Source: Sipunculus nudus (Eukaryota > Annelida > Sipuncula > Golfingiida > Sipunculidae). From it: a DNA stretch of 64,000 bases. Shown piece by piece: positions 1-64,000 of this stretch. The stretch lies in the NCBI GenBank assembly GCA_026874595.1, contig CM049308.1, positions 94,789,624 through 94,853,623 of the forward strand, read 5' to 3'. The position numbers and the translations under genes were made by a program. A model generated the notes under the pieces. That model saw only the letters and a program-made list of their open reading frames with translations. It had not been told where the DNA came from and did not search any database. Each line of letters opens with the position of its first letter. The stretch's first letter is position 1.

Positions 1-2419
1 GTATCTAGTGAGGCGTAACAGGCTGGGAACCCGATCTGGTAGGTGATTTTGAACTCTGTATCTTGTATGTGCTTTTAATATACTCTTGTTGTTTAAACCG
101 CTGACTTTTGATTTGTTTTGTGCCTGAGTACTGATACGTTGAGTGCGCCATCAAAACCATACATCTCTACTTTTAAACGTTGCACCAAAGGCAACCCGGT
201 CCGTCACTTGGTGAGGGCAACCTTTTCCCTAAATTGGGCACCAGAAAGGGGTAACTTTTATCGGGTGACACAAGAGCCATGTATGTTTTTACATTTGTTT
301 TGTTTGACAGCTAACCGGCCAAGTATAACCCGCCTGTTTAGGCCACGAAGATAATCCCGACATCCCGCCGGCACAGCGTCTCAGACATGACATCATGACA
401 GGATGTGGTCCACCCTGTCTAGATTAAATTCACAAAGAACTGACATCGGTAATACAACTTAATAAAATTGATTTACATCGATTTGACTGGAAAATTAACC
501 AGAGGGTAGGTAAGTGTTTCATCATTCATTATATCCCCTAAACACTCCCCGGGAAATCACCAAGTTTATACATTATAGAATTAACGAAAACAAAAACATT
601 AATTTAATTTTACCATGCAACCGGCAGTAAAACTTACAATATACCTGACACAGCATAAGATAGCCCATCCACCTTTCCATCCCTAACTGACCCGCTGTAG
701 CACCCCTATAATACATGTATAACAAATAGACTGCCCCGATGGTTCAGCCAATCATCTTCTGGTATGCCTAAATATATTCAACCTTGGTCTCAGGGTAATT
801 TATACAGACCTGCCAAAGGTAAAGGTCCGAAAAAAAGAGTACGTCCTTTGGAAAAAAAAGAGTACCGTAGACTGTTTTGATATAAATAGTGAAAAAAAAG
901 TAAAATTAGCAGCAATTCCCTATTTCTCATCATACTGAACAAAGATGAGCTTCGCATATTACAAATTATATGTATACATCGTTCCCAAAGTCAGAAACAT
1001 ACATGGTGCACATCCCCCTGAATTAAGATGGGGCATTTCCACATGTTGTGACACATGCTGCATGTACATTGTATTTTTCATGTTACCAGATAGCCCGAAT
1101 GTTTTGGCTTACCGGCTGATTCCATCAAAATGTTAACTTCGCTAAATTCAGTCACGCTTTTGAATCTAAAAATAACCTGGAGTGTACACTCCTTTAGCAG
1201 CGGGAATACATGGCCGTCGTCCCAGGTCTCCTATTATGGACAATCCTTCTTGCAGATGTAGTTCCTTAATAGAAGACATCCACCGCTATTTCCATAACTG
1301 CATATATAAACCCTCGAAACCAAAAACAATCTCTATCCTACCATCCTTTCTTCCATCCATCCATCCATACTACATTTCGTTTATTTTTTACACTCATTTC
1401 ACACGTTTTGATCAACATGTTCTTCAATGACACGCTATCATCTTTGCTCGATTGCTTGGTCATATATTTCATTGTAATTGCAACGAACCGGAAAACAAAG
1501 ATAATAATGAGCTGTGCTCGTGCTCAATCCTAATTTATTTGTACCATTGTAAAAGGGCCAAGGTTCTCATGATCACATCAACACACAAACAGCCTTGATG
1601 ACAAAGTATTTGTAATTGTTTATTTGTCCACGATACACTGAAAATTAGGATAAATATACTAACCCTCTCAGAGGGGTGCTTGGACCAGCTGAAAGTGTCT
1701 CGTCAGCTGCTTAATCATAACTGTCCCGTATCACTACAACAGGAGTATTAAAAAAATATCAAGTCAAATTTACAATCATATATTCCACGTGCTATGTAAA
1801 TATTAAAACCATTACAGATGTAAGGTATGTAAAAATACTTTTATGATCACAGAGTTAAAAACAAAAGAATTACAAGTCAGTTACTGATAAACACCTAAAC
1901 CCGCCTGATAATGTCAACCAGAACTTCAGGGATGGTCAAGTAGCATGGTATGTCATTCATAAAAAATCCATTTATATTCAATTTCATTGTGTTTAATTTT
2001 GACCAAGTCACCGGTTTGGTCATCCCAATAGGTCTTTTGGCCATCCTGCTCCTGAGAAAAATTTCAACCTATTAAACTTTCTGTCATACAGGTCCGTCAC
2101 TTCTTCAGGAATGTTCTCAGTTGTCATATTGATTGAATGGGCCTACAGTTCAGATACAAATGTACTACCTCAAGAATGTTCTCAGTTGTCACACTGATCA
2201 AATGGGCCTTCAGATCGGAAACAAATGCACTCGGGCCTTCAGTTAAAAAACACTGCATTTAGAGAAATGAAACTTCTCATCCTGGTGCATATGAATAATT
2301 TTCATTCTAACATTCAACTCTGCCTTCACAACAATTATTTTTTTTTGGTTTTTTGACAGTTTGGTTGTGTTCTTTTCAATATCACCTTCAGTTTCCCAGA
2401 TACCACCAATATTGAACAC
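1..2419. other. No recognisable gene
   Basis: AT-rich sequence with only short open frames (82 codons or fewer), none resembling a known protein. I see no tandem array or clear mobile-element ends. Poly-A tracts near 830-900 are noted only. Confidence 0.5.
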
Positions 2420-2732
2420 ACACTAAAGCCTCTGTTTATTTTTAGCTCTATCCTTGGCCTCCTTAGCCAGTGATAGTCTTCTATTTTATAGCAGTCGCTG
2501 TTCAATTTTTTTTCTTGAAATCTTTGGCATATGCCTTTTCATCAGCAGCAACTGCACGTGCCTGCTTGACGGCGAGCTTTGTGCGTTCCAACTTCAAATT
2601 TTCGTCTTGCATATGAAGCCTGGCTCTTGTCTGGTGTACTTTAAACATAGCTTTTGACTCTATATGAGCGACAGAGTGGCAATTCGAGCCCGTGCTTTAA
2701 GGGAATCGCATATCGCGAAATTACGTTCTCCA
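2420..2732 (-). pseudogene. 3' part of the same decayed gene, beyond a transposon
   Basis: Minus-strand reading gives ISGERNFAICDSLKARARIA and then a coiled coil (MQDENLKLERTKLAVKQARA). Joined across the inserted element, the residues RTNIS before it run straight into SGERNFAICD after it, so this is the continuation of the relic at 5272-7105. A TAG stop and a frameshift lie near 2660. Confidence 0.5.
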
Positions 2733-3104
2733 CTTATGCAGGCCACCCAGCAGCCAGTTGAAAAAATGTAGGACATTTTTGGGAAAATAGTAGGACTTAC
2801 TAGAATTAAAAAAAAAAATAACTTATTATATACTTATATGAATGAATTCATCAATTTCAAGGATTATTATCCTAACATTTTATCTAAGTTTTATTCATCA
2901 TGATTTTGATGCACCAAAAATGATTTTTTTAATTAAAAGAAAAGTTCTGCATCTCATAAATCCTTTAGACTACATGTTGTAGAGTTCAAATATATCATGT
3001 TGAAGAGTTCTAAAAAATATGATTGTCTGTTAAAGTATACAAATGCTAGTATCTAACTTAATGTTGCTGAGTGTTATTTAGTAACAAAAGTCATCCTAGA
3101 CAGT

Positions 3105-3132
3105 TAGTGCTTTTTTTTCTTTGAGTCATTTG
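3105..3132. repeat. Left copy of a 28-bp direct repeat (target-site duplication)
   Basis: It matches 4133-4160 at 27 of 28 bases. Both copies contain the minus-strand codons for the KKKKH terminus and its stop. The pair brackets the LINE plus the small element, as expected for LINE integration, though 28 bp is on the long side. Confidence 0.55.
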
Positions 3133-3800
3133 CCAGACATGCATAAAGAATGAAATTTGCTTGCCACCTTGGAAACCGCCAAGAATTAATAAATTTCTTA
3201 ATAGAGAGGATTATAATTGGTCAAAGGTGTACCTGTTATCTCAAAGTGTGTTTCAAGATGTTAATACACAGGATTTTTCAGTATAAAGTTCTGCAGAATA
3301 TTTTGGTTACTAATTATTGGCTAGAGAAGTGGAAATTTGTAAATGATAACAAATGTACTTTTTGTAAATCTGACGGAGAAAATATAGTGCACTTATTTGG
3401 GATTGTGAATTGATTAAAGAATTTTGGTTAGCAATAGAAATTAGGTGTAATAATAGGTTGAAAGTAGATAATTTTCACCTTGATAAAGCAGGAGTTTTTC
3501 TTGGAGTGTTAGGTGAAGATATATGGAAGAATTACATTTTTTCATTGGTAAAAGCTATATTTATAGATGCAGGTGTAACGATATTAATGTAACGATAACA
3601 GGACTCGAACAATATTTCAAGCATTACATGAAGATTGAATTAATTATTGCAAAGAATAACAACAAGACACAACATCTATTGGAGAAGTGGTCAGTATTAA
3701 AGTGTTTAATTGACTGAGATATGATATGCTTTGTTAGAGAAACGGTTTTATTTTTGTACTGTATATTTTGATTGTGGAATAAAGTTTGTTAAAAAAAAGA
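3133..3800 (+). mobile_element. 5'-truncated LINE (non-LTR retrotransposon), 3' end
   Basis: The frame at 3150 codes for WKFVNDNKCTFCKSDGENIV then HLFG. This is the C-terminal zinc-binding knuckle found after reverse transcriptase in L1/Tx1-type LINEs (C-x2-C, then H-x-F-W-x-C). One missing T near 3399 shifts the frame; the match resumes as KEFWLAIEI in the next frame. The element ends with AATAAAG and an A-run at 3778-3798. Reverse transcriptase and endonuclease are absent. Confidence 0.6.
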
Positions 3801-4132
3801 CAGGCCAAAATAAAAAAAGGTATGGTTCTCAGGCACTTTTTTCAGAAATCGATGCAGGCAGGCGGTTTTTTTATTTTTAATTTTTTGGTATGTTTCGATT
3901 AAAATGTCAAATGATAAGGGAAAAGCATGATAATAACAGATTTTTTTGGCTAAACAGGTAAAAGCACCAAATAACTAAGGAAATTGTACGATTTTATCTT
4001 CTTGAAAGAAATGCCCGGGCGGCTGAAGCTCAAATTTGGTAAGTTTCTATTGAAAATCAAAATAAAAATTTTTGATGCGGGGGTTTAAAATTGGTGTGGC
4101 CTGAGAACCATACCTTTTATTTTTTTGGGCCC
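3801..4132. mobile_element. Small inverted-repeat element (MITE-like), 332 bp
   Basis: AAGGTATGGTTCTCAGGC (3817-3834) reappears inverted at 4098-4117 as GCCTGAGAACCATACCTT. The matching A/T tracts and GGCC ends extend the arms to about 33 bases each. There is no coding capacity. It sits between the LINE tail and the right-hand 28-bp flanking repeat, so it probably inserted after the LINE. Confidence 0.55.
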
Positions 4133-4160
4133 TAGTGCTTTTTCTTCTTTGAGTCATTTG
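4133..4160. repeat. Right copy of the 28-bp direct repeat
   Basis: Partner of 3105-3132. The single mismatch is a C within the T-run. Confidence 0.55.
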
Positions 4161-4700
4161 AGAGTGATTTGTTCAAAAGTTTCATGTCTTCACTGGCCTT
4201 GGTCAGTGTTTTCTGTCCACATTATAACAAAGCTTGAGCAGCTTGGATACTATGCATGTACATGTTTTCTGCTGCAAGCTTTTGTCAATCTCTCACTGGC
4301 CTCCTTAATAAGGACATTGCTAGCATCAATCTCTTTCTGCAGTTCAGACTGCTGTTTCATCAAATCCTCTCTAAAATCTGCTTTTCTTTTCAGTCCTCTA
4401 CACTCTTGATTGTTCTTTTCGGCTTCTTTCTCTTTCCTTTGCTTTTCAAGGTCTTCCTTGTACAATTTATAGGCATTCCTAAAAGCATGGGCTGTCTTAG
4501 GATGTTCTGGCACCTTACTAGGCTCTCCACACAGCCAGTAACTGATCCTTGCCACTGTTTAGTAGTCAACTGTCTTATGGCAAAGAATACATAAGGCATA
4601 GCCACATTCATTCTCAGTGCACCAATCTTTTAGACTGTGTCCATTCTCATCTTTTAATTTTATTAAAATGTGTTGATCTAGGCATGGTGGAAATCAGTAC
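4134..4700 (-). pseudogene. Coding relic carried by the 2.5-kb transposon
   Basis: Minus-strand frames give a CILCHKT motif with upstream Cys (zinc-finger-like), then ISYWLCGEPSKVPEHPKTAH, then a long charged coiled coil (KEDLEKQRKEKEAEKNN; SELQKEIDASNVLIKEASER). It ends at SLSNDSKKKKH before a TAG at about 4132-4134. Stops and shifts near 4575 and 4240 break it. It was probably the accessory or transposase gene of the element, but the catalytic part is absent. The function is not identified. Confidence 0.4.
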
Positions 4701-5271
4701 ACTTGCACCTTGTCCATAAGATTACTGCAGCATAAAACTACAAACACATTGTTACAGGACAGTCTTTCAGGTTTGGTCAAATCCATTTTATCTCAACAGG
4801 TGTATAGCATCATTGTAGTCGTCACTGCTGTATCGAGTTATCAAGTAACTAGCCCTGTGTGTTTAAGTGTACACCCCTGTGTTGCAATAATGGGTTAGCC
4901 CCTTCATGCAACAAAGTCACCAATGCAGCTGTCTGCAGGGCTGGACATGCAGTAATTAGACTGGCTGATAACATGCTGACTGGGGTGCAAGTACCAACAA
5001 AGACAACCATAACAGAGGCTCTCCTGTTATCTTAGGAAGTGCACCAGGGGGCTATGCAATGATACCATTGCTGTTTACTGCATCATAGAAGTTCCACTTG
5101 CAATTATCAATTGATATGAGAGATTTTCAAAAATAAAAAGCTTTAATCCAATTTTTTTAAGTTTTCTTTTTAAAAAGTAGGAATTAGGTCCAAAAAGTAG
5201 GAAAAGCAGGACATAGTAGGACAGGTGTTGAAAAAGTAGGAAAAGTAGGACCGCTTGGTGGCCTGCTTATG

Positions 5272-7105
5272 TTTGTTCGGCTACATGTCTGTGCCACATT
5301 CACTAAAACATCTGCGGCATCCAAAACTTGTCCACCTTGAAACTGATCCTGCAGGTGTCTGCGCATCACTTCCACTTCTGCTTTTCAAAATTGTTGTAAT
5401 AGGGTCACTGTTTTAGCATCATTCTGTCAACGAGGTCTAGATACCATCCACTTTTACTGGCACACCATCATACATTCTTTGACTGCAAGACAGTAGTTGG
5501 TGGGCATCTCTTTACAGGCACTCAAGTCTGTCCACTGCGCCTTGAAACTTACTCAGGTCTAAGATATTGTCTGCATTTCCAACGAGTCTCATCCATGCGC
5601 CACTCACCTGTTTGCCGAAAAGTCCCAGTGCTCAGGGTGGTCATCGGTTCTTAGCGCATTCAACAAGAAAATGTGCACTGCATTTGTTGGCATGAATATC
5701 GAGGTAAAGGAATCTGAAATGCAGTCTGACAGGCGAAAAAGAATACCACTGCTCAAGAAATAGATGTGGAATCTGTTACCGACAAACCGATAGTAGAAGG
5801 TCTTGCTTTCTTTTGAAATTCTACCTTTTATGGTGAGGTATTGGGTCAGGTCAGCTTTACACGAATAGCCTACTTTGTGCTGTGAAACAATTTAGCAGTT
5901 AACCCAACCAATGCCTGTGTGAGACTTTCACCACGGCCGGTGAAGGGAGGGTTGCTGTGTCTTTCTGTTTTTATTTCTTTGCAATTTAGTTCCTCAAAAG
6001 CCTTTACACCTTTATCACACGCCTTAGCGACAGAGTCTGGGGGATGCATATAGCACACTTGAACTGATTCAGTTTAAACCTTTAATACTATTTAATTTGG
6101 TATCAACTGCATGATTTGTGGCACACATATCAGTAAGCGTGTTTGGCACATTTTTCAAAATATCAGTTTGATCATCAGGTGTCGGTGTACTTTCAGCTTT
6201 CTGTATGCTATCATAATCAGTGGCTCTTCCATCAACCTGTCCGCGCACACCTAGCAGGTAGGTTTTCTCATCTGTAGCGACTTCAGTTACTACCAAGTGG
6301 CCTAACGGTTTTGTAGGGCCATCATACTTAATTGTAGTGTTAGACCTATAGCATGCAAGCAGTCCCTCCTTTTCCTGTTGCCTGTACAAAACCTTCATTT
6401 CATGACAAAACTGGTTCTGTGTTGCATAACACGGCAGTTTGCCATTAACATTGCAACTATTGTTACACATGCATTGTTTTTTATCGTTTAAGACACATTT
6501 CTTTTGAAGACGCCCACTTCTTGTGGGTGATAACTCGCTTCACGTATATTGTGTGGAAACATTTTGTTGTTCATCATGGTATCCGCCGAGGGTGGCCGAT
6601 TTTCTAACATTGTGACATAATCATTTTCAGTTGCAGCAAAAGTAGCTGCAAGTTCTTTGAGTGTTTTATTCTTTCATGCAAACTCCTTAACCAGTTAGTT
6701 CTTTGTTTGTGTCACCACATCTCTCATTCTTGCTTCTGCAGACTCTTTATGTTTCTTTACAGCATACTTTGCAATAACCTGGGACCTCCTTAGTTGTCGC
6801 TTCTCTTTATAAGTTGATTGCAATTTTTGTTTAAGGCTAGTCACAATTTTTTTCGCACTCTTTCTTGTCATGTCTTTGTTTCTCTTTCAGTTTAGCTATA
6901 TGGTTAGGTTTTTATGCTTTATGGATTGATTCACTCTTTTTGGATTGTACAAGATTATCTTCTTCTTCAGCTGGTCATTTTCTAATTTCAGTTTTTTAAC
7001 CTGCTCTTCTTGAATTTCTATATGTTGTTCCAGTTCCTTAACTTTACGAGTCTGAACTGTGAGTTCATTTGATAGTCTATCATTAACAACATGGAGAATT
7101 TCATC
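5272..7105 (-). pseudogene. Decayed gene of a multicopy invertebrate family, 5' and middle part
   Basis: Read on the minus strand from about 7105, the broken frames give in order a coiled coil (VKELEQHIEIQEEQVKKLKL), a Lys/Arg-rich stretch (TRKSAKKIVTSLKQKLQ), HLVVTEVATDEKTYLLGVRG, a DMCATNHA block, a MHPPDS block, FYYRFVGNRFHIYFLSSGIL and MRRHLQDQFQGGQ. This order recalls, from memory and unchecked, a large family of uncharacterised genes common in molluscs and cnidarians and likely linked to mobile DNA. Several frameshifts and stops separate the blocks. The longest clean run is 133 codons at 6069-6470. Function is unknown. Confidence 0.5.
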
Positions 7106-7625
7106 AGACCGCTTTAAACGTTTAGAAGGAATTTCCTCAGACGCATTGGCTGCAGTACCACACTTACACTATATTCAGGCGTACGGGGTCGCTTTAACCC
7201 TGAATCCCTCTGGTTGTATTTTAAAACAAATTCATCATCAAGGAAAGCTTACAGTTTTTCAGCATTACGCAATTTACGCTAGTTCTTTTGTAGCTTTTGT
7301 AGTTGTTGTTTTATTTCAGAAATATTTGGGTAAAAACGCGAATATCTATGTCACAAACAGAGCTATCCCATTTTAATCAATTTGATATTTTCAGATATAA
7401 CCTCTTTCCAAGTGATATTTCTTTTTTTGCACTGAACTGCAGCTAGGATAGCACATTCGTCCCGATTTTTTGTCAACAAGACCAAATCTGGACAAAACTG
7501 GACAGAAAATCTGCTTCCTACATAGATTCCATGTATAATGATAAGAGAAGAAAGAAAGTTTTTTAATTTTAAAATCATATGTAGTATATATATGCAATTT
7601 CAGCCTAATGCTACATTTATTAATT

Positions 7626-8684
7626 GTATCCCCAGACAAAGTCGGGGGGGTACTATGTTTTCATGACGGTCCCGCCGCCGCATATAAATCTTGTTGGCGC
7701 GATAACTAAAAAAATATTTCACGTATCTTTACCAAACTTGGTATATGTATAGATATGGGTAAGAGGACGAGGCCTATTTAAAATGAGGTGATGACCTTTA
7801 CTAGGAGATTGTCCTTGACCTTGAATAGATCTAATTTTGGGGAAAATCACACAAATTCTTAAATATCTCAAGAAATCTTGCATGGATTGATCCAAAATTC
7901 AAAACACAGTCTGTTTACCATAACAAGGCCGCGTGACCGGAGGTCGGATTAAGAGAGGCATTACGCCGTGTTTCAGCCAGCAGAAATATGTATTACATAT
8001 TTTTGGCCAAGTCAGACCGGGCATCTCCTGATTGACACGTGCTTTGGCTCAGCGATGGACACGGCCCCGCGCTGTGTTTATGTTGACACCTTTCATCGCG
8101 CCCGGTCCACTGTTTTTAACAGTTGTTTACAGGAGAAAGCAAACGGTTTCAGGGCAATATTTTCGCAGGTGTATATATATTTTAAGGGGAAGAAACTATT
8201 TTTTTTCGTGTTAACTCAACATGCTTTATAGGTGATTGGGCCCCTTTAAATTGGGGTCATGACCTTGAATTTTCCCATATTTGGTGAAATTCACACAAAA
8301 TCTTTAATATCTCAGTAAGGGATACATTGAATGATAAATATCAAAATGACCGAAGATCTTGGATAGCTTTGTCTTTAACAGAAGACAGGTGGCGCCACCT
8401 TGTGTTGTTTTCTTGTTAAAATGATGTTAACGCAATAACTCCAATAGGAATTTGAGGTACAGTCACCAAACCCACAGGTTTGATGCATCTTTTCAACGGC
8501 TAGGTCAAGTTCGAACATGGATGACCTTGATGCATTTTTTTTCAAGGTCACAGCAGCGATTATGCTAAAATGATATTAGGGCAATAACTCAAAAAGAATT
8601 AATGGTACAGCCACTAAACCTACAGTTTAGATGCAACTTAGCAAGGGCTGGGGGGGGGGGGGGGGGGTAATTGTCTGGGGATAC
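7626..8684. mobile_element. Dispersed element with GTATCCCCAGACAA inverted ends
   Basis: GTATCCCCAGACAA at 7626-7639 recurs inverted at 8671-8684. The sequence just beyond (ACTATGGCACCTGCGGTG to ATCTAGTT, ending about 8715) recurs at 42405-42437. The body has the wording of dispersed bivalve repeats (CCAAACTTGGTATA, CAATAACTC, GGTGGCGCCACCT). An 18-G run lies at 8650-8667. A CG-richer patch at 7930-8130 looks foreign to the rest and may be a nested insert. No gene is seen. Confidence 0.45.
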
Positions 8685-8715
8685 TATGGCACCTGCGGTG
8701 CCAAGAAATATCTAG

Positions 8716-9082
8716 TTGAAATATATTATTAATTCTTTACGTTATAATACAATAAACAGTGTGGTACAACCTCGTGTGGAGCCAGTGGTCCGGTTACAAG
8801 GACACTGTCATGTCAGCAGTGATAATGTAATACATGCACACAGCTGTCTGTAACAATCTCATTTGCCATAGTCAGTTGAAACAGCTCGAATCATTATTTG
8901 AGAATCGTTATGTGAGAAAGCAACAAATAAATCCTTTGTGCAACATATGCAAGACCCGCAAATAGTCATCTCGGTTCAGTATCTGTTTCCTGGCATAATA
9001 ACCTCAGTTACCTCATGAATTACGGTTCGAATGAATGAGTTCGCGCTAACCCAAATCATCTTGTTTATTTAGTTGACACCAG
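8716..9082. other. Relic of a foldback-type repeat, no gene
   Basis: GCAGTGATAATGTAATACAT at 8816-8835 resembles 11481-11501 inside the 483-bp foldback element, suggesting a worn copy. Nothing else is recognised. Confidence 0.3.
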
Positions 9083-9163
9083 ATGGCGTCACCGCGTTTG
9101 TGCGGTCTTTCTGTATCACAAGGCTGCGCATGCGTAAGCTTCCGGACAACGGGAAGTCAACAG
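9083..9163 (+). promoter_or_regulatory. Candidate TTLL5 promoter and non-coding first exon
   Basis: This short stretch is far richer in CpG than its AT-rich surroundings. It carries TGCGCATGCGT (NRF1-like), CTTCCGG (ETS-like) and CAGATGGCGTC (YY1-like) within about 80 bases, a set typical of broadly active animal promoters. It ends in CAACAG followed by GTACGC, a usable donor at 9164. The first coding exon begins after an acceptor at 17248, so an upstream leader exon is expected, and this is the best candidate seen. Linking the two is inference. An open frame of 60 codons starts at 9083 but resembles nothing known to me. Confidence 0.4.
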
Positions 9164-9653
9164 GTACGCGCACGTAAACGTTTAAAAAACAAACACATAT
9201 TCAGACTTTATCTACAAATTGTCTTTCAATTAACCAATTGGTGTCTTCGCGATAGAAATACCTAGGTTTCAGACGTTTATTCTGTGAAAGTTAGTATTGA
9301 TTTTCTTGAAGTTTTGCTGTTCTCAAGGGAATGGGCGATAATTAAGGAGATCTTGGCAGCAGTTGCTAAGGCAATGGTCTTGGGATTGAACATTATTGTG
9401 GGAACTCTTGAAACTTAGGAAAAGGAATTGGCCGTTTATCATCAGGTAAAATAATGTTAGTTGAGTATTTACAGGAAACACGAGTACTTAATATTTACTG
9501 CCTAAAGCCATTGTAAAGGAAATGACTGAGACAGTGAGTTCACTAAAAATTCATTGATCATCTGGTTGCAGCTACAGACTGTACAATGTGTGCAACCCTG
9601 GTTTGCTTAAGGTAAAGAGAAATGTGTGAAATATTTAATGTGGCCAGTAAATT
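9164..9653 (+). other. Start of the proposed 5' UTR intron
   Basis: Apart from the X-box-like site at 9362, this stretch holds no open frame or repeat that I recognise. Confidence 0.35.
9362..9375 (+). promoter_or_regulatory. RFX X-box-like site
   Basis: GTTGCTAAGGCAAT is a near-palindrome one base away from a perfect pair of RFX half-sites (GTTGC, two-base-centred spacer, GGCAAC). RFX factors drive ciliary genes in animals, and TTLL5 is a ciliary and flagellar enzyme. The site lies about 200 bases downstream of the proposed first exon. It is one motif and could occur by chance. Confidence 0.35.
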
Positions 9654-9904
9654 GGAGCGAATATAGAATACCTCAGGCACCCTGGTTATCAGAACGTCCT
9701 AAAGAGGGCGATACATTTGATGGGGATAGAGAGGAAAAATGGGGTATAGTCTTTTTGGGGTTCATTTTAAATAATAGAAGAGTTGTGATGTGACTTGTAA
9801 CATCTGAGTATCTGACTGTTAGGTATGTCTTGTACCTATCTGATGTCCGGTACTGTTTGATCTGGAAGAGACAGAGATATATGTGATTATTATACATGAC
9901 ATTC

Positions 9905-10040
9905 AATGAACATATCCATGAGCAAGACTCGAACCAGCGACCGCATGCAGAGGAGTCCTGAGCTCTACCACTGAGCTATGAAGACTTGTTGAATATTTTC
10001 GGAAAATGGGGGTATTTAAGTTTAGACAAAAGATGTTTAT
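9905..10040 (-). repeat. tRNA-derived repeat, copy 1
   Basis: Minus-strand TAGCTCAGTGGTAGAGC (A box) and GGTTCGAGTCT (B box) are tRNA-like and suitably spaced. The anticodon stem and the T stem do not pair well, so this is not a working tRNA. It lies inside the 9654-11142 element. A related, more worn copy is at 11915-12040. Confidence 0.5.
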
Positions 10041-10263
10041 GCGTGAATGAGCATGATCACGTGAGTTGGTCTCGTTGTCAAAGTGTTGGGGGAACCCAAG
10101 TTGTGATGACGTCATTTATAGTGGGCCAAATCATCCGTAGACCAAATCGTCAATTCATATGTTTGACATGGAAATGTGTAGTAGGCCTAGTAAGACGAGG
10201 TACTAAATAGATATGAAAGTGAAAATGGAAACAATGATGTAAAATGATGAATGATATAGAATG

Positions 10264-10796
10264 TGAAATAATGATGGGGGGGGAGACCCCCCATAAACCC
10301 CTCTGTATTAGGTAGAATGATTATAATTAATGATAAATAATAAGGAATAATTGGAGGGAGACCCCCTAAACCCCCCTGTATAAGGTAGAATGATAGGAAT
10401 GAATGATAAATAATGAGGAATAATTGGGGGGAGACCCCCAAACCCCCCTGTATTAGATAGAATGATAATAATGAATGAGAAATAAAGTGGAATAATGATG
10501 GGGGGAGACCCCCAAAACCCCCCTGTAATAGGATAAGAATGAATGATAAATAATGAGGAATAATGATAAGAATGAATGATAAATAATGAGGAATAATGAT
10601 GGAGGGAGACCCCACAACCCCCCCCCCCCCCCCCTGTAATAGGTAGAATGATAAGAATGAATGATAAATAATGAGGAATAATGATGGGGGGAGACCCCCC
10701 AAACCCCCCCTGTAATAGGTAGAATGGTAAGAATGAATGATAAATAATGAGGAATAATTGGGGGGGAGACCCCCCCCCCCCCCTTGTGGGAGGAAT
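10264..10796. repeat. Minisatellite, about 74 bp x 7
   Basis: Each unit has a G-run, AGA, a C-run (GGGGGGAGACCCCC), AACCCCCCTGTA and AGAATGAATGATAAATAATG. The G/AGA/C blocks can fold on themselves. Homopolymer lengths vary from unit to unit, as slippage would give. Minus-strand open frames of 168-171 codons are by-products. Confidence 0.85.
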
Positions 10797-11206
10797 GGAT
10801 GAGTGATAGATCAATGAATCAGTAGGAAAAGATCGTGGAGAAATGGCACAGGAACGAAGTGAAGTGTAGCGAGATAGTGAATGGATGAGATTGTGTGAGA
10901 TGGTGATTCCTGTTGACGTAATGGAGAAAGTAGGGGAAGCCTAAGACAACATGGCGGCGTTGGTTTAGGAAAGACAGAAGGGGGTGGAATAAAGGATCAA
11001 ATAATAGAACACTTAGAAGGAATGGACAAATAGACAGTTATTAGCGACGGTATGTGTTACTAAATACATACATCTCTTGCAATAGACAGGGTGGGCCAGC
11101 TATGTTGGCCGGTTTAGGTGCCTGAGGTATTCTATATTCGTACCAGTAAATTAACTGAACTTCAGCATAACATTTATTTCATCTGCATACCTTTCACTGA
11201 ATGTAG

Positions 11207-11689
11207 ACCCAGTTGTGGCTCTGTAAACAAAGCCACAGGCCACTTTTTTATTTTATAATATTTATCCAGGGGACAGAACACAGCACTTGTTTTGAGTACA
11301 TTTGATCTTGTATGTTGGGTGCCTGTTCTAGTGTGATTGTTTCAGGCAGCAGTGTGCATGTTTTACATCATCACTGCTGTAAGTGTTCTTGTAACCTGAC
11401 CACTGGCTACACACAGGATTGTTACAAACTGGATTGTTTCAGCCATGTATTACATTTCAGTTGGGTGGGCCAGGAAGTTAGCAGTGATGATGTAACACAT
11501 GCACGCCACTCCCTGAAACATTCACTCAGGCTCAGGAGGACAGGCACACAACTCTCAGGGTCAGGTGTACTCAAAACAATTGCATCATCTGCCAAATGCA
11601 TGTGTAAAATGCATGTGATAAGTCTGCTAGATAAATGAAGGCAGTGGCCTGTAGCTCTGTGTTTACTACAGAGCCACAACTCAGACTAT
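11207..11689. mobile_element. Foldback element, 483 bp, with 11-bp target duplication
   Basis: ACTGAATGTAG flanks both sides (11196-11206 and 11690-11700). The arms are inverted copies (GTTGTGGCTCTGTA near 11211 and inverted near 11669). Inversion continues deep inward: GAGTACA against TGTACTC, and GCAGTGTGCATG with CATCATCACTGCT against AGCAGTGATGATG with CATGCACGCC. It codes for nothing convincing. Confidence 0.6.
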
Positions 11690-11914
11690 ACTGAATGTAG
11701 CTCCCCCTCTCAATCAGTTTACAAGATACAACTCACACACCATCTGAGTGGTCAGATGATCAGAGCAAGTTGGTTCAGGCTGAAAAAAGTATTGGTGTCT
11801 GTGTTTATAGTGTTCGTATCTGTTGTTTGTATGTCTGCCATGTACATCTGTGTCTCATTCTGGTGGTGAACCTGCATTAAGAGAAAAAGTCAGATATTAA
11901 TACACATAACATGC

Positions 11915-12040
11915 AATTGTGAAGCCCTTCACCAGGTCTCGACCCAGCAACTGTGTGTTAACAATTCCTATTTGCTACCATCTGCGCAATGCAAGACGAT
12001 TTGGGAATGAATGGTCAAATGGGGATATTTAAATCTGCTA
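11915..12040 (-). repeat. tRNA-derived repeat, copy 2
   Basis: On the minus strand it aligns with copy 1: a TTTAAATATCCCCATTT leader, GCGCAGATGGTAGC in place of the A box and TTGCTGGGTCGAGACC at the B box. Similar sequence continues on the far side. It is more diverged than copy 1. Confidence 0.4.
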
Positions 12041-13442
12041 TTCTGTGAATATTCAGAAGTAACCAAATGAACTAACATGATGATTGTTTGTACGTGTGAG
12101 AAATGTTTGTAGTTGTTAAGATGAGGGTTACTTTGACACAGTTTTATGGTACCAACAGATGTTGAAGAAAAACTCACTGCAATTTATTTTCTGGATAAAT
12201 AACAAGCTGGACCTAACTCTGGACTATAACGCTCTTGGGGGGGAGGGGGTTATGCAGTTGTCTTGAACGATGTACCTTAAGCTGAGTCAAGAAAGTGCTG
12301 GCAGTATCCATCCACAGTACAGACTCAAATTAAGACTTCCAGTCAGGTTCATTGCTGTACGCACAAGGAATGTCTATTTACACTGCTCTTATACAGGGGG
12401 TGAAGTTTACCATAAAAGCCAGTCATATCTGGCAAAAATATCTACCATGGCCAGAGAGATAACACACTAGACATACCAACCTTTGGGATATTTAACAATG
12501 ACATATAAATTTTGCACAACTATAGAATAACTCACGCACCTCTCTAACACATGACCTTTGTGTGAACAGAAAACTTTTATATCCAGCTGCTTACAAGTGT
12601 CTTGATTTTGCCACTTATTTTATACCAGCCTCTTACTACTTTATTACATGAAATCTATTCATTATATCGTCCGAAGAATAGGATCATGATACATCATTAA
12701 TATATGAGTGATTTTGCATTCATCATTCCCCATTTTGGTCAAATATGGTCATTAATGTACTTGTTTATTTGAATCTGTTGGTGTACATTTATTCATTTCA
12801 AGTCCATTGTATGTGAATTTGAAGTTAATAATATAATAATGAGATATAGGGGAGCTACTGCAACAAAACTAAACAGTTATAGGTCTCAAATAATCAGTAT
12901 CATCAAAGTCATTATGTGTTTCAAATTTAAAGTAATTATATATCTTTGTGTAACATTATTGCAGTGTGTTTTTTTTATTTTTTCTTAGCTTGATAGTTTT
13001 TGAAATGTACCTCACTGAAATGGTATGAAACTTGTTGATCATGAGACATTTTAGCCAGCGCATAATTGGTACAGATAATTCAAATGAGTACTTTATGAAA
13101 TAATCTAGGGGGTCACATTTGTAGTAGTTACTGTACTGTAATACCAATGTCCTTGTGTAAGATGACTGTACAGGAACAAGCTTAGTGTTAGTATAATTCA
13201 GAAGCAGAACAGGGACCGTGTTACACCATTACTCAGACAGCTTTATATGCTTCCCTGAAGTACCACTGCCAGCACAAAATTTGGCATACATTTGATTTGG
13301 TGATTAAATTCCATCTGTGGCATATAATGATATTTACCATTTATTAAATTGCAAAGTAAGAATATTGGCTGAAGAGATAGATACAGAGAAGAAAACTGAT
13401 GAGATTTACAGAGAGTGCAAGGATTCATTTTTGGAGATGACA
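12041..13442. other. No recognisable gene or repeat
   Basis: AT-rich unique-looking sequence, lying within the proposed 5' UTR intron. Open frames are short and unlike anything known to me. Confidence 0.45.
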
Positions 13443-14920
13443 TTTTTAGCTCAGCTGCCTCAAAGTCATCTGAGCTATAGTTATGATCCTTTGTTTGTTG
13501 TCTGGCCCTCCACCTGGCCATCCAGCCGTCCATTAACAAGGCACGTTTTGAAACTATGACCTATGGATCCAAAATTTGATGTCACTAAGTTCTCCTACCA
13601 CACGAAAAATTAGGTCACTGCTACTTCGTTCCTTTGAGAAATTAGGAAAAAAACCTTTTTCCTAGAAAAAAACAATTGTTACACTTCAAGACTGCCTACT
13701 TTGAAAACTACTTGTGTTGTTTCGTTCAAATTTGGCATATATGATCCTCTATATAATTCCTATGCACTTATCAAGAAATTAGGTCAATAATGCGTAAGTA
13801 AGTTTTAGAAGTTACGGATGCTAATATAATGTATCTTGTCAAAATATTAGGAAATATATTTACCTACTTTACATGATAAAAGTTGAAGCTAGAGAGTCTT
13901 TTTCAAGGATATAGCTATTTTTTTGTTTGATTGTATATCATATATTAGATCCGAATTTTGTAAAAAATTTAAGTCATTGGTCTAAATTTAAAATCAGTAC
14001 CTTAAGTTGTGCCCAACTTTGACCATGGCACATTTTTACCTATGAGCACTGTTACTTTTATTTTCACAGTTTGTGCACACAGTGATTAAATCTTTTACAA
14101 TCTGAAATTTGAAAGCAGTTGGTCATAAAATGTAGCTTTTATTCAAGTTTTCAACCACCATGTCAAGTATTGTTCACATCAGGCCATCCCAGTACCCTGG
14201 TACCAGTATGGAGAGAGAGCTACAAGTTTTAAATTGAATAAAAATTGTACCTTATATCCAAGTTAGTAGAATTGCACCAGGTCATAAAAATAAATGGTTT
14301 ACATCAGGCATAGCCTGTATGCCATAGAAGGTGTGACTTCCTGAGGCTGTTTATGTAACAATTGACAGGTCGAATAAACAAGATGAATCTTATAATTTCA
14401 ATGTTAAATTCAATTTTTGTTCAGGCATGAAAAGTTTTTTTTTTCAGGATTTGAATTCAAAGCTTTATGTATTGCAAATTTATTAAATTGATATATCTTT
14501 TAGATATTAAAATGTGATTATATATTAGGATCTTATATAATATAAGTGCTCATTGACATGTTTGAATATATAATAAGGTGTAAATATAAACTTTGTAGCA
14601 TTTCATTATTATCTCTGTATGTTGGCTACACCATGGTATAAGTAACACTGGAACACCAAATTTATCAGGAATATTGGGAAAACTTTTAATGGATTTAATT
14701 TTTAGCTCACATGCCATGATGGCTATATATTTAACTGTTGAGAAATATTACATTTACAAATTTCTATGCTTTTTTAATGCATACCACAAGTTTCACATGT
14801 TACACATAGCACAAGGTATTTATACCTAATTGGCTTGTTTTAAGCTATTTATATATATATATATTTTGGATTTGCTAAATATTTCAAAATTCAGCTGGGC
14901 GATGTGACCTATGTCCTTGT
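13443..14920 (+). repeat. Dispersed AGCTCAGCTG element, copy 1
   Basis: It opens with TTTTAGCTCAGCTG, then a TCATCTGAGCTATAG block and Tyr/pyrimidine-rich CTGGCC-type text, and closes with CAGCTGGGCGATGTGACCTA. The copy at 17887-19167 has the same opening, the same interior (TTCGTTCCTT, AAAAAGCAATTGTTACACTT) and the same kind of end. This layout is, from memory, a very common bivalve repeat. The mechanism of spread is unclear and no gene is seen. Confidence 0.5.
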
Positions 14921-16779
14921 TTTTAGCTCAGCTGACTGTAAGGCAACTGGGGTATAGGAATGGCGCTTTGTCCGTTGTCCGTCGCCATCCAGCTGTCCGT
15001 TAGCAGGGCACAATTCGTAACTGCTGGTTCTAGAAACTTCTAAGTGAAAATCCAAGGAGGTCAATAAAAAATCTCCTTGGAAATCTGAAATTAGGTCACT
15101 GTTACCTATATCCTCCGAGCGATGGAGCCTGAAAGTACCCCCCCCCCAGAATAATCAAAACCTCCAATATCTTGATAATTAATACATGGATCGTCATGAA
15201 TCTTGCGTTGAATATTGACCATGACTAGTTTTGTCAATTCCTGAAAAGTGGTGGCGCCACCTGTATTTTTTATTTTTTAACAAATATTTTTGTATTTTTT
15301 TTTTACTATAAAATGACAACAATCATGTCAGTTTCTCAGCTGTAATTACATCTAGTGTCCCAAACCTGGTGTGTTTATTGATCACAAGTGGATGCCATAT
15401 AGTAATCACCCTGTCTGTCTGTTTGTCTGTCTGTCTGTTCATCTGTAAATCAACACAAATTTGTTTCCAGATGATAACTCCAGGTTGTATTGACACATGG
15501 ATTTCAAACTTGACTTTTGTATGGCCCACCACTAAAGTAAGAACCTGTATGATTTTGGGTCACAAGGTCAAAGGTCAAGGTCACAGGACTCACTTATCTA
15601 AAAATATTATGGCTGCATTTTAAGCCAAGCTTTACATCCCAAACCTTCCATTTTGTGCATTTTGTTGACTTGCCAGTATGGGGAGAGCATAAATGAATTT
15701 TGGGTCACATGGTCAAAGGTCAAGGTCACAGGGGCCATCTGTTCACAAATTAGTTTCCAGATGATAACTCCAGTTTAGTTTTACATATTGATTTCAAACT
15801 TAACTTATATATGACTCACCACTAAAGGAAGAACCGTGTCGATTTTGGGGTCCAACGGTCGAAGGTCAAGGTCACAGGACTCATTTCTTTTAAAAGAATG
15901 CATATCCATTTTATGTCGAACTTTTCATCGCAAACCGTCCATTTTCAAGATGTTGCATACCTGCCAATAGTGGAAGATTCTGTTCAGTTTTGGGGTCATG
16001 AGGTCAAAGTTCAAGGTCACAGTGCCCACTTATTTAGAAAGATTGTGGATGCATTTAAAGCCAAACTTTTCATCCAAAACCTTGCATCTTGCACATATAG
16101 CTTAGCTGCCAATAGGGGAAGAACCTGATTTATTTGGGGTCACAAGGTCAAAGGTCATGGTGACAGGACCCACTTCTTTAAAAAGATTGTTGATGTATTT
16201 TTAGCCAAACTTTCTGTCACAAACCTTCTAACTTCTAGATGTTGCTCACCTGCGAATAGTAGAAGTAACTTATGGATTTTTGGTCACAAGGTCAAAGGTC
16301 AAGGTCATGGGGCCATATATCCACATATTAGTTTCCAGATGATAACACCAGTTTGGTTTGAAATATTGGTTTCAAACTTGACTTTTATATGGCCAACCAC
16401 TAAAGTAAGAACTGTTGATTCTGGGGTCACGAGATCAAAGGTCAAGGACACAGGACCCACTTATTTAAAAATATTGCATTTAGAAAGATTAAAGATGCAT
16501 TTTAAGCCAAACTTAACATCTCAATCCTTCCATCATCGACATGTGGTGCACCTGCCAATAGGGGAAGTTTCCTTTTGATTTTGGGGTCACTAGGTCAAAG
16601 GTTAAGGTCACAGGGCCCATCCATTCACAAATTAGTTTATGGATGATAACTCCAGTTTGGATAGACAGGATGGCTTCAACCTGATCAGTGATCACAGGAG
16701 CAATATTTTGGAAAACCTCATAAACATATATCATTATAGAAAAGTGCAGCTGAGTGTCGATACCCATGGGTCCCTAGTT
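14921..16779 (+). repeat. Dispersed AGCTCAGCTG element, copy 2, with internal 145-bp periodicity
   Basis: It starts TTTTAGCTCAGCTGACTG directly at the end of copy 1 and closes CAGCTGAGTGTCGATACCCA then TGGGTCCC. The centre holds eight evenly spaced AGGTCA-type clusters and a CTGT microsatellite near 15410-15440. It is a different interior from copies 1 and 3. Confidence 0.5.
15565..16610 (+). repeat. Eight AGGTCA clusters at about 145-bp steps
   Basis: The best cluster (15565-15583) reads AGGTCAAAGGTCAAGGTCA: two AGGTCA half-sites one base apart and a third directly after. Middle half-sites start at 15572, 15717, 15863, 16008, 16152, 16296, 16439 and 16599. Between them, two alternating 120-bp texts repeat (one with CCAGATGATAACTCCAG, one with GCATTTTAAGCCAAACTT). 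The half-sites match nuclear-receptor DR1 and ERR/NR5-type motifs. Binding is not shown. Confidence 0.6.
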
Positions 16780-17248
16780 ATGTGTATTAGGGCTTTGAGT
16801 CCAATTATTTGAGATATGCTGTTTTATACAAAATATATTACAATTATTATTGTTGTTGTTGTTACTGCTGTTAGACCATTACCACGGGTCTGCGATATTT
16901 CTGCACTGACTATGGGAAACATTGTGCACCAATACATATGTTTTTAAATGTGTGACATTGTGTTCACTCACAGAGCAATAAATTAGTGAATGAATTAGTG
17001 AATAAACTATCATTTTTTATGAAAGTTCTGACATCAGTATGCAAAATTCTCATTTTGTTAAAGCTGGACCCTCAAGTAACCATTGATGCCAAGTGTGTAT
17101 TAATATCACATTAGCAAGTATATTGTTTACCTCAAATTTAACGTGTATCTGCTAACATCTTATATTTAAAGAGGGGTATATGAATTCCGGAATTGATGGA
17201 ATGAAACGTGGAATAATTAGAGGACTAAGTATAAATGTTCTGTTTCAG
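16780..17248. other. No recognisable feature upstream of coding exon 1
   Basis: AT-rich, with a short TTG run near 16845-16870. No promoter-like CpG cluster is seen immediately before the exon. Confidence 0.4.
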
Positions 17249-17371
17249 AGGAGAGGACTTGCAGTGATCCGGTGGTAACCTGAGCTAAATAACCAGTCAC
17301 AGTGGTATGGAGCTACAAACCATCACTGTCAACAAAATACAAATCTGACCAGAAACTAACACCACACAACT
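17249..17371 (+). other. TTLL5 5' UTR within the first coding exon
   Basis: A pyrimidine-rich acceptor (TTCTGTTTCAG) ends at 17248. The exon then runs as untranslated leader to the ATG at 17372. The start was chosen because it is the first ATG in frame with the downstream exons and opens the acidic N-terminus typical of TTLL5. Its context (CAACT before ATG) is weak. Confidence 0.6.
17307..17348 (+). CDS. Upstream ORF in the TTLL5 leader, 13 codons
   Basis: An ATG at 17307 opens a 13-codon frame (MELQTITVNKIQI) that stops at TGA, 23 bases before the TTLL5 start. Such short upstream frames often lower translation of the main frame. Whether this one is translated is unknown, and nothing supports a function for the peptide. 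Confidence 0.3.
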   Translation: MELQTITVNKIQI

Positions 17372-17502
17372 ATGCCTTCCATAGCATCAGATTCAGACGG
17401 AGCATCAGACCACAGCTCCACGCAGAACACAGATAACGACCAGGACGATGATGACGTAGAAGAAACCCGCTCCACCGAGTCTGAAAGTGATACAGAAACG
17501 GA
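17372..17502 (+). CDS. TTLL5: TTLL5 coding exon 1
   Basis: Codes for the N-terminal 43 residues, starting [16 protein letters not shown] and ending in a Glu/Asp/Thr run. The stretch is acidic and probably disordered, as in vertebrate TTLL5. The donor GTAAGT begins at 17503. The last two bases, GA, complete an Asp codon with exon 2. Confidence 0.75.
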
Positions 17503-20500
17503 GTAAGTCAGGCTTCCTTAAGTTAGTTTTATATATCACTTAAAGTCAATCAGCATTATCAAAAGTATGATTTACCAATACTGGTAAACTGTAGAGTTAT
17601 TGCCCAAACATCTGCCCTATCTATTGTTGCTGTGATTCCTACAAACTTTCCTCAATTTTACTCTCAAGGTAATAAAAATTACCAATTTACCCATGTAAAT
17701 ATAAATTTATGAGAAGTTGGTTTAAATGTTTATATTTGTCTACTTATATGTCCTTTTTACCAGAAATAAAGCATATGTAGTTTCCTGTTCATAGAAATGT
17801 TTCAGTCTTGCCAAAGTAAACCAAACTGAACACCTTTTAATTTCTGACCTTTTGATATGGACATTGAGTAAACACTACCTGTTAATTTTTAGCTCAGCTG
17901 ACTGTAAGTCATCTGAGCTATAGTCGTGGTCCTTTGTCCGTCCGGCCGTCTGTCTGTTAACAGGGCACGTTTTAAAACCGTTGGACCTACGAATCCAAAA
18001 TTCTGCATACCATTAGATGTCCCCAAAATCTCCTACCATACCAAAAATTGGGTCATTAGAACTTCGTTCCTTCGAGATATTAAGGAAAAACCTCCGTTTT
18101 CCATAAAAAAGCAATTGTTACACTTCAAGTCTGCCTAATATCAAAACCACTGATCTGTTTTTGATCATATTAAGTATTCATATTCTTCCATATATTTTCT
18201 GTGCACATACCAAAAATTAGGTCAGTATTGGGTATTATTTTGAAGTTATAGGCCCAAATATAATGCAATTTTTTAAAATTCAGGAAATATATTTGCTCAC
18301 TTAACATGAGAATTGCTGAAGCTGAAGACTTTTTTTCAGGAATATAACTTTATTTAATCAAGATTAAATTGTTTACCCAAAATTAGATCTGAATTTTGCA
18401 AATTTTTCAAGTTATTAGCATAAAAAAAATATTAATACCTTAAATTTTGTCCAACTTTGGCAGTGGCACGTTTTTTCCCTGTAAGCACTGTTGATTTAAT
18501 TTTCACAGCATATATACATAAGGATTTAATCTTTTAAAATCTGAAATTTCAAAGAAATTGTTTGAAAAGAGTAGCTTTTATTCAAGTTTTCATACACCAT
18601 GTCAAGTGTTGTTTATATCTGGCCCACCTAGTAGTACAGCCTTCACTTGCATTATGTAACCCACCCAGGCAGCTTGCCTTGACCCAGCTTGGCCACTACT
18701 AGCTATATAATGATTGCAACTTAGAATTCTAATATTTTAACTTATATTTTCACTTTTATATTACAAATTTATAACACTTGTAAATAAAAAAAATGAATCA
18801 GATAAAAACTATTAATGAAAAAAGTGGATATGCTAAAAAAATAGGCTTGTATATAAACTTAAATGCATTATTCCTTTGAAAGTGAAATGAAGGTATTAGT
18901 CCATTCTGTCCACTTGCCCGTCCATCTGTAAATTTTTCATATGCATCACAGTATCTCAAAACTTTTACTGTTTTTCTTCATGACAGTCTTGTCAGAGTAT
19001 TAGTTTGCAATCATATATTGAGAACTTTACTATAACCAAGTAGGAGGACCCTTTCCTCCTAGCTTCTCATATCCTTTTATAAATATAAAACATTACAATA
19101 GAATATTTTTCATATTTTGCATTTGCAAAAATTTCAAACTTTTGTCATGACCCATGGGTCCTTTGTTTATATTCTGGATTCTCCACATCATTGTTTGGCT
19201 AAAACTGAATAAATACCAGACATGGTGCAAATACTTTGCAAATGTATATGCATATGAATATGAATATGTACTCCATTATAAAATTTCTTGCATAAGAATG
19301 GGAATTCAGGTAAAAATGAAAGTATTTGAATACCAGTGCAAATACTTTCAAAATGTATTCATGAATGCATATATTCTATAATATTATTTTAATAATTAGT
19401 TCAGTTATATTTTATTAAAAAAATCATATGATTCTCTTATTATTTTTAATAAATATTATATTGGCACAACATTTGTTATTAAATTTTAATAAATAGTTGA
19501 ACTCTTTTATTTTATGTGCTGCTTATAAGTTATATGGCCAGGTCAAAAATCTGTGTGACAATAGCACTCCATTTGTTAATAAAATAAATGAAATGAATCC
19601 TCTTCCCTGTCTCCAAAAATACTATCAAAATCATACATAAGCTAAACACCAACAACTCATAATAAAGCTTATATTTATTACCACACAAAACCAGCATATG
19701 CCTCTTTCCCAAATCATATTTTTTATCATATATAACAGCTGAGCGCCGTGACCCATGGGTCCCTTGTTGATCTTGTGATATGGACATTAAGCAAACACCA
19801 CCTTTTAATTTCTGAACTTGTGATATGGTCATTGAGTAAACACTACCTGTTAATTTCTGATATTTTAATATGGACATTTAGTGAACAACACCTGTTAATT
19901 CTAATCACTGCTGTGTGTGTATGGGGGTGGGGGGGGGGGGGGGGTTGTCCATTTTGTTCGATGCTGCCAAAAGCATGTTTGCATTCACTTATTTGGCCCA
20001 TATTTCCAGGTTCATTTGTTCATAAGTGACTGTACATTTGTGAATATTCATTGATGACATTCCTGAAACCAGATCATGAACCAGATCCACACAAAAATCT
20101 TATAATCAATGCTTCATTGGACTATTCCTGGTATGCCCTGAAAATTTCATGAGATTCTGTTAATGATTGTGAGGGTTATGTTGTGAACAAACATCTCAAC
20201 ATACACACACACAGGGATGACTCATACCCTCTAAACAGGAGCAATAATACTCACTCAGGGGAAAAAAATAATACCACGCCACCTGGTGGAGGTATTGAAA
20301 AAACTAGTGGAGCCTTAAGACTGTGAATAATAAATAAAGTACATAAATATGAAGTGATTAGTGCTGATTAATATCATGTTTGTGCTTGGTGCTTTCCACT
20401 CGAGTATTAATCAGCAACACACCAGGCTCTTGTGTCTGTGTATGTGGTTAGGTTCTTTCTGTATAAAGCTGATTAAGCACTCCTTGACAACAAACCCAGT

Positions 20501-23500
20501 GTTTGTAAGAAGGGACCAGTCTAGTGTCTCCTGGTGTAGGTGCCTGACCATCAAGAAGTGTTGTAGTGCAGGGCACTTGTGTCTGACAATAATGGACCAA
20601 TCAGGCTAACATGGTCATGGTGTTGCTGGGATATTCTGTACACCTCCACGATGATCATGGTGATCAAACCCTCACAGTTAACTACAGCAAATAAACTACA
20701 TGACGGTGTGTCTCTGGCTCATGTCCTGTATACACTGTATAATGCAGCATTCCTGTTTTACCCGGAGGATTACTATATGGACAGTGTGTATCATGAAGCC
20801 ATTACAGGCCCCACCTGTTTAATATCCATAATACTCCCTAACATATAAACACATGTGTGAGACATACAGCTGGGCATGGTTTGTTTCAGGTCAAGTGTGA
20901 CTTCAGCTAAATAAAGGTTGCCTAACCTTTACCACCTTTGGTGACGTACATGTCAAACACACACAGTCATCTTCATGAGAATTATTCTTGCAGAGCCAAA
21001 TTTGATTGATTCCTCAAGTGTGAGCTTATGTCACTGTATTTTTTGTTGAAATTACATGAGGTACAAGTAATATTTTCCTTTTATTACTATTTCACAAATT
21101 TGTCTTTGCTTAACTGTAAAATGTTCCATGCGCCCCACATTTATCACTTAACAGTTGAATTTTGGGTCATACTGGCACAGATGTGTTGTCTTGATTCACT
21201 GGTAGATGACCCTTTTTAAGTATTTGCATTTAGCAAGTATTTAGCATGACCCTGGATCATGGATATCTTCATGTCATACTCAAGACTGGTGGTACCACTT
21301 ACTATCGTTTTTCTACATTTTTGTGGTGTCCATCTATTGATCTTGATGTTGGATGACCAAGTCCAGTGGCACCACCTATAATTGTTTTTGTATGGTGTCC
21401 ATCTGTGTGTCTGTTTTGGTTGAGATAAATACCACATATCTCTGTAGTGGTAAGATGTATCAGCCTGCTTGTCCAGCGATCTTGGATAGCTTTGTCATAC
21501 ACCAGACTGGTGGTGCCACCTACAATTACATTTTGATAGAATACATCCATTCAGGAGTGGTGTGACATATTGTCCTGAAACTGTCCTGGTGGCATCCCCT
21601 ACAATAATTTTATTCTGGCATTTTTGTGCTTTTGGGGTTACTTGGCATCTCTGATGCAAGTCAACAGACAACCAACCCATGGCTCAAATCATCCATGCCC
21701 CTTGATTTGGTGGACACATGTAGTCACTTATCTACTGCCCATACATGTTCTAGTTTGATAAGCTCCACAAGTATCTGAGTCATGAAGCCAGGTATCTAGA
21801 GTCATGTAAGCAGGTATCTAGAGTCTTGTAACCAGGTATCTAGTGTCATGTGACCAGATATCTAGTCTTGTGACCAGGTATATAGTCTTGTGACCAGGTA
21901 TCTAGAGTCATGTAACTAGGTATCTAGAGTCTTTTAACCAGGTATCTAGAATCATGTAACCAGGTATCTAGATTCTTGTGACCAGGTATCTAGAGTCTTG
22001 TGACCAGTTATCTCGAGACTTGTGACCAGGTATCTAGAGTCTTGTGACCAGGTATCTAGAGTCTTGTGACCAGGTATCTAGAGACTTGTGACCAGGTATC
22101 TAGAGTCTTGACACCAGGTATCTAGAGTCTTGTGACCAGGTATCTAGAGTCTTGTGACCAGGTTACAGAAGTATTTGATTCAGTGAACAAGTTTCTCAGT
22201 CTTGTGACCAGGTATCCTGAGTTTCGAACCATTTATCTGAAGAGTTAAAAGTATACTTTGTATAAAAAATACAAGCATCCAAATATTCCACTCTTTTAAC
22301 TACCACACTTGTTTGTTTTTCTGTATATGAGTTACATTTTATTCTTTTGTGTTTTTATCTCTCATTGTTTCCTTACATTTTTCTTTGGATAGAATCAGAA
22401 GTCTTTCCTAAATATCATAACAACTGACAGTAGTCACAGTACATGTACTTGTTTCTACATCTGCCTTAGTAGTCACAGTACATGTACTTGTTTCTACATC
22501 TGCCTTAGTAGTCACAGTACATGTACTTGTTTCTGCATCTGCCTTAGTAGTCACAGTACATGTACTTGTTTCTACATCTGCCTTAGTAGTCACAGTACAT
22601 GTACTTGTTTCTACATCTGCCTTAGTAGTCACAGTACATGTACTTGTTTCTACATCTGCCTTAGTAGTCAAGAACAGGATAGTTTTCTTTTGTCTTTTTT
22701 TATCATGTTGCAAATGTTGTAGATTTAAAATTGTACTGAATATCAGCCAGCCACAGTATCTGTTATTCTAAGAGATAAGGTTTCCATGATGTAATTGTTT
22801 GACATGTTTAGAAGCTCATTATATACCTAACAGCCAGTAATCATTGTGTATGAAGATGCTCATTAATTATACAGACAGGACACTCTTATAATGGATAAAC
22901 AGTTTGGAATGTACAGGAACAACCATTCTGGATGGCTGGCTTTTTATAGTGCTGCAGAAAAAAATCAATATTGGTTGATGTGCTTACCATGTATATATTA
23001 TGTGGCCTAAGTAATAGAGAGATTGCTTCCTGTGGGGAATAGGAGAACAGCACACAACATCTTGCTCATGTCTAGTGGAGGTTGTTATACAACGGAGATA
23101 ATATCGTGTCCGTTATCTAGGTCTACGGCCTGCTGCCCTGGATCCTACATCCCATAATAATTCATACCATGGCCTACACAGAAATTGCTGAAGCTAGTAT
23201 TACTATAAGTTGGTGACCTCAACCATTACCTAAGAAAACAAATAGATGAACATTCAGTTTTGACATATTTTATATAAATTTAAAACTAGGTCCTTCACTG
23301 ACAAACAGATGGTGATTCTGCTTTAAGTCCTGTGTGCTCTAGAATAATTTGCAGATTTTCCATGTTCTGTGGACTAAATGTTAAAACTACTTCAAAGGCC
23401 TCTGAATAAAAGAACTAACACATACCTCTTTATGTAAACAGATTTCTCATTCCCTGTGTACTAAATTCATGGACTACTACTATATGTCCATGTTAAAACA

Positions 23501-26500
23501 GATTTCTCATTCCCTGTATACTAAATACCTGGACTACTACTATATGTCCATGTTTAAACAAATTTCTCATTCCCTGTGTACTAAATACCTGGACTACTAC
23601 TATATGTCCATGTTTAAACAGATTTCTCATTCCCTGTGTACTAAATACCTGGACTACTACTATATGTCCATGTTTAAACAGATTTCTCGTTCCCTGTGTA
23701 CTAAATACCTAGGCTACTACTATTTGTCCATATTTAAACACATTTCTCATTCCCTGTGTACTAAATACCTGGACTACTACTATATGTCCATGTATAAACA
23801 AATCTCTCATTCCCTGTGTACTTAATAGATGGACTACTACTGTATGTCCATGTTTAAACAATTTCTCTTTCCCCGTGTACTCAATACCTGGACTACAACT
23901 ATATGTCCATGTTTAAACAAATTTCTAATTCCCTGTGTACTAAATACCTGGACTACTACTATATGTCCATGTTTAAACAGATTTCTCATTCCCTGTGTAC
24001 TAAATACCTGGACTACTACTATATGTCCATGTTTAAACAAATTTCTCAATCCCTGTGTACTAAATACCTGGACTACTACTATATGTCCATGTTTAAACAG
24101 ATTTCTCATTCCCTGTGTACTAAATACCTGGACTACTACTATATGTCCATGTTTAAACAGATTTCTCGTTCCCTGTGTACTAAATACCTAGGCTACTACT
24201 TTTTGTCCATATTTAAACAAATCTCTCATTCCCTGTGTACTTAATAGATGGACTACTACTGTATGTCCATGTTAAAACAATTTCTCTTTCCCCGTGTACT
24301 AAATACCTGGACTACAACTATATGTCCATGTTTAAACAAATTTCTAATTCCCTGTGTACTAAAAACCGGGACTACTACCAAATGTCCAGGTTTAAACAAA
24401 TTACTGTTCCCTGTATACTAAATACCTGGACTACTACTATATGTCCATGTTTAAACAAATTACTAGTTCCCTGTATACTAAATACCTGGACTTCTACTAT
24501 ATGTCCATGTTTAAACAAATTTCTCGTTCCCTGTGTACTAAAAACCGGGACTACTACTATATGTCCATGTTTAAACAAATTTCTCGTTCCCCGTGTACTA
24601 AATACCTGGACTACAACTATATGTCCATTTTTAAACAAATTTCTAATTCCACATATACTAAATACCTGGACTACTACAATATGTCCATGTTTAAACAAAT
24701 TTCTCATTCCCTGTGTACATAATACCTTGACTTCTACTATATGTCCATGTTTAAACAAATTTCGCGTTCCCTGTGTACTAAATACATGGACTTCTACTAT
24801 ATGTCCATGTTTAAACAAATTCCTAGTTCCCTGTATACTAAATACCTGGACTTCTACTATATGTCCATGTTTAAACAAATTTCTCGTTCCCTGTGTACTA
24901 AAAACCGGGACTACTACTATATGTCCATGTTTAAACAAATTCCTCATTCCCTGTATACTAAATACCTGGACTACTACTATATGTCCATGTTTAAACAAAT
25001 TTCTCGTTCCCTGTGTACTAAATACCTGGACTACTATATGTCTATGTTAAAACAAATTTCTCATTCCCTGTGTACTAAATACCAGGACTACTACTTTATA
25101 TATAAATGTCCATGTTTATAAAAATTTCTCGTTCCCCGTGTACTAAATACCTTGACTACTACTATATGTCTATGTTTAAACAAATATCTCGTTCCCTGTG
25201 TACTAAATACCTGGACTACTACTATATGTCCATGTTTAAACAAATTTCTCGTTCCCTGTGTACTAAATACCTAGACTACTACTATATGTCCATGTTTAAA
25301 CAAATTTCTCGTTTCCTGTGTACTAAATACCTGGACTACTACTATATGTCCATGTTTAAACAAATTTCGCGTTCCCTGTGTACTAAATACATGGACTACT
25401 ACTATATGTCCATGTTTAAACAAATTCCTAGTTCCCTGTATACTAAATACCTGGACTTCTACTATATGTCCATGTTTAAACAAATTTCTCGTTCCCTGTG
25501 GACTAAAAACCGGGACTACTACTATATGTCCATGTTTAAACAAATTTCTCATTCCCTGTGTACTAAATACCTGGACTACTACTATATGTCCATGTTCAAA
25601 CAGATTTCTCATTCCCTGTGTACTAAATACCTGGACTACTACTATATGTCCATGTTTAAACAGATTTCTCGTTCCCTGTGTACTAAATACCTAGGCTACT
25701 ACTTTTTGTCCATATTTAAACACATTTCTCATTCCCTGTGTACTAAATACCTGGACTACTACTTAATGTCCATGTATAAACAAATCTCTCATTCCCTGTG
25801 TACTTAATAGATGGACTACTACTGTATGTCCATGTTAAAACAATTTCTCTTTCCCCGTGTACTAAATACCTGGACTACAACTATATGTCCATGTTTAAAC
25901 AAATTTCTAATTCCCTGTGTACTAAAAACCGGGACTACTACTATATGTCCATGTTTAAACAAATTTCGCGTTCCCTGTGTACTAAATACCTGGACTACTA
26001 CTATATGTCCATGTTTAAACAAATATCTCATTCCCTGTGTACTAAATACCTGGACTACTCCTATATGTCCATGTTTAAACAAATTTCTCATTCCCTGTGT
26101 ACTAAATACATGGACTACTACTATATGTCCATGTTTAAACAAATTCCTAGTTCCCTGTATACTAAATACCTGGACTTCTACTATATGTCCATGTTTAAAC
26201 AAATTTCTTGTTCCCTGTGGACTAAAAACCGGGACTACTACTATATGTCCATGTTTAAACAAATTTCTCGTTCCCCGTGTACTAAATACCTGGACTACAA
26301 CTATATGTCCATGTTTAAACAAATTTCTAATTCCACATATACTAAATACCTGGACTACTACAATATGTCCATGTTTAAACAAATTTCTCATTCCCTGTGT
26401 ACTTAATACCTGGACTACTACTATATGTCCATGTTTAAACAAATTCCTCGTTCCCTGTATACTAAATACCTGGACTTCTACTATATGTCCATGTTTAAAC

Positions 26501-29500
26501 AAATTTCTCGTTCCCTGTGTACTATAAACCGGGACTACTACTATATGTCCATGTTTAAACAAATTCCTCATTCCCTGTATACTAAATACCTGGACTACTA
26601 CTATATGTCCATGTTTAAACAAATTTCTCGTTCCCTGTGTACTAAATACCTGGACTACTACTATATGTCTATGTTAAAACAAATTTCTCGTTCCCTGTGT
26701 ACTAAATACCAGGACTACTACTATATATATAAATGTCCATGTTTATAAAAATTTCTCCTTCCCCGTGTACTAAATACCTTGACTACTACTATATGTCTAT
26801 GTTTAAACAAATATCTCGTTCCCTGTGTACTAAATACCTGGACTACTACTATATGTCCATGTTTAAACAAATTTCTCGTTCCCTGTGTACTAAATACCTA
26901 GACTACTACTATATGTCCATGTTTAAACAAATTTCTCGTTTCCTGTGTACTAAATACCTGGACTACTACTATATGTCCATGATTAAACAAATTTCGCGTT
27001 CCCTGTGTACTTAATACCTGGACTACTACTATATGTCCATGTTTAAACAAATTTCCCGTTCCCTGTGTACTAAATACCTGGACTACTACTATATGTCCAT
27101 GTTTAAACAAATATCTCATTCCCTGTGTACTAAATACCTGAACTACTCCTATATGTCCATGTTTAAACAAATTTCTCATTCCCTGTGTACTAAATACATG
27201 GATTACTACTATATGTCCATGTTTAAACAATTTCTTTTTCCCTGTGTACTAAATACCTGGACAACTACTATATGTCCATGTTTAAACAAATTTCTTGTTC
27301 CCTGTGTACTCAATACCTGGACTACTACTATATGTCCATGTTTAAACAAATTTCTCATTCCCTGTACTGAATACCTGGACTCCTACTATATGTCCATGTT
27401 TAAACAAATATCTCATTCCCTGTGTACTAAATACCTGGACTACTACTTTATGTCCATGTTTAAACAAATTTCTTGTTCCCTGTGTACTAAATACCTGGAC
27501 TACTACTATATGTCCATGTTTAAACAGATTTCTCATTCCCTGTATACTAAAAACCTGGACTTCTACTATATGTCCATGTTTAAACAAATATCTCATTCCC
27601 TGTGTACTAAATACCTGGACTACTACTATATGTCCATGTTTAAACAATTTTCTTGTTCCCTGTGTACTAAATACCTGGACTACTACCATATGTCCATGTT
27701 TAAACAGATTTCTCATTCCCTGTGTACTAAATACCTGGACTGCCACTATACCTCCATGTTTAACTTACTTGTCAGAACCTGAGCACAAAATATTAAAACT
27801 ACTATGCCTACTTCTATGCATGAGAAAATATACAAAATATATAGCCTATGATTAAGTTTTATTCAGCATGGATGTCTTTGTATCCTTTTGTACTATTTAT
27901 ATTATAGTTTATATTTTTAATATTGAAAAAAGAACTTAATGAATGAGTGATAATAAAAAAACATGGGACATTAAAGTTTTGTAAAAATTACAATCAGAAC
28001 TTTTTATCAATTCTCAGAGGTTCATGTGACCTGACAGATAAATTATCTATACTTATCAGTAGTGTTAGAGTATGTTTGATGCATGTATTTGCATATGCAT
28101 GTGACCTGTGGACTTGAACTCTTGTGAAAAATACTGTTTATAATAACAGTTTATTTGATTTCTTTAAAAGTCGAAGGTAACTATTTTGTTCGCTTGGTGT
28201 GAGGATCATGCCACAGGTTTTCCCTGTATCCAGTATTTTAAAGAGCTTCCGTTTAAAGAAACTATGGACAAGATATTCTAATAGAGGGTGTACTTGTGTG
28301 TACTGTTGATCTTGAAAGAAATAATTCCAATCTGTTAAAGCATCCATCACCCTGGGCAAATATCACCTCCACCCCAGTGGCCTTCTGAGCCAATACCTCC
28401 ACCCCACTGGCCTCCCCAGCCAACAACTCCACCCCACTGACCAGGTATCCAAAGAAAATCACCTTCACATCAGTGGCCTTCCAGCCAACACCACCTTTAT
28501 CTTGGTGGCCTTCCCAAACCACACCATGTTCAAAATGGTAGCCTTTATATTCCTAGGAGACACCATCACCTACCTCATAGACCTTCCTAGGACATATCTC
28601 TGTCACCTCAGTGACCTTCCTGGAACACATTTCCTTCATCTCATTGACCTTCCTAGGAAATATCTCTGTCACCTGAGTGACCTTCCTAGAACACATCTCT
28701 TTCACCTCATTGACCTTCCTAGAACACATCTCCTTCACCTCATTGACCTTCCTAGAACATATCTCTTTCACCTCATTGACCTTCCTAGAACACATCTCCT
28801 TCACCTGAGTGACCTTCCTAGGACATATCTCTTTCACCTGAGTGACCTTCCTAGAACACATCTCTTTCACCTCATTGACCTTCCTGGAACACATCTCCTT
28901 CACCTCATTGACCTTCCTAGAACATATCTCTTTCACCTCATTGACCTTCCTAGAACATATCTCCTTCACCTGAGTGACCTTCCTGGAACATATCTCTTTC
29001 ACCTCATTGACCTTCCTAGAACACATCTCCTTCACCTCATTGACCTTCCTAGAACAAATCTCTTTCACCTCATTGACCTTCCTAGAACATATCTCTTTCA
29101 CCTCATTGACCTTCCTAGAACACATCTCCTTCACCTGAGTGACCTTCCTAGGACATATCTCTTTCACCTGAGTGACCTTCCTAGAACACATCTCTTTCAC
29201 CTCATTGACCTTCCTGGAACACATCTCCTTCACCGCATTGACCTTCCTAGAACATATCTTTTTCACCTCATTGACCTTCCTAGAACATATCTCCTTCACC
29301 TGAGTGACCTTCCTAGAACATATCTCTTTCACCTCAGTGACCTTCCTAGAACACATCTCTTTCACCTCATTGACCTTCCTGGAACACATCTCCTTCACCT
29401 CATTGACCTTCCTAGAACATATCTCTTTCACCTCATTGACCTTCCTAGAACATATCTCTTTCACCTCATTGACCTTCCTAGAACACATCTCTTTCACCTC

Positions 29501-32500
29501 ATTGACCTTCCTAGAACACATCTCCTTCACCTGAGTGACCTTCCTAGGACATATCTCTTTCACCTCGTTGACCTTCCTGGAACATATCTCTTTCACCTCA
29601 TTGACCTTCCTAGAACACATCTCCTTCACCTGAGTGACCTTCCTAGGACATATCTCTTTCACCTCGTTGACCTTCCTGGAACATATCTCTTTCACCTCAT
29701 TGACCTTCCTAGAACATATCTCTTTCACCTCATTGACCTTCCTAGGACATATCTCTTTCACCTCATTGACCTTCCTAGAACACATCTCTTTCACCTCATT
29801 GACCTTCCTGGAACACATCTCCTTCACCTCATTGACCTTCCAAGAACATATCTCTTTCACCTCATTGACCTTCCTGGAACACATCGCTTTCACCTCATTT
29901 ACCTTCCTAGAACACATCTCTTTCACCTCATTGACCTTCCTAGAACACATCTCTTTCACCTCATTGACCTTCCTAGAACATATCTCTTTCACCTCATTTA
30001 CCTTCCTTGAACATATCTCTTTCACCTCATTGACCTTCCTAGAACACATCTCTTTCACCTCATTGACCTTCCTAGAACATATCTCTTTCATCTCAGTGAC
30101 CTTCCTAGGACATATCTCTTTCACCTCATTGACCTTCCTAGAACACATCTCTTTCACCTCATTGACCTTCCTAGAACATATCTCTTTCACCTCATTTACC
30201 TTCCTAGAACATATCTCTTTCACCTCATTGACCTTCCTAGAACACATCTCCTTCACCTGAGTGACCTTCCTAGGACATATCTCTTTCACCTGAGTGACCT
30301 TCCTGGAACATATCTCTTTCACCTCATTGACCTTCCTAGAACACATCTCTTTCACCTCATTGACCTTCCTGGAACACATCTCCTTCACCTCATTGACCTT
30401 CCTGGAACACATCTCCTTCACCTCATTGACCTTCCTGGAACACATCTCCTTCACCTCATTGACCTTCCGAGAACATATCTTTTTCACCTCATTGACCTTC
30501 CTAGGACATATCTCTTTCACCTCATTGACCTTCCGAGAACATATCTCTTTCACCTCATTGACCTTCCTAGGACATATCTCTTTCACCTCATTGACCTTCC
30601 TAGAACATATCTCTTTCACCTCATTGACCTTCCTAGAACATATCTCTCTCACCTCATTGACCTTCCTAGAACATATCTCTTTCACCTCATTGACCTTCCT
30701 AGAACATATCTCTTTCACCTCATTGACCTTCCTGGAACATATCTCTTTCACCTCATTGGCCTTCCTAGAACATATCTCTTTCACCTCATTGACCTTCCTA
30801 GGACATATCTCTTTCACCTCATTGACCTTCCTAGAACATATCTCTTTCACCTCATTGACCTTCCTAGAACATATCTGTTTTACCTCATTGACCTTCCTGG
30901 AACACATCTCCTTCACCTCATTGACCTTCCTAGAACATATCTCTTTCACCTCATTGACCTTCCTAGAACATATCTCTTTCATCTCATTGACCTTCCTAGA
31001 ACACATCTCCTTCACCTGAGTGACCTTCCGAGGACATATCTCTTTCACCTGAGTGACCTTCCTGGGACATATCTCTTTCACCTGAGTAACCTTCCCAGGA
31101 CACATCTCCTTCACCTCATTGACCTTCCTAGAACATATCTCTTTCACCTCATTGACCTTCCTAGAACATATCTCTTTCACCTCATTGACCTTCCTAGAAC
31201 ATATCTCTTTCACCTCATTGACCTTCATAGAACATATCTCTTTCACCTCATTGACCTTCCTAGAACACATCTCCTTCACCTCATTGACCTTCCTAGGACA
31301 TATCTCTTTCACCTCAGTGACCTTCCTAGGACATATCTCTTTCACCTCATTGACCTTCCTGGAACACATCTCCTTCACCTCATTGACCTTCCCAGGACAT
31401 ATCTCTTTCACCTCAGTGACCTTCCCAGGACATATCTCTTTCACCTCATTGACCTTCCTGGAACACATCTCCTTCACCTCATTGACCTTCCCAGGACATA
31501 TCTCTTTCACCTCAGTGACCTTCCTAGAACATATCTCTTTCACCTCATTGACCTTCCTGGAACACATCTCCTTCACCTCATTGACCTTCCTGGAACACAT
31601 CTCCTTCACCTCATTGACCTTCCTAGGACATATCTCTTTCACATCAGTGACCTTCCTAGGACATATCTCTTTCACCTCATTGACCTTCCTAGGACATATC
31701 TCTTTCACCTCAGTGACTGTCCTAGGACATATCTCTTTCACCTGAGTGACCTTCCTAGAACACATCTCCTTCACCTCATTGACCTTCCAAGGACACATCT
31801 CCTTCACCTCAGTGACCTTTCTAGGAACATTTCCTTCATCTCATTGACCTTCCAGGGGAAACATCTCCTTCACCTCAGTGACCTTCCTAGGACACATTTC
31901 CTTCATCTCATTGACCTTCCTAGGACATCTCTTTCACCTTATTGACCTTCCTAGGACACACTTCCTTCACCTCATTGACCTTCTTAGGACATATCTCTTT
32001 CAACTCATTGACCTTCTTAGGACACATTTTCTTCACCTCATTTACCTTTCTAGGACATATCTCTTTCACCTCAGTGACCTTCTCAGGACACATCTCCTCA
32101 CCTCAGTGACCTTCCCAGGATACATCTTCTTCACCTCAGTGACTGTCCTAGGACATATCTCCTTCACCTAATTGACCTTCCAAGGACTCATCTCCTTCAC
32201 CTCAGTGACTGTCCTAGGACACATCTCCTTCGCCTCAGTGACTGTCCTAGGACACATCACCTTCGCCTCAGTGACTGTCCTAGGACATCTTCTCCACCTC
32301 AGTGACCAAGAATCCCTAGCAACACCACCTTCACTTCAGTGACCAGGTATCCCTAGCAAATCCTCTTTTGACCAGTGACCAGGAATCCCTAGCAACAACT
32401 CCTTCACCTCAGTGACCAGGTATCCAAAACAAAATCTCCTTCACCTCCGTGGCCTTCCAGCCTACACCACCTTTATCATGGTGGCCTTCCTAAACCACAC

Positions 32501-35500
32501 CACTTTCATAATTGTGGCCTTTATATTTCCTGGATACACCATCACCTACCTCATTGGCCTTCCTAAGACACATCCCCTTCACCTCATTGACCTTCCTAGG
32601 ACACATTTCCTTCACCTCATTGACCTTCCTTGGACATATCTCTGTCACCTCAGTGACCTTCCCAGGACACATCTCCTTCACCTTATTGACCTTCCTGGGA
32701 CATATCTCTTTCACCTCAGTGTTTCCCAGGACACATCTCCTTCCCCTAAATGACCTTCCTAGGACATATCTCTTTCACCTCAGTGACTGTCCTAGGACAC
32801 ATCTCCTTCACCTAATTGACCTTCCTAGGACACATCTCCTTCACCTCATTGACCTTCCTAGGACATATCTTTTTCACCTCAGTGACCTTCCCAGGACACA
32901 TCTCCTTCACCTTATTGATCTTTTCTTCACCACTGTGACCATTGTATCCCTAGCAACACCTCCTTCACTTCAATGACCAGGTATTCCCAGCAACTCCACC
33001 TTCACCTCAGTGACCATGTATCCCCAGCAACAACATTCTTTCACAACAATGAACAGGTATCCCTAGCAACACTTTCACTTCAATGACCAGGTTTCCCTAG
33101 CAACACCTCCTTCACCTCAGTGACCAGGTATCCCCATAGCAACAACACCTGCACTTCAGTGACAAGGATTCCCTATCAACACCTTCACTTCAATAACCAG
33201 GTATCCCTAGCAACACCTCCTTCAACTCAGTGACCAGGTATCCTAAGCAACACCAACTTCACCTCAGTGACCAGGTATCCCTAGCAAACCACCTTCACCT
33301 CAGTTTGCAGGTATCCCTAGCAACACCACCTTCACCTCAGTGACCAGGCAATACCACCATTGCCCCTCAGATCTTCTCCTCAAACATTTCATTAACCTCT
33401 ACCAGAAAAATCCAACCCATCCTAACTTCTTGTTAGTTGGTCTCCCCTTGGTACATATCTCTTGAGATTATGAAGTAGATGATTATGGTAGATAAGCTAT
33501 TACTGATCATAGTGAGTGTGATTGCTGACCATCATGGTCATCAGATTTGTCATAAGGACATATCACTCAGATATAGTGATGCAAGTTAACATTTTGGATT
33601 GGCTGGTGTTTAGATTAAAATCATCATGTGTGACCCAGATATCCAGGACCATTTATATTTTGTATTAACATGCTGCAGGTCAACCACAAACCATGGCAGG
33701 CAGGACTCACATCAGCCTGGAGTAAACCACAGTGGTGATGTTCTCTCATCTCCTGGCTCATTAGATCTGCAGTTCAGCTGTTTGTTCTCTCATCTCCTGG
33801 CCCATTAGATCTGCAGTTCAGCTGTCTGTTCTCTCATCTCCTGGCCCATTAGATCTGCAGTTCAACTGTCTGTTCTATCATCTCCTGGCCCATTAGATCT
33901 GCAGTTCAACTGTCTGTTCTCTCATCTCCTGGCCCATTAGATCTGCAGTTCAACTGTCTGTTCTCTCATCTCCTGGTCCATTAAATCTGCAGTTCAACTG
34001 TCTGTTCTCTCATCTCCTGGCCCATTTGATCTGCAGTTCAACTGTCTGTTCTCTCATCTCCTGGCCCATTAGATCTGCAGTTGAACTGTCTATTCTCTCA
34101 TCTCCTGGCCCATTAGATCTGCAGTTGAACTGTCTGTTCTCTCACCTCCTGGCCCATTAAATCTGCAGTTCAACTGTCTTAACTCTCATCTCCTGGCCCA
34201 TTAGATCTGCAGTTCAACTGTCTTAACTCTCATCTCCTGGCCCATTAGATCTGCAGTTCAGCTGTCTTATCTCTCATTTTGGAGCTGTCATTTGCTTCAC
34301 TGGATTTGTTACTCATTCTATCATATCTGTAATTTTGTTGTGATCCTTTAGCTAATTGGATCTGTAATTCATCTCATCTTATCTGTAATTCTCTTGTTAT
34401 TCTATGGGTCATTGGATCTGTAATTCATTCTCAGGTTACCCCTTTAGCTCATCTGATCTGTAAATCATCTCATCATATCTGTAATTCTCTGGTTATTCTT
34501 CACCTCATCAGATCTGTAATTCTCTGGTTATTCTTAATCTCATCAGATCTGTTATTCTCTGGTTATTCTTCACCTCATCAGATCTGTAATTATGGTTATT
34601 CTTCATCTCATCAGATCTGTAATTCTCTGGTTATTCTTCACCTCATCATATCTGTTATTCTCTGGTTATTCTTCATTTCAACAGATCTGTAATTCTCTGG
34701 TTATTCTTCACCTCATCATATCTGTTATTCTCTGGTTATTCTTCATTTCAACAGATCTGTAAATCTCTGGTTATTCTTCGTCTCATCAGATCTGTAATTC
34801 TCTGGTTATTCTTCACCTCATCATATCTGTTATTCTCTGGTTATTCTTCATTTCAACAGATCTGTAATTCTCTGGTTATTCTTCACCTCATCAGATCTGT
34901 AATTCTCTGGTTATTCTTCACCTCATCATATCTGTTATTCTCTGGTTATTCTTCATTTCAACAGATCTGTAATTCTCTGGTTATTCTTCACCTCATCAGA
35001 TCTGTAATTCTCTGGTTATTCTTCACCTCATCATATCTGTTATTCTCTGGTTATTCTTCATTTCAACAGATCTGTAATTCTCTGGTTATTCTTCATCTCA
35101 TCAGATCTGTAATTCTCTGGTTATTCTTCATCTCATCAGATCTGTAATTCTCTGGTTATTCTTCATCTCATCAGATCTGTAATTCTCTGGTTATTCTTCA
35201 TCTCATCAGATCTGTAATTCTCTGGTTATTCTTCATCTCATCAGATCTGTAATTCTCTGGTTATTCTTCACCTCATCATATCTAATATTCTCTGGTTATT
35301 CTTCATTTCAACAGATCTGTAATTGTCAGGTTATTCTTGATCCTCATCAGATCTGTAATTCTCTGGTTATTCTTCATCTCATCAGATCTGTAATTCTCTG
35401 GTTATTCTTCATCTCATCAGATCTGTAATTCTCTGGTTATTCTTCATCTCATCAGATCTGTAATTCTCTGGTTATTCTTCACCTCATCATATCTGTTATT

Positions 35501-38500
35501 CTCTGGTTATTCTTCATTTCAACAGATCTGTAATTCTCTGGTTATTCTTCGTCTCATCAGATCTGTAATTCTCTGGTTATGCTTCACCTCATCAGATCTG
35601 TAATTCTCTGGTTATTCTTCACCTCATCATATCTGTTATTCTCTGGTTATTCTTCATTTCAACAGATCTGTAATTCTCTGGTTATTCTTCGTCTCATTAG
35701 ATCTGTAATTCTCTGGTTATTCTTCATTTCAACAGATCTGTAATTCTCTGGTTATTCTTCACCTCATCAGATCTGTAATTCTCTGGTTATTCTTCATCTC
35801 ATCAGATCTGTTATTCTCTGGTTATTCTTCATTTCAACAGATCTGGAAATCTCTGGTTATTCTTCATCTCATCAGATCTGTAATTCTCTGGTTATTCTTC
35901 ATCTCATCAGATCTGTAATTCTCTGGTTATTCTTCATCTCATCAGATCTGTAATTCTCTGGTTATTCTTCACCTCATCATATCTGTTATTCTCTGGTTAT
36001 TCTTCATTTCAACAGATCTGTAATTCTCTCGTTATTCTTCACCTCATCATATCTGTTATTCTCTGGTTATTCTTCATTTCAACAGATCTGTAATTCTCTG
36101 GTTATTCTTCGTCTCATCAGATCTGTAATTCTCTGGTTATTCTTCATCTCATCATATCTGTAATTCTCTGGTTATTCTTCACCTCATCATATCTGTTATT
36201 CTCTGGTTATTCTTCATTTCAACAGATCTGTAATTCTCTGGTTATTCTTCACCTCATCAGATCTGTAATTCTCTGGTTATTCTTCGCCTCATCATATTTG
36301 TAATTCTCTTGTTATTCTTCACCCCATCAGATCTGTAATCCTCCCCATCATATTTAGAATTTTCCAGCTATTTCTTTGCAAAAATTCCCTTTCCCTGCAA
36401 GCAAGAATGGAGTTGTTTTTGTTTGTGAAGTATATATTGTGCATTATCTCATTTTTTCAGTGATGATAATGCAGCTATTGTGTGGACTGGTTATGGTAAG
36501 AGGACTCCCGTGCTCCTGTTCAGGGCGGAGAACTTAGTCAACAAACGCCATGATATCAAAGCCATAGGAGGTATGATGTGTATTTGTATGTGATTCCCCG
36601 CTTTGATTTGTATTGTCTTCATGTTAGATTAAGGGCTAATACAGCTGCTGAAAGGCCAGAATAAAGGCATGATCTAGGAAAATATGCTGTAATTCTATGA
36701 AACAGCCCTGCATATCAGCAGCCATAATTTAATAAGGTTATTAGCACAAATGGTAGTGGGCCCAAAATACACACAAGCTGGCAGCTGTATATATCCAGGA
36801 TAGTGTAGCTTGTTTATTTCATCCTGGGCTCAGCAGCATCTTTAGAGCAGGCTGATGCAGATGTACCAGGCTGATATGACCCATAAAACCAGGCTACAGT
36901 TGGCACTGGGCATTGTGCATCCTTGAATCTCTCAAAATCTGATAGCTTCATTACAGGGATCTGTATTTAGACTAATGGCAGTGAGAAATATGACATTATT
37001 TATCAGTGTTTAGAGCTGTCACAATACAAATGTGAACATTGCTGAAGAGATTTACCGTTAATGTTATTTAATTAACTTAGCAGTAGTGTTGAATTATAAG
37101 GCTGTAAACTGATGTAATCATTTGACTATTGCTGATGATTTCAGTACTCCTCAATGATTGTCAGTATATACTTGTTTTTTTTTTAAGAGCGATATCATTT
37201 GGCGTACAAGATGGTAAAGACAGAATGTAAACTTCTGCGTTCTATCTTGGGATCACATGGTTTTAGTGAGGTAAGTGATATGTATGTAAACTGCTGCAGT
37301 GTATCGTGGGATCACTTGACTTCAGTCAGATGAGAGATAAGAATGTAAACTACTGCAGGGAATTTTTTTAGATCCAATGACTTCAGTGAGTTAAGAGATA
37401 TGAAATTAAACTACTGCACTGTATTGTTGCATCACATAGCTTTAGTGAGATAAAATATATAGGTATAATATAGGTATAAACTGCTGTAGTGTATGATATT
37501 ACATGTCTGGTGACATCACTTTATGGTGTTGCCTATTGGGTTTGTGTTAGGTATGTTTTACCTGTAAGAGACAAAGTAAGTTTAGTGTTTTAGTGTACAT
37601 TAACATGACTTTTATCATTCAGGCACACCCTAACAGCCCTGATTTTAACCTGCTGTGGACTGGGTCTCACCTCAAGCCATACACATTGCGAGGTCTGCAG
37701 GAATTTCAAAAAGTCAATCATTTTCCAAGGTAAGTAACATCTGACATTGTTAATTTATCAAAACATGTTCAGAATCATTCTCAGCAAATACTTTCAGTTA
37801 CTTAGACCATGAGATATAAGCGTCCTGTTATAATTTGGTAATTAAAAAATTTTTTTTTTCTGTCATCAGGTCCTATGAAATTACTAGAAAGGATAGGTTG
37901 TTCAAAAATATTCAACGGATGCAACAGACCAAGGTTAGTGTTTATACTTACAATAATTTTAAAAAAAATCTATATAAAACAATGAAATGACTTGCTTTTT
38001 AGCGACAACTACTTATTGAAGTACTTTGTGATGACAAACATTTGAAGTGATCTTATTATTTATTGAAAAGATCATTTTAGTTCATTTATCAGATTGTTAG
38101 TTGTTCCTTTTGTACATATATGTATATATATATTTGTTTTATATTTCTATATAGCAGTATTTGTTATTTTTTATGCTTACTCTTACAAGAATTGACAGTT
38201 GTGTTAAATGTACAATTTTAAGTTTCAATACACACCACCTTCAAAGCTGTCTTTAACTTTATTAGGCATTATATTTTCTCTATTGTGCAAGTTCAGACCT
38301 CATATGTTAAGATTAATATATTACTTTGAATCAGTCTGGACTCTGATTTACCCATCAACCTTTGTTAATATTGGCCAGTCAGCCAGCATGTGGTAGCTTA
38401 CTTTCTTGGTTTCAGGGTTTCAAGCATTTTGACTTTGTACCACCAAGTTTTGTGATACCAGGAGAGTTCCAAGACTTCTGCAGTAAGTATAAACCTGGTC

Positions 38501-41500
38501 TTATGTCAGATTATTTCTATTATTTACATGTTATTTTAACATTAATGCTTATACTGACTATATTTTCAATTATCATAACAGCTGAGTAATCAGGGACACT
38601 GTATTGTGTATTTTTATCATACTTATGTATGTGATCTGACAATTGTACATGCATTTTATTATATTCAATTGCTGAACTGTGTGAAAAAATGATTTGAGAC
38701 TGCCTGCTTGTGATGATATTCCATTTCTTCAGTTAAGTCTGCTTAAGTACTTGTCTTTTAAGATTTAAGTAGTTAAATATGCAGTGATACCAAAACTGGT
38801 AAAGCAGTCACATGGCTCAGGACAGATAGATAGCATCTGACAGACTGTAGGCCAGGAGAAATCACAGACTAATAAATCTAGACAGATTTAGTTAATTCTT
38901 ATATTAATTAAGTTTTAATTCAGTAAAAAATTACTAGTAAAAAGCAAGAAATATACACATAGAGAATGTGTGGATGTGAAGACAGGTAGAACAGTTACCT
39001 AAATATTAGGAAAGAAAAGAAACCTGTGACTTCATGTCCTACCCAAGTTTGTGACTTTTTATCCGTGACTTTATTTTCTGTGACTTTTTTTCTTCCCCTC
39101 TTTGTTATTTCTGCTGTTTGCTGTATTGTATAGCAGAGTGATATATTGTTAAAATGCTGTTGAACTGACACACCTGCTGATTGTAAAACTAACTACATTT
39201 TATGTCATACAGCTAATTGTGATACAAAATTTAGTTTTATTGTTATAAATTCCATATATGATCTACAGCTGCTTACAGTGCCTGAAATCTTAAAACCTCA
39301 TTTGCTTGTGTGAACTTCTGTTGAATGTATATGTAAATTCAAAAGAAAATTTCTTGTTAGAAGCATTGTCAAGGTGAATTAGTGTAGTCAGGTAGTCATT
39401 GCAGTGTGGGCAGAACAATTTGATTAAAAAAAAAGTAGAAATGATGAAGCATTAATGACACTGATGTGGTCCATTAAACATTGTCTCGGGGTAATGACTT
39501 GTGTTAAATTAAGTGTTGCTCATTAGAAATATCTGCAAGATAGGGGTTATAATGACTTTTTTTTAGAATAGTTTAAATGCCACTCAATAATGCCTACTGG
39601 CACCCATAGGGCAAAAGGAGTTTTATGTTGCACACACTGCATCCCAATAATTATGTGTACCATATACCATAATAGTATCCATGCAGCCCCCACTGGTATA
39701 CGGGGCCAGTCTCACAAGATAATATACATGCAGAATCCCAGTCTATATCTAAAGCTGTGTTTACAAAGTCTGACCAATCAGCTTTATTTTAGTGTTATAA
39801 AGCTTGATATATGCAAATAAGTTTTCCTTTTTCAGCCTGGTTTTGTCATGATGGGTTTATCATTATCTTGTACATATTATACTGGGCCTACATTAAGAGG
39901 CCCTTGTTGAATGGACTTGTGTGCCTATGGACTTATATTACTCAAATTTCTGAATGGACGTGCTAACTCAGTTGTCTAAATATTCTACATCTGAGGGTGG
40001 TTTTGACTCTACTGTACATGGTTATATTTTACATTACTTTGTAGGTTTAATATTTTCTATGTTGTTCAATGTTCCAAAACTTTTGGAACAAATAAATCTT
40101 TATAGCCATTTGGGCCCATTCATTCATAAATAATTTTATAATTCATATGTGTTAGCATGAATGGTCAGTGTGTCATATATAATGATGTCCATCAGATATT
40201 AGGGGAAAGACATGTTTAGGATAGTTTTGTGCCAGTGGAATGGGGAAAATAAACATTAGAGAGTTCTGAAACATGTGATAGCTAATTAAAGTACTAATGT
40301 CTTGGGAATATTTATATAACCAAATCAGTATTTGTAAAATCCATTCATAGAGCAGTATTGTATACAAAAGTAATAGCAGGGACATATATCAGGGACAAAG
40401 CATTTGATATCAAATGTCAGCAAGTAAAACCTCTGAACTACCATGGAGCTGGTTTGTAAAAGTTTAGGCAGTTTCTCTGCAAAAACTTTGCAATCAGTAT
40501 CTTTCAGGGATCCTCTAGGAGATGCTATACAAGGCTCTGTTAGCTGGTACCCTTGCTGTGTATTTTAATGTACATTTAGTGAAATATAAACAGTAATGAG
40601 GCAATGTGTGGTAGCCAATGTAAACAGCATTCAGTCATAATTAATCATTGTCTGGTTGAGAGCTGCCCTGCATTAACGAGCTGGTGTAATTACAAGGGGA
40701 TGGTGGCTCTGCATGGTTTTATTTGCTGGTGATATTGATAGTGGTGTAAGCTGGCTTTGATCGTTCTGGTTTGCTTATTGATTTCTTGCTGGGGGTCGCT
40801 GTTGTGAGGCTGAACATAAAAAATGCAAAAAGGACACCAGTGAAATGTTGCTTTACCAGTGGGAAAGATGAAAGGCTGGAGGGAATAAACGAGAAGAGGT
40901 TCCTGTACATCCTGGTTGTAAACCAGCCTGTGCTGGGAACTGGCAGCATTTAAGCCAATTTTACTGCTGCATTTTGTATGTTTCCTGCTTGTATTCTCCC
41001 CATATATTCATTTTAATGTGTATACAAATACAGGTAACCTTGGTTACTCTACTCCAGTGCCAAGGTGACACAAACTTATTGCTTCAACTCTGTTTATTTA
41101 TTTGTTTATTTAACTAGCTCCACAGAATAACATTTGCATGTCTATTTAACATCTTTTACTGATGTTTGTAACATATAACCATTAAATACCCTGGTTTCAG
41201 CCTGCTATATCACATACTTCAGAGTATACATCAAGTTTATAATTTTAAGAATTGAAACTGGAAATACTCTGAAAAAATAAGTCCAAGGAATGCTTATTAC
41301 AACAATATTAACACAAATGGCATATTTCTAAATTCATTAAATTAAATGATAAAAAGTCTGTATTGCTTTTTGTATCTAATAAAACTCAGTAACTTACAAT
41401 TTAAACTTCATCTTCAGAGCCATACCTTTTCCTTAAACATGAGATGAACAAACATTCTGTAGTTTTTTAGCTCAGCTGACTGGCCAGAATGATGATCCAG

Positions 41501-44500
41501 AGAGTCAGATGGGACACAAATTGTATCCATTTGGCCTAGAATCTTCTTATGTGTTTTTAAAGGTGGTTTTTCATAAATGTCCTTGGAAACCTGAAACTAA
41601 GTAATGGTGAAAATATTCTGCAAGTGACTGGCCAAAAATATGATTATGAGCTCCCAGACAGTCAGCCAAGACACCAATTTGAAGTTAGGTCACTGTCTGT
41701 ATAATGTCTCTATAATGCTTATTACAAGAAGAAAACCTATTATTTAGCACCCAGGAATCACACAGGGCAGAAAATCTTAACTTTAGGATCTAGATATGTC
41801 TTTCTTAAAATAAAGTGAGGTCATTGTAATGTCTCTTTGGACATCCAAATAAGGTCACTGTGAGATATATTCTGTGAGCTGTGTGCAGAACATGATCTAG
41901 GTACCCTTTAAGTTAGATCGACAAAAAGCATAGCAGTTTGACATAAAATTTGCTAACTTAGGATTGGGGGAGTTCCTGTTGGACTGAAAATGTGCATATC
42001 CGTAGATCTTAGACTCCTCTATCTTTTACGTAAGACTGGTGGTGCCATCTGCTATCATTTTGCGTGGTGTCCATCTGTACATGTGCTTTTGGTGAAAATT
42101 GCTCATATCTCTGGAGTGGTTCAAGGTATTGGTCTTAAATTTGGCATGTGTATCCATCTTGGAAAATTTTCTTGAAAACCAGACAGGTGGCACAACCAAT
42201 CTTCCTGTTTCTGTAAAATAAATTAATGCTCTTTTCTCAAGAGAGATTCAACATATTTGGTGAAAAATATTGTTTCTCATGTTGATAGATGGAAGAAACC
42301 ATAGTCACTTGCTAAGTGTCAGTGTATGCTGCTGAAGATGAGGGGCCTCATCTTAAAGAGGGGTGGGGGGGGGGGGGGTGGGGGGATTTACTGTCTGGGG
42401 ATACTATCGCACCTGTGGTGTCAAGAAATATCTAGTTTATTTTTGTTTTTACCTGTTTTAGGTGCTTACCTCAAGGACAAAGGTCCATGGATTGTAAAAC
42501 CAATAGCCTCCTCCAGAGGGCGTGGCATATTCCTAGTCAATCATGTAAGTTTATAAAACAATAATGATCTGCCTACGAAGTTAATATGACTGCTAACCTA
42601 CAGTGATAAAGCCTTAAACTAAATGAATTAACTCATGGAAGTAGAACAGACCAAATCATCTGGTGAAAATTACCATATTTATCTGGATATATGTCATCAC
42701 TGTTTTGGTTGGCGTACATAAAATCATGCAAAATTGATAATTTGGAGTCATTAACTTTATTGCAATCTAAAAATCTAGAAAAGTATTTTCTTGTATAATC
42801 ATTTTCTTATGGGTTTCTCTGCCATGTTCAATTTTCTCTTGTATTTTTATCAGATGTGTTTCATTTTAACCCATAACTTTCATAATATTGTGATTAATAT
42901 GTATTTAGGTACATTGTGATATCAGTTGTGTTTCAGGTTTTGTCTTTTAACATAATTGTTCTCCTTGTCTTACAGCCAGAGCAAGTTCCACTGGATGACA
43001 CACTCATTATTTCACGATACCTCAACAATCCTCTGTTAGTTGATGGTAGGTTTTATACTCATTATTTAATGATACCTCAACAATCCTCTGTTAGTTGATG
43101 GTAGGTTTTATACTCATTATTTCACGATACCTCAACAATCCTCTGTTAGTTTATTGCAAGTTTTATACTCATTATTTCATGATACCTCAACAGTCATCTG
43201 TTAGTTGATGGTAGAATTTATACTCATTTTGTCACGATACCTGAACAATCCTCTTTTAGTTGATGGCAAATTTTATACTCATTATTTAATGATACCTCAA
43301 CAATCCTCTGTTAGTTGGTGGTAGGTTATATATTTATTATTTCACGATACCTCAACATTCCTCTTCACGATACCTGAACAATCCTCTGTAAGTTGATGGT
43401 AGGTTTTAAACTCAGTATCTCACAATACCTCAACAATCCTCTGTTAGTTGATGGTAGGTTTTATACTTATTATTTCATGATACCTCAACAATCTTCTGTT
43501 AGTTGATGGTAGGTTTTATACTTATTATTTCACAATGCATGAACAATTCTCTGTAAGTTGATGGTAGGTTTTGAACTCAGTATCTCACGATACCTCAACA
43601 ATCCTCTGTTAGTTGATGGTAGGTTTTATACTCATTATTTCACAATACCTGAACAGTCCTTTGACACTTGGATTATCTCAGACTTAGTACACACAGCAGC
43701 CTCTAGGCTGCTTAGGAATAACCTGTTATCTCTGGATGTATTGTCAACTGAAGAAACACCAGACAACTTGTATATACATCATATCAAAAGTTATTTACTG
43801 AACAGAAGATTTCTGTTGATTCATAGATCTACCCCTAGATGTCATTGTCTGTTAACCCAGGCACTGCCCAGATCAAGGTGTTTTATCCAGAGTCCATCTG
43901 TGTGTATGTCCTACAGAATTCAGTACAGAAGAAATTTAATACCTGGTAGACTTGAGTATTGATATATAATGTTCCCATGCTCACATGATGGTGTATGTAC
44001 TATGTTTCAGGCTTTAAGTTTGATTTGCGGCTGTACGTGGCAGTCACATCATATGACCCTGTCATCGTTTATCTTTATGAAGAAGGCCTCACCAGGTAGG
44101 TCTAGACTGAATTGTGATTTTTATTTCATATTGGAAACATGTAAATTCTTATTAAATTCTCATTATTGCAAATAGCAAATTTATCTTTATGATTGTGTTA
44201 AAAGCGAACTTACAGCTGTACAGAACTAATTTGTATGTTTGTTTGTTTGTATGTGTGTGTGGAGAGGGGGGGAATGAAACCTTAACTTGATGGTTTATCA
44301 GTAAAGTGATCTGGAGATGTGTAAAGTTTCCAGAAACTGCCTGATTATGTAATTTTTGTTAATTCAACTTTATCTTTTCTTTCTCCAGGTTTGCAACAGT
44401 CCAGTATGAGAAAGGAATCCGCCACATCCGCAACCAGTGCATGCACCTGACCAATTACAGTGTTAACAAGAAGAATTCTGACTATGTTAAGTAAGTCCTT

Positions 44501-47500
44501 ATGGCCTTATGCTAACACCAGTTACAGTGTTAACAAGAAGAATTATGACTATGTTAAATAAGTCCTTATGGCCTTATGCTAACACCAGTTACAGTGTTAA
44601 CAAGAAGAATTATGACTATGTTAAATAAGTCCTTATGGCCTTATGCTAACACCAGTTACAGTGTTAACAAGAAGAATTATGACTATGTTAAATAAGTCCT
44701 TATGTCCTTATGCTAACACCAGTTACAGTGTTAGCAAGAAGAATTATGACTATGTTAAATAAGTCCTTATGGCCTTATGCTAACACCAGTTACAGTGTTA
44801 ACAAGAAGAATTATGACTATGTTAAATAAGTCCTTATGGCCTTATGCTAACACCAGTTACAGTGTTAACAAGAAGAATTATGACTATGTTAAATAAGTCC
44901 TTATGGCCTTATGCTAACACCAGTTACAGTGTTAACAAGAAGAATTATGACTATGTTAAATAAGTCCTTATGGCCTTATGCTAACACCAGTTACAGTGTT
45001 AACAAGAAGAATTATGACTATGTTAAATCAGTTCTTATGGCCTTATGCTAACACCAGTTACAGCATTACCAAGAATAATGCGGACTATGTTAAGTAAGTC
45101 CTTATAAATGTCCTTATAGTAACACCAATTACAGTGTTAACAAGAATAATGCTGACTATGTAAGTCCTTATGTCCATATGGTAACATCAATGACAACATT
45201 AGAAAGAAAAATGCAATTATGTAAAGTGAGTCCTTATATCCTTATGATAACACCAATTACAGCATTAAATAGATTCAGATGAATGCTGACTATGTAAAAC
45301 TAGTCCTTCTAGCCTTAGAACTGTAACATCAGTTACAGTGACACAGTTACAAGAAAAAATACTGACTCAATTATGTAATCCCTTGTATCTTTATAAAAAC
45401 TTCATTTTAATATTAGCTTCTTGGTGTAGTTATAGAGATTTATTCAATGTGTTGTTTGAGTCATATCCATGTTCTGTCATAGGAACGATGATCCTGATGT
45501 TGAAGATTACGGCAACAAATGGTCACTCGGTGCTCTGCTCAGGTACCTCCGGTCTCAGGGCAAAGACACTACAGGTAAACCATAAAAAAATTTGTACAAA
45601 TTTTAGGCATAAACTCAGTATAAAATAGGTAAAAATAAATGAATCACAGCTACAGGGATCTGTATGCCCTTGGTCAGTTGGCTGCCAGTGTAATTACATA
45701 TTGTCTGTGTAAAATAGGATGTTCAATATAGAATTTTCTCATGTAATCTATAGCTGTGTTACTTCAGGGATTGAACAGTGACCTACAATACTTCTTGGTT
45801 CTGTATGAAATTATGTGATGCCTAGAGCTGACTGATCCCCCTTTTCTTGTGTGTTACTGGATCAGTTCTGATATTGTTTTTATCATGTTTACGATCATGG
45901 CTAAAACACAAACTTCAGTGTCCAAGTGAATCAGACAGCTAACCTTGTGCGTCCTCTGACCAGGATGCTGCTGATAAATCAAATCACATTTAAGTATTGA
46001 ATGGTACATCAGGTCTGAAGATAAACAATAATAAATAATATTTATGAAATATTTTGTAATCAGTAAATGCAAAACTGTATGTTGTAATTTATAGAAGAGA
46101 CACTGTTCTTTGTAGTTGAAAAATGAACAAAAGTTAACTCTGCCAGAGTGTGTGCCCCTCAGATGTACATGTCTGTGTGACCCTCAGCTGTACAGGTCTG
46201 TGTGACCCTCAGCTGTACAGGTCTGTGTGCCCCTCAGCTGTACAGGTCTATCTGCCCCTCAGTTGTACATGTCTGTGTGCCCCTCAGCTGTACATGTCTG
46301 TGTGTCCCTCAGTTGTACATGTCTGTGTGCCCCTCAGCTGTACATGTCTGTGTGCCCCTCAGCTGTACATGTCTGTGTGTCCCTCAGCTGTACATGTCTG
46401 TGTGCCCCTCCGCTGTACATGTCTGTGTGCCCCTCAGTTGTACATGTCTGTGTGCCCCTCAGCTGTACATGTCTGTGTGTCCCTCAGCTGTACATGTCTG
46501 TGTGCCCCTCCGCTGTACATGTCTGTGTGCCCCTCAGCTGTACATGTCTGTGTGTCCCTCAGCTGTACATGTCTGTGTGCCCCTCCGCTGTACATGTCTG
46601 TGTGCCCCTCAGCTGTACATGTCTGTGTGTCCCTCAGCTGTACATGTCTGTGTGCCCCTCAGCTGTACATGTCTGTGTGTCCCTCAGTTGTACATGTCTG
46701 TGTGCCCCTCAGCTGTACATGTCTGTGTGTCCCTCAGCTGTACATGTCTGTGTGCCCCTCCGCTGTACATGTCTGTGTGCCCCTCCGCTGTACATGTCTG
46801 TGTGCCCCTCAGCTGTACATGTCTGTGTGCCCCTCAGCTGTACATGTCTGTGTGCCCCTCAGCTGTACATGTCTGTGTCCCCCTCAGCTGTACATGTCTG
46901 TGTGCCCCTCAGCTGTACATGTCTGTGTGCCCCTCCGCTGTACATGTCTGTGTGCCCCTCCGCTGTACATGTCTGTGTGCCCCTCCGCTGTACATGTCTG
47001 TGTGCCCCTCCGCTGTACATGTCTGTGTGCCCCTCAGCTGTACATGTCTGTGTGCCCCTCAGCTGTACATGTCTGTGTGTCCCTCAGCTGTACATGTCTG
47101 TGTCCCCCTCAGCTGTACATGTCTGTGTGCCCCTCCGCTGTACATGTCTGTGTGCCCCTCAGCTGTACATGTCTGTGTGCCCCTCAGCTGTACATGTCTG
47201 TGTGTCCCTCAGCTGTACATGTCTGTGTCCCCCTCAGCTGTACATGTCTGTGTGCCCCTCCGCTGTACATGTCTGTGTGCCCCTCAGCTGTACATGTCTG
47301 TTTTAAGTGTTGATCACAAGATTTGTAGATTTCTGTTGTTTGCCTGTGGCAGCTCTTATGATGAGGATTGAAGATGTCATCATTAAAACCCTACTGTCAG
47401 CTGAACTTCCCATCGCCACAGCATGCAAGATGTTCATGCCATTCAGAGGAAATTGCTTTGGTGGGTGGTCTGCTATCATAGCCCTGAAATTAATTATTAC

Positions 47501-50500
47501 ATTAAACTATTACCATTACCCCAGCACTTCATATCAGTTACTTATCTGTAATTATAGCCACTGAGTTAATTATTAAATTTAAACTACAACTACACATGTC
47601 AATTTCATGTCAGGCTCCACTTTTAACAACTATTTGTGTATTCCCAAGTTTGATCAGGAGTTCTCTCTTTTACTGGGATGTCAGTGAATTGTTTCAATGA
47701 TTTGTCTGAAATGTCCCCCAGAATGTATTTTAGTCAGTGAACCTTGAACAGTTCTATAGAAAATACATAAGACTGTGTGTATTCAGGAGTGTGTTCTAAC
47801 CATGAGGCTATTACAGTGACATCTAAGATACATTTGTTTTATTTCTTCAACAATTCTTGGTGTATCTCACTATACTAAGTACAACTTATTTTCACAATAT
47901 TATGTTTTTGATGTTCTTGTTGGCTCTGAACTTATCTTACAGAGTTGTTTGTTTTATTTTATTTTACAGAACTGTATGTTTTTGATGTTCTTGTTGGCTC
48001 TGAACTTATCTTACAGAGTTGTTTGTTTTATTTTATTTTACAGAACTGTATGGTTTTGATGTTCTTGTTGATGACAACATGCGACCCTGGGTACTGGAAG
48101 TGAACCTGTCTCCGTCCCTGGCCTGGTCAGTTTACAGAGGGTTTCTACAATCATTTGGTTTTATGCTATATGGTAGCAACCTTTATCCTTTATTATCAGA
48201 CTCATAATCATAATCCTGTTGTGGCTTACTGCTTCATTCAGTAGTGTGTCAGTACCTTGATACCTGTCTGCTGAGACTAACCCCCTGTCTGCTGAGACTA
48301 ACCCCCAGTCTGCTGAGACTAACCCCGTGTCTGCTGAGACTAACCCCGTGTCTGCTGAGACTAACCCCCTGTCTGCTGAGACTAACCCAGTGTCTGCTGA
48401 GACTAACCCTGTGTCTGCTGAGACTAACCCCCTGTTTGCTGAGACTAACCCCCTGTCTGCTGAGACTAACCCCCTGTCTGCTGAGACTAACCCCCTGTCT
48501 GCTGAGTCTAACCACCTGTCTGCTGAGACTAACCCCCTGTCTGCTGAGACTAACCCCCAGTCTGCTGAGACTAACCCCGTGTCTGCTGAGACTAACCCCG
48601 TGTCTGCTGAGACTAACCCCCTGTCTGCTGAGACTAACCCAGTGTCTGCTGAGACTAACCCTGTGTCTGCTGAGACTAACCCCCTGTTTGCTGAGACTAA
48701 CCCCCTGTCTGCTGAGACTAACCCCCTGTCTGCTGAGACTAACCCCCTGTCTGCTGAGTCTAACCACCTGTCTGCTGAGACTAACCCCCTGTCTGCTGAG
48801 ACTAACCCCCTGTCTGCTGAGACTAACCCCCTGTCTGCTGAGTCTAACCCCCTGTCTGCTGAGACTAACCCCCTGTCTGCTGAGACTAACCCCCTGCTTC
48901 TGATACAGTAATACCTGTTGCAATGGTCATTTGGTCTCGTACATCAGGTAAGTGGAATAAACAGAAGCTTCTGTTTTGACATTTACCAGATCAGCCTTGT
49001 AAGTCCTGTTATTAACCTGTTAACTTTATAATATTAAATTATTTTTTTATTGTTTAACTGGAGACCTCATGAACTTAAGAAATATTTGACCTGGGTGCTT
49101 CTCTCTTTGCAGCGACTCCCCACTGGACCTGAAGATCAAATCAAACATGATGGCTGACCTCTTCAGTGTGGCAGGTGAGATCAAGATCATCCATGTCACA
49201 TGATTTGATTTTTTATACATCAGACAGGCACATTTGGCAGTTTTTATATGACCAGTAGAAAGGTGCAAATTAAGATAGATATGTACAAATCCACCATGTC
49301 AGAATAACCCTTAATAGTAAGTCTCAAATATTAAGGATTTATCTTCTTCTGTTGAGGATTAATCTTCTTCTGTTGAGGATTAATCTTCTTCTGTTGAGGA
49401 TTAATCTTCTTATATTCAGGATTTATCTTCTTTCGTTCAGGATTTGTCTTCTTATATTCAGAATTTATCTCCTCATTCAGGATTTATTTTCTTATATTCA
49501 TGTTTTATCTTCTTTTATTCAGGATTTATCTTCAATTATTCAGGATTTATCTTCTTAAATTCAGGATTTATCTTTTCATATTCAGGATTTATCTTCTCAT
49601 ATTCAGGATTTATCATCTTGTATATAGGATTTATCTTCTTTTATTTAGAATTTATCTTCTTTTATTCAGGATTTATCTTCTCAACCAGGATTTATCTTCT
49701 TGTATTCAGGATTTATCTTCTCGTTTTCAGGATTAATCATCTTGTATTTAGGATTTATCTTCTTTAATTCAGGATTTATCTTCTCAACCAGGATTTTTCT
49801 TTTCATATTCAGGATTTATCTTCTCGTTTTCAGGATTAATCATCTCATATTTAGGATTTATTTTCTTTTATTCAGGATTTATCTTCTTGTATTTAGGATT
49901 TATCTTCTTGTATTCAGGATTTATCTTCTTGTATTCAGGATTTATCTTCTCGTTTTCAGGATTAATCATCTCGTATTTAGGATTTAACTTCTTGTATTCA
50001 GGATTTATCTTCTCGTTTTCAGGATTAATCATCTCATATTTAGGATTTATCTTATTGTATTCAGGATTTATCTTCTCGTTTTCAGGATTAATCATCTCGT
50101 ATTTAGGATTTATCTTCTTGTATTCAGGATTTATCTTCTCGTTTTCAAGATTAATCATCTCGTATTTAGGATTTATCTTCTATATTCAGGATTTATCTTC
50201 TCGTTTTCAGGATTAATCATCTCGTATTTAGGATTTATTTTCTTTTATTCAGGATTTATCTTCTTGTATTCAGGATTTATCTTCTTGTATTCAGGATTTA
50301 TCTTCTCGTTTTCAAGATTAATCATCTCGTATTTAGGAATTATCTTCTTGTATTCAGGATTTATCTTCTCGTTTTCAGGATTAATCATCTCGTATTTAGG
50401 ATTTATCTTCTTGTATTCAGGATTTATCTTCTCGTTTTCAGGATTAATCATCTCGTATTTAGGATTTATTTTCTTTTATTCAGGATTTATCTTCTTGTAT

Positions 50501-53500
50501 TCAGGATTTATCTTCTTGTTTTCAGGATTTATCTTCTCGTTTTCAGGATTAATCATCTCGTATTTAGGATTTTATCTTCTTGTATTCAGGATTTATCTTC
50601 TCGTTTTCAGGATTAATCATCTCGTATTTAGGATTTATCTTCTTGTATTCAGGATTTATCTTCTCGTTTTCAGGATTAATCACTTCGTATTTAGGATTTA
50701 TTTTCTTTTATTCAGGATTTATCTTCTCGTTTTCAGGATTTATCATCTCGTATTTAGGATTTATCTTCTTGTATTCAGGATTTATCTTCTCGTTTTCAGG
50801 ATTAATCATCTTGTATTTAGGATTTATTTTCTTTTATTCAGGATTTATCTTCTCGTTTTCAGGATTTATCATCTCGTATTTAGGATTTATCTTCTTGTAT
50901 TCAGGATTTATCTTCTCGTTTTCAGGATTAATCATCTCGTATTTAGGATTTATCTTCTTGTATTCAGGATTTATCTGCCAGGATCCCATGATGAGGAAGA
51001 TCCCTCAGGCAAGGATCACTGGCAACAGATCTAAGGTAAGATGAGGATCACCATGGCGACACCATGGTATCTGTTGAATATGATGTAGAGACCTTGCATT
51101 TTGTTTATTCACCCTGTAATGCACCCTGCACTTTGCTTGCAGTATCTCAGTGTCCACACATTTAATTGATAGTGTGCAGCTGGACCTACACTTTCTCATG
51201 TTGATGTTCATGTTACTTTCATGTGATAAACCTTCTGTACAATTTAATGTGAACTATTTATATAATGTTTATTGTGAATACCTGAAGTATAGTCAATGTT
51301 TAATTAGTGTTTCTTATAATTACAAAACTTGTCTTCTAAAAACTTAAATGTGTCTTCATTAGAAGTTTTCATTTCACTGACATCAGAGATGCAGATCAAG
51401 AAGTTATAGTAGCAAATAAATAAAAACACTTTAATGAGCTGGCCTTAAGTCCTGTTAAAACATTAGAAGTGCGCCTTCACAGTTTATGAAACTGTTAGAA
51501 ATTAAACCTGAAAGCAAAACATTAGTTCCCAGATTAAGTAAGTCATCCAGATTCAACAAGATTAAATCAGTTATAAAAGTTTCAGATCTTTACAGTATTT
51601 GTTTTGCAAAAATAATACCCCTTTAAAAGTAGCTTACATTTCTTCAAGAACCTGGGGACAAGACTTTTTTGTGGAAGAACATTTTCTGTCTTTATAAAAC
51701 TGATCATTTACAAATACTACAGTAAACTATCTGCAAGGTCCAGATGACAAGGAAGGGATCAAGTCTTATGAATTGTAACAGCTGTGAGGGCATCGAGAGT
51801 AACCCTTGTGGGAAGATGGTACACAGATGCATCCTGGGATAGTGTTTCCTGACCCTTTTAGAACTCACAACCTCAGACACCGTATTTTATCTGAATGACC
51901 TCACGCACTGTGCATGTTGATGTAAATACAATAGTTTCTTATTGAAATTGTTTAATTGACCATAATGCATCTCTGCATGTCATTGCAAGGCTCCCATAAA
52001 GCACCGGTACTACAGTTGGTCTTCACGCTTTCACTATCGTGTGCATGCATGCTACTTCACATAGAAATCATTTTCTTGTAGTCTCCTGTTTGTAGCACCT
52101 GATGTTGTAGCACTGTGTGACCTTTTGACCTTGAAGTGCTTTTGATTTTGACTTGCAGTCAGCTCTTGGTAGACCTAAGTCTTCATATGTACCACGGGTA
52201 AGTCTCAGCTTGGCCACCAGATGGCCTTCATTTTCTCAGCAGCTTGCTGCCATCACAGGCAGGTGGCGCCAGCAGGCTGCCTCCTTTATTTCTTGCATCA
52301 TCTTGTGTCCTGTACTTTAACTATAATTTGAATACTTTCCTGGTGTTGTAGCTGTTTAGTTGGGTAGATCTACCTCATAATTTCCCTGAGTTATAAGTCA
52401 GTAGGAGAACCAGCAGTAGTCCTGGATTAATCACATCTGTTTGTTTTGTTCACAGTGACCATACGTTCAAGGTTTAAATACTATTATCCCTGGTTCATGG
52501 ATGTATCATAGATCCAGTCACATTTTATGTATAATTTTGAAATAGTACTTATTTAATACTAGCACGGTTTAACTTTGGCTTGTCAAATTGTCTTTTGGTT
52601 TTCAGTATTTTATCTTCAGTATCAGTTTAACTTGAGGTGCACAAATATTGCATTATTCGAGTACTTAGAATACTGTGTCATCTGAGAGGAAACCATTGTA
52701 TTCTCTCCCATATTTCATTCTCATTTTGACATGAAATTATAAATTTCATCATTAAAAATTTAGAAATTCAGTTTTTAATTGAGAAAGGAACATGGTAGAA
52801 AAAAAACAACAAGAAAGAAACATGGATGAGAAAAATGTTTCGGATATTGTAATGGTTTTGATATTAACCTACTAAAATATACCTTTTAACTGGTGCTTTA
52901 ATAATGCTTTGTTTTTAATGAATAATGGATTGATTTGAATGAGGGGGCTTGCACAATTGAACTTACCTTGTGTAATACTGGCTCAGGGAGAAGCTTGGTG
53001 AAGTCTAACTGATGAGCCACATGTTGATGTAGTGAGCTGAGACATTACACAATGACCCTACTGGTTTTAGGTAGCCCGATAGCCATCAGGTTTTTGTACC
53101 ATACATAAAGTTCCAAGATACCATGGTCTGTGGCATGGAGAGCATGTAATAATATCTGTAGTAGTGTTATGACAGTTAGGATTTGGAGTATTCTGATTCA
53201 GCACGCTGTTATCATTTTCCAGTTAATGATTTGTTTTAGAATGCTAATATCAGTAAAGTACATAGAATGGCCATCTAATTCAAGTGGCATGTGTTTAATT
53301 AAAGTTGCAGGTAATTAACCATGTATAAGAAGGATTAACAGGATGTCACATGATGGGTAACATCAGATTCAGATTTCACAGCATAGTGACTGACTTTGTG
53401 AATGTTGACTGACAGCCTGTCACATGAAGGGTAACATCAGATTCAGATTTCACAGTATAGTGACTGACCTTGTGAATGTTGACTGACAGCCTGTCACATG

Positions 53501-56500
53501 ATGGATAACATCAGATTCAGATTTCACAGTATAGTGACTGACGTTGTGAATGTTGACTGACATCTTGTCACATGATGGATAACATCAGATTCAGATTTCA
53601 CAGTATAGTGACTGACTTTGTGAATGTTGACTGACAGACTGTCACATGATGGATAACATCAGATTCAGATTTCACAGTAGAGTGACTGACTTTGTGAATG
53701 TTGACTGACATCCTGTCACATGATGGATAACATCAGATTCAGATTTTGCAGTATAGTGACTGACTTTGTGAATGTTGACTGACAGCCTGTCACATGATGG
53801 GTAACATCAGATTCAGATTTCACAGTATAGTGACTGACTTTGTGAAAGTTGACTGACATCTTGTCACATGATGGATAACATCAAATTAAGATTTCACAGT
53901 ATAGTGACTGACTTTGTGAATGTTGACTGACAGCCTGTCACATGATGGGTAACATTAGATTCAGATTTCACAGTATAGTGACTGACTGTGAATGTTGACT
54001 GACAGCCTGTCACATGATGGGTAACATCAGATTCAGATTTCACAGTATAGTGACTGACTTTGTGAATGTTGACTGACATCCTGTCACGTGATGGATAACA
54101 TCAGATTCAGATTTCACAGTATAGTGACTGACTTTGTGAATGTTGACTGACATCCTGTCACATGATGGATAACATCAGATTAAGATTTCACAGTAGAGTG
54201 ACTGACTTTGTGAATATTGACTGACAGCCTGTCAAATGATGGATAACACCAGATTCAGATTTCACAGTAGAGTGACTGACTTTGTGAATGTTGACTGACA
54301 GCCTGTCACATGATGGATAACATCAGATTCAGATTTCACAGTAGAGTGACTGACTTTGTGAATGTTGACTGTCCTCCTGTCACATGATGGAGAACATGAG
54401 CCTGGCCAGTTATTCTGACAAGCCAATTTTTGAATTGTTGTTGTAGTTGTTATGCTTCAGGTGCCCTGGCGCCAGGTTATGGCAGTACTGTATGGGTGTT
54501 TCTATCCCTTATCACATTGGCTCTGTGACATTTAAAACATCCACAAGGAGACATCTAAGGCTGAGATATTGACATAACCTGATGTGGTTAAGGCAGGACG
54601 GATTAAAGTGAAGATGAAGCCAGTCTATTAGAATGTATTGAACACACAAATGGCTGGTGTTCACCTGTCCTCAGTGTACATTGAGAGAACTGGGTACCAG
54701 TCTACTGCTGATTTTTTACAAATATGAATCATAAAATTATGAACATTACTATATTCAAGGTCAGCTTGACTCTGGGAACCTTATGTATTTTATTGAACTT
54801 GCTAATACTATTCGGTATATGTTAACAAGAGACTTTGCAGCCTGTAAAAGCTTTTACCAGAGCATTAAAAGAGATGGCATAATTAGAAAAACAATTCATT
54901 GTGATTTAATATAGTATGGATCTGTTACAGACTAATTCATTATTTGCTGTGATTTGATGTAATTTCATCATTTTGTTACAGACTAATATATTATTTGCTG
55001 TGATTTGATATTGTGTCGTCATTCTGTTACAGAATAATGTATTATTTGCTATGATTTGATAAAGTATCATTATTCTGCTACTGACTAATGTTTTATTTGC
55101 TGCTTTAATTCAAACAGACAGGGCTTGTCCCTTTTTCTAAGGTTTGTTGCGGACTGTGTGTTGTGGCTCATTGACATTCCTAACATAAAGACAAGATGAT
55201 TGTGTTATTAACAAAGTGTTGTGTTTCTGTTGTCACCCATCTTCCAACATCATTTTTATGATCTTCAGTTATTTATATCATAAACATGATGTAATGGGAG
55301 AATTCCTGGCAGTTATTTATATCATAAACATGATGCAGTGGGAGAATTCCTGGCAGAAGCACATTTATTTTTTTCAAAATTTGTTTTTGTTTATTTCAGT
55401 TCATTGACATGTTGGTCACATTTTTGATAGAAAATATTTCTCACTTGAAATGAGTTGGTGACAGCAGTGATCTTTGTGTACATTTTTGATCACATTAATT
55501 GATTTTAATTTCTGAGCATTTATGGAGTACTGTGACATGCTAAGTATGGTCAGCACATCTTAATACTTATGCTAATTTTCATATCAAGGATTCAAACCCT
55601 ATCACTTTATTTAATGTATTTTTGAGTGGTTGTTATTTTGGTGAATATAAATAAAAAGTGTATACTGAGCATATTTGACTCACAAGTTTTTATAAACTGC
55701 TTCATAACAATTAATGGTCAGAATAAACAAACAAATACCAAGCTCTACTATTGCATGACAGGGGAAAGGAATTTGTAATGTCTACTGTTTTCATGAGTTC
55801 ATAATTTTATACTAAAGATCACTGTCATGTTAAGTAACATTGAATTACAGGAAGAAAACACTAAGACATATAATTAAAAGTTTTATTGTGTGAAATTTTT
55901 TTTTGTAATGGAGCAAATTGACAATATCGTTAGGTATTGATGTTGCAGTCTCTCCACTGTATTCAGCTGGTGTGTGTTTGGTGATTTGATGTTGTATTGT
56001 GATTCAGAAAACCCGGCCTCAGTCAGCGGGGGGCAGCAGCCTGAGCGGAGTCGGGAAGGGCAAGATGAGCGGACTGACGTCGGAGGAGATAAAGATACTC
56101 AGGAGGAGCAGAGAGGAATACAGTCGGCGCGGAGGCTGGGTCCGGATATTCCCATCACCAGACTCCTGGGAGCTGTATGGGTAAGTTAAGTCATCATAGA
56201 GGCTTGGTCTGGATATTCCCATCACTGGACTGCTGGGAACTGTATTGGTAAGTAGTCATCATAGAGGCTGGGTCCACATATTCCCGTCACTGGACTCCTG
56301 GGAGCTGTACGGGTAAGTACAGTTGTCATAGAGGCTGGGTCTGAATATTCCCGTCACTGGACTGCTGGGAACTGTATGGGTAAGTACAGTCGTCATAGAG
56401 GCTGGGTCCGGATATTCCCGTCACTGGACTGCTGGGAACTGTATGGGTAAGTACAGTCGTCATAGAGGCTGGGTCCGGATATTCCCGTCACTGGACTGCT

Positions 56501-59500
56501 GGGAACTGTATGGGTAAGTACAGTTGTCATAGAGGCTGGGTCCGGATATTCCCGTCACTGGACTGCTGGGAGCTGTATGGGTAAGTACAGCCATCATAGA
56601 GGCTGGGTCTGAATATTCCCGTCACTGGACTGCTGGGAGCTGTATGGGTAAGTACAGTCGTCATAGAGGCTAGGTCTGAATATTCCCGTCACTGGACTGC
56701 TGGGAACTGAATGGGTAAGTACAGCCATCATAGAGGCTGGGTCCGGATATTCCCGTCACTGGACTGCTGGGAGCTGTATGGGTAAGTACAGCCATCATAG
56801 AGGCTGGGTCCGGATATTCCCGTCACTGGACTGCTGGGAACTGTATGGGTAAGTACAGCCATCATAGAGGCTGGGTCTGAATATTCCTGTCACTTGACTG
56901 CTGGGAGCTGTATGGGTAAGTACAGACATCATAGAGGCTGGGTCCGGATATTCCCGTCACTGGACTGCTGGGAACTGTATGGGTAAGTACAGCCATCATA
57001 GAGGCTGGGTCCGGATATTCCCGTCACTGGACTGCTGGGAACTGTATGGGTAAGTACAGCCATCATAGAGGCTGGGTCCGGATATTCCCGTCACTGGACT
57101 GCTGGGAGCTGTATGGGTAAATACAGCCATCATAGAGGCTAGGTCCGGATATTCCCGTCACTGGACTCCTGGGAACTGTATGGGTAAGTAGTCATCATAG
57201 AGGCAGGGTCCGGATATTCCCGTCACTGGACTGCTGGGAACTGTATGGGTAAGTACAGCCATCATAGAGGCTGGGTCTGAATATTCCCGTCACTTGACTG
57301 CTGGGAGCTGTATGGGTAAGTACAGCCATCATAGAGGCTGGGTCCGGATATTCCCGTCACTGGACTGCTGGGAACTGTATGGGTAAGTACAGTCGTTATA
57401 GAGGCTGGGTCCGGATATTCCCGTCACTGGACTGCTGGGAACTGTATGGGTAAGTACAGTCGTCATAGAGGCTGGGTCCGGATATTCCCGTCACTGGACT
57501 GCTGGGAGCTGTATGGGTAAGTACAGCCATCATAGAGGCTGGGTCTGAATATTCCCGTCACTGGACTGCTGGGAACTGTATGGGTAAGTACAGTCGTCAT
57601 AGAGGCTGGGTCTGAATATTCCCGTCACTGGACTGCTGGGAGCTGTATGGTTAAGTACAGCCATCATAGAGGCTGGGTCTGAATATTCCCGTCACTGGAC
57701 TGCTGGGAACTGTATGGGTAAGTACAGCCATCATAGAGGCTGGGTCCGGATATTCCCGTCACTGGACTGCTGGGAACTGTATGGGTAAGTACAGTCGTCA
57801 TAGAGGCTGGGTCTGAATATTCCCGTCACTGGACTGCTGGGAGCTGTATGGGTAAGTACAGTCGTCATAGAGGCTGGGTCCGGATATTCCCGTCACTGGA
57901 CTCCTGGGAGCTGTATGGGTAAGTACAGCCATCATAGAGGCTGGGTCTGAAATTTCCCGTCACTGGACTGCTGGGAGCTGTATGGGTAAGTACAGTCGTC
58001 ATAGAGGCTGGGTCCGGATATTCCCGTCACTGGACTGCTGTGAGCTGTATGGGTAAGTACAGCCATCATAGAGGCTGGGTCTGAATATTCCCGTCACTGG
58101 ACTCCTGGGAGCTGTATGGGTAAGTACAGCCATCATAGAGGCTGGGTCTGAATATTCCCGTCACTGGACTCCTGGTAGCTGTATGGGTAAGTACAGCCAT
58201 CATAGAGGCTGGGTCTGAATATTCCCGTCACTGGACTGCTGGGAGCTGTATGGGTAAGTACAGTCGTCATAGAGACTGGGTCCGGATATTCCCGTCACTG
58301 GACTGCTGGGAGCTGTATGGGTAAGTACAGCCATCATAGAGGCTGGGTCTGAATATTCCCGTCACTGGACTCCTGGGAACTGTATGGGTAAGTACAGCCA
58401 TCATAGAGGCTGGGTCTGAATATTCCCGTCACTGGACTGCTGGGAGCTGTATGGGTAAGTAGCCATCATAGAGGCAGGGTCCGGATATTCCCGTCACTGG
58501 ACTGCTGGGAACTGTATGGGTAAGTACAGCCATCATAGAGGCTGGGTCTGAATATTCCCATCACTGGACTGCTGGGAACTGTATGGGTAAGTACAGCCAT
58601 CATAGAGGCTGGGTCTGAATATTCCCGTCACTGGACTGCTGGGAGCTGTATGGGTAAGTACAGCCATCATAGAGGCTGGGTCTGAATATTCCCGTCACTG
58701 GACTGCTGGGAACTGTATGGGTAAGTAGTCATCATAGAGGCTGGGTCTGAATATTCCCGTCACTGGACTCCTGGGAGCTGTATGGGTAAGTACAGCCATC
58801 ATAGAGGCTGGGTCCGGATATTCCCGTCACTGGACTCCTGGGAACTGTATGGGTAAGTAGTCATCATAGAGGCAGGGTCCGGATATTCCCGTCACTGGAC
58901 TGCTGGGAACTGTATGGGTAAGTACAGCCATCATAGAGGCTGGGTCTGAATATTCCCGTCACTGGACTGCTGGGAACTGTATGGGTAAGTACAGTCGTCA
59001 TAGAGGCTGGGTCCGGATATTCCCGTCACTGGACTGCTGGGAACTGTATGGGTAAGTACAGCCATCATAGAGGCTGGGTCTGAATATTCCCGTCACTGGA
59101 CTGCTGGGAACTGTATGGGTAAGTACAGCCATCATAGAGGCTGGGTCTGAATATTCCCGTCACTGGACTCCTGGGAACTGTATGGGTAAGTAGTCATCAT
59201 AGAGGCAGGGTCCGGATATTCCCGTCACTGGACTGCTGGGAGCTGTATGGGTAAGTACAGCCATCATAGAGGCTGGGTCTGAATATTCCCGTCACTGGAC
59301 TCCTGGGAACTGTATGGGTAAGTAGTCATCATAGAGGCAGGGTCCGGATATTCCCGTCACTGGACTGCTGGGAGCTGTATGGGTAAGTACAGCCATCATA
59401 GAGGCTGGGTCCGGATGTTCCCATCGCAGGACTCAGGGGAGCTGTTCTAAATGTTGTTTCTTGTAGCTATGTTATATTGTGTTCAGTGTATTTATATATG

Positions 59501-60951
59501 CTGATGTTTTTAAATATTTTTGATAATCAGAAGATTGACAATGGAAAGTGATTAAGGACAAGTTGTTGAGTAATAAATCTAGTCAAACCAGTGAATAAGA
59601 ATAACCCAGTCACACCAGGCTTTTAAATGGAAAATTCTGTTTTGTGTACTATGCATCCTGTCTGTTTATTGCCTCTTGCATAATTACTCTATACAAATCT
59701 GATTATTGTTTGGAAAATAAATCAACATTATCATAATTTCACTTCTCTTTTCATGCCTATTGACAGGTTTATTGTGTCAGGCTAGTTTTTTTGTCATGTT
59801 TGTGTTGAATTCAGGTAACCTGGTTAATGTCAAAATTTGTGCATTAAAAGAGAAATAAATTGAGCTTCACAATAAAGAGGAATCTTGTTCCATCTTGAGT
59901 TTGAAGATGTATTGATGTAGACTTTGGTTTACTTGCAGGTCTTACCTCCAGTTTACCACCACCCACAACTGGATGTTGTTCCAGCAGCTTTTCCCTGAAA
60001 GGTCAGTCGGCGAGATTTGTTGTAAAGTTTTATCCACGAGTTATGGATTATTTCTCCTGGTCTGTGCATAGTAAACCTGACATCCAGTAGGTTTACCAAA
60101 TTATTTGTGACTTGTATTGCATGGTTACCTTGGGCCTGAATTGATGCCGCCACCAGCTTGTCATGGATCCATTCTTTAAATTAAAATCATGTTTTTGGTG
60201 TTGTCTTGTACAAGATTCAGTGTTATAATTGGACAATACTGGATGATAATTCACACTAATGTGATAATGATAAAAATGAACTTTACCTGATGCTGTTTGA
60301 GTGTATCAGCAAGAGTCTTACGGATACAATTTGTGTCTCATATACAATAACACTGTCCTGATTTACTTGTGTATCTGTTGCTAGGGCCAAGAATTTGTCT
60401 CAGAAGCCGTCATCAGCCAGTTTCTCATCCAGCCTAAACAGGACAAAGTAAGCAAATGATAATCACAGTTATGTTGTTAATGAGTATGTTGTTAAGTGAT
60501 AGCTGTTACAGGGTGACAGTGTTACAGGTACTATAACAGCAGTAAAGTGACATTGTTAAAAGTAACAATCCTTGATTCAGTTACTGTGTAACAGGAACAA
60601 GTGTACAGTAACAGAGGGACAGCAGTGCTGCAGTAACATTAGTACTGTAACAGCATTATAAGAATAGAGTACGGTATCAACATGACATTATCAACTGGAG
60701 TACAGTAAATGTGGTACAATGAAAATGGTAAGGTAACAGTAGTACAGTAACAGTTATAGCAGGGATACAGTAAAAAGGGTCCAGTAGCGGGGTTGCAGTA
60801 ACTGTGGTGCTGTACCAGGAATACAGTCATAAGTAAAGTCACAGGGGTACAGTGCCATCATAAAGTAACAGCAGTACAGTAATAACATGTATTTTCCAGG
60901 TCCATACATCTCCACAGCACTGCCTACCCTCAGCTCCATGTCTCCTCAGAG
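17372..60951 (+). CDS. TTLL5: TTLL5-like tubulin polyglutamylase, 20 coding exons (5' two fifths or so of the protein)
   Basis: The product adds glutamate to side chains of tubulin tails on axonemal and other microtubules. The family uses ATP and an ATP-grasp fold. Joined exons are 17372-17502, 36461-36570, 37188-37270, 37623-37729, 37870-37933, 38416-38482, 42462-42544, 42976-43045, 44011-44095, 44389-44490, 45483-45574, 47353-47460, 48044-48125, 49113-49174, 50968-51035, 52159-52197, 56008-56180, 59939-60001, 60385-60447 and 60900-60951. All splice phases agree and 568 codons are open. Residues about 1-45 are acidic and Ser-rich. [35 protein letters not shown] (Lys200 in the ATP site), [11 protein letters not shown] (285-295), DYGNKWSL and EVNLSPS (Glu386, Asn388, metal binding) mark the TTL core to about residue 420. 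A basic extension follows ([19 protein letters not shown]). The order and wording fit TTLL5 better than TTLL4 or TTLL7. Vertebrate TTLL5 has about 1,280 residues, so over half of the protein lies downstream. Confidence 0.93.
17887..19167 (+). repeat. Dispersed AGCTCAGCTG element, copy 3, in intron 1
   Basis: Opens TTTTTAGCTCAGCTGACTG and closes CATGACCCATGGGTCCTTTG. It shares its first 700 bases or so with copy 1. A lone right end (GCTGAGCGCCGTGACCCATG) lies at 19738-19769. Confidence 0.5.
19168..21774. other. Intron 1, no gene; repeat ends and a G-run
   Basis: Holds the lone right end at 19738-19769, a 16-G run at 19929-19944 and GGTGGTGCCACCT-type dispersed-repeat text at 21280-21560. Nothing resembling an exon was found. 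Confidence 0.45.
21775..22216 (+). repeat. Minisatellite, 22 bp x about 18
   Basis: Units read CCAGGTATCTAGAGTCTTGT with small changes. CTAG and TCTAGA palindromes recur in most units. The last copy near 22200 is separated by a diverged stretch. Confidence 0.9.
22429..22670 (+). repeat. Minisatellite, 39 bp x 6
   Basis: Nearly identical units contain AGTAGTCACAGTACATGTAC and TTGTTTCTACATCTGCCTT. Because 39 is a multiple of three, a minus-strand frame of 101 codons stays open; it is not taken as a gene. Confidence 0.92.
22671..23440. other. Intron 1 spacer, nothing recognised
   Basis: Unique-looking AT-rich sequence between two arrays. Confidence 0.4.
23441..27760 (+). repeat. Large minisatellite, 60 bp x about 72
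   Basis: Units contain TACTAAATACCTGGACTACT, ATATGTCCATGTTTAAAC and TTTCTCATTCCCTGTG. Marker variants recur far apart: an AATAGATGG unit at about 23824, 24244 and 25807, and a TATATAAATGTCC insertion near 25100 and 26728. Blocks of many units have therefore been copied together. Open frames of up to 271 codons on both strands follow from the 60-bp period. Confidence 0.95.
27761..28349. other. Intron 1 spacer, nothing recognised
   Basis: AT-rich sequence with no exon-like stretch. Confidence 0.4.
28350..33360 (+). repeat. Large minisatellite, 33 bp x about 130, with diverged flanks
   Basis: The core at about 28560-32930 has units containing CACCTCATTGACCTTCCTAG and AACATATCTCTTT. Both edges decay into looser relatives (CCTCAGTGACCAGGTATCCC). 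On the minus strand the core stays open for 1,084 codons as an 11-residue repeat ([11 protein letters not shown]), and long frames are open on the plus strand too. Units of 33 bp without stops explain this. Confidence 0.95.
33741..34285 (+). repeat. Minisatellite, 44 bp x about 12
   Basis: Units contain TCTCATCTCCTGGCCCATTA and GATCTGCAGTTCAACTGTC. Homogeneous in the middle and drifting at the right edge. Confidence 0.92.
34440..36345 (+). repeat. Minisatellite, 35 bp x about 54
   Basis: Units contain TCTGGTTATTCTTCATCTCA and TCAGATCTGTAATTC. Two or three unit types (CATCTCATCAGATC, CACCTCATCATATC, CATTTCAACAGATC) alternate, giving 70- and 105-bp higher-order patterns. The array is pyrimidine-rich and stops about 115 bases before exon 2. 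Confidence 0.92.
36461..36570 (+). CDS. TTLL5: TTLL5 coding exon 2
   Basis: Codes for [20 protein letters not shown] and onward to KAIGE, the start of the TTL domain (family pattern: I-WTG, then a hydrophobic P-V-L-F strand). The acceptor is ATTTTTTCAG and the donor GTATGA. It lies about 115 bases past the end of the 35-bp array. Confidence 0.92.
36571..37187. other. Intron 2, nothing recognised
   Basis: Short intron without arrays or dispersed repeats. Confidence 0.5.
37188..37270 (+). CDS. TTLL5: TTLL5 coding exon 3
   Basis: Codes for [20 protein letters not shown] then LGSHGFSE, a strongly conserved TTLL5 block. The acceptor has a T-rich tract ending TTTTAAG and the donor is GTAAGT. The last 45 bases or so of this exon and its donor are repeated three or four times in the following intron. 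Confidence 0.95.
37271..37500 (+). repeat. Worn tandem copies of the exon 3 end and its donor, about 59 bp x 3-4
   Basis: ATGTAAACTTCTGC of exon 3 (37225) recurs as ATGTAAACTGCTGC (37284), ATGTAAACTACTGC (37343) and AATTAAACTACTGC (37404). Each is followed by a relic of GGATCACATGGTTTTAGTGAG-like sequence. Where exon 3 has GTAAGT, the copies have ATGAGA, TTAAGA and ATAAAA, so every extra donor lacks GT. Confidence 0.75.
37623..37729 (+). CDS. TTLL5: TTLL5 coding exon 4
   Basis: Codes for [20 protein letters not shown] then [16 protein letters not shown]. The WTGSHLKP and QKVNHFPRS blocks are hallmarks of TTLL4/TTLL5-type ligases. The donor GTAAGT splits an Arg codon. Confidence 0.95.
37870..37933 (+). 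CDS. TTLL5: TTLL5 coding exon 5
   Basis: Codes for [20 protein letters not shown] plus K, the conserved S-Y-E-I/L-TRKDRL block. The acceptor is TGTCATCAG; the donor is GTTAGT. Confidence 0.95.
37934..38415. other. Intron 5, nothing recognised
   Basis: AT-rich with a short TATATA tract near 38115. No array. Confidence 0.45.
38416..38482 (+). CDS. TTLL5: TTLL5 coding exon 6
   Basis: Codes for [20 protein letters not shown] then FC, where family members have GFK, a hydrophobic strand, P-F-P-E. The acceptor is TTGGTTTCAG; the donor is GTAAGT. Confidence 0.93.
38483..41463. other. Intron 6, first 3 kb, nothing recognised
   Basis: No tandem array, coding frame or mobile-element end was found; open frames are 76 codons or shorter. 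It is the longest array-free stretch of the gene. Confidence 0.4.
41464..42437 (+). repeat. Dispersed repeat in intron 6, composite
   Basis: Opens TTTTTTAGCTCAGCTGACTG like the elements at 13443-19167, and closes TGTCTGGGGATACTATCGCA through ATCTAGTTT, like the element at 7626-8715. A G-run with two T breaks lies at 42361-42385. It ends about 25 bases before exon 7. Confidence 0.5.
42462..42544 (+). CDS. TTLL5: TTLL5 coding exon 7 (ATP-binding loop)
   Basis: Codes for [20 protein letters not shown] then GIFLVNH. The WIVKP lysine (residue 200) and the glycine/arginine-rich loop bind ATP in this family. The acceptor is CTGTTTTAG; the donor is GTAAGT. A dispersed repeat ends only about 25 bases before the exon. 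Confidence 0.96.
42545..42975. other. Intron 7, nothing recognised
   Basis: AT-rich intron with no array. Confidence 0.45.
42976..43045 (+). CDS. TTLL5: TTLL5 coding exon 8
   Basis: Codes for [20 protein letters not shown] then LVD, matching the family I-S-R-Y-I/L-NNPLL-I/V-D block. The acceptor is TGTCTTACAG; the donor is GTAGGT. The last 44 bases and the donor were amplified into the 55-bp array of the next intron. Confidence 0.95.
43046..43665 (+). repeat. Tandem copies of the exon 8 end and donor, 55 bp x about 11
   Basis: Exon 8 sequence CTCATTATTTCACGATACCT, CAACAATCCTCTGTTAGTTG and ATG with the donor GTAGGT is the unit. Copies differ by a few changes. Most still end GATGGTAGGT; a few have changed donors (GCAAGT, GTAGAA, GCAAAT). 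One copy is shortened near 43350. Confidence 0.85.
43666..44010. other. Remainder of intron 8, nothing recognised
   Basis: Unique-looking sequence. The 134-codon frame at 43558-43962 begins inside the array and has no known relative. Confidence 0.4.
44011..44095 (+). CDS. TTLL5: TTLL5 coding exon 9
   Basis: Codes for [20 protein letters not shown] then [14 protein letters not shown] is the invariant strand of TTL domains. The acceptor is ATGTTTCAG; the donor is GTAGGT. Unlike the exons on either side, this exon has no boundary array. Confidence 0.96.
44389..44490 (+). CDS. TTLL5: TTLL5 coding exon 10
   Basis: Codes for [20 protein letters not shown] then [22 protein letters not shown] is a catalytic-core signature of the family. 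The acceptor is CTTTCTCCAG; the donor is GTAAGT. Reading past the donor gives AAG TAA, so retention of the intron terminates translation at once. Confidence 0.96.
44491..45330 (+). repeat. Tandem copies of the exon 10 end with disabled donor, 67 bp x about 9, then worn copies
   Basis: Exon 10 text (ACAGTGTTAACAAGAAGAAT then GACTATGTTAA) recurs every 67 bases from 44561. The real junction reads GTTAA then GTAAGTCC. In nearly all copies it reads GTTAA then ATAAGTCC. One late copy near 45090 reads GTTAAGTAAGTCC. After about 45110 the copies decay. Confidence 0.88.
45483..45574 (+). CDS. TTLL5: TTLL5 coding exon 11
   Basis: Codes for [20 protein letters not shown] then [10 protein letters not shown]; the DYGNKWS block is diagnostic of TTLL5. 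The acceptor is TCTGTCATAG; the donor is GTAAAC. Confidence 0.95.
45575..46149. other. Intron 11 before the array, nothing recognised
   Basis: AT-rich; no exon-like stretch. Confidence 0.4.
46150..47305 (+). repeat. Minisatellite, 25 bp x about 46
   Basis: Units read CTCAGCTGTACATGTCTGTG plus TGCCC, with A/C and C/T variants. Because 25 is not a multiple of three and no unit has a stop, all three plus frames stay open (359 to 389 codons), each coding the same 25-residue cycle in a different register. It ends about 45 bases before exon 12. Confidence 0.95.
47353..47460 (+). CDS. TTLL5: TTLL5 coding exon 12
   Basis: Codes for [20 protein letters not shown] then [15 protein letters not shown]. 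The acceptor GCCTGTGGCAG lies about 50 bases past the 25-bp array. The donor GTGGGT is weaker than most in the gene. Confidence 0.94.
47461..47900. other. Intron 12 before the duplication, nothing recognised
   Basis: AT-rich intron sequence. Confidence 0.4.
47901..48071 (+). repeat. 74-bp duplication of the exon 13 acceptor
   Basis: The unit begins TATGTTTTTGATGTTCTTGT at 47901 and 47975, and exon 13 itself begins a third, partial copy at 48049. Each full copy contains TTTTATTTTACAG followed by AACTG. The upstream acceptor would add 74 bases and shift the frame. Confidence 0.85.
48044..48125 (+). CDS. TTLL5: TTLL5 coding exon 13 (metal-binding ExN)
   Basis: Codes for [20 protein letters not shown] then NLSPSLA. 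Glu386 and Asn388 of EVNLSPS are the ATP-grasp magnesium ligands. The acceptor is TTATTTTACAG; the donor is GTCAGT. The acceptor and the first bases of the exon also occur 74 bases upstream in a duplicated copy. Confidence 0.96.
48264..48898 (+). repeat. Minisatellite, 21 bp x about 30, in intron 13
   Basis: Units read CTGTCTGCTGAGACTAACCC plus C. A series of 12 units with the same variants is present twice, 252 bases apart (the CCCAG unit at 48304 and 48556, and the CTGTTTGCTG and GAGTCTAACCACC units likewise). Frames of 194 to 224 codons on both strands are by-products. Confidence 0.93.
49113..49174 (+). CDS. TTLL5: TTLL5 coding exon 14
   Basis: Codes for [20 protein letters not shown], matching the family D-PLD-KIK-MI-D-F block that closes the TTL domain. 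The acceptor is CTCTCTTTGCAG; the donor is GTGAGA, leaving one base of a Gly codon for exon 15. Confidence 0.95.
49336..50967 (+). repeat. Tandem copies of the exon 15 acceptor, 21 bp x about 77
   Basis: Units read GTATTCAG then GATTTATCTTCTT, the same as the exon 15 junction (GTATTCAG then GATTTATCTGCC). Three variants alternate (TATTCAG, TTTTCAG, TATTTAG), giving a 63-bp higher order. Every unit keeps an AG after a pyrimidine-rich run. An extra T near 50571 shifts the register. From 50590 to 50968, 18 units are exact multiples of 21. Confidence 0.93.
50968..51035 (+). CDS. TTLL5: TTLL5 coding exon 15
   Basis: Codes for [20 protein letters not shown] then RSK; human TTLL5 has GFVCQDP at this place. 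The start at 50968, after GTATTCAG, is fixed by phase and by this match. This first acceptor and exon start are the parent or last member of the 21-bp array that fills the intron upstream. The donor is GTAAGA. Confidence 0.9.
51036..52158. other. Intron 15, nothing recognised
   Basis: No array or element end; AT-rich unique-looking sequence. Confidence 0.4.
52159..52197 (+). CDS. TTLL5: TTLL5 coding exon 16 (39 bases, possibly optional)
   Basis: Codes for [13 protein letters not shown] between TTGACTTGCAG and GTAAGT, phase 0 on both sides. A 39-base phase-0 exon can be skipped without changing the frame. Splice signals are good, but the peptide lies in a poorly conserved linker, so support is lower than for the core exons. 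Confidence 0.65.
52198..53330. other. Intron 16 before the array, nothing recognised
   Basis: A short GGTGGCGCC patch near 52262 recalls dispersed repeats; otherwise nothing is seen. Confidence 0.4.
53331..54395 (+). repeat. Minisatellite, 74 bp x about 14, in intron 16
   Basis: Units contain GACTGACATCCTGTCACATG, ATGGATAACATCAGATTCAG and TTTCACAGTATAGTGACTG. It is homogeneous with scattered single-base variants and resembles no TTLL5 exon. Confidence 0.93.
54895..55100 (+). repeat. Short tandem repeat, 51 bp x 4
   Basis: Units contain TCTGTTACAGACTAAT and TATTTGCTGTGATTTGAT, with steady 51-base spacing and moderate divergence. Each holds an acceptor-like TGTTACAG. Confidence 0.75.
55267..55354 (+). 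repeat. Tandem duplication, 44 bp x 2
   Basis: AGTTATTTATATCATAAACA and GGGAGAATTCCTGGC occur twice, 44 bases apart, with one or two changes. Confidence 0.7.
55355..56007. other. End of intron 16, nothing recognised
   Basis: AT-rich; leads into the exon 17 acceptor. Confidence 0.4.
56008..56180 (+). CDS. TTLL5: TTLL5 coding exon 17
   Basis: Codes for [20 protein letters not shown], then [20 protein letters not shown] and [16 protein letters not shown]. Human TTLL5 has L-S-EEIK-LRR and RRGG-IRIFP here. The many Lys and Arg residues fit a microtubule-contacting region after the core, by family knowledge. The acceptor is GTGATTCAG; the donor is GTAAGT. Its last 47 bases and the donor founded the 67-bp array that follows. 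Confidence 0.93.
56181..59445 (+). repeat. Tandem copies of the exon 17 end and donor, 67 bp x about 48
   Basis: Exon 17 sequence (GAGGCTGGGTCCGGATATTC through GGGAGCTGTATGG) plus GTAAGT and about 15 intron bases forms the unit. Nearly every copy keeps TATGG then GTAAGTA. In the exon frame a copy would read [11 protein letters not shown] where the exon has [11 protein letters not shown]. Reading through the true donor meets TAA at once (TAT GGG TAA). Confidence 0.95.
59446..59938. other. End of intron 17, nothing recognised
   Basis: AT-rich; the array stops about 490 bases before exon 18. Confidence 0.4.
59939..60001 (+). CDS. TTLL5: TTLL5 coding exon 18
   Basis: Codes for [20 protein letters not shown] then ER, matching human GSYLE-KTS-NYML-RLF. 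The acceptor is TTTACTTGCAG; the donor is GTCAGT. Confidence 0.9.
60002..60384. other. Intron 18, nothing recognised
   Basis: No array and no exon-like sequence. Confidence 0.4.
60385..60447 (+). CDS. TTLL5: TTLL5 coding exon 19
   Basis: Codes for [20 protein letters not shown], a Ser-rich linker with no clear family match. It is supported by phase continuity with exons 18 and 20 and by its splice sites (GTTGCTAG and GTAAGC). Confidence 0.7.
60480..60890 (+). repeat. Low-complexity AGTAACAG/ACAGTA-rich intron 19
   Basis: Irregular recurrence of ACAGTAACAG, GTACAGTAA and similar words fills the intron without a fixed period. It is probably an old, worn short-unit array. Confidence 0.55.
60900..60951 (+). 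CDS. TTLL5: TTLL5 coding exon 20
   Basis: Codes for [17 protein letters not shown], entered in phase from exon 19 and ending in phase 0 at GTACGT. The acceptor is TATTTTCCAG. No conserved motif is seen; support is from splice sites and phase. Confidence 0.6.
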
Positions 60952-61145
60952 GTACGTATCACGTTATACATACTCTGTCAAAAGTTATGAATAAAAGTAA
61001 AAATGTCTATCAAGTAATTGTTGCTGGTAATAGATTGCAGGAGTTCTCTTACCAGTTAACCAGGCAACTTTGCTAGTATTATGTTAAATCATTTTATGCA
61101 GCCTATGATAATTTTTCCTGTTATGTTAGTTTGATATATTTACTA

Positions 61146-62994
61146 CCGTAAAAGTTGTTGCAGAAGTCGCGAATTGTACTAGGAAATCGAATTCTAAAAA
61201 CTAGAATTTTCAAGCAAAGACGGGGTGCGACTTGTAATACGTACTTATCCCGTTTCTGTCAGCTTTCCCGGTACATGGAACGACATCAGTTGAGCGATAA
61301 TCGGCAAAACCTTTAACCAGTGTTTTGTGAAACGTCTTTCCCCAATAATTTACACTTTTAACCATCTCTTATTAAAACCTGCCTTATATTTTGTGAACTG
61401 ACGGGATTTTCATTTTATTAACATTAAATGCAAATTATAAATTTGATCAGTTCAAGGCCTACCTGTTCTGACAAGTCGCAATTCAAGTGACACTTCCTCA
61501 CCTGCATTACCGTTATATCATAAGGCAATTTGACGCTGCCAGTCTGCCACTCTGATGTACATTTTCTTTCCGTTTAATCTTTATGGGTATGCATGTCATT
61601 ATGAAAAACTAGAGGTTTCATATCCATTTATACATGTAAAGTTGCGTCACATTCAAGCTTGATCCACTACAGACACGTCATGAATTCTTTTGCCTGCCCG
61701 GTTGATCGCTAAATACCTGCTGACCTTTGAAGCCGTGTAGCGGAAGTTCAAGCCCCGGGTCACCCGTGCAATGACCTTTACATCCCCAGGACAACTAAGC
61801 CTTCCGTGACTGATATCCACAGTTATAAACTCCCATATTAAGAATCAAATAAATATATATATAAATATAAATATAAACTTATTTATTTTACATGGATTGT
61901 ACAAATAGTTATTATAACTAATCGAGGCACTCTCCATGGCTCCGGTGATGGCATTCGGTAGTCTGCAGGTCACTGTCACCATCTCATGGTTTTCAAGCGT
62001 ATTGGATAACAATGTTATAACGTTTCACGTGAGCTGCATCTATACAATTTGTTTCGTGTGTTACCCGGCCGAGTCTTTTTCAGAACGATCGTTTGTCCGG
62101 TCAACAATATGGCGGCACGCATGCATTACGGTCAATCGTGTGTTGACGTATTCAATATATTTTTTAATGAAGACACTTAAATCAATACAATGAAATAACA
62201 AACACCATACAGGTATATATTTTATTTACTTAAAATGCCACATACGTAACGGGAACCCGCATCGTTTTGTGTCATGACGGATCTGGTTCAACACGGCTGA
62301 GTTAGCCATACATTCAAGCCGTTTGAATATAATCACTGATAATGATGGAAATTGGGGTTTCCAGATGTTATCAAAGGAAAAAATCATTAGTATCAGTAAA
62401 TATTATACCCGTAAATTCAATTATGTTTGAGTTACATTAACTGACCGGTCAATAAAGCGTTCATTATCCCCTTGTTGACTAACATATTTCCGTGATTTCA
62501 CTAATACCGTGCACGTGCCGCTCCTTGATGGTAAGTTGTAACAATTAATTCAAGGGTTACTAAATTCAGTTTTAGAGCCCATTTAAGAAATTAGGTGAAT
62601 AAATTCAAACTAAATTATTCTTTCTATCCTTCAGTTGTCTTTAGTCAGTTAAAATCATGCCCAATGCGACGGATTGGGACTCGTCACGCGTGCGCAAACT
62701 AATCATAGTCTAATGAATTGACCCTCGTTTGACGATCTTTAACAGTGTAAAGAGTTGCTCGATTGTTATAATAATTTTCCTCAGACATTTTTAGTTTATT
62801 AATTCAGTCATTTAACAAGGAATGATACTTAAAATCCATAAGTATCAGGTGGTTGGGACGCCTCTGAAGTCTGGGTGTGACCTATATTATGGACTTTTCC
62901 TGAAACTAAACTTGGACAGCTACTCCCCTGGGGGATCCTAAAAGTCAGGGTGCGACTTGTAATAAGGATGCGACTTCTGCAACGACTTTTACGG
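61146..62994. mobile_element. Inverted-repeat DNA element, 1.85 kb, with TA target duplication
   Basis: CCGTAAAAGTTGTTGCAGAA through GTCGC (61146-61170) recurs inverted at 62970-62994 with one change. TA flanks both ends (61144-61145 and 62995-62996), as in Tc1/mariner-like and pogo-like elements. GGGTGCGACTTGTAATA occurs near both ends in direct orientation. It is richer in CG than the intron around it. No transposase frame is seen. Confidence 0.6.
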
Positions 62995-62996
62995 TA

Positions 62997-63963
62997 TCAC
63001 CCTCTTACAGAAAAATCAATATTAAACTCTCACTAACATAATGGACCAAGTATTTGGTTTTCAATCCCACATTTTTTGGCTGTGGGTGGTTTTGTTTTCC
63101 TGAGGAGATTCCACCAGGTTTTACTGGTCAGGGATCATAATACTTTTAAGGTTTCATCTTTCCAATAGAAAGGCATTAATTCAGGTTTGCCTATCCCCAG
63201 AAAAAAAATTTGCGTTTCTGCTACAGATGCATCCTACCACCAAATCAAAATTATATCGGAAACAGGAAAATGTAGGAGATAAGGGACTAAATCCCAGAAA
63301 GCATAAGAAATTATAGACCATTTTTATAGCAATATATATATGAAATATGGGGAATCGATTGTAGACTATCTGTAAAATATTTTGTTTTGTGTCATGTTTA
63401 TTGTTACTTATCAGCTGCTAATGTGGTAAAAACATCAAGGTATTCACCTTTCCAGTGGATAGGTACAAAATAAGAAATGCCTTTCCGTTCACGTGTTTGC
63501 GTTAAGTCATTATTACTGCCCCTGCTGATAGTAAACTTGATGTGTAACATGAACTGACAGAGCCTCTGTTTTTCATCCTGGTTTGTGTGACTTGTGTTGT
63601 GCATTTATTTTAAACATTATGATGCTTAGACTGGGTCATTTTATATGATAAACTTTCTCCTGAGTTTTAGGTGATAATTGGCAATTAAGAATGTTTACTC
63701 TCAAATTTAAGAGCGTACATGACGCATTACATCGTCTTTTGGACAAGGTGTGTGTTAGTTGCTACAGACATGGCATAACGTAACTATTGACTTCAAAATA
63801 TGGTACTGTCAGGTGGATTTACTGGAGGTTGGCCGTGGGGAGAGGTTCTACTGAGGTTCAGTAAACTCAGTGTTCATCATTAGGAAGTACACAGTGTGTT
63901 GTAGCATCTGTAATCAAGATCACATGTTAAAGATCTATCTGTATCAAGTTTGTTTGATTTCAG
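62997..63963. other. Intron after exon 20, nothing recognised
   Basis: Unique-looking AT-rich sequence up to the possible exon at 63964. Confidence 0.4.
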
Positions 63964-63990
63964 CGTGTCAAATTTCTAAGGCAAATGCAG
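63964..63990 (+). CDS. Possible TTLL5 coding exon 21
   Basis: After GATTTCAG, an open phase-0 stretch codes for RVKFLRQMQ and meets GTATTG at 63991; it may also run on past the window edge. The phase agrees with exon 20 and a basic stretch is expected here. The evidence is thin. Confidence 0.3.
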
Positions 63991-64000
63991 GTATTGGGTT

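Follow-up and report, generated by a model that had tools for sequence, protein, structure and literature searches.

Minisatellites spanning exon-intron borders in six introns of a predicted TTLL-type polyglutamylase gene

Minisatellites that span exon-intron borders are known from amphioxus, a cephalochordate, where they are termed mirages (PMC3087553, PMC3902484), and from the human CBS gene (PMC2630376). Mirages are described in Adh3, TnC, the globins BflGb6 and BflGb9, and PGBD5; they occur at both 5' and 3' borders, and regular splicing is reportedly undisturbed (PMC3087553, PMC3902484). The human CBS 31-bp VNTR (c.1444_1467+7, 16-21 copies) is likewise a tandem array whose unit lies across a donor border and includes coding and intron bases; it differs from the locus described here in being a single array with a shorter unit. 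CBS 844ins68 likewise duplicates a junction, that of intron 7 and exon 8, and causes no disease, since the upstream copy is spliced out; however, it is one duplication and no array. Human segmental duplications also harbor minisatellites at exon-intron boundaries that are able to alter splicing, but these repeats differ from one paralogue to another and are associated with newly formed introns (PMC2812944). A limited search of titles, abstract openings, and part of PMC7931591 found no earlier report of border-spanning arrays in molluscs.

We analyzed a window of 64,000 nucleotides (GC 0.381; CpG observed/expected 0.29). In it, 18 exons were joined into one intact open frame of 506 codons (exons 2-19). 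The joined protein contains a TTL domain (Pfam PF03133, E 6.3e-91) and matches TTLL6 in the PDB (E 4.5e-67); no TTLL5 chain was among its PDB matches. Judged from these matches, the gene encodes a TTLL-type tubulin ligase or polyglutamylase. We tentatively call it TTLL5, after a polyglutamylase of the TTL family; this name was also used in the original prediction. In a scan for the first coding exon that required an ATG, the right phase, an acidic sequence, and a donor pattern, a single candidate remained; a Pfam search with this putative exon returned no match. When it is counted as exon 1, our intron numbers equal those of the original prediction (Table 1).

Table 1. Features of the gene region, with positions in the window.
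Feature	Positions	Strand	True splice site	Basis
Putative exon 1 (first coding exon), acidic N-terminus, donor GTAAGT	17372..17502	+		inferred from scan
Ten non-border arrays, intron 1	19768..36343	.		TRF; part of null count
Exons 2-19, TTLL-type polyglutamylase gene (predicted), 18 exons	36461..60447	+		joined translation, Pfam, PDB match
Intron 3 donor array, 59 bp unit (48 exonic + 11 intronic), ~4 decayed copies	37223..37460	+	37270/37271	TRF, lag profiles
Intron 8 donor array, 55 bp unit (44 exonic + 11 intronic), 11-12 copies	43002..43660	+	43045/43046	TRF, lag profiles
Intron 10 donor array, 67 bp unit (41 exonic + 26 intronic), ~10.6 copies	44450..45161	+		TRF, lag profiles
Non-border array, 25 bp, intron 11	46149..47301	.		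TRF
Intron 12 acceptor array, 74 bp unit with ~27 exonic bases, 2.3 copies	47901..48070	+	48043/48044	TRF, lag profiles
Non-border array, 21 bp, intron 13	48263..48903	.		TRF
Intron 14 acceptor array, 21 bp unit with ~9-10 exonic bases, ~79 copies	49329..50976	+	50967/50968	TRF, lag profiles
Three non-border arrays (74, 51, 44 bp), intron 16	53344..55356	.		TRF
Intron 17 donor array, 67 bp unit (49 exonic + 18 intronic), 49 copies	56132..59433	+	56180/56181	TRF, lag profiles

TRF and lag profiles recovered all six arrays where they had been predicted, each across a splice site: donor arrays in introns 3, 8, 10, and 17 (units of 59, 55, 67, and 67 bp) and acceptor arrays in introns 12 and 14 (74 and 21 bp). 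Both border types are therefore affected, with four donors and two acceptors. In every case the unit spans the border and the true exon is one of the copies; this copy is terminal (the first at donors, the last at acceptors), and the array extends from it within the intron. The copies of the intron 3 array are just 72% alike, those of intron 8 differ by 0-5 mismatches of 35 across 11 copies, and decayed copies of intron 10 continue beyond 45161 to ~45400. The intron 8 array contains an internal deletion. An initial hint that the intron 14 array has a higher-order repeat was rejected; all lags between 15 and 399 stayed at or below 0.8.

As in amphioxus mirages, these are border-spanning tandem units at donors and acceptors with the exon's own copy at the edge, and as there the units are minisatellite-like (10-160 bp in amphioxus) and carry AG or GT in many copies. 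The pattern is not new in kind, but it is unusually dense here: one gene harbors six arrays with up to 49 and 79 copies, whereas the accessible text on amphioxus gives one or two arrays per gene and, where stated, 2-7 copies (PMC3087553, PMC3902484). For mirages, undisturbed splicing is reported, as is instability both in length and in somatic tissue; the sequence analyzed here represents one haplotype.

Among the exon regions, each of the six units matched only its own border above the shuffled level. Scores to the own border were 69-158; the second-best scores of 19-22 equaled the shuffled level. This supports the earlier claim that the arrays, whose units are unrelated, arose independently.

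In the frame of exons 2-19, a premature stop would follow each of the 58 alternative GT donor copies found (eight in intron 8, three in intron 10, 47 in intron 17, and none in intron 3), and also the single upstream acceptor copy of intron 12. In the intron 14 array, 68 upstream AG|GATTNAT copies were found, 39 in frame and 29 out of frame; 18 of the 68 have no premature stop and would add up to 126 residues. In intron 17, none of the 47 inner GT copies has a donor less U1-like than the true one: the GT copies each agree with the U1 complement in 7-9 of 11 positions, and the true donor in 7. This intron is a natural test of splice-site choice, as it offers 48 GT donors and only the first preserves the protein.

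The six arrays are probably independently born, tolerated minisatellites of the mirage kind. The anatomy, the independence of the units, the stops behind the alternative GT donors found, and the neutral-like drift of the arrays tested (see below) all point this way, as does the amphioxus precedent. Each array would go back to a short tandem duplication that by chance straddled an exon-intron border, although we infer the duplication mechanism itself. Such a duplication would be tolerated, since the intact exon would keep one complete splice site: splicing from the first donor, or to the last acceptor, would yield normal mRNA and turn the surplus copies into intron. The surplus copies would then multiply by slippage or unequal exchange and drift as neutral minisatellite DNA, while the exon copy is held by selection. 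Against tolerance, the cell, we assume, must choose the first intron 17 donor despite 47 equal or better U1 matches, and 18 upstream copies of intron 14 would keep the frame open.

Plain tolerance also leaves unexplained why the share of arrays on borders is above random placement. The gene region has 21 clear arrays; the six border arrays add to 15 other intron arrays, which had gone uncounted in the original prediction. In the main null (arrays collapsed), 6/21 on a border compares with 1.42 expected (P 0.002, post hoc). The GC-weighted null, also post hoc, expects 1.88, with P 0.008 for six, 0.03 for five, and 0.11 for four border arrays. Doubling the founder span gives 2.37 expected and P 0.025, and full-length arrays give P 5e-5, both again post hoc; taken together, the alternative nulls expect 0.7-2.4 (P 5e-5 to 0.025). 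When only the four donor arrays are counted, the post hoc P is 0.005-0.05, and 0.11 with GC weighting. Preference for GC was rejected as the reason for the border location because the border arrays are not GC-rich (mean GC 0.351 versus 0.419 for the other arrays), and the GC-weighted P is still 0.008. These figures suggest, in line with the earlier claim, that arrays hit borders more often than by chance, but the claim was drawn from one gene chosen afterwards with 15 arrays left out. Such an excess is suggestive and does not prove that the arrays have a cause in common; a mutational process at splice sites behind all six is neither demonstrated nor refuted.

One such cause would make exon borders a preferred birthplace of minisatellites through a mutational process coupled to transcription or to splicing (R-loops, replication conflict, or a composition step at the exon edge). 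We consider this unlikely. The excess in the main and GC-weighted nulls speaks for it, as do the unrelated units at six borders and the several unrelated amphioxus genes with such arrays (PMC3087553, PMC3902484). However, a single gene was picked after the fact, the excess weakens with the doubled founder span and with the donors alone, and the four donor borders have ordinary strength (7-8 U1 matches versus a mean of 7.47 elsewhere). Moreover, weak border duplications are not in excess: whereas self-similarity z values at the six array borders are 10.8-45.9, a search for hidden, decayed duplications at 30 other borders found one (exon 9 donor, z 4.6) above the 95% level set by 150 control intron windows, about the chance rate. 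It is likewise doubtful that borders are a minisatellite hot spot in this lineage, with a splice-site-linked process repeatedly duplicating the border; if they were, arrays of dozens of strong-looking splice sites would arise that the spliceosome must ignore. Should borders seed arrays more than other intron DNA does, splice sites and introns could newly arise by mutation along this route, which has been proposed earlier from amphioxus mirages (PMC3087553).

The suggestion that selection retains the border duplications, with the splice-site copies acting, for instance, by binding U1 or tuning splicing, is not supported, and we regard it as very unlikely. Many copies over the whole set do carry AG or GT: among the copies found, GT is kept in 48/49 in intron 17 and 9/11 in intron 8, and AG in 76/79 in intron 14 and 2/2 in intron 12. 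However, GT is mostly lost in introns 10 (2/10, with AT in eight) and 3 (1/3), the true donor being included in each GT count. Nor are the GT and AG columns unusually conserved within the arrays of introns 8, 14, and 17, where this was examined. The fraction of windows that are as little diverged or less is 0.63 for GT and 0.19 for GTAAGT in intron 17, 0.24 for AG in intron 14, and 0.82 for GT in intron 8. Within the copies of the four donor arrays, exonic and intronic bases diverge to a similar degree; mean column divergence, exon copy included, is 0.045 and 0.062 in intron 17, 0.066 and 0.083 in intron 8, 0.067 and 0.054 in intron 10, and 0.151 and 0.159 in intron 3, respectively. The copies drift like neutral repeats in the arrays tested. 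In mirages, copies at the edge escape homogenisation. Here, identity of the exon copy to the others in intron 17 is 0.871, versus 0.930 between neighbors, with no distance trend; in intron 10 identity to the exon copy drops with distance (rho -0.84), and in intron 14 the correlation is rho -0.21 (p 0.06).

The intron 14 array could also be a source of alternative exon sequence, with use of an upstream AG adding in-frame units of seven residues, since its 21 bp period is a multiple of three, 39 of the 68 upstream copies are in frame, and 18 lack a premature stop. This is highly improbable: the other 29 copies lie out of frame, a hydrophobic repeat would be inserted directly after the catalytic domain, and no other array of the six has a unit that is a multiple of three. 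Openness is no evidence here because long open stretches cross the array in all three forward frames. Least credible is an assembly artefact, in which the assembler inflated or misplaced short duplications: such arrays are hard to assemble, but six unrelated units are involved, and the five arrays aligned (all except intron 12) contain many distinct substitutions (mean column divergence 0.05-0.15).

An origin of the non-border arrays from exon borders was rejected after the units of 14 of the 15 (34301-34433 was omitted) were compared to the exon borders with 60 shuffles each. Eleven of the 14 matched the borders at the shuffled level. The remaining three have weak border matches of 14-25 bases; shuffles scored as high in 0/60 cases for the arrays at 53344 and 48263, and in 3/60 for the array at 54900.

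Six introns of the tubulin ligase gene contain a tandem array whose terminal copy is the exon border itself. In lag comparisons, copy 1 of the arrays in introns 3, 8, 10, and 17 was the exon end, and the last copy of those in introns 12 and 14 was the exon start, in agreement with the donor and acceptor copying of the original prediction. Each unit was also said to combine coding bases with the splice site; the donor units indeed contain 48, 44, 41, and 49 exonic bases (introns 3, 8, 10, and 17, respectively), and at the acceptors the figures are about 27 (intron 12) and about 9-10 (intron 14). The weakest cases are those of intron 3, where the roughly 4 copies are 72% alike, intron 12, with 2.3 copies, and intron 14, whose unit includes few coding bases. 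The units matched their own borders with scores of 69-158, whereas their second-best matches to other exon regions scored 19-22, the level of shuffled units. Because each unit matches its own border and others only at the shuffled level, the sequence comparison argues for six independent births, as had been proposed.

The exon model was obtained by reading through the sequence and joining exons via splice signals. The product of exons 2-19 contains a tubulin-tyrosine ligase domain (PF03133, E 6.3e-91), and its best solved relatives are TTLL6 (E 4.5e-67) and TTLL7 (E 2.1e-61). The name TTLL5 is an assumption based on resemblance. No Pfam match was found for the putative exon 1; once this exon is included, our intron numbering is that used originally. 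The window has a GC content of 0.381 and a CpG observed/expected ratio of 0.29.

Features of the gene and the surrounding window
Feature	Position	Strand	Remark
zf-RVT (reverse-transcriptase zinc-binding) fragment	3147-3413		E 5.1e-07
Array of 144/291-bp units	15454-16659		beyond the coding part of the gene
Putative first coding exon (exon 1)	17372-17502	+	sole candidate passing filters
Ten tandem arrays of intron 1	19768-36343		units 22-60 bp, about 12 kb in total
33-bp array of intron 1	28553-31840	-
Exons 2-19 (18 exons)	36461-60447	+	joined translation is a single 506-codon open frame
Intron 10 border array	44450-45161
21-bp array	48263-48903
51-bp array	54900-55102
Possible microexon	55118-55141		24 bp, in frame, between exons 16 and 17

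Tandem Repeats Finder returned 57 rows for the window. Those within the span of exons 1-19, to which the count was limited, were merged by hand into 21 arrays; three weak rows, with scores of 65 or less, were at first left out and later added to give 24. Fifteen of the 21 arrays, left out of the original prediction, touch no border, and 10 of these are in the 19-kb intron 1. The claimed excess over chance is suggested by the counts: under the main null, in which each array was reduced to a single unit and placed randomly within the gene, the expectation was 1.42 border arrays versus 6 observed (P 0.002), although this and every other P value for the excess is post hoc, the gene having been picked for showing this pattern. 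The expectation was 0.71 versus 6 with arrays at full length (P 5e-5), 1.16 versus 6 of 11 for exons 2-19 alone (P 3e-4), 0.88 versus 5 when 20 exonic bases were required and intron 14 dropped (P 0.001), and 1.88 versus 6 when GC-weighted (P 0.008). With 24 arrays it was 1.50 (P 0.003), with any exonic overlap counted 1.57 (P 0.003), and with the founder span doubled 2.37 (P 0.025). The four donor arrays alone gave P values of 0.005-0.05, and 0.11 when GC-weighted. Weaker duplications exceeded the control 95% level at 1 of 30 other borders, about the chance expectation.

Among the copies found, true copies (those formed by the real border) included, GT is retained in 9 of 11 in intron 8, 2 of 10 in intron 10, 48 of 49 in intron 17, and 1 of 3 in intron 3; AG is retained in 76 of 79 in intron 14 and 2 of 2 in intron 12. 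The amplified unit in intron 10 has AT replacing GT (8 of 10 copies found), and the far-end copies still have GT. In intron 17, none of the 48 GT-bearing copies, of which the true donor is one, fits the U1 complement less well than the true donor does. The GT or AG columns, tested for introns 8, 14, and 17, were neither conserved nor lost to an unusual degree within their own array, and the exonic and intronic parts of the copies vary about equally in the four donor arrays. The copies therefore look like neutral repeats, which speaks against the suggestion that selection retains border duplications.

Of the alternative donor copies found, 58 carry GT (intron 8, 8; intron 10, 3; intron 17, 47; intron 3, none), and all of these are predicted to give a premature stop in the exon 2-19 frame. 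The acceptor copy lying upstream in intron 12 is predicted to do the same; a different AG within the intron 12 unit, 27 bases upstream, is predicted to give none. For intron 14, 18 of the 68 upstream AG copies found would introduce no stop, and up to 126 residues would be added if they were used.

Most likely, the six arrays are tolerated border-spanning minisatellites, as in the "mirages" of amphioxus. A duplication across a border would leave one good splice site still adjoining the intact exon and so could be neutral; ordinary minisatellite growth within the intron would follow. The amphioxus reports describe the same process for mirages, known in the globin, Adh3, TnC, and PGBD5 genes, with splicing reported as undisturbed, and with length instability, plus somatic instability at Adh3 (PMC3087553, PMC3902484). 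In amphioxus, arrays like the present ones would be known in kind; in a mollusc, they would carry mirages into another phylum, as far as a limited literature search shows. New introns have been linked to border repeats in human segmental duplications (PMC2812944), and UBC gene architecture to tandem arrays of dual splice sites (PMC10809524).

Intron 1 consists mostly of its ten arrays, none of which touches an exon. The 33-bp array has open frames of 1095 codons on the minus strand and of 561 and 644 codons on the plus strand, which probably reflect merely a unit without stops. A block of about 12 units in the 21-bp array is, by eye, repeated nearly unchanged and appears to be a sign of recent block duplication. 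The consensus unit of the 51-bp array contains an acceptor-like TTCTGTTACAG, and this array weakly resembles the end of the intron preceding exon 17, 900 bp off (3 of 60 shuffles scored as high). The possible microexon (AAACAG/ACAGGG...TCTAAG/GTTTGT) was spotted by eye. The zf-RVT fragment is a retrotransposon remnant, and the array of 144/291-bp units contains the motif GGTCAAAGGTCAAGGTCAC.
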